Assembly: GCA_958296385.1 (NCBI GenBank)
Contig: OY282494.1
Location: 1,959,537 to 2,023,536 of the forward strand
Source: an uncultured Dehalococcoidia bacterium
GTDB lineage: Bacteria; Chloroflexota; Dehalococcoidia; Lucifugimonadales; UBA3495
Length of the DNA: 64,000 bases
Reading direction: 5' to 3'
The stretch's first letter is position 1, and each line of letters starts with the position of its first letter. The notes below the pieces were generated by a model. The model was not told the DNA's origin and searched no databases. It saw only the letters and a list, made by a program, of their open reading frames with translations. Shown here piece after piece: positions 1-64,000 of the stretch. The translations under genes were made by a program, and so were the position numbers.

Positions 1-1433
1 TCAACCAGCTTGGCGGTAAAGTCGGTGTCGGCCGCCGAGGTGGAGGCGTACAGAGTGAGGGTAACCGGGCCGGTGACTTCTATATCCCCGGCCAGCGGGG
101 GGGTGGTGTAGCAGAGGACGTCGCTGCGGGATTCCAGCCCCTGCTGGTCGTAAGCGCCGCCGGGGACGAAAGAGGGGCCGCAGCACAGTGGGCCGCCCCG
201 GGTCGGCACCGGGTCTTGCGGGTTATAGAGGAAAACGTCGGGGGTCGCGTCATCATCCGGGGCGGCGGTGGACAGGCTGCCATCGCCGGCGGCGGTGTTG
301 GCCCGGCCGCTGCTGTGGAGGTAATAGTCGGTGTACTGCGTGCGGGCCAGGGGCCATTCCTGCTCGTCGCGCCAGCGGTTGGCGCCCATCACAAAGATGC
401 GCACCGGCGGGTCGGCGTCGGCGCCGTTGGGCGCGTCTTTGAGCCAGTAGTCAAACCAGCGCAGCTGCGCGCCGTCGGTATCAATGGCCGCGCCGGACGC
501 CGCCAGTCCAAAGAAGTAGTCGCCGGAAGTCTCGCCAAAAGGCCCGTGATGCCACGGGCCGACGATGAGCTGCTGGCCATTCCGCGCCGCAGCGTCGGCG
601 GCCTGCTGGCGCATACCGGCGAAGTTGCGCAGGGTGCCGAGCAGAAAAATGTCGTGCCAGCCGCCCATGTGCAGCGCCGGCGTCGTTACGCGGGCGTAGT
701 GGTCGGAGATGCGCCAGCGCCGCCAGTAATCGTCGCTGGACGAATGGCGAATCCAGTCGTAAAAGTAGCCGGCCAGGGGTTCTTTAAGATGGGGCAGCTC
801 CACGATGGGCTGGTGGCGCATGGTGCAGTCCAGCTGATTGAAAGCGTCCAGCAGGGCCTCCCGCGTTCCGTCGGGCAAGTCGTGGCGGCTGCTGATGGCG
901 CCGAGATTGGCCATGGTGAGCTGGCGCATCGTCCAGGACAGGGCAAAGCCCCAGGCCAGCGCGCCGCCCTGGTAAGTCCAGCCCTCGTAGTAATCCGACG
1001 CCGTGATGCCGGGCGCAATGGCGGTCAGCGCCGGCGGGTTGGCGATGGCGCAGAGCCATTGGGTTGCGCCCACGTAAGAGCGGCCAAACATCCCCGTCCG
1101 GCCGGCGCTCCACGGCTGGGCGGCGCACCACTGCACGGTGTCGTAGCCGTCGTTAGACTCGTCAAGGAAAGGATAGAACTCGCCCTCGGAGGCGTAGCGT
1201 CCGCGCGTATCCTGCACCACCACCGCGTAGCCGTGGGAGGCGGCGCGCATCACGTCCAGGCTGCCGGTGCGCCCCTGGGATTTGTCGTAAGGGGTGCGTT
1301 GCAGCAGCACGGGAACGGGCGCGTCGGTATCGGGGCGGTACACGTCGGCGTACAGCGTAACGCCATCGCGCATCACAACCGGCACGCCAAACTCACTGCG
1401 GATAGCGGTGTAAGGGCCCATCAAATCTGGCAT
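1..1433 (-). CDS. CocE/NonD-family alpha/beta hydrolase (3' end beyond window)
   Basis: A reading frame on the minus strand starts at ATG 1433-1431 behind a GGGAGGTGAG ribosome site and stays open to the window edge, giving at least 477 residues. The N-terminal half is an alpha/beta hydrolase: a DGVxLxADVYRP start, the RTPYDK and QDTRGRYAS motifs, and the nucleophile elbow GRSYVG with Ser at about residue 119. The last visible stretch (VTLTLYASTSAADTDFTAKL) matches the C-terminal jelly-roll domain of X-Pro dipeptidyl peptidase/CocE proteins. Family members are serine hydrolases acting on acyl esters or peptides; the substrate here is unknown. The usual length is 550-650 residues, so the C-terminus is outside the window. 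Confidence 0.88.
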   Translation of the reverse strand, partial: MPDLMGPYTAIRSEFGVPVVMRDGVTLYADVYRPDTDAPVPVLLQRTPYDKSQGRTGSLDVMRAASHGYAVVVQDTRGRYASEGEFYPFLDESNDGYDTVQWCAAQPWSAGRTGMFGRSYVGATQWLCAIANPPALTAIAPGITASDYYEGWTYQGGALAWGFALSWTMRQLTMANLGAISSRHDLPDGTREALLDAFNQLDCTMRHQPIVELPHLKEPLAGYFYDWIRHSSSDDYWRRWRISDHYARVTTPALHMGGWHDIFLLGTLRNFAGMRQQAADAAARNGQQLIVGPWHHGPFGETSGDYFFGLAASGAAIDTDGAQLRWFDYWLKDAPNGADADPPVRIFVMGANRWRDEQEWPLARTQYTDYYLHSSGRANTAAGDGSLSTAAPDDDATPDVFLYNPQDPVPTRGGPLCCGPSFVPGGAYDQQGLESRSDVLCYTTPPLAGDIEVTGPVTLTLYASTSAADTDFTAKLV

Positions 1434-1585
1434 AACGCTCACCTCCCGGATGGCTGCGGTGATTATACACTGCGGCGGCGCCTGGGGCGCCCGGAATGGC
1501 GGCGGGCTGGTGTCGGTGATACACTAGCGACTGGTTTGAGATTGACGGCTGGTTTGAGATTGACGCTTTGCGGGAGGCGATGGCG

Positions 1586-2437
1586 ATGGCTATGGACGTG
1601 GTTGACAAGGTTGCGCTGATACGGCGGCTGTCGGGGGATATACACCGGCGGCTGGCCGCGGGGACGGCGGCGGCGCTGGATGGGCCGTCGGCCTGCTCGG
1701 AGTGGGACGTGGGGACGGTGGCGGCGCATCTGGCCGGCGGCGCGGTTCGCCAGCGGGAGGCGATGCTGCGGGGGTTGGCCGGCGAGGGCGGGCCGCCGGA
1801 CGACGGAGCGCCGTCCACGCCGGACCAGGTGCAGCAGTCCAACGCCGTCAACAACGTGCAGATGCGCGCCGAGCTGGGCGATGGCCTGCTGGACAATTTT
1901 CAGCAGCGCTATCAGGAGCTGGACGAGCTGCTGCGGGGGTGGAGCGACTGGTCAATCGGCTGCTGGCACCGGCGCCGGGGCACGATGCCGGCCGGCAGCT
2001 ACGTTGACCTGCGTATCCAGGAGCTGGTCATCCACGATTGGGATATGCGCTCCGGCGGCACCGGCGCGGGGGAGCTGGACGCGGAGGGCGCCCGCGCGCT
2101 GCTGCCGGCCTCGGAGATGTGGCACGAACTTTGCTTTCGCCCTACCGCCGCGCTGACTACGCCGGTGGTGTATCGTTTTGAGATTGGCGACGACGGGGCC
2201 GACCTGCGCCACGACGTGGTGGTTACGGGGGATGCTTACTCGATTGAACCCTGCTCTGCTGACCGCCGGCCGGAGCTGACCGTGCGGTGCGATGCCGGAA
2301 CTTACCTGCTTTGCCTGTACAACCGGGTGGACTGGAACGCGGCGAAACGGGCGGGCCGGCTGCGGGTTTCGCAAACCGCCGACACCATCGCCCACGTTGC
2401 CCTGCGCAACTTTGGCCGCTGGTTTGGCGGGCTGTGA
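1586..2437 (+). CDS. MDMPI/DinB-like (TIGR03083-type) protein, copy 1
   Basis: The protein has about 283 residues. The N-terminal four-helix region carries the pattern of the mycothiol-dependent maleylpyruvate isomerase N-domain (SACSEWDVGTVAAHLAGG, later RIQELVIHDWDMRSG). A C-terminal SCP2-like part follows (LTVRCDAGTYLLCLYNR). The family is thought to bind a metal with three His and to act in thiol-dependent chemistry, but most members are uncharacterised. Three in-frame ATGs lie close together (1580, 1586, 1592). The GGGAGG at 1572-1577 is best spaced for 1586. The gene is followed at short distance by a paralogue on the same strand, so this looks like a tandem duplication. Function beyond the family is not inferable. 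Confidence 0.8.
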   Translation: MAMDVVDKVALIRRLSGDIHRRLAAGTAAALDGPSACSEWDVGTVAAHLAGGAVRQREAMLRGLAGEGGPPDDGAPSTPDQVQQSNAVNNVQMRAELGDGLLDNFQQRYQELDELLRGWSDWSIGCWHRRRGTMPAGSYVDLRIQELVIHDWDMRSGGTGAGELDAEGARALLPASEMWHELCFRPTAALTTPVVYRFEIGDDGADLRHDVVVTGDAYSIEPCSADRRPELTVRCDAGTYLLCLYNRVDWNAAKRAGRLRVSQTADTIAHVALRNFGRWFGGL

Positions 2438-2491
2438 GGCGGGCGATTTACCGGATGAACCGATAAGCAAGATGCGTTGGAGATGACTGCG

Positions 2492-3358
2492 ATGACGTCG
2501 TATGACGAGGCAACTATACAGGGCGAGGTGCGGGTTATCGGCACGCTGGCGATGGGGCTGTACGAGTTTCTGGCCGGCTTGACCGATGGCGATTTGGCCC
2601 GTCAATCAGCTTGCGACGCCTGGACGGTGCGGCACGTGGCCGGGCATCTGGCCAACCGCGCGGAACGGCAGATTGCCAGCATGACGCGGGGGCGCACCGG
2701 CGACTCCGGGCCGCCGGCCGGGTTCAGCGCGCCATCGGACAACATGGCGATGTCGGCGGCCAACGCCGATGCCGACATTGCCTACGCCGACGGGCTGGGC
2801 GATGCGCTGCTGCCGACTTACGAGGCGCAGTACCGCGCGCTGCACGGGCTGCTGTCCGGGTTCAGCGGCGCCGACTGGCATTGCGACTGCTGGCACCCGC
2901 GCCGGGGCACGATGACGGCGCGGGAGTACGTCAGCCAGCGCATCCAGGAGCTGGCCGTCCACGATTGGGACATCCGCAGCGCGTTTGACGCCGACGCCGC
3001 GCTGCATCCGGATGCGCAGCCGGTGCTGCTGGGGATGACGGCCCACTGGCTGCGGGCCGCCTACCGCCCCGGCGACGACCCGCCGCAGGACGCCATCCGC
3101 TACCGCTTTGAGCTGTCCGATGCGCCGGCCGCGTCCGTGGACGTGCTGGTAAATCCCGACGGCGTAACCGTAGGCAACACCCGGCACGCCGACGCAGCGG
3201 ACATTGATCTGGCGGTATCTTGCGATGCCAACACCTACCTGCTGCTGGCCTACGGGCGGCTGGACGCCAGCGCCGCGCAGGCAGCTAACCGACTGCGGAT
3301 AACCGACGGGCCGGAGAGCCTGCTGGGGCGGTTCACCGGGTGGATGGCGGGGTTTTAG
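2492..3358 (+). CDS. MDMPI/DinB-like (TIGR03083-type) protein, copy 2
   Basis: This is a paralogue of the gene just upstream, about 288 residues. It repeats the same signposts in the same order: SACDAWTVRHVAGHLANR near the N-terminus, CWHPRRGTM, RIQELAVHDWDIRSAF mid-protein, and LAVSCDANTYLLLAYGRLD in the C-terminal domain. ATG 2492 is preferred because GGAG lies 9 bases upstream; an ATG at 2483 and a TTG at 2477 are possible but badly spaced. The two copies are separated by only about 50 bases and are probably co-transcribed. The family is a putative thiol-dependent isomerase/transferase; the substrate is unknown. Confidence 0.8.
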   Translation: MTSYDEATIQGEVRVIGTLAMGLYEFLAGLTDGDLARQSACDAWTVRHVAGHLANRAERQIASMTRGRTGDSGPPAGFSAPSDNMAMSAANADADIAYADGLGDALLPTYEAQYRALHGLLSGFSGADWHCDCWHPRRGTMTAREYVSQRIQELAVHDWDIRSAFDADAALHPDAQPVLLGMTAHWLRAAYRPGDDPPQDAIRYRFELSDAPAASVDVLVNPDGVTVGNTRHADAADIDLAVSCDANTYLLLAYGRLDASAAQAANRLRITDGPESLLGRFTGWMAGF

Positions 3359-3362
3359 GGGG

Positions 3363-3785
3363 TTACGGCGTTTGCCACGGATTGGCGATGGCAATGCCCA
3401 ACCCCTCAAAATGCCGGACGTTGCGCGTAGCAATCGCCATATCGTTAGCTCTGGCGATACCGGCGATTAGCGCATCGCCCAAGTCGGGGAAACCTCCGGA
3501 ACTTTGCACTTGGGCCCGGTAACGCGCAGCCCATTCCGCCCCGGCTCGATCCAGCGGCAATATGCGGTTGCGATAATCGAAAAGAATACCGTCAACCAGC
3601 GCGCGCAGTTGGTTGCGGCGGCGGTCGTAGGGCAGCAGTTCTACGCCGTACTCCAGCTCGTGCACTACAACCGACGGTATCCAAAAATCGTCATCACTGC
3701 CATTCAGGAACGCTGCGACGCGCGGGTCTGGCGCTTGTTTCGTCGCTTCGGACACCACGTTGGTATCAAGGACATAGGTGGTCAT
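3363..3785 (-). CDS. vapC: VapC-type PIN-domain toxin
   Basis: The 140-residue PIN domain begins YVLDTNVVSE, with the first catalytic Asp at residue 7. The conserved Glu is in VVHELEYGVELL and the second Asp cluster in FPDLGDALIAGIA, followed by ATRNVRHFEGLG. PIN toxins are Mg-dependent ribonucleases that cleave tRNA or rRNA. The start ATG overlaps the stop of the upstream antitoxin gene by four bases (ATGA), the usual arrangement for translational coupling in VapBC pairs. All acidic residues expected for activity appear to be present, so the toxin looks intact. Confidence 0.93.
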   Translation of the reverse strand: MTTYVLDTNVVSEATKQAPDPRVAAFLNGSDDDFWIPSVVVHELEYGVELLPYDRRRNQLRALVDGILFDYRNRILPLDRAGAEWAARYRAQVQSSGGFPDLGDALIAGIARANDMAIATRNVRHFEGLGIAIANPWQTP

Positions 3786-4054
3786 GCGTCGCTGCTGGGG
3801 TCCGGGCGGTACTTGCGTTCGTACTCAATGTCTTTCTGAATCACCAGGTTCGTGCCGCGCGGCGCATTCTGAACCAGCCACTGGCCCAGGGGCAGCTGAT
3901 TAGGGTCGGGCAGGGGTTCGGACGTTAGCGTTACGATGGACGTCTCCGTTTCAATGCGCTGGGGCCCCTCCGTTTCGGCAAGGTGGAGGATGCGGGGCAG
4001 GTTTGATTGCGCCTCGGTGATGGTCCAGACGCGGGAGGGTTTTGCGGGTGTCAT
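3782..4054 (-). CDS. Phd/YefM-like antitoxin of the VapBC pair
   Basis: This 90-residue protein has the antitoxin N-terminal fold signature (VWTITEAQSNLPRILHLAETEGPQRI) that forms the DNA-binding part in Phd/YefM proteins. A C-terminal tail rich in charged residues (NLVIQKDIEYERKYRPDPSS) would wrap the toxin. A strong GGAGG site lies 8 bases before ATG 4054. It is the first gene of the two-gene operon and overlaps the PIN toxin by four bases. It is expected to repress its own promoter. Confidence 0.85.
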   Translation of the reverse strand: MTPAKPSRVWTITEAQSNLPRILHLAETEGPQRIETETSIVTLTSEPLPDPNQLPLGQWLVQNAPRGTNLVIQKDIEYERKYRPDPSSDA

Positions 4055-4103
4055 GGCTGGGCCTCCGGATAGGGCAGATGAATGGCAGGGTAGGGTACCG
4101 TTC

Positions 4104-4132
4104 AGTATAGGTTAGCCGCCTGGATTAGCCAA
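4104..4132 (-). promoter_or_regulatory. Promoter of the vapBC operon
   Basis: On the minus strand there is TTGGCT (4132-4127), a 17-base spacer, and TATACT (4109-4104). This places transcription start near 4097, about 40 bases ahead of the antitoxin ATG. Both boxes are close to the sigma-70 consensus. Confidence 0.6.
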
Positions 4133-4200
4133 GCCGGGCATACCCCGGAAACGCTGGCGCAACGATGCAACCGGCGCAGTTTGGCAGAGGGTGCCGGGGT

Positions 4201-5259
4201 TTAGGGGTTGGGTTGTTTGCGCCGTTGGCGGGCGCGTAGTCCTAGTTTGGCGGCGAGGCCGGGGAGTATCAGGCCGGCTACCAGCAGGAGGCTGGGGTCT
4301 ATTGCGGTGGCGTTGGGCGAGGGGGTGAAGCAGCCTACTCCGCCGGTTACGCCTACTTCGGGGGTGGCCGGTGCGGCGGGGGCGGGCGGTGCTACTGCGG
4401 TCGGTGCCGGGGGGGGCGGGGGGGCTATTGCTACTGCTACCACCGGCTGGGGTGGGGAGGTGGGCAGGGGTTCTACCCGGTTGGCGTTGCCGATGGCGCC
4501 GGCTTTGACTTTTATCTGTACGTCGCGGGTCAGGTGCAGTATTTCGGAGGTGCCGGCGTAGGTCCATTCCATGCGGCCCTCCAGTCGGAAAGTGCCGGAG
4601 TGGTTGGGGTAGGCGGTTACTTCGATGAAACGCTGCTCGCCGGTGGCAACGTTGTAGTTGGCGCTGCACAGGCCGCTGCACTTGTCGGCGAAACCCTCTC
4701 CGTCCATTGACCAGCCGGAGGGGAGGTCTAAAATCAGGCGGGTCAGCATATCCGGCTTGCCCAGCGAGTTGACGATGGAGAAGCTGAGCACGGCGCGCTC
4801 GTCCACCGATATATCGGTGTGGCTGCTGTGCAGGTCGATGCAGGGCTCGCCGGGGCCGCAGTTGATGAATATGGCGCCGCCGGGGGCCTCCTGCGGGACT
4901 ACGGGAACCGGCGTGGATGTGGGCGCCGGCGTGTTGGTGGGTAGCGGCGTAGGGGTGGGAACCGGAGAATTGGTGGGCAGCGGCGTGTTGGTAGGTTCGG
5001 GCGTCCAGGTTGGCCCCGGCGTCCAGGTTGGCTCCGGCGTGATGGTGGGCGTGGGCGTCGGCGATGGCGTGGGCGGCACCGGGGTAGCGGTCGGTTCCGG
5101 CGTGGCGGTGGGAACCGGCGTCGGTGTGCCGTCCTGCGCCGATGCTCCCGGAGCGCCGGCCAGGGCCCAGAGCAGGCATCCGGCCACTATCATCAAGGTT
5201 ATCGCCGACAGCGCTATGGCGCGGCGGGAAGCTATACTGCTCATCTGAAAATTGCTCAT
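4201..5259 (-). CDS. Secreted Pro/Thr-stalk protein with C-terminal membrane anchor
   Basis: The protein has about 352 residues. After a short polar N-terminus comes a signal sequence ([27 protein letters not shown]). A long low-complexity stalk of [18 protein letters not shown] repeats follows, then one folded domain beginning [13 protein letters not shown] with paired cysteines ([11 protein letters not shown]). A second Pro-rich stretch leads to a C-terminal hydrophobic helix ([18 protein letters not shown]) and a basic tail. The folded domain is clearly related to the last domain of the neighbouring 5353-7650 gene (CVALHSSRTSI, GWSLEAGDF). ATG 5259 is chosen because AGGTGA sits 8 bases upstream; 5244 is an alternative. 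It is probably displayed on the cell surface; the ligand is unknown. Confidence 0.78.
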
Positions 5260-5352
5260 TTGTATTGTCACCTTTCCTGCGGCTACACTACCAGCGGGGC
5301 GAACCAATGTCAAAGTGGGCATTCGTGATTATTTGTGCGTGGTGCGCTTTGG

Positions 5353-7650
5353 CTAAGAGCCTGATATGGGGCGGGGCGGTTCCTGATCCATCAGCCGTCG
5401 GTGCTCTTCTTCAAGCAGGATGGCGCGTTTCTCGGCTTCCAGCGCGCGGATTTCCGCTTCAAGGGCGCGTGTGCGGTGCGAATCCCGGCCACGGAAGGCC
5501 ATCAAAATCAACCCCGCAAACAATAAAATAATTACCGCCCCCACCGCTAAAACTCGCCAATCCTGCCAAAGGGGCATCGCTGCTACGGGTGGTGCGGGCG
5601 TGTTTTGCTCTGGAGCTGGGGCTGTGACTCCCGAACCGGCGATTGGCGCTGTGGGTGCGATAACGGCGGCGACGGGCGGCGGCGTATTGGTCGGCTGGCG
5701 GAAGTCGGCTATAACTTGTTCCGATGCCGCCCCTACGGTTATGGGGATTTGGATCTCATAAGTTTCAGCACGGCCCCGGTCGTCGTAGAAGTGCTCCACC
5801 CGTCCAGTAAAAACGGAATCCCTTGGTTCACTATTCGGAGCGTTGGGAGAAGCCAGTATTCGGATTTCCTGATTGTCCCCAGGAGATATCAAGTGCCTGC
5901 TGGCACATAGCCCGCTGCTGCAATTGGCGTCAAAGTCGCCGGCTTCCAGTGACCAGCCGCTGGGTATCTCCAGCGACAAGTTGACGGTCAGCCGGTTACG
6001 CGAGAGCGGATTACGCATCGTCAGGGTTAATTCCGCGATTTCACCGAATATGATGCTGGTTCGGCTACTGTGCAGCGCCACGCAAGGTTCGTCTTCGAGG
6101 CATTCCAGCTCCAGGGATGTTGCAATGTTTTCGCTGCCATTGGTTTCCGAGGGGGCCAAAAACCGCACTGTTCCGGCGTGGGTTTGCTGCGGCGCCAGGT
6201 CGGAAGTTTCGTCGCTGGCTACGGCCACTGCTACAACCGCGTTTGTGCCGGCGGCCAGTACGCCTTTATCCGGAGTGACCGTTAGCCATTGGGGACTGGT
6301 AGTCACCCAGACGCATTCTTGCCGGTGCGGGGCATTGGCAATTGCTATATTTGCGTTTTCGGGGATGACTTTGCCATTGGGGTAGCGTTTGAAATCCAGC
6401 TGCTCAATCACGCCGACGGCGAACTTGCAGGGCAGAGGCCCGACCGTCAAGTTTATGGTTATGGAGTTATCGCTCCCGGTTCCGCCGGCGTTGAATGTTA
6501 TCGTATCGCTATATTCGCCGGGCGTTTTGGAATTGGCATTCTCTCTTATCGTGACTTCGATTGGCGTTCCGCCGTTTGGCGGTATGTCTCCGGTGTCGGG
6601 GGCGATGTCGATCCAACCTCCCGGCGTGGTGTGCCACTGGCAGGTCGCGCCCCCGGTGTTTTTGAGCAGCAATCTGACGACGTCGGGTTCGAATGGGCCG
6701 CCTTGTGGCCCCCTCACGTCAAAGGCGACTTTTGTGCTATCCAACCGCAGGTTGCAGGGAGGAGGCTCGATGTCGAGTTGGCCGCCGATGGAACTGTTAA
6801 TCAGTTCTCCCGAAAATCGGATGTTGGCTTGGTGTCCGTTTCTTGCCGGCAGCGTACTGGCTGCATCGTTGACCCGGGCTCGCAGAAATTGCTGCCGGCC
6901 GCCTGGCAGCACGCCATTGCTCGGTTCAACGCTCAGCCATTTGACATCCGGGCTAAGTTGCCATGTACAGTCACCGGCATTATCACGGTTACTTATAGTT
7001 ATGGTTAGCGGTTCAATTGAACTGGGGTCTTGCCCTTGCTTCATAGTGTAACGGAGGTACGTGTTTTCCACGTGGAAGCGGCAGGGTTCGCGCACGTGCA
7101 GGTTAACGTACAGGGAATTGGGGCCTCCAATTTTACCGGCGGATACTTGGAATCTAATTACGGCCTGGTGGTGGCCGGCTGGCAGTTCTCTGGCACGGTC
7201 GTTAATGGTGAAGTGGACGCCCTCGTGGATGTCATCGGGGGGCACGGTGCCGCTGTTTTGGTACATGGAAATCCAGGGCACGTTTGGCGTCGCGGTCCAA
7301 CGACACTCGGCAGTTCCATACAGGTTCACAGCGTCAAAGCTGCCGTCTATTGCGGGGTTCACCGGCCTGAAATCGGATTTGGCTACCGTTCCGGTGAATT
7401 GCATAGGGTTGTGCCGGCCCCGGCCTGCGCCATTAGCGCCAGTTGCTATGAGGAACTGACACATGGGGGGCTTTGGCGTCCGCGTAGGCTGGGGGGTGTT
7501 AGTAGGTACAGGGGGCATTGTCGGGGGACCTTGGGCCCGGGCTGTCCGTTGCAGGGTTGGGGATAGCGCAGCGAACGTGGCCATCATTGCGATGACGGCC
7601 AGGGCGGCCAGGAAAGTTAGTGCGATGTATTTTACGCTTTGGTTGTTCAT
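5353..7650 (-). CDS. Surface protein with tandem BACON/Ig-like domains, membrane anchor and coiled-coil tail
   Basis: The protein has 765 residues: a signal sequence at about 8-40, a short PTNTPQPTRTP stalk, then four to five beta-sandwich repeats. Each repeat has a C-x-W core (CRWTATPNVPWISM, CTWQLSPDVKWLSV, CQWHTTPGGWIDI, CVWVTTSPQWLTV) followed by a GxLPxGG-type turn. This is the pattern of BACON/Ig-like modules that often bind carbohydrate or mucin. A CVALHSS domain shared with the downstream gene follows. Near residues 685-715 is a transmembrane helix, then a short helical tail (ALEAEIRALEAEKRAILLE) that should lie in the cytoplasm. The domain names are pattern recognition only. An adhesin or scaffold role is inferred. 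Confidence 0.75.
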   Translation of the reverse strand: MNNQSVKYIALTFLAALAVIAMMATFAALSPTLQRTARAQGPPTMPPVPTNTPQPTRTPKPPMCQFLIATGANGAGRGRHNPMQFTGTVAKSDFRPVNPAIDGSFDAVNLYGTAECRWTATPNVPWISMYQNSGTVPPDDIHEGVHFTINDRARELPAGHHQAVIRFQVSAGKIGGPNSLYVNLHVREPCRFHVENTYLRYTMKQGQDPSSIEPLTITISNRDNAGDCTWQLSPDVKWLSVEPSNGVLPGGRQQFLRARVNDAASTLPARNGHQANIRFSGELINSSIGGQLDIEPPPCNLRLDSTKVAFDVRGPQGGPFEPDVVRLLLKNTGGATCQWHTTPGGWIDIAPDTGDIPPNGGTPIEVTIRENANSKTPGEYSDTITFNAGGTGSDNSITINLTVGPLPCKFAVGVIEQLDFKRYPNGKVIPENANIAIANAPHRQECVWVTTSPQWLTVTPDKGVLAAGTNAVVAVAVASDETSDLAPQQTHAGTVRFLAPSETNGSENIATSLELECLEDEPCVALHSSRTSIIFGEIAELTLTMRNPLSRNRLTVNLSLEIPSGWSLEAGDFDANCSSGLCASRHLISPGDNQEIRILASPNAPNSEPRDSVFTGRVEHFYDDRGRAETYEIQIPITVGAASEQVIADFRQPTNTPPPVAAVIAPTAPIAGSGVTAPAPEQNTPAPPVAAMPLWQDWRVLAVGAVIILLFAGLILMAFRGRDSHRTRALEAEIRALEAEKRAILLEEEHRRLMDQEPPRPISGS

Positions 7651-7770
7651 TGGGCTTTGGCGCTATTTACGGCCAGCGGTGGGATTGTAGCCTTACCCTG
7701 GCGGTTGCCGGATTGGGTGGGCGTCTGCATTATATGATATGCGGGCTGGTGTGGCACGGCGCGGCGGCAA
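7560..7770 (-). repeat. Duplicated promoter + signal-peptide segment, copy 1
   Basis: This stretch and 10749-10965 are near-identical over about 210 bases. They cover the upstream region, the promoter, the start codon and the first 35-40 codons of the two stalked surface genes. Differences are scattered single bases, so the duplication is recent or maintained by gene conversion. The similarity ends on the far side just beyond the -35 box. Confidence 0.85.
7729..7757 (-). promoter_or_regulatory. Promoter of the BACON-like surface gene
   Basis: The minus strand carries GTGCCA (7757-7752), a 17-base spacer and a perfect TATAAT (7734-7729), about 75 bases ahead of the ATG. The identical arrangement is repeated at 10921-10949, which supports its use as a promoter. 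Confidence 0.65.
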
Positions 7771-7847
7771 GCGGCGGCCACGGGGCGCAACGCCGGTCAT
7801 CTAGCGCGTTATGCGCGGCTTTTACCCATCCGCTGGGTGGGGGGGGG

Positions 7848-7886
7848 TCAGGGGTTGGGTTGTTTGCGCCGGTGCCGGGCGCGTAG
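7848..7886 (-). pseudogene. Fossil C-terminus of a stalked surface protein
   Basis: These 13 minus-strand codons read LRARHRRKQPNP followed by a stop. The intact gene ending at 4201 finishes [12 protein letters not shown], so this is almost certainly the last scrap of another copy of that gene. Upstream of it the reading frame quickly stops resembling the family. It shows that the stalk-gene array was once longer and has been cut by recombination. The rest of the 7651-8056 gap holds only the promoter segment and no convincing gene. Confidence 0.65.
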
Positions 7887-8056
7887 TCGCCAACGGCCAG
7901 CAACCTTGCGTGTTGGCCGGGCGGCGTGATATGTTGCTGGCGCGGTTGGTAAGCGGGCGGGTTGTGGTAACCACCCAGGGTTTGCCCGGCGTTGGGCCGG
8001 GGTGATATTCTATTGATGATAGAGTGGATTAGCGACAGATTGCAGATAAAGGGACT

Positions 8057-8560
8057 ATGACAACCGACCGCCTGCTAACCGAACGTGACGAGGAGGAGTT
8101 GCTGTCAATAGCCTACGTCCACGCAGTAGCGACGCGGGCCGGCTACGTTACCGCCACCCCCGAGAAGGACTTGGACGGCGTCGATATGCGCATCCATGCT
8201 GGCGGGGGTATGCGGCCTGCCCTCGATCTCCAGCTGAAAGCAACTATCAATCTACGCGAAGCCGGCGACGAAAGGGTCAGCTTTCCTCTGCCACTCCGTA
8301 ATTACAACTTTTTACGCATTGCAGCCCAAACGCCCCGTCTGCTCGTGGTGCTTGATTTGCCGAAAGACCGGGAACGATGGATGACCGTTACGGAGGACGA
8401 ACTGATTATACGGCACCGGGCCTACTGGATGAATCTACGCGGGTGGGATGAAACCGACAATACGGCGAGCGTCACCGTCCGGATTCCAAAGCGTAACAGG
8501 CTTAACGTTGACAGCTTGCGGGCGTTGATGGAGCAGTCAAGGAACGGGAAAATCCTATGA
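8057..8560 (+). CDS. DUF4365-like putative nuclease-fold protein
   Basis: The protein has 167 residues. It opens with an ExExLLSIAYVHAVATRAGY helix typical of DUF4365 proteins. A D-x13-D-x-Q-x-K arrangement follows (Asp43 in LDGVDMRI; LDLQLKAT with Gln59 and Lys61), resembling a PD-(D/E)xK nuclease core. DUF4365 domains often occur in defence loci. The stop codon overlaps the start of the next gene by four bases (ATGA), so the two products are probably made together. It sits upstream of a type I restriction relic. Nuclease activity is inferred from the motif only. Confidence 0.7.
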   Translation: MTTDRLLTERDEEELLSIAYVHAVATRAGYVTATPEKDLDGVDMRIHAGGGMRPALDLQLKATINLREAGDERVSFPLPLRNYNFLRIAAQTPRLLVVLDLPKDRERWMTVTEDELIIRHRAYWMNLRGWDETDNTASVTVRIPKRNRLNVDSLRALMEQSRNGKIL

Positions 8561-9690
8561 GAATCAGCATAAAGGACCGGGCAGCCTTGATGATGGTTTC
8601 GCCGGTAGTGTTGTCGGCTTATGCCCGCACTGAGGGTTGGGCCCGTGTTGAACCATACGGAGACCATTCCGACGTTTACGCCGGGGAGGGGTTGCCGGAG
8701 ATTATATTGCCGCAGACCAGGCAGTTGGGCGACTATCATAGCGTCGTAGCGCGACTGATTGACGTTTTCGCGCGGGCTGCCGAGGTTGACGAGCTCACGC
8801 TTTATCATGACCTGGTTACGGCAGACCGGGATAAAGTGCGGGTGCGTGTCGCTGAAGGAGACGGGACGGTTGACATCAATGATGGTGCCAGCCTGGTTGC
8901 CGGGGCGCGCGAGATGTTGCTGGCGGCGGCCTGCTCGCTGCACAATCCGCGCCCGCTTTACCGGACCGGCTCGCACCGGGAGGCCAACGACTATTTACGG
9001 CAGGTGCGTTTGGGGCAGACGGAGCAGGGCAGTTTCGTAGTAACGCTGCTGTCGCCGGCCATTTCCCCGTTGGTGCAAGCCGCTCTGATACCCGACCCGG
9101 AAAGCGACGACGCACCCATGGCGCGGCAGGTTACGCAGCGGCTGGGCGTAGCCCTTGATGCTACCCGCAAGGCCACTGTAAAAACGACCGGCGGAGACGT
9201 CGCAGCATTCTCCGCAGCCGTGCCGTTGGGAGCCAGCGCCAATTTGTGCGAAGCGCTGGTGCAGATGGTGGAACCGTTTGCAACGCTGGACGTTAGTATG
9301 ACCTGGGCGCGGACCCGGCCGACGCCGACGGCCCGTCAAGTGGTCGGTTTTGCCAACGATGACGTTTCAATCCTGAGCGAAGTAGCCCGGTCATTCCGCA
9401 GTCGGGAACCACAAATTGACGTCAAACTGTTTGGCTCGGTGCGGCAACTGAGGCGCGATGACAGCGAGGATGACGGGGCGGTTATTATACGGGCGCCGGT
9501 TGACGGGAAAATTCAGTCGGTTACGGCGGTTCTAACCCAACCGGATTACGACCGGGCCATCCAGGCGCATAAAGAGAAAGCGCCGGTCATCGTGGAGGGC
9601 GACCTCGACCGTTTCGGCCAACGCTGGCGCCTGCTGAACCCGCGTATCGTGGAAGTCATCTACGATGAAGATACCGCATCGGACAAATAG
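8557..9690 (+). CDS. Unknown partner of the DUF4365-like protein
   Basis: The protein has 377 residues and I do not recognise the family. It has no signal peptide and no membrane helix. The N-terminal half looks mixed alpha/beta (ALMMVSPVVLSAYARTEGW, then a DYHSVVARLIDVFARAAEVDEL helix). The C-terminal 100 residues look beta-rich (IDVKLFGSVRQLRRD, DGAVIIRAPVDGKIQSVTAVL) and end in a segment like a small OB or SH3-type barrel (APVIVEGDLDRFGQRWRLLNPRIVEV). Translation is coupled to the upstream DUF4365-like gene by a four-base overlap. It may be the regulatory or sensing half of a two-gene defence pair; that is context inference only. Confidence 0.65.
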   Translation: MRISIKDRAALMMVSPVVLSAYARTEGWARVEPYGDHSDVYAGEGLPEIILPQTRQLGDYHSVVARLIDVFARAAEVDELTLYHDLVTADRDKVRVRVAEGDGTVDINDGASLVAGAREMLLAAACSLHNPRPLYRTGSHREANDYLRQVRLGQTEQGSFVVTLLSPAISPLVQAALIPDPESDDAPMARQVTQRLGVALDATRKATVKTTGGDVAAFSAAVPLGASANLCEALVQMVEPFATLDVSMTWARTRPTPTARQVVGFANDDVSILSEVARSFRSREPQIDVKLFGSVRQLRRDDSEDDGAVIIRAPVDGKIQSVTAVLTQPDYDRAIQAHKEKAPVIVEGDLDRFGQRWRLLNPRIVEVIYDEDTASDK

Positions 9691-9699
9691 CGAAAAGCG

Positions 9700-9984
9700 A
9701 TGGCCACTTTCACTGAAGCCGACGTAGAGCAAGCCGCCCTGGACTGGCTGGAAAGCGCCGGCTACGCCGACACACCCGACTACTGCAAGAGCGCGATGCT
9801 GGCCGAAGTGCTGCGGCAGGGCCACGTGCTTACGCCAGGCCGCTACGTGGGCATTGAACCCACCGCGTACGACGGCGAACCTGTCTAGGAAAGGATGGCC
9901 CACCTCACCGCCCAATGGCAAGAACAGCAGGCCGAGTCGGAACGAATAGAACGATTGTTGCCGACTGCCAGTCAGCCTATCAGA
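9700..9984 (+). pseudogene. Type I restriction relic: HsdR N-terminus joined to HsdM C-terminus
   Basis: From ATG 9700 the first 22 codons read like the start of a type I restriction subunit HsdR ([20 protein letters not shown]). The same frame then switches at about 9766 to the C-terminal end of the methyltransferase HsdM ([25 protein letters not shown], then DGEPV). It hits TAG at 9886-9888 and, without any frameshift, continues as ERMAHLTAQWQEQQAESERIERLL, which matches the HsdM C-terminal coiled coil (usually DGEPFEEKMARL). So an internal deletion joined two genes and a single nonsense change, probably GAG to TAG, broke the remainder. No function is expected. Confidence 0.75.
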
Positions 9985-9990
9985 ACTACC

Positions 9991-10842
9991 TTACATTTTG
10001 CAACAGAACCTGTCCGATTCCCAAGAGCCGGGTAGCAGGTCTTTGACGCTTTCGTCAATGCGCACGGTGACTTGGCCGTGCCCGCCGCCGGTCAGCGTGC
10101 CGCTGCGGGGATTGACGCTGAGCCAGTGCCGTTCCGGGTTGGCTTTCCATTCGCAATCGCCGGCGCCGGCACGGTTGGCAATCGGGATGACCTTTTCCTC
10201 AACCGCGCTGAAATCCGCGCCCTGCTGCAACTCAAAAATCAGATAATCCTCCGCAACGCTGAAATCGCAAGGCGCCAGCACGGTCAACTCCACGTACAGA
10301 GAATTGCTGACCTTGATTTCCCCTTCTTGTACCTGGAACCGTATAACGTTGGAGTATTTTCCCGGCCGGAGTCGACTGGCGTTGTCGTGGATTTCAATTC
10401 TGATGTCCTCCTGAATTTCGCCGGCCCCGAGCCGTCCGCCGGAGATGGCGAGAGTAATCCAGTCATAGTCGGGTTTTGCTGACCAGTTGCAAGGGGCGTC
10501 GCCGTAGAGATTCACGGCGTGAAACGCTTTGACCATCCCGGTGCTGCCATTGGCAATGGAGCTGCCCTGGGCAGTGGTGAACTGCATCGCGTTGTTCGCG
10601 CTCCGTCCAACGTTGCTGCTGTCCAGGCCGATGAGGAATTCACAGACGGGCACATCCGTTGGCCGCGGCGTCCGCGTCGGCGGCTTTGGCGTGTTAGTGG
10701 GTGCCACCGTAGGGAGTTCGGGTTGCGCCTGGGCCGTCCGTTGCAGGGTTGGGGATAGCGCAGTGAACGCGGCCATCATTGCGATGACGGCCAGGGCGGT
10801 CAGGAAAGTTAGTGCGATGTATTTGCCGCTTTGGTTGTTCAT
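9991..10842 (-). CDS. Truncated paralogue of the BACON-like surface protein
   Basis: The 283 residues begin with almost the same signal sequence as the 5353-7650 gene (MNNQSxKYIALTFLxALAVIAMMA). A PTNTPKPPTRTPRPT stalk and a little over two C-x-W beta domains follow (CNWSAKPDYDWITL, CEWKANPERHWLSV). The family resemblance stops in the middle of a domain at DLLPGSW, and the last few residues (DRFCCKM) come from unrelated sequence. It lacks the remaining domains, the membrane anchor and the coiled-coil tail, so if made it would be released rather than anchored. It is best treated as a truncated gene, cut at the junction with the restriction relic. Confidence 0.72.
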   Translation of the reverse strand: MNNQSGKYIALTFLTALAVIAMMAAFTALSPTLQRTAQAQPELPTVAPTNTPKPPTRTPRPTDVPVCEFLIGLDSSNVGRSANNAMQFTTAQGSSIANGSTGMVKAFHAVNLYGDAPCNWSAKPDYDWITLAISGGRLGAGEIQEDIRIEIHDNASRLRPGKYSNVIRFQVQEGEIKVSNSLYVELTVLAPCDFSVAEDYLIFELQQGADFSAVEEKVIPIANRAGAGDCEWKANPERHWLSVNPRSGTLTGGGHGQVTVRIDESVKDLLPGSWESDRFCCKM

Positions 10843-10965
10843 TGGGCTTTGCCGCTATTTACGGCCGGCGGTGGGATTGCAGCCTTACCCTGGCGGTTGC
10901 CGGATTGGGCGGGCGTCTGCATTATATGATATGCGGGCGGGTGTGGCACGGCGCGGCGGCATATT
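10749..10965 (-). repeat. Duplicated promoter + signal-peptide segment, copy 2
   Basis: This is the partner of 7560-7770 in the same orientation about 3.2 kb away. It covers the -35/-10 boxes, the start codon and the signal-peptide codons of the truncated surface gene. Confidence 0.85.
10921..10949 (-). promoter_or_regulatory. Promoter of the truncated surface gene
   Basis: On the minus strand there is GTGCCA (10949-10944), 17 bases, and TATAAT (10926-10921), the same as in the first copy. The gene's 3' end is lost but its promoter is intact. Confidence 0.65.
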
Positions 10966-11033
10966 GGGGAACTGGCGGCGTTGCAGATGCAACCTATATC
11001 CTACGATTTTTTGTGACGAAAACCGGGCGGGTA

Positions 11034-11063
11034 TTGACAGGGTAGCGTTGGAAATGTTAGGAT
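11034..11063 (+). promoter_or_regulatory. Possible promoter ahead of the small 11200-11460 gene
   Basis: A perfect TTGACA (11034-11039) is followed after 18 bases by TAGGAT (11058-11063). It would transcribe rightwards through the otherwise empty stretch into the small reading frame at 11200. The remainder of 10966-11199 shows nothing else I can support. Confidence 0.4.
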
Positions 11064-11199
11064 TAGGCAACAACTTGGAAGCAATCGCCGATGTCAACGC
11101 CCTGCGTAACTAGTGGTGCCGGGAGCCATAGGGACATGGAGGCAACCGTAGCGTTATACAGGCGGTGGGCTTGGCTTGAAAATCGGAGGCTACAGCACG

Positions 11200-11460
11200 A
11201 TGCCTAATTGCAGACCCCGCACTTACCACCTCAACATCAATGCACCTAATAGCGATGGGTTGAAAATTTATCAAATTCACATACCTGTTGATTGCGGTAA
11301 CATGAGTCTGCGCACAGACTTGCAATGCTTGCGCACCAGGCATGCGGACATCGCAATGGATAGGGCTTGGCAACACGTCTCGTCCCTGCATTGGGATGAC
11401 TCGCGGGACATCAGCTTCTGTGAGAATTGTTGCCCTGCTGAAGCTGAGGAGTACCATTAG
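11200..11460 (+). CDS. Small hypothetical protein
   Basis: The 86-residue frame starts at ATG 11200, with GGAGG at 11185-11189 ten bases upstream. I do not recognise the sequence. It reads PRTYHLNINAPNSDG, later DIAMDRAWQHVSSLHWDD, and ends with a cysteine cluster (FCENCCPAEAEE). There is no signal peptide or membrane segment. Local composition is less GC-rich than the neighbours. A plausible promoter lies at 11034-11063. It could be a real small gene or a remnant. The opposite-strand frame here is no better. Confidence 0.35.
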   Translation: MPNCRPRTYHLNINAPNSDGLKIYQIHIPVDCGNMSLRTDLQCLRTRHADIAMDRAWQHVSSLHWDDSRDISFCENCCPAEAEEYH

Positions 11461-11501
11461 GTACTTTGCTTTGATTATTGCACGGTGAAATCGGTGTAAT
11501 G

Positions 11502-12206
11502 TTACACCCGCCGCGCCACCAGCAGCCCGTCGTCCTCCCGCGTAACCCGCATCGCAAACCCGTAGCGGTCAACCTCCAACGCCAGCGCTACATCCCTGGG
11601 GTGAAACTGCGGTTGGGCGTCGTCGAAAAACTTTTGGGTGGCGCCGCCGGCCATTATTAGCTTGCGGAGGGCGTCTGGGTCGGGGTTGCGGCCCTCGAGG
11701 CGGTTGCGTAGGTAGAGGGCGCAGTGTTCGTCTTCGTCGGAGCGGGTGTTGCCCTGGTCGCCCATGGCGAGGATGGTTACTTGTTCGGGCTGGGGGGTTT
11801 CGGATTGCAGGGCGCGGACGGTGGCGCCGGCTACTGCGAATGAGGTTACGTAGATGGGGTGGCAGCCGGCGGCGCCGGCGGCCGCGGTGCCTACGGTGCC
11901 GGCTCTGGTGGATTGCACTATGCTTTTGCCGGCGAAATCCACCGTTGACGCCTCGTAGGGCGAGTTGCCGTAGTCAAAGCCGTCGGGACGCCGGCCGTCC
12001 ACTTCGCCCATCAGGATGTCGGCGATGGCGGGATTGCGGCGGCGGATGTCCAGGGCCTCGTCAACCTCGGCGACCAGCGTGATGCGCGCGGCGCCCCGGT
12101 CAAAAGCGATGGCCGCCGTCGTGAACGCCCGGAATACGTCGATGACCAATGCTGCGCCCTGGGCCTGATTAGCGTCGCGAGTCAAACTGCCGATGCGGAT
12201 TTCCAT
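11502..12206 (-). CDS. comB: 2-phosphosulfolactate phosphatase (ComB-like)
   Basis: The protein has 234 residues. It contains the family hallmarks ALVIDVFRAFTTAAIAF near residue 20, a GEVDGRRPDGFDYGNSP loop, QSTRAGT, and a C-terminal GDQGNTRSDEDEHCALYL acidic cluster likely to bind Mg. ComB hydrolyses 2-phosphosulfolactate to sulfolactate in coenzyme M biosynthesis. In bacteria that do not make coenzyme M the same fold occurs with unknown substrates, so the exact reaction here is uncertain. The gene stands alone on this strand. The ATG at 12206 has only a weak GTGAGC site upstream. Confidence 0.82.
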   Translation of the reverse strand: MEIRIGSLTRDANQAQGAALVIDVFRAFTTAAIAFDRGAARITLVAEVDEALDIRRRNPAIADILMGEVDGRRPDGFDYGNSPYEASTVDFAGKSIVQSTRAGTVGTAAAGAAGCHPIYVTSFAVAGATVRALQSETPQPEQVTILAMGDQGNTRSDEDEHCALYLRNRLEGRNPDPDALRKLIMAGGATQKFFDDAQPQFHPRDVALALEVDRYGFAMRVTREDDGLLVARRV

Positions 12207-12309
12207 AGTATCTGCTCACTTTATGCTTTGTCTTGTCTTGTTTTGACGTGACTGCGCCGGATACTCTGACTGTCAGTAATAATCCGGCGCAGTCTTGCCG
12301 GTTGAACTG

Positions 12310-13257
12310 TTAGCCGGTTTTGACCAGTTTTTGCAGGGAGCGGACTTCGCGGGGCGGTTGCAGGTGTTGGCCGGTGTGTGTCCAGGATACTTCGGCTACG
12401 TAGATGTTGCCGGCGGAGTCGAGGCAGACGCCGTGGGGGGCGATGAACTGGCCGGGGGATTCGCCCTCCGGGCCATCGCCAACTCTGGCCTGCAACCGGC
12501 CGTCGGTGTCGTACACGCTGACCCGCGGGCCGAGGCCGCTGGCCTGGGAGTTGGGGCCGATGGCGGCGCCCAGCTCGCCCAGGTACACCAGGCCGGCGTC
12601 CTGGTCAACGTACAATCCGCAGGGGCGGGCCATGTCCGTCCACTGCGTGAGGAACTTGCCGTCGGAGTCAAAGACCTGCACGCGGTGGTTCTCCCGGTCG
12701 GCCAGATAGAGCAGGCCGTTGCGGTCGGCGCCGATGTTGTGGGCGATGTTGAACTGGCCGGGGCCGTTGCCCGACTCGCCCCACGAGAACAGCAGCCGCC
12801 CGTCGGGGCTGTACTTGTGGATGCGGGCGTTGCCGTAGCCGTCGGACACGAAAAAGTCGCCGTTGCGCGGGTCGATGGCCACGTGGGTGCAGCGGTTGAA
12901 CGGGTCGCCGGACATAAACGGCGCCGGATGGCCGCTGATGCCCAGCGTCAGCAGAACCTCGCCGTCCAGCGTGCACTTGCGCACCGTGTGGTCGCCGTCG
13001 TCGGTGCAGAACATTGTCGCATCGGGCGACATGGTGATGCCGTGGGCGCGGGGAAACACGCCCTCGCCCCACGACTTGATGAAGTTGCCATCTTTGTCAA
13101 ACACCAGCATGGGATGCTCACCCCGGTTGAACGCGTACACGTTATCCTGAGCATCGCAGCCCACGGCGGCCACCTCCTTAAAGGCAAACCCGTCGGGCAG
13201 CCGCCCCCAACCCTCCTGCACCGCGTAAGTGAATTGGCCCTCTCCGATAGTAACCAT
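12310..13257 (-). CDS. NHL-repeat six-bladed beta-propeller protein
   Basis: The 315 residues consist of NHL-type blades: AVGCDAQDNVYAFNRGEHPMLVFDKDGNF, HGITMSPDATMFCTDDGDHTVRKC, HVAIDPRNGDFFVSDGYGNARIHKY, NIGADRNGLLYLADRENHRVQVFD, and a closing HGVCLDSAGNIYVAEVSWT. The resemblance is to the peptidyl-alpha-hydroxyglycine lyase-like propellers found in many Chloroflexota. Start ATG 13257 has GGAGGG six bases upstream; the longer frame up to 13344 has no such site. No signal peptide is evident, so it may be cytoplasmic. The ligand or reaction is unknown. Confidence 0.82.
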   Translation of the reverse strand: MVTIGEGQFTYAVQEGWGRLPDGFAFKEVAAVGCDAQDNVYAFNRGEHPMLVFDKDGNFIKSWGEGVFPRAHGITMSPDATMFCTDDGDHTVRKCTLDGEVLLTLGISGHPAPFMSGDPFNRCTHVAIDPRNGDFFVSDGYGNARIHKYSPDGRLLFSWGESGNGPGQFNIAHNIGADRNGLLYLADRENHRVQVFDSDGKFLTQWTDMARPCGLYVDQDAGLVYLGELGAAIGPNSQASGLGPRVSVYDTDGRLQARVGDGPEGESPGQFIAPHGVCLDSAGNIYVAEVSWTHTGQHLQPPREVRSLQKLVKTG

Positions 13258-13451
13258 AACTGTCCCTCCTGAAACGCGCTGAATCAAAGATTGCATCGCC
13301 GGACGACTGCGACGGGCCGCGCCGGCAATGGGATTGTAGCGCATTTGCCGTTCGTAGATAATTGAAAGCCCCGACGGACGGCCCGTGCTATGATAGCGGC
13401 TGGAACTCCGGTTTGCGGAGCAGTAATTTTGAGCGTAGCAAGAGGTGTGCG

Positions 13452-14150
13452 ATGGCTGACCCCCGACGTGATTTTGTGAAGTACACGTTTTACCGGGTGC
13501 AACCCGAATGGCGGCGTTTGAGCGGGGCGGAGCGCGCCGCCGGCAAGGATGAGTTTGCCGCCGTTGCCGCCGAACACGCCGACCGGGTGGCGCTGAATAC
13601 GTACAGCCTGGTGGGAACGCGGGGCGACGCCGACTTTATGCTGTGGGGCGTGTCGCCGGAGCTGGAGACCATCAACGAGCTGGCGGCGCAGCTGAACCGC
13701 ACCCGGCTGGGCGGCTACCTGGAAACGCCCCATTCCTATCTGGCGATGACGCGCCGCTCGCCTTACATCGACGACCACCGGCACGAAGGCCAGGACGGAA
13801 CCGGCGACGCGGCGTCAATGCGCATCGTGGGCCGCCGCTATCTGTTTATGTACCCGTTCTGGAAAACCCACGACTGGTACCAGCTGTCCAAAGAGGTGCG
13901 GCAGGAGCTGATGAACGAGCACTTCGTCATCGGGCACAAGTATCCCCAGGTGAAAATCTCCACCGCCTACTCATTCGGCCTGGACGACCCGGAGTTCGTG
14001 CTGGGCTTTGAGACCGACGAGCCGGGGACGTTTCTGGACCTGGTGATGGAGCTGCGCGAATCCAAAGCCCGCCCCTACACGCTGCAAGACACCCCCATAT
14101 TCACCTGCCTGAACCGCCCCCTGCGCGACTGCCTGGACGACGCCGCATAA
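13452..14150 (+). CDS. Chlorite dismutase family protein (HemQ-like)
   Basis: The protein has 232 residues. It shows the ferredoxin-like repeat of the chlorite dismutase/EfeB/HemQ superfamily: YTFYRVQPEWRRL, then ADFMLWGVSPELETINELAAQLNRT, the mid-protein KTHDWYQLSKEVRQELMNEH, and GHKYPQVKISTAYSFGLDDPEFVLGFE. The His in MNEHFVIGHKY is placed where the proximal heme ligand is expected. Non-chlorite-respiring bacteria use this family as coproheme decarboxylase in heme synthesis, which is the likeliest role here. ATG 13452 has an AGAGGTG site. An extended -10 (TGCTATGAT, 13386-13394) lies just upstream. Confidence 0.83.
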   Translation: MADPRRDFVKYTFYRVQPEWRRLSGAERAAGKDEFAAVAAEHADRVALNTYSLVGTRGDADFMLWGVSPELETINELAAQLNRTRLGGYLETPHSYLAMTRRSPYIDDHRHEGQDGTGDAASMRIVGRRYLFMYPFWKTHDWYQLSKEVRQELMNEHFVIGHKYPQVKISTAYSFGLDDPEFVLGFETDEPGTFLDLVMELRESKARPYTLQDTPIFTCLNRPLRDCLDDAA

Positions 14151-14167
14151 CGTAAGGAAGTGCAACT

Positions 14168-14896
14168 GTGACTGACCAAACCGAGATTGACGAAACCGAG
14201 ATTGACGAAACCGAGATTGACGAAACCGATCTGCCCGAACCCCAATCGCTGCTCACGGCGGGTTGGGTTGCCGGAGAGCACGATCCGGCGCCGGTGCATA
14301 TTGACTTTCGCCCGGTTCTGAAACTGCTGGCCGGCCTCACCGATTATGAGCTGGATGACTGGTGGGTGGACTTCAATCGCGCCAACCGCGACGTGATGGG
14401 CAAACTGGAATTGAACTCCGAGGGCGCGCTGCTGGTATCGCCGTATCCGGGTTGGGATGGTGCGAAAGCCGAGGGGGATTTCGCCATGGACCTCAGGAAA
14501 TGGTCTGAAAGCTACGGCGGCGAATCGTATGGCGCAAGGCTGGGCATCCGTCTGCCTAACGGTGCGCGCTACGTGGCCGATGGCAGTTGGGCTTCCGCGG
14601 CGCAATTAGCCGAACACAAACCACCCGGCAACCACATCCTGCTCTTTTGCCCGGCGTTCGTATTAGAGGTGCGCGCTCGCAACGACGGCCTGCGGACGCT
14701 GCGGCTCAAAATGGCCGAGTACATCGCCAACGGCGCCCAACTAGGCTGGCTGATTGACCCCTACTCCCAACAGGTGCACATCTACCGCCCCGGCATGGAG
14801 GTAGAAGTTCTGGACGACCCGGAAACCATCAGCGGGGAATCCGTACTGCCCGGTTTCACCTTTGACGTGCGGGGACGGATTTTCCACTTGTACTAA
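14168..14896 (+). CDS. Uma2-family (DUF820) putative endonuclease with repeat-encoded acidic N-terminus
   Basis: The protein has 242 residues. The Uma2 restriction-endonuclease-like fold is visible as GARLGIRLPNGARYVADGSW, PAFVLEVRARNDGLRTLRLKMAEYIANGAQLGWLIDP and VLPGFTFDV. The Asp, Glu and Lys of the fold are placed as expected (ADGSW, FVLEVRA). The GTG start at 14168 follows an AAGGAAG site. The first 20 residues are made by three 15-bp repeats and read EIDET three times, an unusual acidic extension. It lies directly after the HemQ-like gene on the same strand. The biological role of Uma2 proteins is not known. Confidence 0.82.
   Translation: MTDQTEIDETEIDETEIDETDLPEPQSLLTAGWVAGEHDPAPVHIDFRPVLKLLAGLTDYELDDWWVDFNRANRDVMGKLELNSEGALLVSPYPGWDGAKAEGDFAMDLRKWSESYGGESYGARLGIRLPNGARYVADGSWASAAQLAEHKPPGNHILLFCPAFVLEVRARNDGLRTLRLKMAEYIANGAQLGWLIDPYSQQVHIYRPGMEVEVLDDPETISGESVLPGFTFDVRGRIFHLY
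14180..14224 (+). repeat. Three exact 15-bp tandem repeats inside the Uma2 gene
   Basis: The unit ACCGAGATTGACGAA occurs three times head to tail in frame, encoding TEIDE/EIDET. Copy number could change by slippage without breaking the frame. Confidence 0.95.
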
Positions 14897-14959
14897 CCGC
14901 CGGCTCAGCAAGGATAGGCAATGCGGACTTTTGACCTGTCCGTTGCAGCGGCAGAATAG

Positions 14960-16873
14960 CTATTGGGTTTGCATGAGAGCGTTGCCGACCTGTTCTCGCC
15001 CGCCCGATATATTGAAAGCCGCATTTTGTATGGCGAGCAACTGCGCCAAGTTAGGAGAGTGAGAATCTTTACCAAGATTCTCAGATTTCAAAAAGGCGTT
15101 CAGGTCTCCATTGTGTGTTTCCATTACTGCATGCTCGCTGTGAGCAGAGTTCTCAGTGCCGATAGTCAGGTACTGATCAATCAGTGTAACGGCTCCAATA
15201 CGGAGCATATCGAGTTGAGCTTTCGCCTCGGGGACGGTAAGTTTATGCACAGCGTCGGTCAGGACACTCGCGGTAACAGTTGGGCAATGAAGTTCGGGGG
15301 TCAACAAAATGACGTTGGCCAGCATCCTCATAATGATGTAGTAGAACAAGAATCGGGATTGGCGCCGGCTTAGGCGGTCTGCGTTGCGGCCAAAGCCGAT
15401 TCCATCGGCAATGCACTTGACCTTGTACGCTGCATACAAGTCCTGTGCCCCAAAAATGACTACGTCATTTTGGCGGGACACGATACGCTCATAGACAGAG
15501 TTACCTGGCAGAAATGGATCGTTTTTACCAAAAGCCAAACCAGGGGATTCCATCCATCCAGCGCCATAGACTTTAATCAAATCGAAAGCGTTGACGTAGT
15601 CATTGAATTTAGGCTGGTCCGGGTGTTGCTTTTCCCACGCTTTACGGGCTTCCGTACCGCCGCGTTGAATCTCCAAGAATATCTGGTAGTCATCCTCCAT
15701 TGCAGTTTTCCAATTTTGGAAACCGCTGTTGAGGGCTATGAAATCTCGTTCTCTAACGGAGTTCTGAGAGTTCGTGAACCGGGTGATGTTTGTAATCTCC
15801 GCTTCATCGCTGCGTACAATTTTGGCGACGACGCCACCACGCCCAACTCGTTCTTTCCAAGCATTGTGGGCATTGTCTTGTCCAGTACCGCCGGCGTTGA
15901 ATATGGGATCCAAGACTTGCCAGATAGTCTTGGTCGTCTGGCAACCGTTCACAACGTAAGGGTCGTCCATAGCGACTACGCTATCGTTCGGCGGCTTCGA
16001 ATACCCTGATACAACAATCGTAATTCCATTATTGTACAGACCGAATTTCTCCGGGTTTTCCGTCAATGTCTTAGCGATGCCTCTATTGATTTTTCGCCTT
16101 CCGCCCAAAAATTGGCGGACGTTCTTCTCATATAGCTGGTTCAAATCGCCGGTCTGCATCTGGTAAGACTTCATAAAGTCAAGCAAGTCTGGCAAGGAAA
16201 CCGTACCTACCAGCAAGCCGGACGACTGTTCGACAAATTGACCTTTGAGTGGAACGGACAACCGCTTCTGCTCAACGTCTGGAAGTGCTTCCCAGATGGT
16301 CTGAAGGGACACTTCATCAACGTCGAAATTCCGAATAATTCGCTCTCTACCGATGATTCGTATGTTGTCGAGCGCTTGCCGGTCTTGCTGGGCAATAGGG
16401 TCTGTGGTTGCGAAAACCATTACAATGCGGTCGGCATCCGACATCTGCTGCCTGAACAAATCCAGTTTTTGCAACAACTGCTGGGTATCCTGCGACAGAT
16501 GCTGATTTTCACCTTGCAGTGTCGCAATGACTTTGCTGCCCTCTTCCAAAATAGTATCAATGCCAGAGAATGAAGTTCCGTATTTGCTTTGAATCAGATA
16601 CCAGGTATCGCCTTCTTCTGAATTGTCATCCCTGACTCCGGTATCAGTATCGGCGCGTTTCAGATAGGCAATGTCAATCCCGCCATCCCCGGAGCCGTCG
16701 CAGATGATGAAGTCGTCATCGTCGGTGGTGACGCCTAGCCACTGCGTAATCAGCTTGCTGCCGAACCGCCGGCCTTTGTCCAACGGCGACAGGTTGTCGT
16801 CGTTTATTTCGGCCAGCCATTCCTCGCGGAATTGTTCGTAGCTAACCTTGTCAGTAGCGCTTGCGGTTGTCAT
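14960..16873 (-). CDS. AIPR-family abortive-infection phage-resistance protein
   Basis: The protein has 637 residues. The AIPR domain is recognisable from NVRQFLGGRRKINRGIAKTL, FGLYNNGITIVVSGY, VVNGCQTTKTIWQVL, ITRFTNSQNSVRERDFIALN and later LFYYIIMRMLAN. The N-terminal 100 residues carry SGDGGIDIAYLKR (Asp67) and WYLIQSKYG (Gln95, Lys97), a restriction-nuclease-like D...QxK core. AIPR proteins are linked to phage exclusion, with targets generally unknown. ATG 16873 follows AAGGAG with 9-base spacing. It is a single gene on the minus strand between an Uma2 gene and nadA, with no obvious partner. The coding GC looks lower than in flanking housekeeping genes, consistent with horizontal acquisition. 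Confidence 0.85.
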   Translation of the reverse strand: MTTASATDKVSYEQFREEWLAEINDDNLSPLDKGRRFGSKLITQWLGVTTDDDDFIICDGSGDGGIDIAYLKRADTDTGVRDDNSEEGDTWYLIQSKYGTSFSGIDTILEEGSKVIATLQGENQHLSQDTQQLLQKLDLFRQQMSDADRIVMVFATTDPIAQQDRQALDNIRIIGRERIIRNFDVDEVSLQTIWEALPDVEQKRLSVPLKGQFVEQSSGLLVGTVSLPDLLDFMKSYQMQTGDLNQLYEKNVRQFLGGRRKINRGIAKTLTENPEKFGLYNNGITIVVSGYSKPPNDSVVAMDDPYVVNGCQTTKTIWQVLDPIFNAGGTGQDNAHNAWKERVGRGGVVAKIVRSDEAEITNITRFTNSQNSVRERDFIALNSGFQNWKTAMEDDYQIFLEIQRGGTEARKAWEKQHPDQPKFNDYVNAFDLIKVYGAGWMESPGLAFGKNDPFLPGNSVYERIVSRQNDVVIFGAQDLYAAYKVKCIADGIGFGRNADRLSRRQSRFLFYYIIMRMLANVILLTPELHCPTVTASVLTDAVHKLTVPEAKAQLDMLRIGAVTLIDQYLTIGTENSAHSEHAVMETHNGDLNAFLKSENLGKDSHSPNLAQLLAIQNAAFNISGGREQVGNALMQTQ

Positions 16874-16918
16874 TGCTGCGTTCTCCTTGCCAAGTCCATC
16901 AGGGTATTATCACGGCGC

Positions 16919-18127
16919 CTACCGCAATGCCAGCATCCGTTCCAGTGCTACCACGGAATCCCGCTGCATTTGTTCCGGCACGGTTATGCGGTTCACTACT
17001 TCGCCGGCGGCGAGGCTTTCCAGTGTCCAGAGTAGGTAGGCGGGGTGGATGCGGTACATTGTGGAGCAGGGGCAGCTTACCGGGTCGAGGCAGAATACGG
17101 TTTTGTCGGGGTTTTGCATTGCCAGGCGGTTGACCAGGCTGATTTCGGTTCCGACGGCCCATACTGAGCCGGCGGGGGCCTCGTTGATGGCTTTGCGGAT
17201 GAACTCGGTGGAGCCGTTGAGGTCGGCGGCCTGTACCGTTTCGCGGGGACATTCGGGGTGCACCAGCACGGTAACGTCGGGGTAGCGCGCGCGGGCGGCT
17301 TCAATTTGCTTGACGGTGAAGCGGGTATGCACCGAGCAATGCCCCTGCCACAGCACCATCCGGGCGGCGCGCAGCTGCTCCGGCGTGTTGCCGCCCAGCG
17401 CCTTGAACGGGTTCCAGACCACCATCTCGTCCAGGCCGATGCCCAGGTTCAGGGCGGTGTTGCGGCCCAGGTGCTGGTCGGGCAGGAACAGGACGCGGTC
17501 GGCCTGGCCGAAAGCCCATTCCAGCACGGCGGTGGCGTTGGACGAGGTGCAAACCGCGCCGCCGTTGCGCCCGCACAGCGCTTTGATGGCCGCCACCGAG
17601 TTCATATACGTAACCGGCAGGATGCCGCCGTCGTCGCCCAGCACGTCGGCCAGGTCGTCCCACGCATCCTCAACGTCCTGAATGGGCGCCATGTCGGCCA
17701 TTGAGCAGCCGGCGGTGATGTTGGGCAGGATGACCTGCTGGTGCGCGCCAGCGAGGATGCAGGCGGTTTCGGCCATGAAATGCACGCCGCAGAACACGAT
17801 GTAATCGGCCTCCGGACGGGACGCCGCCTCCTGGCTGAGCAGGAAAGAATCGCCCTGAATGTCGGCGTACTTGATGATTTCCTCGCGCTGATAGTGATGG
17901 CCCAGGATGGTAACCGACTGGCCCAGCGTGCGGCGTGCAGCGGCAATCCGTGCGTCCAGTTCGGCCGGCGAGCAGGCCAGATATTCGCCGGGAATCTTTT
18001 GCCAGCGGACGTTGATGGCCAGCTCCTCGGCCAGCGACCGGGCGGGCAGTTCGTCCTCCGGGCGGCAGAAAGCGGCGTGTTCAATTTCGGTTAGCGGGAT
18101 GGTGGGTTGCCGCGTTCGGGTAACCAT
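16919..18127 (-). CDS. nadA: Quinolinate synthase
   Basis: The protein has 402 residues. NadA condenses iminoaspartate with dihydroxyacetone phosphate to quinolinate in NAD synthesis. Motifs seen in order are TILGHHYQREEIIKYADIQGDS, VFCGVHFMAETA, the first cluster Cys in ITAGCSMADMA, YMNSVAAIKALC, VHPECPRETVQ, and the C-terminal DPVSCPCSTMYRI with further cluster cysteines. The [4Fe-4S] ligands appear intact and length is normal for the long NadA type. nadB and nadC are not in the window. It runs in the same direction as the AIPR gene but with a separate start. Confidence 0.95.
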   Translation of the reverse strand: MVTRTRQPTIPLTEIEHAAFCRPEDELPARSLAEELAINVRWQKIPGEYLACSPAELDARIAAARRTLGQSVTILGHHYQREEIIKYADIQGDSFLLSQEAASRPEADYIVFCGVHFMAETACILAGAHQQVILPNITAGCSMADMAPIQDVEDAWDDLADVLGDDGGILPVTYMNSVAAIKALCGRNGGAVCTSSNATAVLEWAFGQADRVLFLPDQHLGRNTALNLGIGLDEMVVWNPFKALGGNTPEQLRAARMVLWQGHCSVHTRFTVKQIEAARARYPDVTVLVHPECPRETVQAADLNGSTEFIRKAINEAPAGSVWAVGTEISLVNRLAMQNPDKTVFCLDPVSCPCSTMYRIHPAYLLWTLESLAAGEVVNRITVPEQMQRDSVVALERMLALR

Positions 18128-18270
18128 TTATGCGGCCTCCTTATCGTCGGTTGACGTTGATAGTGCTGTGTTCCAAATTTCACAAATGCCCGGCGCCGGA
18201 CACGCGTCGGCCGCTTTGCCACGATACTAGTGGGACTGCGGGTGAGTGAGCGCGCGGCGCGCGGATTGCG

Positions 18271-19569
18271 CTATTGCAGCGACCCGCCCAGCGACCAGGG
18301 GCCGGTGCGGTCGATTGTTACGGCGGCCAGTTGGCCGGACAGATTGGCGGCGGCGTCGCCATTGCCGTCGTCGGGCGCGTCAAAATAGACCAGTTTGTTG
18401 CCCCGGGTGCGGCCCGTCCAGCGGCCCCGCTTGCGGTTCTCGGCCAGCACTTCCACCGTCCGGCCCATGTAGTGAGCGTTGATTTCGGTAAGGATGCTCT
18501 CTTGCCGGATTTCCAATTCCTTGAGGCGGCGGCGTTTGTCGTCGGGCGCCACGTCGTCGGCCATCGTGCGGTCGGCGATGGTGCCGGGACGGGTTGAGTA
18601 GGCGGCGCCGTGCACCTTGTCAAAGCGCAGGTCGTCCACGAGTTGCAGCGTATTCTGAAACTGCGCCTCGGTCTCGCCGGGGAAACCGACGATGACGTCG
18701 GTGCTGACGGTAACGTCGGGGACGGTAGCGCGAATCTCGTTGATGATGGTGCGGTATTCGGCGGTGGTGTAAGGGCGGCGCATCCGGCGCAGGACGTCAT
18801 CGTCGCCGGCCTGCACGGGCAGGTTGATGTGTTCGCAAACCTTGGGCAAGTCGGCAACCGACTTGATGATGCGGCTGCTCATATAGGAGGGGTGCGAGGT
18901 GAGGAACCGGATGCGTTCCAGGCGGTCAACGTCGTTGAGCCGGGCAAGCAGGTCGGCCAGGTCGTGGCCGTCGTCCCGGTCGTGTCCGTAGGCGTCAACG
19001 GTCTGGCCCAGGACGGTAACCTCGCGCACGCCGCGCGCGGCCAGCAGCTCAACCTCGTGGGCGATGTCGGCGACGGAGCGGCTGGCCTGGCGGCCCCGGC
19101 GGTAGGGGATGATGCAGAAAGTGCACATCAGGTCGCAGCCGTGGATGATGGGCACGTAGGTTGCCACGTCGGGCTGCTGCGGGGCCAGCGTACCAACGCA
19201 ACCCTGCCAGTCCAGCCCCAATCGCTCGCCCACCAAATCCAGCAGGGGGTCGAATTCCTGCGGGCGCATAAAGACGTCCACGTGAGGGAAACGGCGGCGC
19301 AGGTCGTCGGTGCGGGGGCCGACCATGCAGCCGGTGAGGGCCAGCACGGAATCGGGGCGCTTTTTGCGGAGCGGCTGGGTCAGATTGAGGGTGCCGGTGA
19401 CCTTGTCCTCGGCGGACTGCCGGACGACGCAGGAGTTGAGGACAACGACGTCGGCGTCAGCGGGGCGGTCAACAGGGGCCAGCCCCAGTTGCTCCAACGC
19501 CGACCCCAGGCGCTCGGAGTCGGCGGTATTCATCTGGCAGCCGATGGTCCAGATGTGATAGGTTTGCAT
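18271..19569 (-). CDS. miaB: tRNA-2-methylthio-N6-dimethylallyladenosine synthase
   Basis: The protein has 432 residues with the full MiaB order. An N-terminal UPF0004 domain (TIGCQMNTADSERL, VVLNSCVVRQSAEDK, ALTGCMVG) supplies the three auxiliary-cluster Cys. The radical-SAM motif CDLMCTFCIIPYRRG comes next, followed by PVQAGDDDVLRRMRRPYT and STDVIVGFPGETEAQF. A C-terminal TRAM domain contains GRTVEVLAENRKRGRWTGRTRGNKLVYF. The enzyme methylthiolates i6A37 in tRNAs that read UNN codons. It lies just downstream of tRNA-Ser on the same strand. I see nothing unusual. Confidence 0.95.
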   Translation of the reverse strand: MQTYHIWTIGCQMNTADSERLGSALEQLGLAPVDRPADADVVVLNSCVVRQSAEDKVTGTLNLTQPLRKKRPDSVLALTGCMVGPRTDDLRRRFPHVDVFMRPQEFDPLLDLVGERLGLDWQGCVGTLAPQQPDVATYVPIIHGCDLMCTFCIIPYRRGRQASRSVADIAHEVELLAARGVREVTVLGQTVDAYGHDRDDGHDLADLLARLNDVDRLERIRFLTSHPSYMSSRIIKSVADLPKVCEHINLPVQAGDDDVLRRMRRPYTTAEYRTIINEIRATVPDVTVSTDVIVGFPGETEAQFQNTLQLVDDLRFDKVHGAAYSTRPGTIADRTMADDVAPDDKRRRLKELEIRQESILTEINAHYMGRTVEVLAENRKRGRWTGRTRGNKLVYFDAPDDGNGDAAANLSGQLAAVTIDRTGPWSLGGSLQ

Positions 19570-19652
19570 CCAACTAGTTCCGGTAACAGGATAGGCGTAG
19601 GCGCTGCGGAATCCAATCTAATCTAATCCAATCAAATCAAAGGATAAATGGC

Positions 19653-19740
19653 GGAGGGAGTGGGATTCGAACCCACGATCCCAGTTTCCCAGGATAAGCG
19701 CTTAGCAGGCGCCCGCACTAGACCACTATGCGATCCCTCC
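19653..19740 (-). tRNA. tRNA-Ser (anticodon GCU)
   Basis: This 88-base minus-strand gene begins GGAGGGATCGCATAGTGG and ends with the pairing CTCCCTCC; CCA is not encoded. The anticodon loop CTGCTAA gives anticodon GCU for AGC/AGU serine codons. The long variable arm typical of class II tRNAs sits between the anticodon stem and the GGTTCGAATCC T-loop. Confidence 0.95.
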
Positions 19741-19761
19741 CAACCCAAAAGGGCTGACTAG

Positions 19762-19790
19762 ATTATAGCCCATTTGGAGCCAATTGTGAA
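19762..19790 (-). promoter_or_regulatory. Promoter of tRNA-Ser
   Basis: On the minus strand there is TTCACA (19790-19785), 17 bases, and a perfect TATAAT (19767-19762). Transcription would begin about 15 bases before the mature tRNA 5' end. It lies between the end of the giant surface gene and the tRNA. Confidence 0.75.
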
Positions 19791-19813
19791 ATGGGATGCA
19801 AAGCGGCCGGCAA

Positions 19814-22800
19814 TCAGGCGCGCCGCCGCACCAGCAGGGCGATGGCGCCGCCGATGATGGCCAGCGCTACTACGGCGATTATGCCGATCAGCAGCCAGGG
19901 CGCGCCGCCGCCGGCTGGTTCAGCGGCCGGCGTTACGGCAACGGTTTCGCCCCCGGCAGCGGGCGTAGGCGCAGCCATTGCCGGCGTCAGTATTGCGATT
20001 TGGGATTGCCCGTCCACCCTTAGCGTTACCTCGGAGCGTACACCTGGCGCTACGATGGGCAGCTGCAAGTCCTGCGTTTCGCCGGGCGCGACCGTAACCG
20101 TCTGACGCTGTACGACTTCGCCGGCGATTTCCAGCGTTAGTTGGTACTCGGCGGTTACGGCGCCGGGGTTGGTTACGGGGATTTGTACCATCAGCGCGCT
20201 GCCGGGCGGCGGGTTGTTGATGCTGAAGGTTATATCTCCGAGTATTGCCGGCTGCTGGATGGCGGCCGCTACCGGGGGCGGGTGCGTTGGCGGCATCGCG
20301 GTTGGCGGCGGAGCCGGTGTGGGTGTCACTGCCGGCGGTGGTGTGGGCATAGGTGTTGGCGCCGGCGTTGGCGGAACTAGCGTTGGTGTTGGCGTCGGGG
20401 CCGGTGTGGGTTTGGGGGCCGGCGTTGGCGTTGGCCTCGGGGCCGGCGTAGTACCGCCGCCGCCACTGCCGCCGGAGCCACCACCGGAACCGCCGGTAGG
20501 AGTGCCGTTGCCGTTGTCGTCATCCTCCTCATCGGGCGGCGGCTGGGGGCCGGTGGTGGTGGTTATGGTTAGGCGGCCGGCTATGAAGGGGGAGAAGTTG
20601 GTTGCGGTGCCGCAGACTTTGCCGTTTTGTTCTGTGCTGGGTACGGTTTGCCAGCGGCCCGATTGGTGGTGCAGCAGTTGGGGCGTGCCGCGGCCGCCCT
20701 GGGGCAGGGGCAGGCAGATTTGCAGGCCGCCCGGCGGCGGCGCCGGCGTTACGCTGATGTCCACCAGTGTTGCCCCGTCCAGCGTGTAGGTGGCGTGGCT
20801 GAGCGACAGGCCCGTTGGCTTGCTGAACGTTATCGTCAAGTCGCCGCTCGCGCCGGGTGGTATGCGCACGGTTATTGCCCGGGGGACGTCGCCGGCGCCG
20901 ATTACCGTTAGGGTGCTGGTGGCGCCGAGGCGGTAGGTGTCGGTGACGCCGGGCAGCGGCGGCGTGATTAGCACGGGGCTGCTGGTGGCCCCGCCGGCGT
21001 CCGGCTCCCGCAGCAGCAGCGTCAGCCCGGTGGCCGCGCCGGCGATTCCCCGCAGGCTGGGCGTGTGCAGCAGCGACGTCGCTTCGTGCTGCGCGTCGGC
21101 GTCCGCCGTGTGCACGACGGTTACCGTCTGGGGAGCGCTGTAATCGGTGGTCGTGAACTCCAGCAACTCCGGGGTAACGGTGACGGCCGGGTTGCCGCTG
21201 GCTACGGTGATGGCGATGGTGGTCGTCGTGGCTGGCAGCTCCGCCAGGGTTACGTCGTAGCGGGCGTCGCTGCCCTCTACTATGTCCAGCGTGGTGGTGG
21301 CAATGGTGGTGCCCGGCCCGGTAAAGTTGATGGCCGGCGCGGTGGTGTCCTGGACGGTTACGGTTACGTCGGAGGTGGCCTCGGTGGCCTGGTAGCCGCC
21401 GGTGGCGCTGGCGGTGTGCGTTAGCGTGTCGCTGTCGTTGACAATGTTGGCGTCGGCTACCGCTGTGACGGTTACCGTTTGCGGTGTGTTCCAGGTGCGG
21501 GCGTTGAAAGTGAGGGATGCCGGGGTTGTGGTGGCCTTGCCGTCGGCGCTGCCGATGGTTACGGTTACCGCCGCATTGGGCTGGTGGCTCAGCGCGATGG
21601 TGTAGGTTTGGCCGGTGGTTTCGCCCTCGGTTACGGTGCGGGTGGTTTCGGATAGTTCGAGTCTGCCGACGTCGTTGTCGTCTATCCTTACCGGCAGGGA
21701 TTTGGACTTGCCCTGGTAGTCTCCGTCGGCGCTGGCGGCGCGGTGGTCAATCCGGGCGTCGTTGTCGGCCAGGTCCTGGTCCGGCGCCGCTTTTACCATT
21801 ACCGTTTGCGGCGAATCCCAATCCGCGCTGGTGAACGTTAGCGTTTCGGTGTCGGTGAAATCGGTAGCGTCGTCGGGGCCGGCGACGGTCAGGCCGTTGC
21901 GGGGGGTTATGGTTATGGTTACGCTGGCGTTGTTGGCGGGCAGGGTGGGCAGCTCTACGGTGTAGCTGGCGGTGCCGGTTTCCTCGGTTACCGGCAGCGG
22001 CGTGGTGTCGGCAATCAGCTTGATGCCCGGTAGGTCGTCGTCCTCAACCCTTACGGTGAGCAGTGCGTCGCTGACGCCGGCGTAGCCGTTGGCGTTGCCG
22101 CCGGCGGCGTGGGTCAGGGTGACGGTTTCGTGCCTGGGGTCGACGTCGTTGCGCGCGCGCACGCTTACGATTTGCGCGGTGGTGGTGCCGGCGGCGAAAG
22201 TTAGCAGGGTGCTGGTGGCGAATGTTCCGCCATCGCCGGAGGACACGTCGGCGGCGGCCGGGTCGCTGCTGGTTACCCTTACCGTGAGCGGGGCCAGCGG
22301 CGGGTTGCTCGGCGCTACTTTGTAGGTGGCAGGGCCGGCATCCTCGGTTACCGCCAGCTGGGAGGCGCCGCCGGGCAGGGTTACCACGATGCGGGGTGCG
22401 GTGGTGTCCGTAGCGGCAAAGGCCAGCGTGACGGCGGGGGCAGGGCTGAACAGGCTGTCGCGGCCGGGCGTGGTATCGGCGGCGGTGTGCGTTAGCGTGT
22501 TGCCCGTGCTGTCGGCCAGGTCGTTGTCGGTGCGGCCCTGCACCGTTACAGGTTGCGGGATATGCCAGTTCGTAGTAGTAAAGCGCAGCGTTGCGAGGTT
22601 GCTGAACGTGCCGCCGGTTGCGATTTCTATGCCGTCGGTTGGGCCGCTGGCGATGGTTACGGTTACGCCGTGGGACGGCCGGTGGCTGAGCCGGACGGTG
22701 TAGGTTGCCGTGCCGCCCTCCAGAACCGTCAGGGTGCTGGTGGCTGCGATGATGGTTGGCGAGTCGTCGTCGGTTACGGTTACGGGCAGGGATTTGCGGA

Positions 22801-25800
22801 CGCCCCGGTAGGTGCTGTCCGTGCTGCCGGCGTTGGCGGCGCGGTGGAGAATGGTGGGCGTTTCGGTGGCCAGGTTGTCGTCGGCGGGGGCCTGCACCCT
22901 TACCCTTTGCACGGCGGCCCAATTGCCGGGCGTAAAGGTTAGCGTGCCGGTGTTGGCGTAGCCGCTGCCTACGTCCACTTGCAGGCCGGAGCCGGCGGCC
23001 GGGGTTATGCTGACGGTTACGTCCGCCGTGGGCTGGGTGTTCAGGCGCACCCGGTAGGCGGCGTTGCCGGCCTCGCCGATGGGCAGTTCGCTCAGCGTGC
23101 TGCTGGCGGTGTCCTGCACCAGCAGGATGCTGGACGCGTCATCCTCGGTTACCATCACCGTCTGGTCTTTGCTGACGCCCTCGTAGCCGCTGCCGGCGCC
23201 GGCGACGACGGCGTGGCTCAGGGTGACCATTTCGGCGACGGAGTTGGCGTCGGTGAGCGCGCGGAGGGTTACCGTTTGCGGCGTGGTGGTGCCGGCCGGG
23301 AACCGCAGCGTGCGGCTGCTGCCGTAGTTGGCGGGGAGGTCTGCCCCGCTGCCGTCGTGGATGGCTACGGCGTCCGCGTCGTCGCTGGTTACGGTGATTC
23401 TGATGTTCTTGACCGGCGGGTCGCTCAGCCCGATTTCGTAGGTGGTGCTGCTGGCCGCCTCCTCGGTTATCGACAGCGCGGCGGTGATGGCGATGCCGTC
23501 CTGGGTCAGGATGATGCTGCCCCGGTCGTCGTCGTTAATCTTGATGGTCAGCCCGTCGCGGGCGTCCTCAAAGCCGCTGCCGGCGCCGACGGCGGTGTGC
23601 AGCAGGACGGGTAGGTCGTTGGCCAGGTCGGTGTCGTGGGACGTCCGGAATCTTACCGTCAGGGGCGTCATCCAGTTGCTCTCGTTGAAAGTGCCCAGCG
23701 TTTCGCGCTTGCTGAACACGCTGCCGGCGTCGGGGCCGTCAAAGGTTACGTCGGCGTCGGCGGGGACGGTGATGGTTACGGTTACGGTGCTCCCCGCTTT
23801 GGGCTGGCCGCCCAGCCGGGCGGTGTAGGCGTAGGTGGTGCTGTCGCTGTCGCCCTCGTCCAAGTCAAATGCGGCGGGGGTGAACAGGATGGTATCCCGG
23901 TCCTGCCGCAGGATGTCCATACCGTCGTATTGCAGCACCGGGTACTGCACGTCGTAGCCGAAGTGCCACGGGTCGTCGTTGCCGTCGGCGTCGCCGGTTG
24001 CGGTGTTGCCGTCCAGGTTCTGGTTCCAGTTAAAGTAGGTGTCGGTGGTGGTGGCGCCGTAGGTGGTTGGCGAACGCAGCTGGTTGGTGTTGCGGGACGT
24101 GCCGAGGCCGCCGGGGGTGACTTGCCAGTTGTAATAGCTGTTGGCCACCGTGGGCCCGGAGAAATGGCCGCCGAGCAGCCCGCCCCGGCCCCCGCTGCCC
24201 CCGCTAATCACCCCGGCGGCGTAAGATGACCGGATGGCGCCCCCGATTGTCAGGCCCACCACGCCGCCGGCGTAACCGCCGCCGTGTACCCGGCCGGTAG
24301 CGTAGCTGGCTCGCACCGTGCCGTAGTTATTGTAACCCACCAGCCCGCCGGCGTAAGTGAAAAAGCCGTTGGTAGAGCTAACGCTCGCCCTGGAATAGCT
24401 GGCCTGCACGGTGCTGTAGGACAGCCCCACCAGTCCGCCGACGTAGTTGCGTTGGCTGCCGCTGTTGACCGCCACCCGGCCGGTGGTCCAGCTGGAGGTT
24501 ATCGTTGCGCCGCCGTGCAGCCGGCCGACCAGCCCGCCAATCTCTACCCGACCGCCGTTCGTACTGACCACGTTGACGTTGGGCAGGCCCACGCCGGAGA
24601 CGTGGCCGCTGAGATCGCTGAACAGCCCCATTCTGCCATGGCTGGAGCTGTTAATCTTTAGGTTGGCGATGATGTGGTGGTTGCCCTGGAAAGTTGCCCG
24701 GTAATTTCCGATGGGCGACCAGTTGGGGTAGTCGTCGCTGCTGTCCACGCTGCCGCTGTCGTCGGTGTCAAAGTCCAGGTCGGCCCGCAGTTCGTAGCCC
24801 GTGCAGCCGTCGGGACAGCCCATGCCGGTGAGCCGGCCGGGGAACGCGGCGATGTAGTCGGCGTGGGTCGTGCTGCCGCTGCCGTTCAGGTCATGGCGCA
24901 CGGCGCTCAGCTGGGCCAGGGTGGTAATGTCAATCAGGTTGTCGTCATCGTCGTCGTAGTCGATGATGATTGCTACCGTTAGCGTGGTGGTGGCGGCGCT
25001 GGCAAAGCCGCTGTCGTCGCCGGCGGCGGTGTGGGACAGCGCGGCGGTTTCGCCCAGGGTGGCAGCGTCGGCCACGCTGACCGTTACGGTTTGCGCCTCA
25101 GCGTAGTTGCTTTCGTCAAAGTTCAGCGTTGCCCGGTCAAGGGTTACGTCCGCGTGGTCGCTGGCGATGGTTACCGTTACCGGCGCTTTGGGCGGGCCGC
25201 CCAGCCGGACGGTGTAGTCGGCGCTGGCCCCCGGCCGGACGTTCAGCAGCTCCGGGGCGACGTCAATAGTGCGCCGCTCCTGCGCCAGCAAGTCCATGCC
25301 GCCGTAGCGCAGGGCGGGGTATTGGGTGGTGTAGCCGAAGTCCCAGGGGTTGTCGTTGCCGGCGGTGTCTCCGGTGCTGGCGTCGGCGTCAACGTCCACG
25401 TTCCAGCCGTAGTAGGTTTCGGTGCTGGTGCCGGTAGCGTAGGCGGCCGGCGTTTGCAGCTGGGCCGTAGTCTTGCCCTCCCCGGGGCTGGTGGACGGGT
25501 TGTCGTCGGCAATCCCGCTGGTTTCGGTGTCCCAATAGCTGTTGGTTGTCGTGGCGGCGCCGTTCAATCCCCCGGCCAGCCCGCCGACGTTGGTCGCGTT
25601 CGACGTAACCCTACCCGTTGCATAAGACGCCGTGATGGTGGTTTGGGCGTTGCCGCCCGCCACGCCGACCAGTCCGCCGACGTAACCGGCGTTGCCGGCC
25701 GTGCCGCCGGATAATGGGCCGGTGGCATAGCTGGCCGTTATCGTGCCGTTGTTCTCCAGGACCCCGACCAGCCCGCCCATTCTCATCTGCGAGGCCACCG

Positions 25801-28800
25801 CCGGGCCGGTTACCGCTACGTTGGCATAGCTGGCCCGCAGGCTGCCCGCCATAGATGACACCAGCCCGCCGAGGCTTTTAGGGTTGCCGTCGGTATTAGT
25901 GGCCGTCAGGCTGCCGGTGGCCCAGCTGGCAGTTATCGTTCCGCCGGCCGACAGGTCGGCGGCCAGCGTGCCGGCGACGAGCGGGCTGCGGGTCGCGGTG
26001 ATGTTGACGTCGGGCAGTCCTATGCCGGAGACAGCGCCCGTGATCGAGCCGAACATTGCGATAACGGCGGCGTTGGAGTTGATAGTCAGGTTGGCGATGG
26101 TGTGGTGGTTGCCCTGCAATGTGCCGGCATAGGGATTGCTGTATCCGCCGATGGGCGACCAGTTGGGATAGTCGTCGCTGCTGTCCACGGTGCCGTCGTC
26201 GTTGGTGTCAAAGTCCAGGTTGGCCGTTAGTTCGTAGCCGGCGCAGGTATCCGGGCAGCCCATGCCGGCGGACAGGCGGGGGAAGGCCGCCGCGTAGCGG
26301 GCGCTGACGCTGCCCTTGGCCACGATGCCGTTGCCGTCCAGGTCGTAGCGGATGGCGTCCAGCTGGGCCAGGGTGGTAACGTCAATCAGGTTGTTGCCGT
26401 TGGCGTAGTCCATGGGGGCCGCGCCGGGGTTGCGCTGCCGGTCAATGCCCACCGCATCCCGCTGGTATTGCAGGATGGGGTATTGGGCGGCGGTGCCAAA
26501 GTTCCAGGGGTCGTCGATGCCGCCAACGCCGTCCACGTTCACGTTCCAGCCGGCGTAGATGCTGGGGGCGGTTCCGTAGGCGGTGGGGGTGCGCAGGGCG
26601 GCGGTGGTTTGGCCCAGGCCGGCGCCGGTTCCGGTGATGCCGCTGGTGTCGGTGTCCCAATAGCTGGCGGTGATGACGGCGCTGCTGGCCGTACTGCCGG
26701 CCAGGCCGCCAATGTTAGCGTTGGCGCCGGAGCTGACCGCGCCGGTTGCGTAGGAGGCCCTGATGCTGGGCGTCGTGCCGCCGAGCGCGCCCACCAGCCC
26801 GCCGGCGAAGGAGTTGGCGCCCGCGCCGCCGGCTATTGCGCCGGTGGCATAGCTGGCCGTTATCGTGCCGCTTTGCAGCTGCCCCACCAGGCCGCCGGCT
26901 TTCACCCGCATGGCCGTAGAGGTGGCCGTTACCGATGCGGTGGCATAGCTGGCCCGCACCGTGCCGGCGCCCCAGCCCACCAGCCCGCCCACGTATTTGT
27001 CAAAGATGCCGGCGTGAGTGGCTGCCACACGGCCCGCAGCCCAGCTGGACGTTACCGTGCCGCCGGCGTTCAGCCGGCCCACCAGCGCGCCGATTTCGGG
27101 ATTAGTCGCGGCCCCGCTAACGCTGGCGTCGGGCAGTCCGATGCCGGAGAGGGCGCCGTTGAGCACCCCGAACAGCCCCACGCGGGACACGCCGGTTCCG
27201 GCGTCAATAGTCAGGTTGGCGATGGTGTGCCCGTTGCCCCGCAACGTACTGGTGAACGGCGCCGAGTAGGTTCCGATGGGCGTCCAGTTGGCATAGGGCC
27301 CGTCGGCGCTGTTGTCGCTGCTGCCATCGGTATTGAAGTCCAGGTTGGCCCGCAGCTCGTAGCCGGCGCAGGCGGCGCACAGCGTACTGCTGGCCGAGTA
27401 GGGGAAAGCGGCGGCGTAGGCGTTGGCGTTGGCCATGCTGTCCGCTACGCCGTTGCCGTCCAGGTCGTAGCGAATGGCGTTCAGCTGGTCCAGCGTAGTG
27501 ACGTCAATCAGATTGTCGTCGTCGTCATCGTAGTCGAGCAGGGGCACGGCGATAGTGACGACGTAGCTGCGGCCGGAGCCGTCCGGGGCGGCAACGGCGA
27601 TGGTGATGACCGTTTCCGGGCCGGCGAGGCTGACCTGCCAGCCGTCGGTGTTGAGGTCGGCGTCGGCCGCCGCGGCCACGCCGCCGGCCAGCGCGCTGAT
27701 GGCCACCGTAGAGCTGGCGTTGTTGGTGTAGGCCACGGTAACCGATAAGGGGTTAGACGGCGGCAGCGTGGCAGTGTAGGCCAGCGTAGAAGTAGCCGGG
27801 TCAAACCCCGCCAGCAGCGCCGGCGCCACCGTCAGCGTGTGCAGGGTATCGTCGGTGACGATGTCCGGCTGGGCGCTGAACTGCCGCGCCGTGTCCATCA
27901 TGCCGTATTGCAGAACCGGGTACTGGATATTGCTGCCAAAGTTCCAGGGGTCGTCGTTGCCGGCGGCGTCTCCGGTGCCGGTATCGCCGTCAACGTTCAC
28001 GTTCCAGTCGTGATAGGTGTTGGGCGTAGTGGTGGGCGTGTAGCCGGTGGGCGTGCGGAGTTGGAAAGTCTGGCGGCCGGCGCCGGGGCTGTTGGCCGGG
28101 TCAGCGTCGGCGATGCCGCTGGTAATCGTGTCCCAATAGCTGTCGGTGATGCTGGCGGCGCTGGCGAGGTTGGCCAGCCCGCCGATGTTGTCCGCGTTCG
28201 ACGTAACCGTACCCGTCGCATAAGACGCCGTGATGGTGGGCGTGTGAGTCCCGCGCAGCCGGCCGGCCAGGCCGCCGGCATAAGACAGGCTGCCGGCGCC
28301 GCCGGCGACGTTGCCGGTGGCATAGCTGGCGAGAATCTGGCCGTTATCCTGGGTTCCAACCAGGCCGCCGGCGCTAACCCCTGTCGCACTGCCGGATGCG
28401 GTAACCGTAACGTCGGCATAGCTGGCCCGCACCGTGCCGGCGCCATAGCCCACCAGCCCGCCGAGGGATTTATCAAGGGTGCCGGCATCCGTGGCAGTCA
28501 CGCGGCCCGTCGCCCAGCTGGAAGTTACCGTTCCGGGCAGATAGCCCACCAGCGCGCCCATCAGCAGATTGTCCGCCGTCCCGGACACGCTGGCGTTGGG
28601 CAGCCCGATGCCGGAGATGTTGCGGGTGGCGTTGCCGAACAGCCCGACCACGGCGGCGCCGGAGTTGATAGTCAAGTTGGCGATGGTGTAGTTGTTGCCG
28701 GCAAAGTCGGCGGCAAACGGATTGTTAACGTCTCCGATGGGCGTCCAGTTGGGGTAGGTGTCGCTGCTGTCCACGCCGCCGCTGTTGTCGGTGTCAAAGT

Positions 28801-31800
28801 CCAGATTTTGCCGCAGCTCGTAGCCCGTGCAGGCCGCCGGGCAGCCCATGCCGGCGGGATGGCTGGGGTAGGCGGTAGCGTAGGCGGCGGCGTTGCCGGC
28901 GCTCACCACGCCGTTGCCGTCCAGGTCGTAGCGGATGGCGTCCAGCTGGGCCAGGGTGGTGATGTCAATCAGGTTGTTGTCGTTGCGGTCGTAGTCGATG
29001 GTAATGCTTACGGGGAGGTTGGCGCTGACGCCGGCAAAGCCGCTGCCGGCGCCGGTTGCGCTGTGGGCCAGGGCGTAGTCGGCCAGAGGAGTACCGCTGG
29101 CCGCCCGGACGGTTATCGTTTGCGCGTCATCCCAGCCGGTGGTTGAGAAACTCAGCGTTTCGCTGGCGGCGAAAGTTCCGTCGCCGTCGTCAATGGTTAC
29201 GCCGGCGTTGCTGCTGGCGATGCTCACCGTTACCGCCGTCGCCGGCTCGGCCCCCAGCCGCACCGTGTAAGTTGCCGTTTCCCCCGCCTCCAGGTACAGC
29301 GCGGCGGGCACCAGCACGATGGTATCCCGGCCCTGGGCCAGCACGTCCATCCCGTCGTATTGCAGTACCGGGTACTGGACGGCGTAGCCGAAGTGCCAGG
29401 GGTCGTCGTTAGCAGACGTGCCGCCCACGTCCACGTCCCAATCGGAGTAAATGCCGGTGGTTCCGTAGGCGGTGGGCGATTGCAGCTCAGCGGTGGTTTT
29501 GCCCACGCCGGGGCTGGTGGACGGGTCGCTGTCGGCAATGCCGCTGGTGTCGGTGTCCCAATAGCTGTTGATGACTGTGCTGCCGCTCAGATGCCCGGCC
29601 AGCCCGCCGATTCTGGTGGTGGTGGTGGATGCCGTAACATATCCCGTCGCGTAAGACGCCGTTATGGTGCTGGAGGTAACCACGCCGGCCAGACCGCCGG
29701 AGGCGGAGTTGGAGTTCGGACTGCCGCCGGACACGGCTCCGGCAGCATAGCTGGCCGTAATCGTGCCGGAGTTCAGCCATCCGATTAAGCCGCCGGCTCT
29801 GGCCTGCACGGCAGCAGCCTGAGCGGTTACCGTCACCCCGGCATAGCTGGCCCGCACGTCGCCCTCGGCAAAACCCACCAGCCCGCCGATGTTTTTACTG
29901 TTAAGGTCAGCATTGGTGGATTCAATGCTGCCGGTGGCCCAGCTGGCAGTTATCGTTCCGCTCGATCCCAGATGGCCGGCCAGCGTGCCGGAGAAGGCGG
30001 GACTGCCGGTGCCGGTGACGTTGACGTCGGGCAGTCCTATGCCGGAGATGGCGCCGCTGACCGAGCCGAACAGCCCGACAACGCTGGCGCCGGAGTTGAT
30101 AGTCAGGTTGGCGATGGTGTGGTGGTTGCCCTGGAATGTGCCGGCATAGGGCGCGCCGTATGTGCCGATGGGCGTCCAGTTGGGATAGTCGTCGTCGCTG
30201 TCCACCTCGCCGCTGTCGTCGGTGTCAAAGTCCAGGTTCCGCCGCAGCTCGTAGCCCGTGCATCCGTCAGGGCAGCCCATCCCGGCGGTCAGGCCGGGGA
30301 ACGCCGCCAGGTAGGACGCGGCGCCGGCGCCGGTGACCGATACTCCATCGCCGTCCAGGTCGTAGCGGATGGCGTCCAGCTGGGCCGGCGTCGTAACGTC
30401 AATCAGGTTGTTGTTATCGCCGTCGTAGTCCTCGGCGGTACTGCTGCGCTGCCGGGCGATGCCCACGGCATCATAGCCGAATTGCAGGACGGGGTATTGA
30501 CTGGCCGTGCCAAAGTCCCAGGGGTCGTCGTTGCCGCCAACGCCGTCCACGTTCACGTTCCAGGCGAAGTAGATGTCGGTAGAGCTGCTGGTTCCGTAGG
30601 CGGTGGGCGTTTGCAGCGCGACGGTCGTCTTGCCCTCCGGGGCGTCGTCGTCGCTGTCGTCGGCAATGCCGGTGCCGGCAATGTCCCAATAGCTGGCGGT
30701 GATGGAGGTTCTGCTTTCGCCCCGGTTATCTCCGCCGGTAACCGTATGGTTGGCCCGGTTCTCTCCCACCAGGCCGCCGGTTGTGGTTGCGGCGCCGCTG
30801 GCCCCGGTTACCCGTCCGGTGGCATAGCTGGCGGTGATGCTGGCGGTGGTAATGCCGTGCACGCCGATGCCCTCAACGCCGCCCGATGAGGTAAAAGGCG
30901 TGCGGTCGCTGTTGTTGTAGCCCACCAGCCCGCCCAGCCGGTTGCTGGCGCCGGTGCCGCCGTTGACCGCGCCGGTAGCGTAGCTGGCCCGGATGTTGGC
31001 GTTGGCCCGGTTGCCGGAGTGTCCGTCGTTAGTCAGCATGGCCAGGTTTTCGCCGACCAGCCCGCCGGCGCTGGCGTTGTTGCCGGTAACGCTGACGGCC
31101 CCGGTAGCGTAGCTGGCGGTGAGGTTGCTGGTTGTCGTCACCGGGAACCCGCCGCCGTCGGCCGCCCCCTGGAACGCCCCCACCAGCCCGCCCACCCGGG
31201 CATCATCGCTGGCGGAGCTGACGGCGCCGGTGGCATAGCTGGCGGTTACCTGGCCCGGCGAGACGCGGCCCACCAGCCCGCCGGCGTTGGTAGTGGCAGA
31301 AACCGTGCCGGTGGCGTAGCTGGAGTTGATGCTGGCGTAGCTGTTGTTGAGGCCAATCAGCAGGGCCGTCAGCCCGCCGGCCTCGCCCCCCTGCGCCGTA
31401 ACGTTCACGCTGGAATAGCTGTCGGTGATGGTTCCGGGGTGGTTCACCTGCCCGGCCAAACCGCCGGCCCGGTTGCCGGTTACGGTGACGCTGCCGCCGG
31501 TAGAGTAGCTGTTGGCAATAGCGCCGCCGGCGTGGCCCACCAGCGCGCCGGCCCGCCCCTCCGCGCGGATGTTCACGTCCGCCAGCCCGATGTTCCGCAG
31601 CGTGGCCCCGTTAGTGCGCCCGAACAGCCCCACCCGGTTGCCCGCCGGACGGTTGATATACAGATTGGAGATGGCGTAGTCGTCGTTGTTGCCGTCGAAA
31701 GTAGCGGCAAATTGAGCGGTATTGTCCCCGATGGGCAGCCACCCCAGACCGCCGTTGGAATAGGCGTCGTCGGCGCGGTCGTTGGCGGTGTTGGTGTCAA

Positions 31801-32584
31801 AGTCCAGGTCGGCCCGCAGCTCGTAGCCGGCGCAGGTGCCGGCGCAGCCCATCCGCCCGGTAGCGGAAGTTACGCGGTTGGGAAACGCATCAATGTAAGC
31901 CGCCGTCCCCGACGCCGTAGGATCGCCGTCACCGTCCAAGTCCCACCGGATGGCGTCCAGCTGCGCCAGAGTCGTAACGTCAATCAGGTTGTCGTCGTCG
32001 TCGTCATAGTCGATAACGTTAACCTTGTGCGCGGCCTGAGCGGTAGCCAGCGTGTTGGGGAGGGTAAGGTTGATCAGGGGGCTATTACTGCCGGAGTGCT
32101 GGTGAAAATAAGCGCCGACGAGGGCGTTGGTGGCCACGGTGATGCCGTCGGTGTCCGTGTCGCCGCCGACGACCGTATAAGCGAAGTCAACGCTGGTGCT
32201 GTTTGGCGTGGTACTGGGCGGGCGGGCCTGGCGGTTGGAGCCGCCAATGTTGATGTTCAGATAGCCGCCGGTTTGCACGATGGCGTCCGCAAAGGTCAGC
32301 CGCACCGTAATGGTCTCGCCGGTGAGATAAGCGCTGCCCGAGGCGGGAGTGCTGGCGATGCTGATAGCGGTGACGCTGTTGGTGTGCGCGGCGGTCGGCC
32401 GGGACTCCGGCAGCAGCCAGCCGGCCAGTGCCGCCAGCACCACCAGCAGGCCCAGCGCAAAGCCGGCCCCAACCGGCGCAAAGCGAAATCTGACGCTGCG
32501 GCGGCGGCGGGGCATCAGAATTCTACCCCCCCCGTTCCGAACATTCGCACTACGCAGCATACACCCACCCCAACCGGCAGCCAT
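19814..32584 (-). CDS. Giant modular surface protein (GLUG blocks, Calx-beta-like array, stalk, membrane anchor)
   Basis: The protein has about 4,256 residues. ATG 32584 has GGAGG 8 bases upstream. After a basic start and signal helix (about 35-60) come six blocks at roughly 190, 720, 1195, 1685, 2060 and 2540. Each opens with an Asp-rich DYDDDDDNLIDVTT-type segment and a Cys pair (GMGCPDGCTGYEL), runs through GLUG-type repeats (GGLVG...ASYATG), and most close with SYWDTDTSGI and DDPWNFG...YPVLQY. Calx-beta-like modules lie between some blocks; eight more follow in tandem at about 2,895-3,875 (TVTDDDSP-type ends). Then come a Gly/Ser linker, a PTPAP stalk, an Ig-like domain, a transmembrane helix and RRRA. 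It is likely a calcium-stiffened adhesin standing off the cell surface. No LPXTG or type 1 secretion tail is seen. Confidence 0.88.
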   Translation of the reverse strand: MAAGWGGCMLRSANVRNGGGRILMPRRRRSVRFRFAPVGAGFALGLLVVLAALAGWLLPESRPTAAHTNSVTAISIASTPASGSAYLTGETITVRLTFADAIVQTGGYLNINIGGSNRQARPPSTTPNSTSVDFAYTVVGGDTDTDGITVATNALVGAYFHQHSGSNSPLINLTLPNTLATAQAAHKVNVIDYDDDDDNLIDVTTLAQLDAIRWDLDGDGDPTASGTAAYIDAFPNRVTSATGRMGCAGTCAGYELRADLDFDTNTANDRADDAYSNGGLGWLPIGDNTAQFAATFDGNNDDYAISNLYINRPAGNRVGLFGRTNGATLRNIGLADVNIRAEGRAGALVGHAGGAIANSYSTGGSVTVTGNRAGGLAGQVNHPGTITDSYSSVNVTAQGGEAGGLTALLIGLNNSYASINSSYATGTVSATTNAGGLVGRVSPGQVTASYATGAVSSASDDARVGGLVGAFQGAADGGGFPVTTTSNLTASYATGAVSVTGNNASAGGLVGENLAMLTNDGHSGNRANANIRASYATGAVNGGTGASNRLGGLVGYNNSDRTPFTSSGGVEGIGVHGITTASITASYATGRVTGASGAATTTGGLVGENRANHTVTGGDNRGESRTSITASYWDIAGTGIADDSDDDAPEGKTTVALQTPTAYGTSSSTDIYFAWNVNVDGVGGNDDPWDFGTASQYPVLQFGYDAVGIARQRSSTAEDYDGDNNNLIDVTTPAQLDAIRYDLDGDGVSVTGAGAASYLAAFPGLTAGMGCPDGCTGYELRRNLDFDTDDSGEVDSDDDYPNWTPIGTYGAPYAGTFQGNHHTIANLTINSGASVVGLFGSVSGAISGIGLPDVNVTGTGSPAFSGTLAGHLGSSGTITASWATGSIESTNADLNSKNIGGLVGFAEGDVRASYAGVTVTAQAAAVQARAGGLIGWLNSGTITASYAAGAVSGGSPNSNSASGGLAGVVTSSTITASYATGYVTASTTTTRIGGLAGHLSGSTVINSYWDTDTSGIADSDPSTSPGVGKTTAELQSPTAYGTTGIYSDWDVDVGGTSANDDPWHFGYAVQYPVLQYDGMDVLAQGRDTIVLVPAALYLEAGETATYTVRLGAEPATAVTVSIASSNAGVTIDDGDGTFAASETLSFSTTGWDDAQTITVRAASGTPLADYALAHSATGAGSGFAGVSANLPVSITIDYDRNDNNLIDITTLAQLDAIRYDLDGNGVVSAGNAAAYATAYPSHPAGMGCPAACTGYELRQNLDFDTDNSGGVDSSDTYPNWTPIGDVNNPFAADFAGNNYTIANLTINSGAAVVGLFGNATRNISGIGLPNASVSGTADNLLMGALVGYLPGTVTSSWATGRVTATDAGTLDKSLGGLVGYGAGTVRASYADVTVTASGSATGVSAGGLVGTQDNGQILASYATGNVAGGAGSLSYAGGLAGRLRGTHTPTITASYATGTVTSNADNIGGLANLASAASITDSYWDTITSGIADADPANSPGAGRQTFQLRTPTGYTPTTTPNTYHDWNVNVDGDTGTGDAAGNDDPWNFGSNIQYPVLQYGMMDTARQFSAQPDIVTDDTLHTLTVAPALLAGFDPATSTLAYTATLPPSNPLSVTVAYTNNASSTVAISALAGGVAAAADADLNTDGWQVSLAGPETVITIAVAAPDGSGRSYVVTIAVPLLDYDDDDDNLIDVTTLDQLNAIRYDLDGNGVADSMANANAYAAAFPYSASSTLCAACAGYELRANLDFNTDGSSDNSADGPYANWTPIGTYSAPFTSTLRGNGHTIANLTIDAGTGVSRVGLFGVLNGALSGIGLPDASVSGAATNPEIGALVGRLNAGGTVTSSWAAGRVAATHAGIFDKYVGGLVGWGAGTVRASYATASVTATSTAMRVKAGGLVGQLQSGTITASYATGAIAGGAGANSFAGGLVGALGGTTPSIRASYATGAVSSGANANIGGLAGSTASSAVITASYWDTDTSGITGTGAGLGQTTAALRTPTAYGTAPSIYAGWNVNVDGVGGIDDPWNFGTAAQYPILQYQRDAVGIDRQRNPGAAPMDYANGNNLIDVTTLAQLDAIRYDLDGNGIVAKGSVSARYAAAFPRLSAGMGCPDTCAGYELTANLDFDTNDDGTVDSSDDYPNWSPIGGYSNPYAGTLQGNHHTIANLTINSNAAVIAMFGSITGAVSGIGLPDVNITATRSPLVAGTLAADLSAGGTITASWATGSLTATNTDGNPKSLGGLVSSMAGSLRASYANVAVTGPAVASQMRMGGLVGVLENNGTITASYATGPLSGGTAGNAGYVGGLVGVAGGNAQTTITASYATGRVTSNATNVGGLAGGLNGAATTTNSYWDTETSGIADDNPSTSPGEGKTTAQLQTPAAYATGTSTETYYGWNVDVDADASTGDTAGNDNPWDFGYTTQYPALRYGGMDLLAQERRTIDVAPELLNVRPGASADYTVRLGGPPKAPVTVTIASDHADVTLDRATLNFDESNYAEAQTVTVSVADAATLGETAALSHTAAGDDSGFASAATTTLTVAIIIDYDDDDDNLIDITTLAQLSAVRHDLNGSGSTTHADYIAAFPGRLTGMGCPDGCTGYELRADLDFDTDDSGSVDSSDDYPNWSPIGNYRATFQGNHHIIANLKINSSSHGRMGLFSDLSGHVSGVGLPNVNVVSTNGGRVEIGGLVGRLHGGATITSSWTTGRVAVNSGSQRNYVGGLVGLSYSTVQASYSRASVSSTNGFFTYAGGLVGYNNYGTVRASYATGRVHGGGYAGGVVGLTIGGAIRSSYAAGVISGGSGGRGGLLGGHFSGPTVANSYYNWQVTPGGLGTSRNTNQLRSPTTYGATTTDTYFNWNQNLDGNTATGDADGNDDPWHFGYDVQYPVLQYDGMDILRQDRDTILFTPAAFDLDEGDSDSTTYAYTARLGGQPKAGSTVTVTITVPADADVTFDGPDAGSVFSKRETLGTFNESNWMTPLTVRFRTSHDTDLANDLPVLLHTAVGAGSGFEDARDGLTIKINDDDRGSIILTQDGIAITAALSITEEAASSTTYEIGLSDPPVKNIRITVTSDDADAVAIHDGSGADLPANYGSSRTLRFPAGTTTPQTVTLRALTDANSVAEMVTLSHAVVAGAGSGYEGVSKDQTVMVTEDDASSILLVQDTASSTLSELPIGEAGNAAYRVRLNTQPTADVTVSITPAAGSGLQVDVGSGYANTGTLTFTPGNWAAVQRVRVQAPADDNLATETPTILHRAANAGSTDSTYRGVRKSLPVTVTDDDSPTIIAATSTLTVLEGGTATYTVRLSHRPSHGVTVTIASGPTDGIEIATGGTFSNLATLRFTTTNWHIPQPVTVQGRTDNDLADSTGNTLTHTAADTTPGRDSLFSPAPAVTLAFAATDTTAPRIVVTLPGGASQLAVTEDAGPATYKVAPSNPPLAPLTVRVTSSDPAAADVSSGDGGTFATSTLLTFAAGTTTAQIVSVRARNDVDPRHETVTLTHAAGGNANGYAGVSDALLTVRVEDDDLPGIKLIADTTPLPVTEETGTASYTVELPTLPANNASVTITITPRNGLTVAGPDDATDFTDTETLTFTSADWDSPQTVMVKAAPDQDLADNDARIDHRAASADGDYQGKSKSLPVRIDDNDVGRLELSETTRTVTEGETTGQTYTIALSHQPNAAVTVTIGSADGKATTTPASLTFNARTWNTPQTVTVTAVADANIVNDSDTLTHTASATGGYQATEATSDVTVTVQDTTAPAINFTGPGTTIATTTLDIVEGSDARYDVTLAELPATTTTIAITVASGNPAVTVTPELLEFTTTDYSAPQTVTVVHTADADAQHEATSLLHTPSLRGIAGAATGLTLLLREPDAGGATSSPVLITPPLPGVTDTYRLGATSTLTVIGAGDVPRAITVRIPPGASGDLTITFSKPTGLSLSHATYTLDGATLVDISVTPAPPPGGLQICLPLPQGGRGTPQLLHHQSGRWQTVPSTEQNGKVCGTATNFSPFIAGRLTITTTTGPQPPPDEEDDDNGNGTPTGGSGGGSGGSGGGGTTPAPRPTPTPAPKPTPAPTPTPTLVPPTPAPTPMPTPPPAVTPTPAPPPTAMPPTHPPPVAAAIQQPAILGDITFSINNPPPGSALMVQIPVTNPGAVTAEYQLTLEIAGEVVQRQTVTVAPGETQDLQLPIVAPGVRSEVTLRVDGQSQIAILTPAMAAPTPAAGGETVAVTPAAEPAGGGAPWLLIGIIAVVALAIIGGAIALLVRRRA

Positions 32585-32650
32585 CGGCAAAACCTCCATG
32601 CCCAACAAGCACAACAAGGCAGCAACCAGCGCAAAGCATAACGATGGCAG

Positions 32651-32678
32651 ATTTTACCACAAACCCAGCCGCAACCAA
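32651..32678 (-). promoter_or_regulatory. Possible promoter of the giant surface gene
   Basis: The minus strand has TTGGTT (32678-32673), 16 bases, and TAAAAT (32656-32651), about 67 bases upstream of the chosen ATG. The -10 is good and the -35 is weak. Confidence 0.35.
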
Positions 32679-32714
32679 CGCAACCCCGCCCCCCGGCAGC
32701 CCGCGGAGGCCCAG

Positions 32715-33587
32715 CTACTCCCCGCGCACCCGCCGCAACTCCGCCTCCAACTCCAGATTACGCGCCTCAGCACTGTCGGCGCGAGCCTCGGCCTGTTCGG
32801 AGTAGGCTTCGGCCTGGATGCGGGCGGCCTGTTCCTGCTCAGCACGGGCCTCCGCCTGGAGACGGCCGGCCTGTTCCTGCTCAGCGCGGGCTTCGGCCTG
32901 GAGGCGGGCGTTGCGCTCGATGTTGCGGGCCTCCCGCTCATCGAGCAACGTCGGGATGTGCTGGCCGGTTTCCGGGTCGTACCAGCCCAGCAGACCCTGC
33001 TCCCCCTGCACACGCTCCCACCGCAGGTACAAGTTCAGCACGGGGCTGTACCCCTGCAAAGAGCCATCCGGCAATTCCTCAATCGGAATGGGCTCATACT
33101 GCCCATCCACCAGCCGGTCGCCGGCCAGCTTGTCGCCATGAAACTCCCCCGTTTCATCAACACGCCAGTACTCCGGAATGCCCAACGCCGCATACTCCAC
33201 CCGCTTTTGCAGCACGTCCACCTTGGCCGTACTCACCGAGGCAACCTCCATCACAAAATCCGGCGGCTTGCCCTGCTCCGTGATTAGATAACCCCCGGTA
33301 GCCTTGTAAGCGGCCGGATTCACGTCAAAAGCGATGAGCAAATCAGGCCGGCGCAGTCCGGTAGTGCCGGGGCGCGGCCCGTAGGCCAGCCAAAAATCGG
33401 CGGTTACCAAAGTCGTATCCGGGTTGCCCAGGTACTGGATTAGGTGGTAGCTGCTACCCGTCTGGTGCAGCTGTATGTAGTTAGTCATCTCATCAGGCTC
33501 ACGTTGAGGCGGCTCCGGAAACCGGAAACGGACCGGAGTTGGCGGTGGCGCGGACGTTGGCGCTGCTTTGGCGGTGGTGGTGGTCAT
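32715..33587 (-). CDS. Uma2-family protein with coiled-coil tail, copy 1 of 3
   Basis: The protein has about 290 residues. A low-complexity start (MTTTTAKAAPTSAPPPTP) leads to PEPPQREPDEM. The Uma2 core follows: TTLVTADFWLAYGPRPGTTGLRRPDLLIAFDV, GKPPDFVMEVASVST, EYAALGIPEYWRVDE and a YSPVLNLYLRWE strand. After WYDPETGQHIPTLLDEREARN comes a 90-residue helical tail of AEARAEQEQAGRLQ repeats, predicted coiled coil. ATG 33587 has an AGGTGAGG site; the GTG at 33599 is less likely. It is first of three head-to-tail paralogues by position and last by transcription. The PD-(D/E)xK-like residues look intact. Function is unknown. Confidence 0.83.
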   Translation of the reverse strand: MTTTTAKAAPTSAPPPTPVRFRFPEPPQREPDEMTNYIQLHQTGSSYHLIQYLGNPDTTLVTADFWLAYGPRPGTTGLRRPDLLIAFDVNPAAYKATGGYLITEQGKPPDFVMEVASVSTAKVDVLQKRVEYAALGIPEYWRVDETGEFHGDKLAGDRLVDGQYEPIPIEELPDGSLQGYSPVLNLYLRWERVQGEQGLLGWYDPETGQHIPTLLDEREARNIERNARLQAEARAEQEQAGRLQAEARAEQEQAARIQAEAYSEQAEARADSAEARNLELEAELRRVRGE

Positions 33588-33736
33588 GCTGAACCTCACC
33601 TCTGGAACCCGGCGGTGTGGATGGACGGATGGATGGCCCGTTGCGCCGTATGGGACGGGATGCGGTGCTTGCGGCGTAGTATAGCGGGTTTTGGCGGCTG
33701 ACCGAAAAAGCGGGCAGTCTAGCCCGGCCGGGACGC

Positions 33737-34606
33737 CTACCCACCGCCGCGCAGCCGCCGCAACTCCCCCTCCAACTCCCGATTACGCGCCTCAGCCTGC
33801 AAGCGTGCGCCGCGTTCCTGCTCAGCGCGGGCCTGTTCCTGCTCAGAACGAGCCTCCGCCTGCTCAGACCGGGCCTCCGCCTGGAGACGGCCGGCCTGTT
33901 CCTGCTCAGCGCGAGCCTCGGCCCGGAGGCGGGCCTCCCGCTCATCGAGCAGCGTCGGGATGTGCTGCCCGGTTTCCGGGTCGTACCAGCCCAACATACC
34001 CTGCTCCCCCTGCACGCGCTCCCACCGCAGGTACACGTTCAGCACGGGGCTGTAACCCTGCAAAGACCCATCCAGCAGTTCCTCAATAGGGATAGGCGCA
34101 TACCGGCCATTCACCAAACGGTCGCCGGCCAGCCGCACTCCGTGAGAATCCCCCGTCTCGTCAAAGCGCCAGTACTCCAGGATGCCCAGCCCCGCATAAT
34201 CAGCCGGCTTTTCCTCAACGTCCACCTTGCCCGTGCTTGGCGAGGCTATTTCCAGCACAAAGTCCGGCGGCTTGCCCTGCTCCGTGATTAGATAACCCCG
34301 GGTGGCATGGTAAGCCTGCGGGTCAACGTCAAAAGCCACGAGCAAATCAGGCAGACGCAGGCCGGTAGTGCCGGGGCGCGGCCCACGCGCAATCCAACGG
34401 TCCGCGGTGACCAGGGTGGTAGCCTCATTGCCGAGATACCGGGCCAGGTGGTGGCAATGGCCCGTATAGGTCATTTGTCGGTGGTTAGTCATTGACTCAT
34501 CAATCTCACGTTCGGGCGGGTCCGGGAACCGGAAACGGGCCGGGGCCGGCGATGGCGGCGGCGGGGTTTTGACGGCGATGGCGGTGTTAGCGGTGGTGGT
34601 GGTCAT
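33737..34606 (-). CDS. Uma2-family protein with coiled-coil tail, copy 2 of 3
   Basis: The protein has 289 residues, the same build as its two neighbours: a Thr/Ala/Pro-rich start, RFRFPDPPEREIDESM, a core with TTLVTADRWIARGPRPGTTGL, LPDLLVAFDVDP, KPPDFVLEIASPSTGKVD and GILEYWRFDE, then the conserved WYDPETGQHIPTLLDEREA linker. The tail is a run of AEQEQA/QAEARSEQ repeats and the end is ELRRLRGGG. AGAGG lies six bases before ATG 34606. The coiled-coil tail differs in repeat number from the other copies, so tail length is evolving by repeat gain and loss. It is possibly co-transcribed with both neighbours. Confidence 0.83.
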   Translation of the reverse strand: MTTTTANTAIAVKTPPPPSPAPARFRFPDPPEREIDESMTNHRQMTYTGHCHHLARYLGNEATTLVTADRWIARGPRPGTTGLRLPDLLVAFDVDPQAYHATRGYLITEQGKPPDFVLEIASPSTGKVDVEEKPADYAGLGILEYWRFDETGDSHGVRLAGDRLVNGRYAPIPIEELLDGSLQGYSPVLNVYLRWERVQGEQGMLGWYDPETGQHIPTLLDEREARLRAEARAEQEQAGRLQAEARSEQAEARSEQEQARAEQERGARLQAEARNRELEGELRRLRGGG

Positions 34607-34654
34607 GCTGAACCTCTGGAGCCTGATGGGACACGGTTTGAGCGGCGCCGGGGG

Positions 34655-35434
34655 CTAGCCGCCACGCAGCCGCCGGTTTTCCTCCTCCAATTCGCGAACC
34701 CTGGCTTCGGCGCGGAGGCGGCCGGCCTGCTCCTGCTCCGCACGGGCTTCAGCCTGGAGGAGGGCGGCCTGCTTGTCGCGGATGGTTGGGATGTGCTGCC
34801 CGGTTTCCGGGTCGTACCAGCCCAACTGCCCCCGCTCCGCCTCCCCCGGCACGCGCTCCCACCGCAGGTACAGGTTCAGCGCCGCGCTGTACCCCTGCAA
34901 AGACCCATCCGGCAGTTCCTCAATCGGGATGGGCTCGTACTGGCCGTCCACCAGCCGGTCGCCGGCCAGCTTGGTGCGGTGAAACTCCCCCGTTTCATCA
35001 AAGCGCCAGTACTCCGGAATACCCAGCGCCGCATACTCCACCCGTTTCTCCCCCACGTCCACGCTGGCCGTGCTTACCGACGCCACCTCCAGCACAAAGT
35101 CCGGCGGCTTGCCCTGCTCCGAGATTAGATAGCCCCCGGTGGCATCGTAAGCGGCCGGGTCCACGTCAAAAGCAATTAGCAAATCCGGCCGGCGCAGGCC
35201 CCTGGTGCCGGGGCGCGGCCCCTGGGCAACCCAAAGGTCAGCGGCCACCAGAGTGGTATCAGAATTGCCAAAGTAAAAGTCGAGGTAGTGGCTGCTGCCC
35301 GTTTTGTGCAGTTGTTTGAAGCTGGTCATCTCATCAGGCTCACGTTGGGGCGGCTCCGGAAACCGGAAACGGCCCGGGGCGGACGGCGTTTTGGTGGCAA
35401 TGGTGGTGGCGGTGTTTGTGGTGGTAGTGGTCAT
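34655..35434 (-). CDS. Uma2-family protein with coiled-coil tail, copy 3 of 3
   Basis: The protein has about 259 residues and carries the shortest tail of the three. The core motifs are TTLVAADLWVAQGPRPGTRGLRRPDLLIAFDVDP, KPPDFVLEVASVSTASVD, YAALGIPEYWRFDE and YSAALNLYLRWERVPGEAERGQLGWYDPE. A brief AEARAEQEQAGRLRAEARVRELEEENRRL coiled coil then ends the protein. ATG 35434 follows AGAGG by five bases, exactly as in copy 2, and the three leader regions are alike, indicating duplication of whole genes with their translation signals. It is the promoter-proximal gene if the three form an operon. Confidence 0.83.
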   Translation of the reverse strand: MTTTTTNTATTIATKTPSAPGRFRFPEPPQREPDEMTSFKQLHKTGSSHYLDFYFGNSDTTLVAADLWVAQGPRPGTRGLRRPDLLIAFDVDPAAYDATGGYLISEQGKPPDFVLEVASVSTASVDVGEKRVEYAALGIPEYWRFDETGEFHRTKLAGDRLVDGQYEPIPIEELPDGSLQGYSAALNLYLRWERVPGEAERGQLGWYDPETGQHIPTIRDKQAALLQAEARAEQEQAGRLRAEARVRELEEENRRLRGG

Positions 35435-35487
35435 ACTAACCTCTGAGCCTGATGGGACACGGTGCGCCGTATTGTACCAACGCGTTT

Positions 35488-37473
35488 TCAATCGGCCGAT
35501 TGCCGGCCCCGGTTTTCCTCGTTGTTGCGTTCGCCCGTTTCGGCGTTCTCCCGTCGTGCCGTCACCCGTTCCTCCAGCAGCGCCCACAGTTCGTCGCGTT
35601 CGTCCAGATGCTCGATGGCGGCGGCTACCAGCAGTTCGGAGGGTTGTTCGCCGGTGTTGCCGGCCTGGCGTAGTTGGCGGGCGCGCACGCGCTGGCGGGG
35701 GCCGGGCATCTCTACGTCCATCAGCTCGTATTCGTCGGCCTCGTGGTCATCGGGGACGGACAGGCTGGGCTGCGGTATGAACGTATCCCGGAACGCCGGC
35801 TCCAGGATGCGGTGCACCCTAAAGCTGATTACGCTCATCGCCAGCGCCGGCGCCAGCAGCAGCAGCAGCGACAGCGGCGTGGACAGGCTGCCCAGCGCGA
35901 ACAGCCGGATTACCAGCGGCAGCGTCAGTATGAACAGCGCCAGCAGCAGCACCGTCGCCAGCCCGTTCTGCACCATCGCACGCAGCGTCCGCCACAGCGG
36001 GTCGGTGTCGCTCGTCGCCTCCGTGTACCCCGTCGCCAGCCGCGCCAGCACCCGCAGCGAGCGCCACATATTTATCATCGGCGGCGTCGACAGTCCCACC
36101 ACCGTCCCCCCCATAATCAGCCCAAAGGTGGATTGGGAGATGGGCAGCACGTTCGGCAGCGTGTACAGGCAGACCGTGGCAATCGCCGTGATTACCGCGA
36201 TGATGCACATATCAATCAGGATGTTGCGCCCCAGGATGCGCAGCCGGTTGCCGGTGTTCCCCCCGATGGACAGCGACGACCAGAACGTGTCCACGCCCAG
36301 CTGGATTGACAGGGTGACCTCGTGCAGCGTGGACGGCGCGCTCCGTTCGATCCACAGGCACAGCGGCAGGGCGAACCGCCGGGTGAGCGGCGCCAGCACC
36401 GACGTAATCGCCGTGGCGATGGCCAGTATCGGCCCCAGCGCCCCCGCGCCCATCGCGTCCGTTGGCGATACCCGCCCGATGGCCAGCGAGAACTCCCCCA
36501 TCTGCGGCATCGACATCCCCACCTGCACCGCGTCACGGGGGTTGCGCCCGGCCATAATCGACCCAATCAGGTTGGCCACCATCTTGCCCACCATAAACAC
36601 CGCCACCACCGCCAGCGCCGGCAGAATGTAGTCGTCCAGCGTCCGGTAGTCAATCAGCATACCGATGGACAGAAAGAACAGCGCCCCGAACATATCCCGC
36701 ACCGGGCTCACCAGACGGGTTACCCGGTTGGCCGCCGCCGTGTCGCCAATCACCACGCCAATCAGGAACGCCCCGGCCGCCGACGACAGCCCCAGCAGGT
36801 TGGCGCACAACGCCAGCAGGAAGCACAGCCCCAGGCTGCCAATCAGCAGCGTTTCGTTGGTCTGCCCCCGGCCCAGCACCCGCATCACCCGCGGCACCAG
36901 CAGCGCGCCGAACGTCAGCACGGCGATGCAGAATATCGCCAGCTTGCCCACCAGCCAGCCCACGTCAGCGAGACTGGTCGTTCCGGTAGTGGCCAGCCCG
37001 GTCAGGATGGTCAGCAGAATGACGGCGGCAAAGTCCTCCACCAGCAGGATGCCCACGATGGTTTGACCCCAGCCGGAGCGCAGGTTGCCGGTATCCCGCA
37101 GCCCTTTCAGCAGTATCGCCGAGCTGCTGATGGCCAGCGCGCCGCCCAGATAAAGCCCATGCGAATCGGGAATACCGGGTATCGCGCTGGCCAGCCACAC
37201 CCCAAAGAACGTCAGCACGCTGATTTCCACCGCCCCGATGACCAGCACCCGGAAACCGACGCTCTGTATCCGGCGCCAGCCCAGCTCCAGCCCGATGCCG
37301 AACAGCAGCAGCACCAGCCCCAGCTCGGCCAGCAGCCCGATGACCTCCAGGTTGCCGATGAGCGGGTTGGGCAGCGTGTACGGGCCAATCAGCAGCCCGG
37401 TCAGCAGGTAGCCCAGCACCGGCGGCTGCCACGCCAGCCGGGCCAAAGCCAGCCCACCGGCGGCAATGGCCAT
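35488..37473 (-). CDS. Kef-type (CPA2) monovalent cation:proton antiporter
   Basis: The protein has 661 residues from ATG 37473. The N-terminal half is the Na/H-exchanger fold of CPA2 transporters: QPPVLGYLLTGLLIGPYTLPNP, AELGLVLLLFGIGLEL, ALAISSSAILLKGLRDTG, GAFLIGVVIGDT and GMSMPQMGEFSLAIGRV, with about 12 membrane helices. After residue 410 come further hydrophobic segments and a hydrophilic acidic C-terminus instead of a clear TrkA-N domain. The reading frame stays open upstream and reads DILLAIFTAG...GLLKDFAVAMAIAAG, which looks like the missing first helix, but I find no ATG, GTG or TTG with a ribosome site there. The true start may be non-standard, or the gene may be mildly damaged. 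Confidence 0.82.
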   Translation of the reverse strand: MAIAAGGLALARLAWQPPVLGYLLTGLLIGPYTLPNPLIGNLEVIGLLAELGLVLLLFGIGLELGWRRIQSVGFRVLVIGAVEISVLTFFGVWLASAIPGIPDSHGLYLGGALAISSSAILLKGLRDTGNLRSGWGQTIVGILLVEDFAAVILLTILTGLATTGTTSLADVGWLVGKLAIFCIAVLTFGALLVPRVMRVLGRGQTNETLLIGSLGLCFLLALCANLLGLSSAAGAFLIGVVIGDTAAANRVTRLVSPVRDMFGALFFLSIGMLIDYRTLDDYILPALAVVAVFMVGKMVANLIGSIMAGRNPRDAVQVGMSMPQMGEFSLAIGRVSPTDAMGAGALGPILAIATAITSVLAPLTRRFALPLCLWIERSAPSTLHEVTLSIQLGVDTFWSSLSIGGNTGNRLRILGRNILIDMCIIAVITAIATVCLYTLPNVLPISQSTFGLIMGGTVVGLSTPPMINMWRSLRVLARLATGYTEATSDTDPLWRTLRAMVQNGLATVLLLALFILTLPLVIRLFALGSLSTPLSLLLLLAPALAMSVISFRVHRILEPAFRDTFIPQPSLSVPDDHEADEYELMDVEMPGPRQRVRARQLRQAGNTGEQPSELLVAAAIEHLDERDELWALLEERVTARRENAETGERNNEENRGRQSAD

Positions 37474-37773
37474 TGCGACGGCAAAATCCTTCAGCAGCCC
37501 CGCGCCGCTTTCGGACGTTCCAGCCGTGAATATGGCTAGTAAAATATCTATGTCACTACTCCACCCGTAAGGGGTGTCATGCCAGCGTTATACGAACCAG
37601 CGTTATACGAATGACAGCAGTGTGCATCACCGGGGCCGCCGCCGGAGCTGGCCGGCCGCCCCGGATGTCGTGCCTCTCTGCGATTAGCCGCCGTGCTTGG
37701 CGCGCGGGTCGGCCACGAATTCGGCGGTGACGGATGTGCTGGGCGTCGCCACGGCGACGGAACCATACAGCGG

Positions 37774-38133
37774 TCAACGCTTTTTCCACGTGTCCACCAG
37801 GTAGTTGCCCTGGTCGTCGTCCACGCCCCAAATCTTGAAGTGAATACGCACGTCGGCGTACAAAGTCAGGTCGCCGGGCACCGCCTCCGGGTTGCGGTAC
37901 GCCTCCGCCGACACCTCCATAAAGTCCACCGGAGCCTCATCGGTAACGGCAATCCGCTCCACCATATTGACGGCGCAAGCGGTAATCCCCGACAGGAACA
38001 GCTCCCCGGAATACACCGCATCGCCCCCGCCGTCATCGGCCACCCAGTGATGGGTGCGCGCGTTGCAAATTGACCGGCCATGCGTCCCCGAGCTGTAAGT
38101 CTGGGCGCGGTACGCCATTTCCAGTTCCGCCAT
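37774..38133 (-). CDS. OsmC-like protein
   Basis: This 119-residue protein matches the OsmC/Ohr fold: a substrate-side strand pair, then GDAVYSGELFLSGITACAVNMVERIA with the central-helix Cys, and a C-terminal strand LTLYADVRIHFKIWGVDD. OsmC proteins reduce organic hydroperoxides using two Cys. Here the helix Cys is present (ITACAV), and the Cys in RSICNART might be the second, though its position is unusual. The ATG at 38133 follows a GGGGGAA site. It is slightly shorter than the usual 130-140 residues. The roughly 300-base gap between it and the antiporter gene (37474-37773) holds nothing I can support. Confidence 0.72.
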   Translation of the reverse strand: MAELEMAYRAQTYSSGTHGRSICNARTHHWVADDGGGDAVYSGELFLSGITACAVNMVERIAVTDEAPVDFMEVSAEAYRNPEAVPGDLTLYADVRIHFKIWGVDDDQGNYLVDTWKKR

Positions 38134-38342
38134 AATTCCCCCTGTTGCTTCGTGCGATTTGATTCGGTTCGCTTCAGTCGATGCTCCGTGTAATCCCCAA
38201 CGCCGGCGCCCCCGGCGCAAAGCGCAAAATAACTTACCCCAAGCATAAACGATAAAAGGTATCAACGCCAACTGCCGGGGCCCACGGGTAGCGTTCCATT
38301 TTAGGTGGTTTAGTTTCCCCAATGCCATTCTGATCGCCCTTT

Positions 38343-38458
38343 CCCCTAATGTCATTCTGAGCGTAGCGAAGAATCTCGACAGCGTAGCAGGGGCGTTGCC
38401 CCCAAAGTGCGCCCTGCGTCATCGAGATTCTTCGCTACGCTCAGAATGACATTAGGGG
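38343..38458. repeat. Perfect 37-bp inverted repeat with 42-base spacer
   Basis: The left arm 38343-38379 and right arm 38422-38458 are exact reverse complements. The core contains GTCATTCTGAGCGTAGCGAA. Similar partial copies lie just upstream (near 38310-38335, AATGCCATTCTGATCG) and at about 46373-46398 (CATTCTGAGCACAGCAAAGG), so it belongs to a dispersed family. As RNA it would form a very long hairpin. It occupies most of the gap between the OsmC-like gene and ispD. Confidence 0.9.
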
Positions 38459-38554
38459 TATGTCCGTTAGGGGTATGCTTGGAATGACCGACGGGGATAT
38501 ACTCGCAACGAAACGCAGTCAACTAATCCGGCCCCAACGCCGGGGCGCGGCAGG

Positions 38555-39250
38555 ATGGCACGGATGCCGGCTAACTCATCAAACCGCATACTGGATGTCG
38601 TCGTGGTGGCGGCGGGCCGCAGTACCCGGATGGGCGCTACTGACAAAACCTTTGCCCCCATTCACGGCGTCCCCCTGATTGTACACACCCTGCGCCGGCT
38701 GGCCGCCTCCGACGTGGTCGCCCGCATCGTGCTGGTCGTCGCGGCCGAGTCGGTGGCCCGGGCGCAGCGGCTGGCGCAGGATTACGCACTGCCCCGGATT
38801 GCCGCCGTCTGTCCCGGCGGCGCACGCCGCCAGGATTCCGTTCACGCCGGGCTGCGCGCGCTGCCCGATTGCCGGTGGGTTGCCATCCACGACGGCGCCC
38901 GCCCCGGCGTGGACGCCGCCATGCTGTCCGCCGGCCTGGACGCTGCCCGGCAATGGGGCGCCGCCATCGCAGCGGTTCCGGTCAAAGACACCATCAAGGT
39001 AGTCGGCGGCGCTGGCCTGGTCAGCGACACGCCGCCCCGGGACGCCCTGCGGGCCGCCCAAACGCCCCAGATATTCAACTACGCCCTGCTCCTCTCCGCC
39101 CACCGCAACGCCACGCAGGATTACACCGACGACGCCGCAATGGTCGAGGCCATGGGCCGCCCCGTAGCAACTTTCCCCGGCAGCTACGACAACCTGAAAG
39201 TAACCACCCCGGAGGACTTGGCCCTGGCCGCCCACGTGCTGCGCGGGTAG
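38555..39250 (+). CDS. ispD: 2-C-methyl-D-erythritol 4-phosphate cytidylyltransferase
   Basis: The protein has 231 residues. IspD makes CDP-methylerythritol in the MEP isoprenoid pathway. Motifs include the nucleotide loop VVAAGRSTRMGATDKTFAPIHGVPL, GGARRQDSVHAGL, the metal-binding WVAIHDGARPGVD, PVKDTIKVV, RAAQTPQIF and FPGSYDNLKVTTPEDL. Everything expected for activity is present. ATG 38555 or 38564 could be the start; an AGG nine bases ahead slightly favours 38564. ispF lies about 1.3 kb downstream on the same strand, separated by a repeat and a small membrane-protein gene. Confidence 0.93.
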   Translation: MARMPANSSNRILDVVVVAAGRSTRMGATDKTFAPIHGVPLIVHTLRRLAASDVVARIVLVVAAESVARAQRLAQDYALPRIAAVCPGGARRQDSVHAGLRALPDCRWVAIHDGARPGVDAAMLSAGLDAARQWGAAIAAVPVKDTIKVVGGAGLVSDTPPRDALRAAQTPQIFNYALLLSAHRNATQDYTDDAAMVEAMGRPVATFPGSYDNLKVTTPEDLALAAHVLRG

Positions 39251-39278
39251 CCCGCCCGCCGGCCCTGCCAACGCTGCG

Positions 39279-39830
39279 TCCCCCGCAAAAATCCCCCGCC
39301 AAATCCAAAAATCAGCGACACCGCCCGCTTGCAATCCGCACATCGGTTTGCCATAATAACCATGTCGGGCAAATCAACAACCCATCCCCGCCGCCAGCCG
39401 TTCTCAGTACGAGGCATCCCTGGAGCCCGGGGACATCACACCGCTAGCACAACCGCCGGAGATTCAAGTCAAAACGGCCAGTCAGCAAAAAATCGCAATC
39501 GGCAAGGGTAGTCCCGACCCCGCTTTCACGGCGCGGGCTGCCTCCGCAGGGTATCGAGCTTCAGCCCGCGTGCTGCCTCTCATTAGGGCAGGCCACGTAA
39601 AATGAAGGTCCAAAATAGTTGCGTACCAACCTCCGGCCGTAGGGCTGACAACGACTTGAATCTCCGACACCAAACCCAACCGAACCCACCGCCCGATACC
39701 GACAACCCGACACACACCCGTCCGACACCCCTAACCACAAACCCCTCTCCACACGAACCCCTCTCCAAAGGATGAGCGATGATGCAATGACCAAAGATGC
39801 AATGACCAAACCGCCCAAAACGAAACGCTA
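39279..39830 (-). repeat. 0.55-kb dispersed repeat, copy A (minus orientation)
   Basis: Read on the minus strand, this region aligns with 49882-50432 on the plus strand. Shared landmarks in the same order are TAGCGTTTCGTTT at the start, ATCGGGCGGTGGGTTCGG, GACCTTCATTTTACGTG, CAGCACGCGGGCTGAAGCTC, GGGTTGTTGATTTGCC-type sequence, and GATTTTTGGATTTGGCGG at the end. Similarity is patchy but extends over the whole length. It fills most of the 39251-40008 gap between ispD and the next gene. No transposase is present. A short frame (39482-39715, minus) is partly shared with copy B but is not convincingly a gene. Confidence 0.75.
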
Positions 39831-40008
39831 TCGTACCCCGTCTGGCTTGCGCTGGCAGTCCGTCGGGGTTAATATGGATGGGCGCTGCGCGCGGCCGGCT
39901 GTCGGGCCAGCCGTCGTCGCAGCGGGTGCGCCGGCTTGGTGTTCCCGGCTTGGTTTTCTGTGACGTAGGCAGTTCTGTTTAGCAAGCGTGCAGTCAGGAG
40001 GATGTCGG

Positions 40009-40449
40009 ATGGCTTCCAACAGCGTGAATGGTAACGGCTACCGCCACTACGCGCAGTTTTTGCGGATTAGCGCTGAACGATTGAATGTACAGGTAACGCC
40101 GGACCGATTAGGCTATCTGCGCGAGCAAATCAACGGCGAACGCAACAAGTTTATGCTCTGGGAGGCGTTCTGGCTGCTGGTCGCCGTAACCCTGGCAATC
40201 CCCGTCCTCATGCTCGCCGCCGTAGAGTTCGGCGTGCCCTTGCCCGAGCCCGTCGCTTTCCGGGCCGAAGCTTTCCATTTTCAGGTCGTGATGCTTGATA
40301 ACACCTCCGCCTGGCTGGTCACTACGGCCTCCGCCCTGCTGTTCGTCGTCGCAGCCGGCCTCGCGGTATCGCCAATCATCCTCTACGCCGACGCGTTGAA
40401 CGACCTGGAGCAGGCCCGCCGCTCCATAAAATCCTTCGGACGTGGTTAG
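40009..40449 (+). CDS. Small two-helix membrane protein
   Basis: The protein has 146 residues starting at ATG 40009, seven bases after a perfect AGGAGG. I do not recognise the family. The N-terminal 45 residues are hydrophilic (RHYAQFLRISAERLNVQVTP). Two membrane helices follow at about residues 48-68 (FWLLVAVTLAIPVLMLAAVEF) and 102-125 (WLVTTASALLFVVAAGLAVSPIILY), then a short charged tail. It sits between ispD and ispF on the same strand. Nothing ties it functionally to isoprenoid synthesis. Confidence 0.7.
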   Translation: MASNSVNGNGYRHYAQFLRISAERLNVQVTPDRLGYLREQINGERNKFMLWEAFWLLVAVTLAIPVLMLAAVEFGVPLPEPVAFRAEAFHFQVVMLDNTSAWLVTTASALLFVVAAGLAVSPIILYADALNDLEQARRSIKSFGRG

Positions 40450-40533
40450 TCCGGTGTCCGGGATTAATCCGGTAAGCCCCTCAATCCGGGCCCAATCCGG
40501 CCGGCCCGAACCCGGTTAACCCCCAACCGTCCG

Positions 40534-41013
40534 GTGGACTTGCGCGTTGGCAATGGGGCCGATGCCCACGAACTGGTGGCCGGCCGCCCCCTCATCCTCG
40601 GCGGCGTGGCCGTTCCCCACGTCCGGGGCCTGGCCGGCCACAGCGACGGCGATGCCCTCTGCCACGCCGTCATTGACGCGCTGTTGGGCGCCGCCGGCCT
40701 CGGCGACATCGGGATGCAATTCCCGTCCGATGACCCCTCACTGGCCGGCATCAGCAGCCGCATCCTGCTGCAACGAACCGCCGCTGCCATTGCGTCCGAC
40801 GGTTGGTGCGTCAATAATGTTGATGCTACAATACTGGCGCAGCGCCCCCGGCTCGCGCCCTACGTCGCGTCAATGCGCCGCCGGGTTGCCGCCGCCCTGT
40901 CCATCAGCCACCAGCGAGTCAGCATCAAAGCCACCACCACCGACCACCTGGGATTCACCGGACGGGAGGAGGGCATCGCCGCCTTTGCGGTCGCCCTGCT
41001 TTCCCGCCGTTAG
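40534..41013 (+). CDS. ispF: 2-C-methyl-D-erythritol 2,4-cyclodiphosphate synthase
   Basis: The protein has 159 residues. IspF cyclises CDP-ME 2-phosphate. Present are the metal ligands in GADAHELV and LAGHSDGDAL, the ALLGAAGLGDIG helix, NNVDATILAQRPRLAPY, and KATTTDHLGFTGREEGIAAFAV at the C-terminus. The usual FPDTDP motif reads FPSDDP here. The start is GTG 40534 without a clear ribosome site; no ATG fits upstream. cysS begins 58 bases downstream, a frequent gene order in bacteria with the MEP pathway. Confidence 0.92.
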   Translation: MDLRVGNGADAHELVAGRPLILGGVAVPHVRGLAGHSDGDALCHAVIDALLGAAGLGDIGMQFPSDDPSLAGISSRILLQRTAAAIASDGWCVNNVDATILAQRPRLAPYVASMRRRVAAALSISHQRVSIKATTTDHLGFTGREEGIAAFAVALLSRR

Positions 41014-41071
41014 CATCCCGTCGGCCCGAAATCCAGCAACGCAATAGCGGCCCAGCCGCCCGATAATCAAC

Positions 41072-42481
41072 ATGAGGCTTTACAACACCCTGAGCGGCCA
41101 GGTCGAGGAGTTCGCCCCGGCCAACGGCAATGACGTCAAGATGTACGTCTGCGGCGTTACCCCCTATTCGTCAACCCACGTGGGCCACGCCCTCAGCTAC
41201 GTGGTCTTTGACACCCTGCGCCGCTACCTGGAACACCAGGGCTACGCCGTCCGCCACGTCCAGAACTTTACCGACATCGACGACAAAATCATCCAGCGCG
41301 CCAGCGAAACCGGCCGCTCGGAGAACGACTTGGTCGATGAATACATCGGCGATTACTTCCAGACAATGGACGCCCTCAACATCCTGCGGGCCGCCGAATA
41401 CCCCCGGGCCACCCGCGAGATACCCCGCATCATTGACGCCATCAAGGGTCTGATTAACTCCGGCCACGCCTACCCCGCCGCTGGCGACGTCTATTTCCGG
41501 GTAACCAGCAAAGACGACTACGGCAAGCTGAGCCACCGCACGCTGGACAGCATGATTGCCGGCGCCCGCATCCAGGTTGACGAGAACAAAGAGCACCCGA
41601 TGGACTTTGTGCTGTGGAAAGGCGCCAAAGAGGGCGAGCCGTCCTGGGCCAGCCCCTGGGGGCCGGGCCGCCCCGGCTGGCACATCGAATGTACCGCCAT
41701 GTCCCTGCAATACCTGGGCGAGCAGCTGGACATCCACGGCGGCGGGCAAGACCTGGTGTTCCCCCACCACGAGAACGAGATTGCCCAGAGCGAATCCTAC
41801 ACCGGCGCCCAGCCCTTCTCCCGCTTCTGGATGCACAACGGCCTCTTGCAGCTCGGCTCCGACAAGATGAGCAAGTCCCTGGGCAACCTCGTATCCGTAG
41901 CCGACGCCCTGGAGCAGTACCACCCCGACACCATGCGGGTTTATTTCCTGAGCAGCCACTACCGCAGCCCCCTCGCCTACAGCAGCGACGGCGCCGCCGC
42001 CATAGCACGCAGCCTCGACCGCATCCGCCACGCCCTAACCCCCGGCGCCGTCAACGACAGCGGCCCGGCAGTGGACGCCCAACCCCACGCCGCCCGTTTC
42101 TACGCCGCAATGGACGACGACCTGAACACCCCTCAGGCCATCGCCGCCCTGTTTGACCTGGCCCGCGACATCAACCGGGGCCGCGACGCCGGCGCCGCCA
42201 TCGCCGCCGCGCAAGACACCCTCCGTCAACTAGGCGCGCTGCTGGGCCTGACCTTCACCGAGCCCGACAACACCCCGGACGCCATCGCCGCCGCTCCGTT
42301 CATCGATATGCTGGTGGCGGTACGCTCCGAACTGCGCCAGGCCCGCCAGTTCCAGCTGGCCGACGGCATCCGCGACCAACTCGCCGCGGCCGGCGTACTG
42401 CTGGAGGACGGCCCGCAAGGCACCCAGTGGCAATATCAACCCAACCAGCAATCCGGCCAACCGGCCCCCCCGCAGGACTGA
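41072..42481 (+). CDS. cysS: Cysteinyl-tRNA synthetase
   Basis: The 469-residue class I synthetase shows all key parts. The zinc-binding Cys in MYVCGVTPYSSTHVGHALSY overlaps the HIGH-like motif (THVGHA). Other zinc ligands lie in WHIECTAMS and HGGGQDLVFPHHENEIAQSE. The KMSKS loop is in SDKMSKSLGN. A helical anticodon-binding C-terminus ends in PQGTQWQYQP. Length is typical. It is followed four bases later by an FAD-oxidase gene and is probably co-transcribed with ispF. Confidence 0.95.
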   Translation: MRLYNTLSGQVEEFAPANGNDVKMYVCGVTPYSSTHVGHALSYVVFDTLRRYLEHQGYAVRHVQNFTDIDDKIIQRASETGRSENDLVDEYIGDYFQTMDALNILRAAEYPRATREIPRIIDAIKGLINSGHAYPAAGDVYFRVTSKDDYGKLSHRTLDSMIAGARIQVDENKEHPMDFVLWKGAKEGEPSWASPWGPGRPGWHIECTAMSLQYLGEQLDIHGGGQDLVFPHHENEIAQSESYTGAQPFSRFWMHNGLLQLGSDKMSKSLGNLVSVADALEQYHPDTMRVYFLSSHYRSPLAYSSDGAAAIARSLDRIRHALTPGAVNDSGPAVDAQPHAARFYAAMDDDLNTPQAIAALFDLARDINRGRDAGAAIAAAQDTLRQLGALLGLTFTEPDNTPDAIAAAPFIDMLVAVRSELRQARQFQLADGIRDQLAAAGVLLEDGPQGTQWQYQPNQQSGQPAPPQD

Positions 42482-42485
42482 TACC

Positions 42486-43943
42486 GTGCCGGATACCGAA
42501 CCTCCGCTTGTCGCGCCCCCTCCATCCGGGGTGGATTGGCCCGACCTAACCAGCCGCCTCGCCGCGCTGGTCGGAACCGAGCACGTCCTCACCGACCCGC
42601 AATCCCTCGACCGCTACTCGGCGGACGCGCTGATGCCCCAGCTGGCCTACCATGCGGAGTCGGCCTTTGAGCCGCTGGCCGACGTGGTGGTGCGCCCCGC
42701 CGATACCGGCGAGGTTTCGGCCGTAGTTGCCCTGGCGCAGCAGCAGGCCATCCCGCTGGTGCCTTACGGCGGCGGCACCGGCGTAATGGGCGCCGTCCTC
42801 CCCCTGCGCGGCGGCATCCTCCTCGACCTCAGCCGCCTGAACCGCCTCCTCTCCGTAAGCCCGGAATCGCTAACGGCGGAAGTGCAGGGCGGAATGATAC
42901 TGGAGGATTTCTACGCCAGCCTGGAACCCTACGGCCTGATGCCCGGCCACGACCCTTACAGCGTCCCCATCGCAACGGTGGCCGGCGCCATCTCCACCAA
43001 CGGCGTAGGCTACCGCGCCGCCGCCTTCGGCCCGATGGGCGACCAGGTAGTTGGCCTGGAGGCCGTGCTCCCCGATGGCCGCATCATTGAAACCAGGGCC
43101 GTCCCCAAACTGTCCTCGGGCCCCAACCTCAAGCACCTGTTCATCGGTTCGGAGGGCGTCTTTGGCGTCATCACCCGCGCGACAATCAACGTGTTTCGCA
43201 TCCCGGAGGCCAGCGCCTACGCCACCTATGAGTTTGACGACTTCGCCGCCGGATTCGCCGCCGTCCGCGCAATGACGGCCCTGGGCATCCGGCCCACCCT
43301 GCTGGACTTGACCGAGGACTACGCCGGCATCCTGCTCTATCTGCTGTTCGAGGGATTCCGGGAGGGCGTTGACGCCGGCATATCCCGCACCGCGCAAGTC
43401 TGCCAGGCCGCCGGCGGCCGGAACGCCGGCCCGGAACCCACCCAGGAATACTGGCGCCGCCGCCACGATTCGGCCCTGAACTACCGTCAAAACGCCCTGG
43501 GCCGCCCCCGCCAGGAACGCTGGGCCCGTGGCTGGGGCCGCACCATCGATTACCTGCACATGAGCCTGCCCGCCGGCCGGGTAATGGAGTACCGCCAACG
43601 CGCCGACGAACTGCTGGCAGCACGCGACATAGCCGTAGTTGAATACTGCATCTGGAGCCGCCCGGAGTTTTTCTCGATGCTGGTAGCGCCGGCCGACGAA
43701 CGCCAGCGCAACCGCCGCGCGTGGGATGACCCGGCAGTGCGCGGCAACCTGGCCGCCGGGGTGGACGAAGTGCTGGAGCTGGCCCAGGACATGGGCGGCA
43801 TTATGGAATACTGCCACGGCGTAGGCGTAAAACTGAACCACCTGCTGCCCCGCGAACAAGGCGCCAGCCGCCAGGCCCTGCTGGAACTGAAACAGCTGCT
43901 GGACCCGGCGGGGATTATGAATCCGGGAAAGCTGGCCCTGTAA
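42486..43943 (+). CDS. FAD-linked oxidase (GlcD/alkyl-DHAP synthase-like)
   Basis: The protein has 485 residues. The N-terminal PCMH-type FAD domain has ADVVVRPADTGEVSAVVALAQQQAIPLVPYGGGTGVMGAV, LLDLSRLNRLL, TAEVQGGMILEDF, DPYSVPIATVAGAISTNGVGY and HLFIGSEGVFGVITRATINVFR. The C-terminal cap ends in the conserved HGVGVKLNHLLPRE and LKQLLDPAGIMNPGKL. This points to a flavin oxidoreductase acting on 2-hydroxy acids or related substrates; the exact substrate is open. The GTG start lies four bases after the cysS stop. A clear terminator follows the gene. Confidence 0.86.
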   Translation: MPDTEPPLVAPPPSGVDWPDLTSRLAALVGTEHVLTDPQSLDRYSADALMPQLAYHAESAFEPLADVVVRPADTGEVSAVVALAQQQAIPLVPYGGGTGVMGAVLPLRGGILLDLSRLNRLLSVSPESLTAEVQGGMILEDFYASLEPYGLMPGHDPYSVPIATVAGAISTNGVGYRAAAFGPMGDQVVGLEAVLPDGRIIETRAVPKLSSGPNLKHLFIGSEGVFGVITRATINVFRIPEASAYATYEFDDFAAGFAAVRAMTALGIRPTLLDLTEDYAGILLYLLFEGFREGVDAGISRTAQVCQAAGGRNAGPEPTQEYWRRRHDSALNYRQNALGRPRQERWARGWGRTIDYLHMSLPAGRVMEYRQRADELLAARDIAVVEYCIWSRPEFFSMLVAPADERQRNRRAWDDPAVRGNLAAGVDEVLELAQDMGGIMEYCHGVGVKLNHLLPREQGASRQALLELKQLLDPAGIMNPGKLAL

Positions 43944-43992
43944 GCCCTTTGCCGGAGCGGACGGGGCCGTTAGCCCGTTCCGAGAACGCCCA

Positions 43993-44017
43993 ACGACCGT
44001 GTGGCGGTCGTTTTTTT
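43993..44017 (+). terminator. Rho-independent terminator after the ispF-cysS-FAD oxidase run
   Basis: ACGACCG pairs with CGGTCGT across a five-base loop (TGTGG), followed immediately by seven T residues. Confidence 0.85.
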
Positions 44018-44087
44018 GTGTCCGGACTATACGCCCATCCGATTATCCACATCGCAAAATCCGATATGTAACCGCACCGAATATCTA

Positions 44088-44116
44088 TTGACACGATACG
44101 GCCCGTTTGCTATCAT
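44088..44116 (+). promoter_or_regulatory. Strong promoter of the small 44168 gene
   Basis: A perfect TTGACA (44088-44093), 17 bases, and TATCAT (44111-44116) place transcription start near 44123, 45 bases before the ATG. It lies just after the upstream terminator, so the following gene is an independent unit. Confidence 0.75.
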
Positions 44117-44167
44117 CAATCTAAATGAAATCGCGTCCGCAGTATTGCGCTTAACGCAGGAGGGCAC

Positions 44168-44500
44168 ATGACCACCGTCAAAGAAATCGCAACCGAATCC
44201 CGCCCCATCGCCATCGCCAGCCCGATTGCCGTCGTCGCCCCGGAGACCGTAACGCGGGAGACCGTCGCCCCGAAAACCGCCGCCGTCGTCGTTGACATCT
44301 CCGCCATCCCGGAAACGCCGGCCGAGCTGTTGCAGCAGTGGGCGCCGGCGAAAAAGCCGCTCATCCACACCGTCATCGCCGCCGCGCTGGTGCGCTTCTG
44401 GGACGGCCTCACCGGCCCCGGAATGACGCAGCGGGAGCGGGAGCAGCGCGAGATGTTTGAGCACAGCGGGTACGCCAACAGCGTCCGCCGCTACCTCTAA
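44168..44500 (+). CDS. Small protein of unknown family, own transcription unit
   Basis: The 110-residue frame starts at ATG 44168 with AGGAGGG directly upstream. It is flanked by a near-consensus promoter (44088-44116) and a terminator (44552-44586), which argues for a real and well-expressed gene. I do not recognise the family. The first 45 residues are low-complexity Val/Ala/Thr/Pro with a repeating AxETVTRETVAPKTA theme. The C-terminal half is helical and amphipathic (ETPAELLQQWAPAKKPLIHTVIAAALVRFWDGLTGPG) and ends in a charged REREQREMFEHSGYANSVRRYL tail. No signal peptide is seen. Confidence 0.7.
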   Translation: MTTVKEIATESRPIAIASPIAVVAPETVTRETVAPKTAAVVVDISAIPETPAELLQQWAPAKKPLIHTVIAAALVRFWDGLTGPGMTQREREQREMFEHSGYANSVRRYL

Positions 44501-44551
44501 ACCACCAACCGCAACCGCCGGCCAGACCATCCGGTCGGCAGCCCGTTGGAG

Positions 44552-44586
44552 AGCGGCCGTCGTCATTTTGGCGATGGCCGCTTTTT
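44552..44586 (+). terminator. Rho-independent terminator of the small 44168 gene
   Basis: AGCGGCC (44552-44558) pairs with GGCCGCT (44576-44582), extended by TCG/CGA inside, with a T run from 44582. Confidence 0.8.
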
Positions 44587-44686
44587 GTTGCCCGATGTCC
44601 CCAACCGCCGGTTGGCGCAGTTGCGGTTCAGGCACTAGAATACGGCCCAGCAAACCGACTTTCGCCGCCCGCTTATTGGTGAGATT

Positions 44687-45673
44687 ATGGCGCGCCCCAA
44701 AGCCTTTATTACCCGCACGCTGCTGCCCGATGCGGTGGACATTGTGCGACAGGTTGCCGACGTGGAAATCTGGCCCGACGAATCGCCGCCGCCGCCCGAC
44801 GAGCTGCGCCGCCGGGCCGCCGACGCGGACGGCATCTTGACCACCATTATGGACCGGGTTGACGCCGACTTGATGGACGCCGCGCCCAATCTGCGCGCCA
44901 TCAGCCAGCTGGCGGTGGGGCTGGACAACGTGGACGTTGCCGAGGCTACCCGGCGGGGCATCCCGGTTGGCAACACCCCCGGCGTGCTGTCCAAATCTAC
45001 GGCGGATTTGGCCTTTGCCCTGCTGCTGGGCGCCGCCCGGCGCACGTCGGAAAGCGAACGCTGGCTGCGCGGCGGCAACTGGCGGCTGGCCTTTCACCCC
45101 ACCCACTGGCTGGGGCAGGACGTCCACGAGGCCACCCTGGGCATCGTCGGGCTGGGGCAAATTGGGCTGGAAGTAGCCCGCCGGGCCCGCGGCTTTGATA
45201 TGCGCATCCTCTACCATTCGCGCACCCGCAAGACGGACGCCGAATCCGAGTACGGCGTGGAGTACGCCGACTTTCCCGCCCTGCTGTCCCAAGCGGATTT
45301 CATCATGCTCTGCGTACCGCTAACGTCCCAAACCCACCATCTAATCAGTACCGCCGAGCTAGCAATGATGAAACCGACGGCCATCCTGATTAACGTATCC
45401 CGAGGCCCGGTAGTGGACCCGCAAGCCCTCTACCAGTCCCTGCACGCCAACCGCATCGCCGCCGCCGCCCTGGACGTAACATCGCCCGAACCGATACCGT
45501 CCGACGACCCGCTGCTAACGCTGGACAACCTGACAATAACGCCGCACATCGGCAGCGCCGCCCTGCCCACCCGCCTCAACACAATGAAACTGGCCGCCCG
45601 AAACCTGGCCGCAGCCCTAACCGGCCAACGAATGGAAACCTGCGCCAACCCGGAGGTTTATAACGGGGGGTGA
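44687..45673 (+). CDS. D-2-hydroxyacid dehydrogenase (glyoxylate/hydroxypyruvate reductase type)
   Basis: The protein has 328 residues. The D-isomer-specific dehydrogenase layout is clear: AISQLAVGLDNVDVAEATRRGIPVGNTPGVLSKSTADLAFALLL, the NAD-binding ATLGIVGLGQIGLEVARRARGFDMRILYHSR, catalytic Arg in LINVSRGPVVD, Glu in DVTSPEPIP and His in ITPHIGSAALPTR. It should reduce glyoxylate, hydroxypyruvate or a similar 2-oxoacid with NAD(P)H. One oddity is that the usual DVFxxEPL reads DVTSPEPI, which is common in glyoxylate reductases. It stands alone on its strand. Confidence 0.9.
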   Translation: MARPKAFITRTLLPDAVDIVRQVADVEIWPDESPPPPDELRRRAADADGILTTIMDRVDADLMDAAPNLRAISQLAVGLDNVDVAEATRRGIPVGNTPGVLSKSTADLAFALLLGAARRTSESERWLRGGNWRLAFHPTHWLGQDVHEATLGIVGLGQIGLEVARRARGFDMRILYHSRTRKTDAESEYGVEYADFPALLSQADFIMLCVPLTSQTHHLISTAELAMMKPTAILINVSRGPVVDPQALYQSLHANRIAAAALDVTSPEPIPSDDPLLTLDNLTITPHIGSAALPTRLNTMKLAARNLAAALTGQRMETCANPEVYNGG

Positions 45674-45684
45674 GGGACGGCGGG

Positions 45685-46005
45685 TCAGGCAAGCAAAGCG
45701 CTAACCAGCCGGTTCAGGCTAACGCCCTCCTCAGCGGCCTTGACGACTAGGGCCCGGTGGATCTCCGGCGGCACGCGCACGACAAACCGGCCGCTGAAAG
45801 TCCGGTCCGCCAGCGGCTCCGGCGGCGTTTCGCCATTGTCCAGCATATCGGCAACACAATCGCGCACCAAAGCCCTGATGCCCGCGAAAGCCGCTTCCTG
45901 ATTCGGATCGAGCCAGCTCAGCGAGGGGAACTCGGTGCAAAGCCCAACGTACTCCGCATCCTCCGCAGACCACGTAACCCGGTATGTGTAATGGTCAGTA
46001 TTCAT
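45685..46005 (-). CDS. hicB: HicB-family antitoxin
   Basis: The protein has 106 residues. The N-terminal partial RNase H-like fold (YRVTWSAEDAEYVGLCTEFPSLSWLDPNQEAAFAGIRALV) is the HicB sensor/neutralising domain. The C-terminal segment GRFVVRVPPEIHRALVVKAAEEGVSLNRLVSALLA is a ribbon-helix-helix DNA-binding domain. It overlaps the end of the upstream hicA-like gene by 11 bases, the usual hicA-hicB order. It is expected to bind the toxin and repress the operon promoter. Confidence 0.88.
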   Translation of the reverse strand: MNTDHYTYRVTWSAEDAEYVGLCTEFPSLSWLDPNQEAAFAGIRALVRDCVADMLDNGETPPEPLADRTFSGRFVVRVPPEIHRALVVKAAEEGVSLNRLVSALLA

Positions 46006-46240
46006 CTCGCAACTGCGTAAGGGCCTTGATGACCTGTCGCACCTGATACGGCTTGGCCATGCCCCTCATGCTCTGAATGTTCACTCTAGGATCGCCGGGC
46101 CACGGCATCTTATAAACCCGATGGCTTGTCGCATTTTGCCTGGCTTGCCCGAAAAAACAATCGCAAATCCGAACGAGGCGAGCGAACCTGATTCCACTCG
46201 GGTTAGCACTGAGCTCGGTAATCGCAGAATTGACGTCCAT
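45995..46240 (-). CDS. hicA: HicA-like mRNA interferase toxin
   Basis: The protein has 81 residues. The dsRBD-like toxin pattern is visible: the catalytic-His segment NATSHRVYKMPWPGDPRVNIQ and the ending KPYQVRQVIKALTQL. The N-terminus is longer than in minimal HicA and includes SAITELSANPSGIRFARLVRICDCFFG. ATG 46240 has GGAG eight bases upstream. It is first gene of a two-gene operon with hicB and is expected to cleave mRNA when freed from HicB. Confidence 0.85.
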   Translation of the reverse strand: MDVNSAITELSANPSGIRFARLVRICDCFFGQARQNATSHRVYKMPWPGDPRVNIQSMRGMAKPYQVRQVIKALTQLRDEY

Positions 46241-46311
46241 AATCGTTTCTCCGTATTCTGTGCGGTAATGTAGCGCATGGTGCGTGCTCCTTCATAAAAA
46301 TGGTGTCAATA

Positions 46312-46340
46312 GTAGTACCGTAACCTTGGGCTTCTGTCAA
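46312..46340 (-). promoter_or_regulatory. Promoter of the hicAB operon
   Basis: On the minus strand there is TTGACA (46340-46335), 17 bases, and TACTAC (46317-46312). A second TTGACA lies 31 bases further in. This predicts a leader of about 65 bases that contains an AAGGAG site 8 bases ahead of another ATG (46278) in a different frame. Confidence 0.55.
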
Positions 46341-46488
46341 GTGGATTCCTCTCACAGGGGCGTACCTCGTCTCTCATTCTGAGCACAGCAAAGGATGACA
46401 AACGGAAAGGTAGTATGACAGCGGAGCCCCCGGTGTGGTGCGTGCTAGAATAGGCGCTATCTTGGGCCGTATCCGGCCGGAGGGCGCT

Positions 46489-47946
46489 ATGCTGACTCGC
46501 CTGGAAGTCAACGGGTTTAAAAATCTGGTGGATTTTGCGCTGGATTTTGGGCCTTATACCTGCATTGCCGGCCCCAACGGCGTGGGCAAATCCAACATAT
46601 TTGACGCTATTCGCTTTCTGTCGCTGCTGACCGAATGCACCATCAATCAGGCTGCGCTGCAAATTCGCAGCTTTGGCGATGATACCGGGGATATTGCCGA
46701 CCTGTTTTTCTCGGATGGCACTGAATCAGCCCAGCGTATTGAGTTTGCCGCCGAGATGATAGTTGACAAGGAAGTAGCGGACGATTTCGGCAGAAAGGCT
46801 ATTCCATCGTCGTCATTCTTGCGCTATGAAGTAAAGTTCAGGCACGACCCGCCTTCGTCAGCGGCCGGGCCGTTGGGCGGCTTGATTTTGGAATGGGAGC
46901 AGTTGCGGTTAATCCCGCAAAGGCAAGCCGCGTCAAAGCTGCGCTTTCCGCACCGCAAGCAGGAGTTCCGGGACAGCGTAGTTTATAACCGCCGGCACAG
47001 TCGCTCCGGCTATATCTCTACCGATGTTGACGGCGAAACCGGGCAAGCAATAATTTTGGTACACCAGGATGGCGGCTCGCATGGCAAGGGGAGGCCGGCG
47101 CCGGCGGCGGGGGCGCCCCGTACCATCATCGGCAGCGAGAATACGGCGGCCACTCCTACGATACTGGCCGCGCGGCGAGAGATGCAGCGCTGGCGGGTGC
47201 TGGCCCTGGAGCCGTCGGCAATGCGCCGCCCCGACCGCTTTACCGATGCGCCCGACATCACCGCCAGCGGCGGGCATATTCCCGCCACTCTATACCATCT
47301 GGCCAACTCGCCGCCCGCATCCGATAACCCGGACGACCCGCCCGATGATGTTCTGGGCCGGATTGCCGCCCGGTTAGCCAACCTGGTTCCCGTCAAATCC
47401 GTTAGAGCGGTGCGGGATGACGTTCGCCAACTCTATTTGCTGGAACTGGAAGAACATTCCGGCGTACACCTGCGGGCCAACTCTATATCCGATGGCACCC
47501 TGCGTTTTCTGGCCTTGACTGCGATTGCGGAAGCGACCGATGCTACCGGCCTGTATTGTATGGAGGAACCGGAGAACGGCATCCATCCGGAGAAGCTGGG
47601 GGCAATGAACCGGCTGCTGCACGACATTGCCGTTGACCCGGACGAATCCGTGGCCGCCGACAACCCGCTGCGCCAAGTTATCGTGGCCACTCACTCACCT
47701 TATTTCGTGCAACTGCAAAACAAAGATGAACTGGTGCTGGCCAAGAACCCTGCTGTCCAGTCGGCATCCGGCAACGTTATACTGCCGTTGAAATGCTATC
47801 CCCTGCATGATTCGTGGCGCGAGCGGGCCGGTAACGACGGTACAGCCAAAGCGCAGGGTGTGGGCATCCTGGCATTCCATTCGTACCTTGCCGTGCCGGA
47901 GGACGCACAATTGAAATTCCCGCCCGAGTTCTGGGAAGTGCCATGA
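46489..47946 (+). CDS. AAA (ABC/SMC-like, AAA_21) ATPase of a two-gene pair
   Basis: The protein has 485 residues starting at ATG 46489 behind GGAGGG. The Walker A is FGPYTCIAGPNGVGKSNIFDAI (about 21-42). Late in the protein are the signature-like ISDGTLRFLALTAI and a Walker B CMEEPENGIHPEKL, followed by the switch VIVATHSPYFVQL. This is the domain order of OLD/RecF-type ATPases. Between them is a large insert with a long charged region. The stop overlaps the start of the next gene by four bases (ATGA). Paired with a TOPRIM-like protein, it resembles PARIS, AbiL or two-gene OLD anti-phage systems; which one, if any, is not decidable by eye. Confidence 0.85.
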   Translation: MLTRLEVNGFKNLVDFALDFGPYTCIAGPNGVGKSNIFDAIRFLSLLTECTINQAALQIRSFGDDTGDIADLFFSDGTESAQRIEFAAEMIVDKEVADDFGRKAIPSSSFLRYEVKFRHDPPSSAAGPLGGLILEWEQLRLIPQRQAASKLRFPHRKQEFRDSVVYNRRHSRSGYISTDVDGETGQAIILVHQDGGSHGKGRPAPAAGAPRTIIGSENTAATPTILAARREMQRWRVLALEPSAMRRPDRFTDAPDITASGGHIPATLYHLANSPPASDNPDDPPDDVLGRIAARLANLVPVKSVRAVRDDVRQLYLLELEEHSGVHLRANSISDGTLRFLALTAIAEATDATGLYCMEEPENGIHPEKLGAMNRLLHDIAVDPDESVAADNPLRQVIVATHSPYFVQLQNKDELVLAKNPAVQSASGNVILPLKCYPLHDSWRERAGNDGTAKAQGVGILAFHSYLAVPEDAQLKFPPEFWEVP

Positions 47947-48584
47947 TAATCCGGTTCTTGCTGGTCTGTGAAGGGCCATCCGACGCGGCGCTAGTGCCCC
48001 ACATCAGGGCGCTTTTAATCCATCATGGAGTAGTAGAAGCGGATGGGACAGCATCATACGGAGGGCGCACCTTGGCGGATAAAATACGCCTTGGTTTGCA
48101 GTTGTACGAGGGGATTAACCTGCTGTTCGTTCATCGTGATGCGGACGACTACCGCGATACCCCGGCAGCGGGCCCAAAGACGCGCTATGACGAGATTGCA
48201 GCGGGAGTTAGGTGCGCAGAATACGGTGGCGTTCATGTTCCAATAGTACCAGTGTGTATGACCGAAGCCTGGCTGCTGGGCGACGAAACGGCAATCCGCC
48301 GGGTCTCCGGGCGGCCCAACGGAATGGAACCCCTCGATTTGCCGTTAGTTAGCCAGCTGGAGGAAATTCTTGATCCCAAAGACGTTTTACGAGACGCCTT
48401 GACGCGGGCTGGCGCTCCGAAAGGGAATCGGAGGCGCAAGAATTTCCATAATGACTTTGGCAATTTTCGCCGCCAGCTATTGGAAAACCTCCCCATCGGC
48501 GGCCCGTTGGAGCAGTTGTCATCGTGGGCGCGGTTTCGTGATGATGCGCGGGCGGCTTTGTTGCGGGTAGCGCCGGGGTTGTGA
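47943..48584 (+). CDS. DUF4276/TOPRIM-like partner of the AAA ATPase
   Basis: The protein has 213 residues. The N-terminus FLLVCEGPSDAALV (Glu10) and the later LFVHRDADDYRD (Asp66, Asp68) form the acidic set of a TOPRIM nuclease/primase fold. VPVCMTEAWLLGDETAI and the C-terminal GNRRRKNFHNDFGNFRRQLLENLP resemble DUF4276 proteins. It is translationally coupled to the ATPase gene. In known two-component systems the TOPRIM subunit is the effector nuclease released or activated by the ATPase. The acidic residues look intact. Confidence 0.78.
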   Translation: MIIRFLLVCEGPSDAALVPHIRALLIHHGVVEADGTASYGGRTLADKIRLGLQLYEGINLLFVHRDADDYRDTPAAGPKTRYDEIAAGVRCAEYGGVHVPIVPVCMTEAWLLGDETAIRRVSGRPNGMEPLDLPLVSQLEEILDPKDVLRDALTRAGAPKGNRRRKNFHNDFGNFRRQLLENLPIGGPLEQLSSWARFRDDARAALLRVAPGL

Positions 48585-48585
48585 C

Positions 48586-49884
48586 GTGCACGTTTTTATT
48601 GCTTACATTTCGGCGCGTGTGCCGTTTTATTATGGGTGGGTTGTGCTGGGGGCGGCTGGCAGCAGTATGTTTGTGCGTAATGCGGCCGGGAGCCTTACTT
48701 TTGCCGTTTTTGTGCCGCTGATTGCTGAGGATACCGGGTGGAGCCGCGCTTTGATTGGCGGGGCGGCGGCTTTGGGCGGGTTGCTGGCTACGGGGGCATC
48801 GCCGCCGGTGGGGTGGGCTATTGACCGTTTTGGCGCGCGCATTGTGCTGGTGGGGGGACTGGTAATCGTTGGGCTGAGCACTATTGCGCTGGCCTGGCTG
48901 GAAATACACATCGCTATCTTTTATGCGGCAATGTCCGTGGGGCGCATCATGTTCAGCAGTCCGCTGAACGTGGGGGCGGCTACGGTGGTGGGGCGGTGGT
49001 TTGTGCGGCAGCGGGGGCGCGCTACCGGGCTGCTGTTTCTCTCTCATTCGGGGGGGATGGCGGTGTTTCCGCTGGTGGCAACGTGGGTCAGCTTTGTGTA
49101 CGGCTGGCAGACGGCCTGGATTGTGCTGGGCGTGATGGTGTACGCCATCGCGCTGGCGCCGGCGGCTCTGCTGGTGGCGCAACGCCCGGAGGACGTGGGG
49201 CTGCTGCCCGACGGCGACCCGCCGGCCGACGCCGCAGCGCCGGCGTCCGGGGGCAGCGTCGCATCCAGACCATCCGCTGCGCCGGCCGAGGCGCAGTGGA
49301 GTACCGGACAGGCGCTGCGGACGCCGGCGCTGTGGGCGCTGGCCATCGGCACCGGGTTTCTGTTCCTGCTGCAATCCGGCACCAACGTTTACCAGGCCGA
49401 CTTGCTGCGCTCCCGGGGCATCGACTTGACGCTTTCGCAGCTTAGCATCGTGGTCAACGCCGCCGGCACGGGGCTGGGCAGCCTGCTGTGGGGGCGCGTG
49501 CTGGACAACTTGCGCGTGTCTTATACCTACGCGGTGGTTGCGCTGATGATGACGGCGGCGCTGGCGCTGTTCGTCGTCGCGGACACGGCGCCGCTGGCGT
49601 TCATCGCCGCCGGCCTGTTCGGTATTGCGGTGGCCGGGATTCTGGTGGTGCCGCCGGTGGCCTACGCCAACTTTTTCGGACGGCAGTCGCTGGGCGCCAT
49701 CCGGGGCGTAACGGAACCGTTCACGTCATTGGGACAGGCGATTGGAGCGGTAGCGTCGGGGCTGGTGTTCCAGTTCGCCGGCACTTACCAATACGCGTTC
49801 GTGGTGTACGCCATCCTGGGCGCGCTGACCGCCGCCGCCCTGCTGCTGGCCCGCCCGCCCCGGCACCCGGCGGCGATTGGGTAG
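48586..49884 (+). CDS. Major facilitator superfamily transporter
   Basis: The protein has 432 residues with 12 predicted membrane helices. It begins VPFYYGWVVLGAAGSSMFVRNAAGSLTFAVFVPLIAEDTGWSR and contains GWAIDRFGARIVLVGGL as the MFS loop 2-3 signature. This start pattern is typical of the oxalate/formate antiporter and monocarboxylate group. A hydrophilic loop rich in Ala/Pro/Ser joins the two halves at about residues 205-235. GTG 48586 is two bases after the previous stop, so it may be read from the same transcript as the ATPase/TOPRIM pair. The substrate is unknown. Confidence 0.88.
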   Translation: MHVFIAYISARVPFYYGWVVLGAAGSSMFVRNAAGSLTFAVFVPLIAEDTGWSRALIGGAAALGGLLATGASPPVGWAIDRFGARIVLVGGLVIVGLSTIALAWLEIHIAIFYAAMSVGRIMFSSPLNVGAATVVGRWFVRQRGRATGLLFLSHSGGMAVFPLVATWVSFVYGWQTAWIVLGVMVYAIALAPAALLVAQRPEDVGLLPDGDPPADAAAPASGGSVASRPSAAPAEAQWSTGQALRTPALWALAIGTGFLFLLQSGTNVYQADLLRSRGIDLTLSQLSIVVNAAGTGLGSLLWGRVLDNLRVSYTYAVVALMMTAALALFVVADTAPLAFIAAGLFGIAVAGILVVPPVAYANFFGRQSLGAIRGVTEPFTSLGQAIGAVASGLVFQFAGTYQYAFVVYAILGALTAAALLLARPPRHPAAIG

Positions 49885-50432
49885 CGTTTCGTTTCAGGCG
49901 GTATGGTATGGTCAAGTCATGATAGGTCATCCGGTGGGATAGAGTTTGGGGTTGGCTGGTATCGGGCGGGTGTGCTAATCGGGCGGTGGGTTCGGTTTGG
50001 TGTCGGTTGGTTTGTTGGTTATCGCCGGAGATTCCAGTCGGTGTCAGCCCTTACGGCCGGAAGGTTTTTACGCAACTATTACGGACCTTCATTTTACGTG
50101 TCCTGCACTTTGGGGGAGCAGCACGCGGGCTGAAGCTCGATACCCTGCGGAGTACCGCCCACGCCGTGGATGCGTCGATGGGTCGGCCTGGCCGATTGCG
50201 GTTTGGATGCTGACGGGGGTGGCCGTGGTGACTGGAAGCTCCGGCGACGTTTGACGCGGTGTTGTGATAGTGTGTTGGCCCCGGTTCCTCAGGGGTGTTC
50301 TCCGGTGGAGAACGGCTGAGGCGGGGATTGGTTGTTGATTTGCCCGATGGATGTATCTTACACGAACCGATGTGCGGTTACAAGGGGTTGGGGTCGCTGA
50401 TTTTTTGGATTTGGCGGGGGATTCTAAGGGGG
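49882..50432 (+). repeat. 0.55-kb dispersed repeat, copy B (plus orientation)
   Basis: This copy begins at the stop codon of the MFS gene and aligns in inverted orientation with 39279-39830. It keeps the same landmarks in order (see copy A). It accounts for most of the gene-free stretch 49885-50502. The best frame across it (49997-50254) contains FYATITDLHFTCPALW, matched in copy A by WYATILDLHFTWPALM, but the ends of the two frames differ. Confidence 0.75.
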
Positions 50433-50437
50433 TGCCG

Positions 50438-50460
50438 CTGGGGGAAATCATTTCCCCCAG
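50438..50460. repeat. Perfect short hairpin between convergent genes
   Basis: Two 11-base arms (CTGGGGGAAAT and its complement) are separated by one base. It lies between the convergent ends of the MFS and SDR genes and could act as a two-way stop, but it has no T run. Confidence 0.5.
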
Positions 50461-50502
50461 ACCCCCTCGTAAAGCAGATTGACGGGGCATCTCCGCGCGT
50501 TC

Positions 50503-51390
50503 TTACGGCTGGCGGATGGGCAAGTCCGGGTAGGATTGGGAGGTGGGGAACGGGTTTGCCGGGTCAACGCGGCGCAGTTGGTAGGCTTCCGATGACATGA
50601 TGGCGTCGGCTTGGGCCGGAAAGTCCTCAAAGCGGTCGGCAAAGGCCCGTATCAGCCGGCCGGACAGCGGGCCGCAGGCGTCGCTGCCCAGAAAGACGGC
50701 CAGTTCGGCGGCCCGCGCGATGGACGCGCCCTCGCCCGACGTTACCTGCACGCCGCGCTCGTACATGGCGGTGTCGCCAATCTCACGGGCCAGGTCGCGC
50801 GTTTCCTCCCACATCCGGGTGTGAATGGAGCCGGGGCTGATGGCGTTGACGGTTATGGGGGTGCCGGCCAGTTCAGCGGCCAGGTTCTCGGTGAGGTTGA
50901 CGATGGCGGTTTTGGCGGCGTCGTAGGCGGTTACGTTGGGGCCGCCTACGCCGGACATATTCACGATGCGGCCGGAACCGCGGGCCAGCATCGCGGGCAG
51001 GGCGGCGCGGCAGCCGTAGTACGTTCCCATCAGATGCACGTTGATGGTGCGCGCCCAATCGTCGGCGTCGTTGTCCCACAGGCGGCCCACCGGGCCGATG
51101 TTGCCGGCGTTGTTCACCAGAACATCAATCGTCCCGTAGCGTTCCAGGGTGATAGCCACGGCGTTGTCCACCTGGGCCCGGTCGGTTACGTCGGCAACGA
51201 CGGTTTGGACGGCGCTGCCGAATTGACCGGCGACGGCGTGGGCGGTTTCGTGCAACTCGGCGCCGGTGCGGGCGGCCAGGGTGAGTTGGGCGCCGGCGGC
51301 GGCGTAGGCCAGCGCAATCGCCCGCCCGATGCCGCGCCCGCCGCCGGTAATCAGGGCAACCCGCCCGTCCAGTCTTTGCTGCGCTGCCAT
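50503..51390 (-). CDS. Short-chain dehydrogenase/reductase (SDR) A
   Basis: The protein has 295 residues from ATG 51390 with AGGAG upstream. Classical SDR motifs are VALITGGGRGIGRAIAL, the DVTDRAQV Asp, VLVNNAGNIG, RIVNMSGVGG with Ser, and AYDAAKTA with Tyr-x3-Lys, then ISPGSIHTRM. The C-terminus is longer than in standard SDRs (about 250 residues) and ends in a low-complexity Pro/Ser tail, and the usual GGxxL closing motif is replaced by CGPLSGRLIRAFADRFEDF. It is an NAD(P)-dependent oxidoreductase of unknown substrate, oriented against the following catabolic-looking cluster. Confidence 0.88.
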   Translation of the reverse strand: MAAQQRLDGRVALITGGGRGIGRAIALAYAAAGAQLTLAARTGAELHETAHAVAGQFGSAVQTVVADVTDRAQVDNAVAITLERYGTIDVLVNNAGNIGPVGRLWDNDADDWARTINVHLMGTYYGCRAALPAMLARGSGRIVNMSGVGGPNVTAYDAAKTAIVNLTENLAAELAGTPITVNAISPGSIHTRMWEETRDLAREIGDTAMYERGVQVTSGEGASIARAAELAVFLGSDACGPLSGRLIRAFADRFEDFPAQADAIMSSEAYQLRRVDPANPFPTSQSYPDLPIRQP

Positions 51391-51484
51391 TATGCGACTC
51401 CTAATCCTGCTGCCGATGCGTCCGGCCGGCGGATTTGTCGGATAGGTGTACAATCAGCTACATACTACACGATGGGGGGATGTT

Positions 51485-52075
51485 ATGACGGATACGGACA
51501 CGGCGGCGGCCACCGTTTCCTTTACCAGTATGGCGGCGGGAACGCGGGCGGACTACGAGCTGCTGGAACGGCTGGAGGCGGAGTTTGCGGCCGGCGCCGT
51601 TGACCGGGTGCTGGCGCAGCTGCGGGGCCTGTCGGGTTCGCTGGCCGGCTATCAGGTTGACCGGCTGGAACACTCGCTGCAAACCGCCACACGGGCCTAC
51701 CGGGATGACGCCGGGGAGGAAATGGTCGTTGCGGCATTGCTGCACGACATCGGCGATTTGCTGTCGCCGCACAATCACAGCGAGCTGGCCGCCGCCGTGC
51801 TGCGCCCCTACGTGAGCGCGCGCACCTACTGGATTGTGCGACAGCACGGGCTGTTCCAGAGCTACTACTACGCGCACCACACCGGCGGCGACCGCTACGC
51901 CCGCGACCGCTACGCCAGCCATCCCTGGTATCAGGACGCCGTAGATTTCTGCCACCGCTGGGACCAGCCATCCTTTGACCCGGCCTACGAATCGCTGCCG
52001 CTGGAGTTCTTTGAGCCGATGGTGCGCCGCATATTCGCCCGCCCGCCGTTCAGCGAGGCCGGGCGCGCGGACTGA
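51485..52075 (+). CDS. HD-domain protein (PhnZ/inositol-oxygenase-like)
   Basis: The protein has 196 residues starting at ATG 51485, after a G-rich site. The metal centre is laid out as DRLEHSLQTATRA (Glu, His), VVAALLHDIGDLL (His-Asp), HNHSELAA and WIVRQHGLFQ. This matches small HD proteins related to the diiron oxygenase PhnZ rather than nucleotidases. A role in cleaving a C-P or C-C bond is possible but unproven. It is the first gene of a plus-strand run with two SDRs, an LLM oxidoreductase and an amidohydrolase. Confidence 0.78.
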   Translation: MTDTDTAAATVSFTSMAAGTRADYELLERLEAEFAAGAVDRVLAQLRGLSGSLAGYQVDRLEHSLQTATRAYRDDAGEEMVVAALLHDIGDLLSPHNHSELAAAVLRPYVSARTYWIVRQHGLFQSYYYAHHTGGDRYARDRYASHPWYQDAVDFCHRWDQPSFDPAYESLPLEFFEPMVRRIFARPPFSEAGRAD

Positions 52076-52114
52076 CCGGGGATGCGTAAAGAGTACAAGA
52101 GAGGTGAAATTACC

Positions 52115-52963
52115 ATGAGTTTGCAAGGCAAAGTGGCGCTGATTACGGGCGCCGGCGGTATGCGGGGCGTGGGCCGGGCGGCTGCGCTCAAGCTGGCATC
52201 CCAGGGCGCCGACGTTGCTATTACCGACGTGCGCCGTCCGCTGGACGACTTGCCGCCCGGCGAAGTGCGCGCCGAGTGGCAGTCAATTGACAGCGTATCA
52301 GAGGAAGTGCGGGCCTTGGGCCGCGCGGCATTGCCAATCTACGCTGACCTTGCGGAGAGCCGGCAGATTGAGGAGCTGGTGGCGCAAACGGTGAACCACT
52401 ACGGGCGGCTGGATATTCTGGTGAACAACGCGCGGGCGGTTATCGGACGGGACAAGGCGCCGGTCACTGAGCTGGAGGAGGCGGTCTGGCAGCACTTTCT
52501 GAACATCAACACGACCGCCGTTTTCCGGTGCACCAAGTTCGCCGGGCGGGAGATGGTGCGGCTGGGCAACGGCGGGCGGGTGGTCAACATCGCCAGCAAC
52601 GCCGGCAAGCAGGCCAGCGCGGACGGCGCAGCGTACTCGGCCAGCAAGTTCGCCGTCATCGGCCTGACGCAGGCATCGGCGCTGGACCTGGCACCGCACG
52701 GCATCACGGTCAACGCGGTTTGTCCGGGGCCGATTAACACCGACCGGATGAGCTATTGGGAGCGTGACCAGGCGGCGCAGCGGGGGATGACGCAAGAGGA
52801 GTTTCGGGCGCAAATCGTGTCAACGTCCGCCGAGCGCAGCCCGCTGGGGCGCATCGCCGAGGCGGAGGACGTAGCCAACCTGGTGTCGTTCCTGGCCGGG
52901 CCCGACGCCGAATTCATAACCGGCCAATCCTACAACGTCAACGGCGGCATCCTGTTCCACTGA
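52115..52963 (+). CDS. Short-chain dehydrogenase/reductase (SDR) B
   Basis: The protein has 282 residues from ATG 52115 behind AGAGGTGA. The cofactor motif is VALITGAGGMRGVGRAAALKLA, with a two-residue insertion relative to TGxxxGIG. Then come the nucleotide Asp in ADVAITDVRR, LDILVNNARAV (Arg in place of the usual Gly), VVNIASNAG, AYSASKFAVIGLTQ with Tyr-x3-Lys, and the C-terminal FITGQSYNVNGG. It should be active as an NAD(P)-dependent oxidoreductase. It is probably co-transcribed with the HD gene 40 bases upstream. Confidence 0.89.
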   Translation: MSLQGKVALITGAGGMRGVGRAAALKLASQGADVAITDVRRPLDDLPPGEVRAEWQSIDSVSEEVRALGRAALPIYADLAESRQIEELVAQTVNHYGRLDILVNNARAVIGRDKAPVTELEEAVWQHFLNINTTAVFRCTKFAGREMVRLGNGGRVVNIASNAGKQASADGAAYSASKFAVIGLTQASALDLAPHGITVNAVCPGPINTDRMSYWERDQAAQRGMTQEEFRAQIVSTSAERSPLGRIAEAEDVANLVSFLAGPDAEFITGQSYNVNGGILFH

Positions 52964-53014
52964 CGCGGTGCGTATGACGCACTGCGTAACCGCCGCGTCA
53001 TTGGAGCAAAGACT

Positions 53015-53830
53015 ATGACGATGCGCTATGAGAATCCGTTTCCGGGGATGGACCCTTACCTGGAACAGCCGCACATCTGGCCGGGGTTTCACAACCGGCT
53101 GATTACCTATTTGGCCGACGACTTGAGCGACCGGGTTCCGTCCGAATACCGTTTGGACATTGAGGAACGCACCGAAATAGCGACGGTGTACGGTACGGCA
53201 TCCGGGATGGCCTTTGCGATTCCGGACGCCGTGGTATCGGAAACGTCGGGCGCGCCGCCCCGGACGATAGCCGATGCCGCCGTTGCCGTCGCCCCGCCGG
53301 AGAGTGGAGTTGCGGTGCGGGTGGCAATGCCGGAGGAAGTGCGCGTAACCTGGCTGTACGTGCAGCGGATGCCCGATTGGAAAGTGGTTACCGTCGTTGA
53401 AGTTTTGTCGCCAACCAACAAGGTTGCCGGCGCCGGGCGGGATAATTACCTGCGCAAGCGCGGGGAGATTTTCAACTCCGGCGTCAGCCTGGTGGAGATT
53501 GACCTGCTGCGGGGCGGGGAGCCGATGCCGCTGGAGGCGGTGCCGCCGGCCAGCCACTACCGCATCCTGGTGTGCCGAGGCTGGGAACGGCCCAACGCCA
53601 TCCTGTATCCCTTTAACGTGCCGCAGGCCATCCCCAAGTTCACTTTGCCGTTGCAGCCCGGCGATGACGAACCGGAAGTTGACCTTGCCCCCATCATCAA
53701 CGAGATACACCGCCGGGCCCGCTACGCTCAGATTGCCCGGTACGCCGACCCGCCGCCGGGGCCGGCCCTGGCCCCGGATGTTCAACAATGGGTAGATAAC
53801 CGGCTGCAATCCCGGCGCCAAACGCCCTAG
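53015..53830 (+). CDS. DUF4058 family protein
   Basis: The protein has 271 residues. It opens with the DUF4058 hallmark NPFPGMDPYLEQPHIWPGFHNRLITYLADDL and continues with LDIEERTEI, VVTVVEVLSPTNKVAGAGRDNYLRKRGEIFNSGVSLVEIDLLRGG and HYRILVCRGWERP. It ends YADPPPGPALAPDVQQW. The VVEVLSPTNK segment recalls the restriction-endonuclease-like core of Uma2 proteins, and the two families often share genomes. Function is not known. It interrupts the metabolic cluster but runs in the same direction. Confidence 0.85.
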   Translation: MTMRYENPFPGMDPYLEQPHIWPGFHNRLITYLADDLSDRVPSEYRLDIEERTEIATVYGTASGMAFAIPDAVVSETSGAPPRTIADAAVAVAPPESGVAVRVAMPEEVRVTWLYVQRMPDWKVVTVVEVLSPTNKVAGAGRDNYLRKRGEIFNSGVSLVEIDLLRGGEPMPLEAVPPASHYRILVCRGWERPNAILYPFNVPQAIPKFTLPLQPGDDEPEVDLAPIINEIHRRARYAQIARYADPPPGPALAPDVQQWVDNRLQSRRQTP

Positions 53831-53910
53831 CCGCCGCCGGCCGGCTGTCATCATATATCCATCATCCATAATCCATCATCCAAACAATCCAACCTACCGG
53901 GAGTACGATA

Positions 53911-54870
53911 ATGCAGTACGGATTTACGATGCCGGGCCGTGGCCCGCTGGCCATTCCGGACACTATGGCGGCCATTGCGCAGCGCGGGGAGGCGTTGGGG
54001 TTTGATTCCATCTCGCTGGGCGACCATATTCTGGTGCCGCGCAGCATTGAGTCGGATTACCCTTACACGCAGACCGGGGAGTTTCCCGGTTCGGCGAACC
54101 CGCAGTCGATGGAGCAGATTACGGCGCTGGCTTACCTGGCCGGCTGCACGGAGCGAATCCGGCTGGCCACCTCGGTGCTGATTGTGCCGCATCGCAACCC
54201 GCTGGTGGCGGCCAAGTCGCTGGCTACGCTGGATTATCTGTCCGGCGGGCGGCTGATTATCGGCGTGGGCGTGGGCTGGTGCCGGGAGGAGTTTGAGGCC
54301 ATCGGCTGCGAACCTTTTGACGAGCGGGGCGCGGTTACCGACGAGTACATCCGGGCGTTCAAAGAGCTTTGGACGTCGGACAACCCTACTTTTGAGGGCA
54401 AGTACGTCAGCTTTGCGGACATTGACTTTCTGCCCAAACCGGCGCAGAAACCGCATCCGCCGCTGTGGGTGGGCGGCGAAAGTCGTCCGGCCATCCGACG
54501 GGCGGCTACGCTTTGCGACGGCTGGTATCCCATCGGCAACAACCCGGCCTATCCCGTCGGCACGCCGGAGGCGTTGCAGCACAGCATCGGCCGCCTGCAT
54601 CGCACCGCCGAAAACGCCGGCCGCAACCCCGACGAAATCAGCATCATCTACCGCACCCACGACTACCGCCTGACCGGGACTGACGCGGGCAGCGACCGCA
54701 TTCCGTTCACCGGCGGCAGTGAGCAGATTGCCGGCGACATCCGGCAGTACGCGGACATGGGCATCAGCTACCTGGTGCTGGACATCGCCCGCCTCAGCGC
54801 CGACGGCAGCCTGGAGGAAACCCTGGGCCACCTGGAGGATTTCACCACGCAGGTGGCGGCCAAAGTGTGA
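53911..54870 (+). CDS. LLM-class flavin/F420-dependent oxidoreductase
   Basis: The protein has 319 residues. The luciferase-like TIM barrel is seen in MQYGFTMPGRGPLAIPDTMAAIAQRGEALGFDSISLGDHILVP, RIRLATSVLIVPHRNPLVAAKSLATLDYLSGGRLIIGVGVGWCREEFEAIG, FDERGAVTDEYI, PKPAQKPHPPLWVGGES and RRAATLCDGWYP. These match the F420-dependent TIGR03619 group, though FMN use cannot be excluded. ATG 53911 has a GGGAG site. It probably supplies an oxidation or reduction step to the surrounding cluster. Confidence 0.88.
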   Translation: MQYGFTMPGRGPLAIPDTMAAIAQRGEALGFDSISLGDHILVPRSIESDYPYTQTGEFPGSANPQSMEQITALAYLAGCTERIRLATSVLIVPHRNPLVAAKSLATLDYLSGGRLIIGVGVGWCREEFEAIGCEPFDERGAVTDEYIRAFKELWTSDNPTFEGKYVSFADIDFLPKPAQKPHPPLWVGGESRPAIRRAATLCDGWYPIGNNPAYPVGTPEALQHSIGRLHRTAENAGRNPDEISIIYRTHDYRLTGTDAGSDRIPFTGGSEQIAGDIRQYADMGISYLVLDIARLSADGSLEETLGHLEDFTTQVAAKV

Positions 54871-54961
54871 CGCTAGATGACAAGTAGTGACGCCGGCGTT
54901 GTTGCGCCCGGCGGCTGATGGCTATAAAGTGGGCGCATCACGCATCAAAGGGAGGTTTATC

Positions 54962-55717
54962 ATGCCGAGACTGGAAGGGAAAGTAGCGCTGATTAGCGGC
55001 GGCGCGCGGGGGCAGGGGGCGGTGGAGGCGCGGATGTTTGCCGCCGAGGGCGCCAGCGTCGTCATCGGCGATATTCTGGACGACCAGGGGCGGCAGACTG
55101 AGGCGGAGTTGCAGGAACTTGGCTATCAGGTTACCTACGTCCGGCTGGACGTTACCAGCGAGTCGGATTGGGCGGCTGCGGTGCAAACCGCCGTGGACAC
55201 CTACGGCAAGCTGGACATCCTGCTCAACAACGCGGGCATCCTCATCCGCAAGAACATTGAGGACACCACCGAGGACGACTGGGATCGCATCTTTGCGGTC
55301 AATTCCAAGGGCGTGTTTCTCGGCACGAAAGCGGCGCTGCCGGCGATGCGGGAGAACGGCGGCGGTTCCATCATCAACATCTCATCCACCGCCGGGCTGG
55401 TGGGCAGCCCCAACGGTTCGGCCAGCTACACCGCCACCAAAGGCGCGGTGCGCCTGTTCACCAAGTCCACCGCCATCCAGCACGCCGCCGAGGGCATCCG
55501 GTGCAACTCCATTCACCCCGGCCCGATTGAAACCGACATGATTGCCGACACGCTCAACGACCCGGCCAACCTGGAGCTGCGGATGCAGCGGCTGCCGCTG
55601 GGCCGCGTGGGCAAGCCGAGCGAAATCGCCTACGGCGCCATCTACCTGGCCTCCGACGAATCATCCTTCGTAACCGGCGCCGAACTGGTGATTGACGGGG
55701 GGACTACCGCCGCGTAA
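54962..55717 (+). CDS. Short-chain dehydrogenase/reductase (SDR) C
   Basis: The protein has 251 residues from ATG 54962 with GGGAGG eight bases upstream. The motifs are VALISGGARGQGAVEARMF (Gln replacing Ile in GxxxGIG), IGDILDD, LDILLNNAGILI, SIINISSTAGLVG, SYTATKGAVRLFTK and FVTGAELVIDGGTTAA. It is a normal-length classical SDR of the glucose/3-alpha-hydroxysteroid dehydrogenase style. The next gene, an amidohydrolase, starts 15 bases later, so the two are very likely co-transcribed. Confidence 0.9.
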   Translation: MPRLEGKVALISGGARGQGAVEARMFAAEGASVVIGDILDDQGRQTEAELQELGYQVTYVRLDVTSESDWAAAVQTAVDTYGKLDILLNNAGILIRKNIEDTTEDDWDRIFAVNSKGVFLGTKAALPAMRENGGGSIINISSTAGLVGSPNGSASYTATKGAVRLFTKSTAIQHAAEGIRCNSIHPGPIETDMIADTLNDPANLELRMQRLPLGRVGKPSEIAYGAIYLASDESSFVTGAELVIDGGTTAA

Positions 55718-55732
55718 AGGAGCCGTGCTGCT

Positions 55733-56542
55733 ATGGCCGTTGTAATTGACACGCACTGCCACGCCTCGCCCTACTGGTTTGAGCCGGTGGAGATTCTGCT
55801 GGATGAGATGGACCGGGCCGGGGTGGACAAGGCGGTGCTGACCCAGTTTTTTGGCGTGTTTGACAACAGCTATCTGGTGGAATCGGTGCGGCGATTCCCC
55901 GGCCGCTTTGCCGTCATCGCCATCGTTGACCACACGCAGCCCGACGCGCCGGAGCGGGTGGCCGAGCTGCACGAGCAGGGCGTGGACGGCCTGCGGTTCA
56001 ACTGCGCCTGGCGGGCCGACGGCGACGACCCGCTGGCCCTGTGGCGCCAGTGCGCCGAGCTGGGCGTGGTTGCCAGCGTGATGGGCACCGTAGAGCAGTA
56101 CGCCGCCCCGGAGTTTGAGAGCCTGATCCAAGCGCTGCCCAACCTGACCGTCGTGATGGAACACCTGGCCGGCGTTGGCGCCTACTTTGGGCCCGGACGG
56201 GCGGACAAGGACATCCCGATGGACGCCTACCGGCAGGCGTTGGCGTTGGCGAAGTATCCCAACGTCTATATGAAAATCCCCGGCCTGGGCGAGTTCTGCC
56301 CGCGCCCCATGCCGTTTCGCCAGCCGATACCCTTTGAGAACGTGCCGCCGCTCATCGAGCTGGCGGTGGAGGCTTTCGGCGGCGCGCGGCTGATGTGGGG
56401 CAGCGACTTCCCGCCCGTCGCCAACCGGGAGGGCTACCGCAACGCCCTGCGGCTGCCGATGGACCTGATTGAATACCCGGACGCCGACGCCAAAACGATG
56501 GTGTTCGGCGGCACGGCGGCGAACTTGTGGGAGTTTCGGTAG
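55733..56542 (+). CDS. Amidohydrolase-family (TIM-barrel) metal-dependent hydrolase
   Basis: The protein has 269 residues. The opening metal motif is VIDTHCHASPYWF (His-x-His). GVDGLRFNCAW and LTVVMEHLAGVGAY follow in the barrel, and the late catalytic Asp is in RLMWGSDFPPV. The pattern is that of the amidohydrolase_2 group (ACMSD/2-pyrone-4,6-dicarboxylate hydrolase-like), which hydrolyses lactones or decarboxylates aromatic breakdown products. It sits between an SDR and a jelly-roll protein on the same strand. The substrate is unassigned. Confidence 0.87.
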   Translation: MAVVIDTHCHASPYWFEPVEILLDEMDRAGVDKAVLTQFFGVFDNSYLVESVRRFPGRFAVIAIVDHTQPDAPERVAELHEQGVDGLRFNCAWRADGDDPLALWRQCAELGVVASVMGTVEQYAAPEFESLIQALPNLTVVMEHLAGVGAYFGPGRADKDIPMDAYRQALALAKYPNVYMKIPGLGEFCPRPMPFRQPIPFENVPPLIELAVEAFGGARLMWGSDFPPVANREGYRNALRLPMDLIEYPDADAKTMVFGGTAANLWEFR

Positions 56543-56590
56543 GGCAAAGGGTTTTGCCAGGACAACGGTTGCCGGACAGGAGGTTTTGAG

Positions 56591-57112
56591 ATGCCACGCT
56601 TTGCAGTTGACTTGAATACGCCGGCGGGCCGGGATGCCGTTGGCGGGCAGCCCTGGCGCGTTGCTCCCGGACTGGTGCCCGGCGAACCCAACGAGGGGCT
56701 GTCCGCCCGACTGCTGGCCGCCGCGCCCCGTCTGGCTGATTACGACGATGGGGCGTGGGACGTGTGCGACAACGTGCGGCAAAGCCTGTCCGAGGGCTTT
56801 ACTTTTGCCTGGTATCGCATCGCCGTTACCCTGCCGGAGGCCATCGACGGCGTGAACGTGGGCGGCTACCGGGTCTGGTTCGAAACCAACTTTGACAACT
56901 ACGGCGAGGTCTGGGTCAACGGCGAAATCGACCGGGCCTACGGCAGCATCGTCGGCCTGAACACGCCCCACCGGGTAGAAATCGCTGAGACCGGCGAACC
57001 GGGAACGCAATACGTCATCGCCTGCCTCTGCCTGAACGGGCCACTGGCCGCCCCGCGCGGCGGCATATTCCTCCGCTACGCAACACTGGCATTTGAGGCA
57101 ACGGACGATTAG
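56591..57112 (+). CDS. Jelly-roll (galactose-binding-like) protein
   Basis: The protein has 173 residues, with GGAGG ahead of ATG 56591. The sequence resembles the sugar-binding beta-sandwich of glycoside hydrolase family 2 enzymes: FAWYRIAVTLPEAID, GGYRVWFETNFDNYGEVWVNGEI and HRVEIAETGEPGTQYVIACLCLNGPLAAPRGGIFLR. It stands alone without a catalytic barrel and has no signal peptide. It closes the catabolic-looking run. The following stretch 57113-57411 has no gene I can support. Confidence 0.7.
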   Translation: MPRFAVDLNTPAGRDAVGGQPWRVAPGLVPGEPNEGLSARLLAAAPRLADYDDGAWDVCDNVRQSLSEGFTFAWYRIAVTLPEAIDGVNVGGYRVWFETNFDNYGEVWVNGEIDRAYGSIVGLNTPHRVEIAETGEPGTQYVIACLCLNGPLAAPRGGIFLRYATLAFEATDD

Positions 57113-57411
57113 CGCCGGCCACCGGGCGCAGACGATGGGGTGGTGCGCATAGTCGCGGCATGGCTGGCGGCGCACGCCCGCATCACGGTGTTTCGCCCGG
57201 ACGGGATCGCGTCGCGGCCGGCGGATGGCTTGCCCTGACTTGCATAACGCTGGCCCCGCTTACGCCGGCTTTGCTACAATTGGCGGGCTAATGTTCTCGG
57301 CATCCGCGCGCTGCCGCTGCGGGCGCTTGTGTACGTGAATCAGCAACCCTCTAAACCGGATTGGCTGCGACCGGCGGCCCGCACCGCCAACGCGACAGGA
57401 GATGCTCAAGG

Positions 57412-59007
57412 ATGACGACTGCTCAATACCCTAATGGGGATGCTTTGCGTAAGGGGTTGGCTATTTACCGTGATGAGATGAGCGAATTTGTTGCTCGTGT
57501 TCTGCGGCGGAAGCCGGGTTCCCGGTTGGAACAGGCGGTTGCCAACTCGCTGGTGGACCGGCAGGGGGAGGCCTTTGCCAACAGTATGCGGGAAAACGGT
57601 GGGGACGTGGCTCGCTCCATTGAAATCGGGTTTATCCCGAATTTGGTCGAGAGGAATTGGGCCGACCTGTTCCGGGATGAGTTCAGAAATGCGACTACCG
57701 CCAGGAACCGCTTGCGGACGATACGGGACATCCGCAACGACTTGGCCCACGATACCAGCGGCAAGGACGTTGCTGCGGAGAAGGCGGCGGCTAACCTGTT
57801 CTTTATCAGCGAAGCGCTGGCCAGCATCAACCGCCCGGAGGCGGCGCAAGAGGTGATGGGGATACAGTCCCGGATAGGCGATGTCGAGCCGGCGCCGGAG
57901 CCGGAGCCGCCGACGCAGCCGGCGCTGGCGCCCGGCATGGAACCGGAACACCGCAGCGGCGCCGTCAGCGCGCTCAGGCGTTGGCATAGAGTCATCAATC
58001 CCAAGCAGGACATTGCCGATGGCTCGTTTATAGAGGCCGACTTTGCCGCCGACTTGCAGCAGGTGCTCGACGGCACCGCTCCGGCGATGTATGGCGACCC
58101 GCTGGAGTTTTTCCGGTGTACTTACATCACCAGCGGCATCCGCGACTTGCTGGTTACGGCGGCCCGGCGGGTCAACGGCAAGGGCGGCAATCCGATCATC
58201 CAGACTAAAACCGGCTTTGGCGGGGGCAAGACGCACAGCCTGATTGCGCTGTTTCACCTGATGCACAACGCCGGTGAACTTTTTGACGCGCCGGGCGGCA
58301 TCCAGGGCGCCGGCGTCCAGGGCGCCGGCATCAGGGCTGAGGTTGGCGGTATTATGGCTGACGCCGGAGTTGACCCGGCGCACCGGGCGGACGCGCAGGT
58401 TTGCGTGCTGCAAGGAACCTGGCTTTCGCCAACCAGCGACCGCTGCACCGACGCCGGCGATCCGCTGAACACCCTGTGGGGCGAGATGGCCTGGCAGCTG
58501 GGCGGCCCGGCCGGCTACGAAACCGTGGGGACGGCGGCGCGCGCGGGCACGGCTCCCGGCGGCGGGGAGCTGGACCGGCTGTTCCAACTGGCCGGCCCGT
58601 GCGTCATCTTGATGGATGAAATCGTCAACTACGCCCGCAACGCCGACCTGGATACCATCAGCACCTTTTTCCAGAATCTGACCGAGGCGGTCAACCGGCG
58701 CAGCGACGTGGCGCTCATCGTAACGCTGCCGGTATCAACTACGGAGGCCGGCGGCGCGCGGGGTATGGAGGCGATGGCCGTGCTGGAAAACATCCTCAAT
58801 CGGATGCAGGCGGTTACCCAGGTGGCGCAGGCCAGCAACGACGAGGCTTTTGCGGTGGTGCGGCGGCGGCTGTTCCAGGAGGACTGCGACGACGGGGCGC
58901 GGGAGGCGACTTGCCAGGCTTTCCATCGGATGTACCAGCGCGGCGCCGGTGAGTACCCGCCGGAGGCGCGGGAAACCCGCTACCTGGAGCGGCTGCGCCA
59001 GTGCTAA
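57412..59007 (+). CDS. Truncated Swt1-HEPN/DUF499 ATPase
   Basis: The protein has 531 residues. ATG 57412 is preceded by AGGAGATG. The N-terminal 140 residues form a HEPN-type domain with the ribonuclease signature RNDLAH at 108-113. A Glu/Pro linker leads to a DUF499 ATPase with Walker A GFGGGKTH (268-275) and Walker B ILMDEI (399-404). It stops at YLERLRQC, where full-length DUF499 proteins (about 1,000 residues) continue for several hundred residues. The stop codon overlaps the stop of the convergent gene by four bases, so it appears cut by insertion of the neighbouring module. DUF499 ATPases occur in defence loci with DUF1156 methylases, none of which is seen here. Confidence 0.8.
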   Translation: MTTAQYPNGDALRKGLAIYRDEMSEFVARVLRRKPGSRLEQAVANSLVDRQGEAFANSMRENGGDVARSIEIGFIPNLVERNWADLFRDEFRNATTARNRLRTIRDIRNDLAHDTSGKDVAAEKAAANLFFISEALASINRPEAAQEVMGIQSRIGDVEPAPEPEPPTQPALAPGMEPEHRSGAVSALRRWHRVINPKQDIADGSFIEADFAADLQQVLDGTAPAMYGDPLEFFRCTYITSGIRDLLVTAARRVNGKGGNPIIQTKTGFGGGKTHSLIALFHLMHNAGELFDAPGGIQGAGVQGAGIRAEVGGIMADAGVDPAHRADAQVCVLQGTWLSPTSDRCTDAGDPLNTLWGEMAWQLGGPAGYETVGTAARAGTAPGGGELDRLFQLAGPCVILMDEIVNYARNADLDTISTFFQNLTEAVNRRSDVALIVTLPVSTTEAGGARGMEAMAVLENILNRMQAVTQVAQASNDEAFAVVRRRLFQEDCDDGAREATCQAFHRMYQRGAGEYPPEARETRYLERLRQC

Positions 59008-60632
59008 ATTCCGCAGAGGCCTTCGCATTCTTCCTGCATGGCCTCAGAGTAATCCTTGGTGTTGGTGAAGTCAATTTCGGCCAGCGGTTGCCTAGTGCGG
59101 TGCAGGTAGGCCGTGCCTTTACTCAGTTCACGGAGGTGAGGCATTTCGCGCAGGGCACGGTCAACGAACACTGCCTCGGCGAACGATCGGGGATCGTTTT
59201 CTTTCAGGTGCTTCCACTCGCTGTTGCTGTGGTAAGGACAGCCGATGCAGGCACTACGGGGTAGTTCCCGTTCCGGGTAGCGGTCCCTGAACCACTGGTA
59301 CAACTGGGCGCGGTTATACCCTTGTTCAATGAGCGGCCAGCGATTGGTAATCCACTCCTCACGGCTGGGTTTCTGACGGGTAGCCTCATCGGCGCTTATA
59401 CCCAACCACATTTCCACTTGGCTGCTCTTTGCGGCGCGTCGGCCTTTTTGCAGGCCAAGCCGTTGGCGGAGTTCAGCCTTGATAGGATCCAACTTGTAAT
59501 CGCTGGTGCATTGCCGTTTAGAAACACTGGCTTTACCGTCTGGCTCAGTCAGGTAGGCCGGGATGTCCATGAAGTGGTGCCCGCGAGGGTTTCTGCCTAG
59601 CAGGAGGTCATCCTTGATGTTGCCTGCGGACACCTCGACGACTTCGTATGACAGCTGGGATTTCAGCCATTCCAAGTGTTCGTACACCGCCGGCGGTTCC
59701 CAGCCAGTATCGGCGAAAATGGCGAGGTCAGGCTTGGGCATACCATTGTAACCCTGCTCAGCCATCAGTGCCATTACGGTAGATTGAGTGCCGGCGCCCA
59801 AGCTAAGCACTACCAGCGGTTGATTGCCTTTCAGGTACTTCCGGTGGGTGACGTTCTTCTCGTCTGTCATGGCTAGCTCGGCGGCGTTGACGATCATGGA
59901 TCGGCATTGTTCCCGTCCCAGAGCATCGATGAGCTTGGCACCGGATTCCCGGTTGATTTGGCGAATCATGCTCATCATTCCGCTGCGATTGATCCCCTCG
60001 GCCTCATTCAGTAGCGCCCTGATGTACTCGGCGGTAACCAGTGGGTTGCGCATAAAACTGAACCGCATACAGTAGTGGTAGCGTTCGGCTCTTTCGCTGA
60101 GCAATTCAATGGCCTGCTCTGCGGTGAAAGCGCCGCCAGCAGAGCGGGCAGCTTTGAGACAGGTTTCGGCAATCCAGTAAGTGCGCCCCGCGATGCTGGC
60201 TTCGTAAATATCGTTGGCGGCTTCAGTAAGCCAGTGCCGCCGGATGTGGTTAGTCGGCGCACTGTTTGACGCCCTGGGCCATCGCTTGATTCCGTATTCG
60301 TGTAGGGTGAAGTGGTTCAGCCACGCCAGTATGTTGGGGTCGGCGGCCTTTGCTGGCGTCAGTCCGACCAGGTTCTGATGGAATTTCAGGGCTTGCCGGT
60401 CGGCTAAAGGACGCCGGGCATCAGTTGGCGGTTCAAGGCTGATTGATCCTTGCACCGTCACCCCGGCGGGTTCCCGGTAATCGGTAATTCCGTTCTCCGC
60501 CAGCACTTTGGCGAAGTCGGTGTTAGAGTCCTGCCATAGTTCCGGCCGGTTTTCGGCCTCATTGACCAATACCCTGAAAGCGGTGTCGGTCAGCCGGTAC
60601 ACTGACGTTGGGTTACTCATCATTGGTTCCAT
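59004..60632 (-). CDS. Fusion: DUF6339-like domain + DndC/PAPS-reductase-like PP-loop protein
   Basis: The protein has 542 residues. Residues 10-210 resemble DUF6339 (ALKFHQNLVGLTPAKAADPNILAWLNHF, RRHWLTEA); I name this from memory. Residues 270-542 are a phosphoadenosine phosphosulfate reductase-family domain: PP-loop VVLSLGAGTQST (275-285), AIFADTGWEPPAVYEHLEWL, QCTSDYKLDPIK, MWLGISADEATRQKPS and SACIGCPYHSNSEW with paired Cys. Such domains adenylate a substrate for sulfur transfer, as DndC does for DNA phosphorothioation, or act as ATP pyrophosphatases. It is the last gene of a three-gene operon and overlaps the middle gene by 20 bases. The PP-loop part is normally a separate protein of about 300 residues. 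Confidence 0.8.
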   Translation of the reverse strand: MEPMMSNPTSVYRLTDTAFRVLVNEAENRPELWQDSNTDFAKVLAENGITDYREPAGVTVQGSISLEPPTDARRPLADRQALKFHQNLVGLTPAKAADPNILAWLNHFTLHEYGIKRWPRASNSAPTNHIRRHWLTEAANDIYEASIAGRTYWIAETCLKAARSAGGAFTAEQAIELLSERAERYHYCMRFSFMRNPLVTAEYIRALLNEAEGINRSGMMSMIRQINRESGAKLIDALGREQCRSMIVNAAELAMTDEKNVTHRKYLKGNQPLVVLSLGAGTQSTVMALMAEQGYNGMPKPDLAIFADTGWEPPAVYEHLEWLKSQLSYEVVEVSAGNIKDDLLLGRNPRGHHFMDIPAYLTEPDGKASVSKRQCTSDYKLDPIKAELRQRLGLQKGRRAAKSSQVEMWLGISADEATRQKPSREEWITNRWPLIEQGYNRAQLYQWFRDRYPERELPRSACIGCPYHSNSEWKHLKENDPRSFAEAVFVDRALREMPHLRELSKGTAYLHRTRQPLAEIDFTNTKDYSEAMQEECEGLCGI

Positions 60633-61467
60633 CTTGGAGGCTATTCAGCATACGCGCCAGCGGGTTCTGGAAAATCTGTTGGGCGTATTCTTCCGATTTC
60701 TCGGCCGGGTCATAATTATCAGCGGCATTAATGTTGTGCTCGGCCAGTTTGCGATGTACTACTGTTGCCCAGCGCTTGTCGGCGTGGTCTGACAGGTTGC
60801 GTATGGCTTTGTCCAGCGCGTGAAGGTAGAGCGCCTGATGCAGCATGGGTTCGCGCTGGGTTTGATACCGTGTCGTGTTGATTTTGGCTAGGTCATCGGG
60901 GTGCACGTTTATGGCGATACGTTGCCCGGTGAGATTGGTAGTAAAGGTACCAGCCGTTAATTCCCGATAAGGAACCAGATCAAAGATGGACTCAACCCCA
61001 GTATCGTCGTCGAGTTCTACTTCGGTAATGTCGCCGACAGCCAAAATCGCACCGGCCGGCAAGTTAGCGCCATCCGGTGCCAACGCTTTGATGAGGGGGC
61101 GATGTTCGGGAGCGGTGAACCCGGTAATGTCTTCGGTGGCGGCAACGTATGGTGTCACGGTGAGTGTTCCCTGCCACTCGGTGGGGTTGAGTAGCAGGAT
61201 GTCTTCGTTGGCAATGGTAGCGTAACTTTCACGGCGGTAGGTACGGGTGCATTCGACGACGGAGATGTAGCTGGCCCGCCGGTCGGCGATCAGCTCGAGC
61301 AAAGTCGGGCTGTTGAGGAAATACGCAACGGTAATGGCGATTTCCTTACCTGTGGCAGCCAGCATGGTCTGGGGGGTGGTTATGCTGAACTGGCAATCGG
61401 GCGCGTAGTCTTGGCGCTGATTGCTGAGCACCGGATGGGGCATACTGAGGTGGTTGCGGTGACTCAC
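60613..61467 (-). CDS. Middle gene of the GHKL/PP-loop operon, unknown family
   Basis: The protein has 284 residues starting at GTG 61467, with GGAGGG eight bases upstream inside the end of the previous gene. I do not recognise the family. The first 170 residues look beta-rich, with segments such as ISVVECTRTYRRESYATIANEDILLL, LTVTPYVAATEDITGF and GAILAVGDITEVELDDD. The last 90 residues look helical (PMLHQALYLHALDKAIRNL, RWATVVHRKLAEHNINAADNY). No catalytic motif stands out. Its tight overlaps with an ATPase upstream and a PP-loop protein downstream imply a shared complex, perhaps as adaptor or target-recognition subunit. Confidence 0.72.
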   Translation of the reverse strand: MSHRNHLSMPHPVLSNQRQDYAPDCQFSITTPQTMLAATGKEIAITVAYFLNSPTLLELIADRRASYISVVECTRTYRRESYATIANEDILLLNPTEWQGTLTVTPYVAATEDITGFTAPEHRPLIKALAPDGANLPAGAILAVGDITEVELDDDTGVESIFDLVPYRELTAGTFTTNLTGQRIAINVHPDDLAKINTTRYQTQREPMLHQALYLHALDKAIRNLSDHADKRWATVVHRKLAEHNINAADNYDPAEKSEEYAQQIFQNPLARMLNSLQDGTNDE

Positions 61468-63545
61468 TACCGTTTCCCTCCTTTCAGCCGATGCTTGACC
61501 ACTAGCTGACTGACTCGCTGGCGACTGATGCCGAGCCTTCCTCCAATTTCGGTTTGATTGAGACCTTCGGCCATAAGATCACGGATTTGAGCTACGCGAT
61601 CTTCGGTCGGGATCGTGTTTGTAGGCGCTTGCCGTTCGGAAAAGCCGTAGCCGGTATATGCGGTGCTTTGGCCGGCATCCAAAGTGAGTATGATCGGGCC
61701 GTTGTGCCCTTTGGGAATAGTGACAGTTACGATGTCGTTTGCGTGCTCCACCTCAGCGTTGCTGGGTTCGACCCGGTTGATGGCGCTGATAGGAATACGC
61801 TGTTCTCGCCACTGTACCTCTCCGCTGGGTTCGATGGAGAAACTGACTTTACGTCCCGCCTGCGGGTTGGTGGGCGACAGCGCTACGGACAACTCGCCGG
61901 TTCCGGTGCGCATTATGACCATCCCGCTGATGGTGTGGGGTTTTACATTCTCTGAGGTTTTGCGAGCGCCGCTTTCGCCGCCCTCTCTGCCGCCACGGCG
62001 GCGACCTTTACCTCCGCCAGGACCGTCACCATTGATGCTTCCGCCTCCGTCTCCGTTGTCGTCGCCTGGTTCGTCAGCGCTTTCCTCCGCTTGGTCGCTG
62101 TCGTCGTCAACGGTTGTAACCCGATGTGGTTGCGGCTTTGGAGTGATAATGCGCGTGTTCAGCTCACGATTGCCCGGCTTTGTAGGGTCCTGGTCAGGGA
62201 ACATTTCGGCGAGTTCCGTCAGGTTGCTAATGTCGGCCTCATCCTGTTTCCGAATGGCTTGCTCAATAATGGCCTGGATTTGCGCGCTGGCGTCAGTCAA
62301 GTGCCGGCGGGCTGCTTCCTGCTCTCCTTCCGGTAGCCGCTCCGCAGTAATCAGGTCATGTGCGGGGTTTTCCATCCGGCGCATCTGCTGGTCGGTAGCA
62401 TCCTCTCTGGCAGTGACCACAGCAGCGTAGTCTGGCCAGGCACCGTGTCCACTGCGTGGGTAAAAGGGATTGCTGCGTCGCCGCTCTTTGGTGTCGGTAA
62501 TCAGCATACCTCGGCGATTGACGTAGGCAACACGGTTCGGGGCACCCTTTTCGCTATTGATGTGTACATCCAATGCCCCAATGAAGCCAATCGGTTCTGT
62601 GCTCCCGATGGGGTCTTGGACGATGGCACGGTAGTAATAGGCAGTCCGAGGGCTGGCTTTGCGCTGTTCCAAGAGGCTGTCGATAGTGTCGTGGCTGATC
62701 GTGACCGTCTCAGCCATCCGTTGCGTCTTTATATTCACAATCAGATTGCGGTTGTGTATGGCGTAGAAAAAGTTGTCGATGGTGGCTCGGACAGCCGCGT
62801 GATTCCAACGGGTGCGTGCTGGATTGAAACCGACAATCCACAGACCAGTACCGACCTCGGCGAGGCGGAATGGATCGGGAATGTCAGGGCCAGTAATCGG
62901 CTGGCCGCCTGCTGCGGCGTAAAATCCAACGTGCTGTAACATCATCTCGCTGTCGTGCGAGCTAGGGTGACTAACCAACTGGGCACGCCCAGTCATCCTT
63001 TCGACCCTGCCCTGCCGTCCGTTGGTATAGCGAGTGCAGTAAATGACGGCATGAAGGGCAGCTACGTTGTAGGGCGCGTTTTTGCCGATGCCGAAGGATC
63101 CTCCGGGCGATCCGGGGCCGTCTTTCTCCGGGGTACCGTCTTCGTAGATTAGGCTGTCCCACTTCCGGTCGTGCAGGCCGGTAGTGTTCTGGTCCACTAT
63201 GGCCAAGCATGGGATGGTCTGCTTCCTGATCAGGCTCAGTGCGTTCCGGTAATCTTTCTGCCCGTCTATCTGTCCGGTGGCCTTAGTACGGGCCAGGGCC
63301 TGCTCCAGATGCGGCTTTAGCGATGTTGCTCCGATGTACTCGGCCGCTATGTCGCATTCGTAGATGTCAACGATGACTGGTGGCAGGCCGTCCTGGTGGG
63401 CGTCCAAGGAATTCTGGACGGTTTCGCGTACCAGCTTGCCGATGGGGTCTTGCTTAAAGTGCTCAGTGCCGGCGTTATTGTAGCCGTAAAGAACGCCACC
63501 ATTAGTAGGGGCGAAGCACCAAGCGGCGTTGGACGATGCAGCCAT
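61467..63545 (-). CDS. GHKL (Hsp90/MORC-like) ATPase with C-terminal helix-turn-helix
   Basis: The protein has about 692 residues from ATG 63545; the frame is open to 63686, but a -10-like TACAAT at 63608-63603 lies inside that extension. The Bergerat ATP fold is plain: N-box VRETVQNSLDAHQDG (Glu41, Asn45), G1 box CLAIVDQNTTGLHD (Asp118) and lid GGSFGIGKNAPY (148-159). A middle region (GALDVHINSEKGAPNRVAYVNRRGMLI) recalls the S5-like domain of MORC/Hsp90 proteins. Residues 490-560 are an acidic Gly-rich linker, then a beta domain, then a terminal HTH (LNQTEIGGRLGISRQRVSQL). It is first gene of the three-gene operon. Confidence 0.82.
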   Translation of the reverse strand: MAASSNAAWCFAPTNGGVLYGYNNAGTEHFKQDPIGKLVRETVQNSLDAHQDGLPPVIVDIYECDIAAEYIGATSLKPHLEQALARTKATGQIDGQKDYRNALSLIRKQTIPCLAIVDQNTTGLHDRKWDSLIYEDGTPEKDGPGSPGGSFGIGKNAPYNVAALHAVIYCTRYTNGRQGRVERMTGRAQLVSHPSSHDSEMMLQHVGFYAAAGGQPITGPDIPDPFRLAEVGTGLWIVGFNPARTRWNHAAVRATIDNFFYAIHNRNLIVNIKTQRMAETVTISHDTIDSLLEQRKASPRTAYYYRAIVQDPIGSTEPIGFIGALDVHINSEKGAPNRVAYVNRRGMLITDTKERRRSNPFYPRSGHGAWPDYAAVVTAREDATDQQMRRMENPAHDLITAERLPEGEQEAARRHLTDASAQIQAIIEQAIRKQDEADISNLTELAEMFPDQDPTKPGNRELNTRIITPKPQPHRVTTVDDDSDQAEESADEPGDDNGDGGGSINGDGPGGGKGRRRGGREGGESGARKTSENVKPHTISGMVIMRTGTGELSVALSPTNPQAGRKVSFSIEPSGEVQWREQRIPISAINRVEPSNAEVEHANDIVTVTIPKGHNGPIILTLDAGQSTAYTGYGFSERQAPTNTIPTEDRVAQIRDLMAEGLNQTEIGGRLGISRQRVSQLVVKHRLKGGKR

Positions 63546-63602
63546 TAGGTTTCCGCACAAGGGGTCAGCCCTCCACCTTAGCGGAGGCTGGATTTCGTTG
63601 GG

Positions 63603-63608
63603 ATTGTA
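63603..63608 (-). promoter_or_regulatory. Possible -10 box for the GHKL/PP-loop operon
   Basis: TACAAT on the minus strand lies about 58 bases before ATG 63545. The matching -35 (TACCCA, 17 bases upstream) is poor, so this is tentative. Confidence 0.3.
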
Positions 63609-63714
63609 GCATAACATGGCCGGAGTGGGTAGCGATTCAAGTGATCTGCGTAGGTTTCGAACCCATTCAGTTTTGGCCTCAGACATCCATCAGAACTAAC
63701 GGCGGGCGCAACTG

Positions 63715-64000
63715 GTGCAGGCTGTACGAACGGCTGGCGGCAGCGGGGGCGGCGTGTACGCAATATGGAGCAGCCCCTACGACTGCCTGTACATCGGCAA
63801 GTCGGCCGACGGCGAAAGCGTCAAAGCCCGCCTGCTGGCGCACATCTCGCCGCAGGAACGCCGCCGCAACCGGAGGCTGTACGATGCGCTGTACCTGAAC
63901 CGCGACCACGCCGAGTTCGCCGTTTGTTTAACTGACAGCGCAGAATGGGCAACCACGCTGGAAGAGCAGCTAATCAAACACTACCAACCGGAATGCAACC
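63715..64000 (+). CDS. GIY-YIG nuclease-family protein (3' end beyond window)
   Basis: From GTG 63715 the frame is open to the window edge, 95 residues. A glycine-rich start leads to VYAIWSSPYDCLYIGKSADGESVKARLLAHI, the GIY-YIG core with both tripeptides (VYA, YIG). Then come a helix rich in Arg (QERRRNRRLYDALYLNRDH), FAVCLTDSAEWATTLEEQLIKHYQPECN, with the metal-binding Glu in the LEEQLI helix. An in-frame TAA at 63697-63699 limits how far upstream it can begin. It is divergent from the GHKL operon, separated by about 170 bases. It could belong to that module or mark the flank of the insertion. Confidence 0.75.
   Translation, partial: MQAVRTAGGSGGGVYAIWSSPYDCLYIGKSADGESVKARLLAHISPQERRRNRRLYDALYLNRDHAEFAVCLTDSAEWATTLEEQLIKHYQPECN

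Follow-up and report, generated by a model that had tools for sequence, protein, structure and literature searches.

The 64-kb stretch of DNA analysed here (the window) belongs to a Dehalococcoidia (Chloroflexota) genome of 3.3 Mb assembled as a single contig. Its minus strand carries an open reading frame, positions 19814-32617, of 4,267 codons with no stop. The end that an earlier note on this DNA had given to the gene, 32584, proves to be an ATG eight bases after a GGAGG, and from this Shine-Dalgarno-served start the giant surface-protein gene, hereafter gene W, encodes 4,256 amino acids. The one intact 12.8-kb gene described in that note is thus real, and neither a frameshift nor an assembly artefact, which the note had named as possible refutations, left any sign in this copy. 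The features of W and its immediate surroundings are listed in order of transcription; the signal and the C-terminal helix were judged from sequence only.

32715..33599, minus strand: Uma2-family gene directly upstream of W, a pairing seen at ten giant loci
32651..32663, minus strand: TTTGTGGTAAAAT, resembling an extended -10 element and conserved where the upstream regions of paralogues align, with no -35 consensus
32593..32597, minus strand: GGAGG Shine-Dalgarno-like site, kept in paralogues
19814..32584, minus strand: giant surface-protein gene (gene W)
32582..32584, minus strand: first ATG, which in W shares the frame of the giant ORF
32526..32533, minus strand: poly-G run, 8 G in W (6-20 in paralogues), proposed slippage site
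32513..32515, minus strand: second ATG (MPRRRR...), alternative start, overlapping an other-frame TGA (TGATG)
32411..32461, minus strand: predicted hydrophobic core of a Sec-type signal
32012..32386, minus strand: N-terminal module common to some paralogues
30482..32011, minus strand: block 1, with extra GLUG units
29360..30430, minus strand: block 2
29000..29326, minus strand: Calx/Ig-like module between blocks 2 and 3
27908..28996, minus strand: block 3 (modelled as a beta-helix with a helical cap)
27536..27868, minus strand: different module between blocks 3 and 4, without a Pfam family
26468..27535, minus strand: block 4
25307..26413, minus strand: block 5
24965..25273, minus strand: Calx/Ig-like module between blocks 5 and 6
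23930..24961, minus strand: block 6
20996..23896, minus strand: eight tandem Calx/Ig-like modules, each of about 110-129 residues
20558..20995, minus strand: two-Cys domain without a Pfam match
20261..20557, minus strand: Pro/Gly-rich stalk
20006..20236, minus strand: possible CARDB/Ig-like membrane-proximal domain (weak match, below cut-off)
19817..19900, minus strand: predicted C-terminal transmembrane helix and RRRA tail
19649..19740, minus strand: tRNA-Ser(GCT), directly downstream of W

The protein is dominated by six long blocks of about 345-510 residues each, which together span positions 32011 down to 23930; taking block 1 as the reference, blocks 2-6 align with it at 50-56% identity. 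As the earlier note had described, every block has an Asp-rich opening (N-L-I-D-[VI]-T-T), a Cys pair (C-x3-C, but C-x2-C in block 4) and GLUG repeats, and each ends in a closing segment, D-x-P-W-x-F-G...QYP, with QYP-x-L at the terminus. The GLUG family (PF07581) matches W in 11 stretches at 92.8 bits (E 5e-27) against a Pfam gathering score of 20.5. W resembles the known GLUG-motif repeat proteins in this respect, but here a larger, defined block is built around the GLUG run, between a conserved opener and a closing D-D-P-W-x-F-G...QYP. The alternation of blocks with Calx-beta-like modules that the note proposed holds for only two of the five junctions (2/3 and 5/6); the 3/4 junction has a different module, and junctions 1/2 and 4/5 have none. 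After block 6 come exactly the eight tandem modules that had been counted, then the two-Cys domain, the Pro-rich stalk, the CARDB-like domain, the transmembrane helix and RRRA. The Asp-rich segments that the note likened to calcium sites are putative ones at most, and no EF-hand or other calcium family was found.

AlphaFold2 predicts block 3 with high confidence (pLDDT 88.7, pTM 0.91) as a helical cap followed by a beta-helix. By VIA-align, the model is closest to 3n6z, a putative IgA1 protease of Bacteroides ovatus (Z 32.4 over 289 residues), followed by the IgA1 proteases of Streptococcus pneumoniae and G. haemolysans (Z 22-25), with other beta-helices at Z 13.7 or less. A sequence profile built from the blocks matches the same IgA1-protease entries at E 3e-18, so that the likeness to the M26 IgA1 metalloproteases (ZmpA/IgA1P) is found in sequence as well as in fold, and their N-terminal beta-helix fold spans the whole W block, helical cap included. 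W differs from them in several ways: it lacks the protease part, a motif search of the protein found no HExxH, the LPxTG motif is missing, and there are six copies of the domain, each with its Asp-rich opener and Cys pair. Given the fold and profile matches and the absence of HExxH, the block as modelled is an IgA1-protease beta-helix without the protease. Proteolysis by W itself was considered and ruled out, since there is no HExxH and the ZmpA model scores 53 bits where 3000 are required.

Could the blocks instead be enzymes of another kind, polysaccharide lyase-like beta-helices displayed on a stalk? Lyases, a fucoidan lyase and tailspikes do appear as second-tier structural matches (Z about 11-13). 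However, Z falls from 32 to 13 on reaching them, the blocks have no carbohydrate-enzyme Pfam match, and the beta-helix of the pneumococcal IgA1 protease takes part in active-site gating and is not the catalytic part (PMC7695701). We consider this very unlikely.

The model of the tandem module is an Ig-like sandwich (pLDDT 90). Pfam Calx-beta (PF03160) reaches only 15.5 bits, below its 27-bit cut-off, and a sequence search of the modules against PDB returned nothing useful. The best fold matches are pilus chaperones (Z 11.9) and not a Calx protein; 3gin (E454K-CBD1, the Calx-beta domain of NCX1) scores Z 9.9 among Ig-like folds too numerous to favour any one of them. We thus refer to a module predicted to be Ig-like and not decidedly Calx-beta.

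LapA-type giant repetitive adhesins have long arrays of Ig-like or Calx-beta-like spacers. One W module has a weak match to the Pfam LapA domain, and W is like these adhesins in being anchored at one terminus and in the very long tandem array of its Ig-like spacers; it differs from them in having no identified RTX or type 1 secretion region and in ending with a single C-terminal helix and an Arg tail. The helix runs straight into RRRA, and sortase anchoring is ruled out by the lack of an LPxTG (a motif search found neither LPxTG nor LPxTA), in agreement with the non-sortase anchor, stalk and RRRA-tailed helix of the earlier note.

Based on these observations, we regard W with fair confidence as a surface-anchored fibrous protein on IgA1-protease-type beta-helices, and it is probably an adhesin: the likely picture is of a Sec-exported, C-terminally membrane-anchored fibrous adhesin, one of at least 11 paralogues. 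Eight Ig-like modules and a Pro-rich stalk would separate the six beta-helix domains, which lack a protease, from the single helix and RRRA that hold the protein in the membrane. We infer surface exposure, and the faces of the beta-helices may bind ligands of a host matrix or of neighbouring cells multivalently.

The family to which W belongs escaped the note, as did the IgA1-protease relationship of the block and the G-run leader described below. It comprises about a dozen giant genes, at least 11 paralogues counting W, with products of up to 8,579 residues, and the block occurs about 90 times in the genome in some sixteen frames; the frames inspected sum to 53,203 aa, or 4.8% of the genome. 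Most have a common N-terminus and anchor (the 7,915-aa product of paralogue C has a different C-terminus). The C-terminal module of W is found at 14 places (13 besides W itself): eleven giant-family loci and three others, one of which encodes an LRR protein. Together with its architecture, this agrees with the note's naming of W as a giant modular membrane-anchored surface protein. As a separate observation, several frameshifts break up the giant genes at G000:C1:2954019-2991400 (L098-L100) of the same genome, leaving pieces whose open frames measure 1,640, 2,158, 1,896 and 6,186 aa, with no long homopolymer at the breaks checked.

Blocks were found in 10 of 14 genomes of the genus and in 28 of the 294 sampled from the class. 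A complete sister genome (G006; OY282456.1, uncultured Dehalococcoidia) has 49 block matches, and a single-contig genome of the same genus (G010) has one. More distant full-length relatives, 29-43% identical, lie in Latescibacteria (L062, L067) and Acidimicrobiales (L070) records; this suggests either that the family is old and held in common or that it has passed between lineages living side by side.

This distribution bears on a different role for the giant proteins, as structural components of an S-layer-like wall in which beta-helices and Ig modules build the cell coat. The proteins of the family are indeed numerous, very long, repetitive, acidic and poor in Lys, and have a membrane anchor; in Dehalococcoides, too, a wall of S-layer-like type has come under discussion (PMC10608941). 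One would expect a main coat protein to occur universally, however, whereas this family is patchy in both the class and the genus, and its many paralogues are unequal, with differing sets of blocks. We therefore think a wall unlikely and continue to favour an adhesin.

A Uma2 gene of one subfamily lies on the same strand directly upstream of ten giant loci (the genome has 91 Uma2 matches in all); at W, three tandem Uma2-family genes occupy 32715-35587. Downstream, the tRNA-Ser-miaB pair is kept in the genus and the DNA beyond the tRNA differs between genomes, as at an integration site, which it may resemble. A conserved giant locus at tRNA-Ser was ruled out: a giant gene adjoins the tRNA in none of the nine longer regions fetched, and their flanks differ. 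Rfam found the tRNA as the only structured RNA in the window. A 15-bp tandem repeat, TGACGAAACCGAGAT, lies at 14173-14229 (3.8 copies, 97% matches). The named relatives of the genome (bins COS3 and IRC2, and chromosome-level MAG assemblies) come from marine metagenomes, probably in large part those of sponges: the two bin names would suit Coscinoderma and Ircinia, sponges that PMC8163846 sampled. From the names of these relatives, the organism may be sponge-associated.

The earlier note also expected length to vary between strains through recombination of similar blocks. Variation between species is evident: a tree of 125 blocks pairs W4, W5 and W6 as sisters with, respectively, blocks 1, 2 and 3 of a 3,382-aa protein of the sister genome, which is 66% identical to W and colinear over W residues 1684-3784 (numbered from the first ATG). 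The orthologue has three blocks to the six of W, and tree and colinearity together imply that it lacks W blocks 1-3 or that W gained them. The block tree alone gives an alike pattern for paralogues E and B and their counterparts L051 and L053 in the sister genome (6 vs 2 and 11 vs 9 blocks, respectively). Block W1 groups in the same tree with block 4 of paralogue B as its sister, a sign that genes have exchanged blocks, and the spacers between blocks are mostly of two sizes, about 8-11 or about 106-121 residues, making block-block-module a recurring superunit. The mechanism envisaged in the note fares less well. Exchange over evolutionary time is visible, but DNA identity among the W blocks is only 59-76%, with a longest exact repeat of 51 bp, and this modest present-day similarity leaves frequent homologous shuffling within a strain unsupported.

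Most paralogues also have a leader in common, which is present in the sister species. Its order in the alignment is TTTGTG-TAAAAT, GGAGG, ATG, about 50 bases, a G-run, a second ATG and the signal sequence; a consensus scan found no sigma-70 promoter upstream of W. The G-run varies widely in length: 8 in W and B, 20 in D, 12 in E, 13 in H, 14 in I, 15 in J, 7 in A, 6 in F1 and 17 in F2, and 8, 10, 11 and 16 in leaders of the sister genome, bearing in mind that such lengths are error-prone in assemblies. The run is interrupted in paralogue G. In two leaders of the sister genome, those of L051 and L053 (L229, L228), a C-run and then a short G-run precede the second ATG instead, and a hairpin is possible there. 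Flanking their runs of 13 and 15 G, the H and J leaders agree at 74 of 80 positions on one side and at 70 of 70 on the other. Five leaders (W, B, D, H and L053) have the upstream ATG in frame with the giant protein and nine do not, an even spread of the 14 over frames 0, 1 and 2 (5/4/5), and in most copies a TGA or TAA in one frame overlaps the second ATG (TGATG, ATGA or TAATG). The family thus has a repeat of variable length at the 5' end, whose length sets the leaders in different frames, as is typical of contingency loci. In W itself the run is only 8 G, a length also found elsewhere in the window.

We propose, as a supported hypothesis rather than a result, that this leader mediates phase variation. 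Slippage of the G-run in the shared leader would alter expression of the giant genes individually, as a switch or as a means of tuning, giving three states: a fused N-terminus, re-initiation coupled from stop to start, or a misframed product. Each cell would then show its own combination of giant surface fibres. In its full form, with two-ATG-leader poly-G runs setting each giant adhesin to one of three states and poly-C runs acting in glycosyltransferase, sulfotransferase and LRR-surface genes, such homopolymer phase variation in Chloroflexota is a reading that we advance tentatively, at somewhat short of an even chance.

A plainer account is that the G-run serves the second ATG only as a flexible Shine-Dalgarno site and drifts neutrally in length, with no switching; were the second ATG the sole start, the frame of the leader would be irrelevant. 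This agrees with the even spread of leader frames, with the position of the run, which in most copies precedes the second ATG by about 4-12 bases, a distance at which a Shine-Dalgarno site can work, and with the peptide between the two ATGs, which is not obviously conserved as protein. It does not explain why GGAGG and an ATG are conserved about 60-100 bases upstream in aligned copies, runs of 13-20 G exceed any Shine-Dalgarno need, and similar long runs interrupt the coding frame of other membrane-protein genes. We hold this account possible but doubtful.

The last of these points comes from the genome as a whole, in which the runs were located by pattern searches and their expected number was taken from an independent-base model. 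In all, 21 G-runs have a length of at least 11, six of them leaders of the giant family, and 11 one of at least 16, where about 0.07-0.14 would be expected for independent bases. Others interrupt or abut genes for PMT-type mannosyltransferases, a GT2 glycosyltransferase, a sulfotransferase and the LRR protein with the shared anchor, and some (e.g. those at 1495793, 1679396 and 1685960) have no clear target gene. A pair of adjacent paralogous genes for membrane proteins, at 372.6 and 375.1 kb (G000:C1:372576 and 375092; L172 and L173), without a Pfam match, have poly-C runs of 24 and 13 bases: the frame is broken with the 24-base run and open with the 13-base run. Two fragmented assemblies of the same genus (G003, G005) also have many runs, and the genome with a single block match has none of at least 14.

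Assembly artefact is a highly improbable source of the repeat number or of the G-runs. Sequencing is known to be weak at homopolymers, and paralogues F, I and J are frameshifted, but W is intact, and its blocks differ by at least 24% in DNA, which makes collapse or expansion of its repeats unlikely. The G-runs, moreover, sit at the same site in many paralogues, and an independent assembly has them as well.

Phase variation by the G-run would place these genes beside known systems. Like the repeat-controlled phase-variable adhesin HMW1A (PMC8262952), they are probable surface adhesin genes with a slippable repeat at the 5' end, and, as in other repeat-controlled contingency loci, glycan-modifying genes are further apparent targets in the genome. 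The differences are that the candidate switch is here read from sequence and that a leader with two ATGs and stop-start overlaps allows three possible outcomes. Poly-G contingency loci occur in Neisseria and Campylobacter, and it is mainly in host-adapted pathogens that repertoires of phase-variable adhesins are known. Our literature searches on phase variation in Chloroflexota/Chloroflexi or sponge symbionts, and on GLUG in Chloroflexota, returned nothing relevant. Proteins of this kind are known; as far as we found, the switch is a novelty for the phylum if it is real.

With blocks gained or lost between sister species, the giant loci offer a natural series in which to follow how giant proteins evolve. 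If the runs do switch genes, an uncultured, host-associated phylum would diversify its surface as host-adapted pathogens do, and existing long-read metagenomes can test that switching directly.
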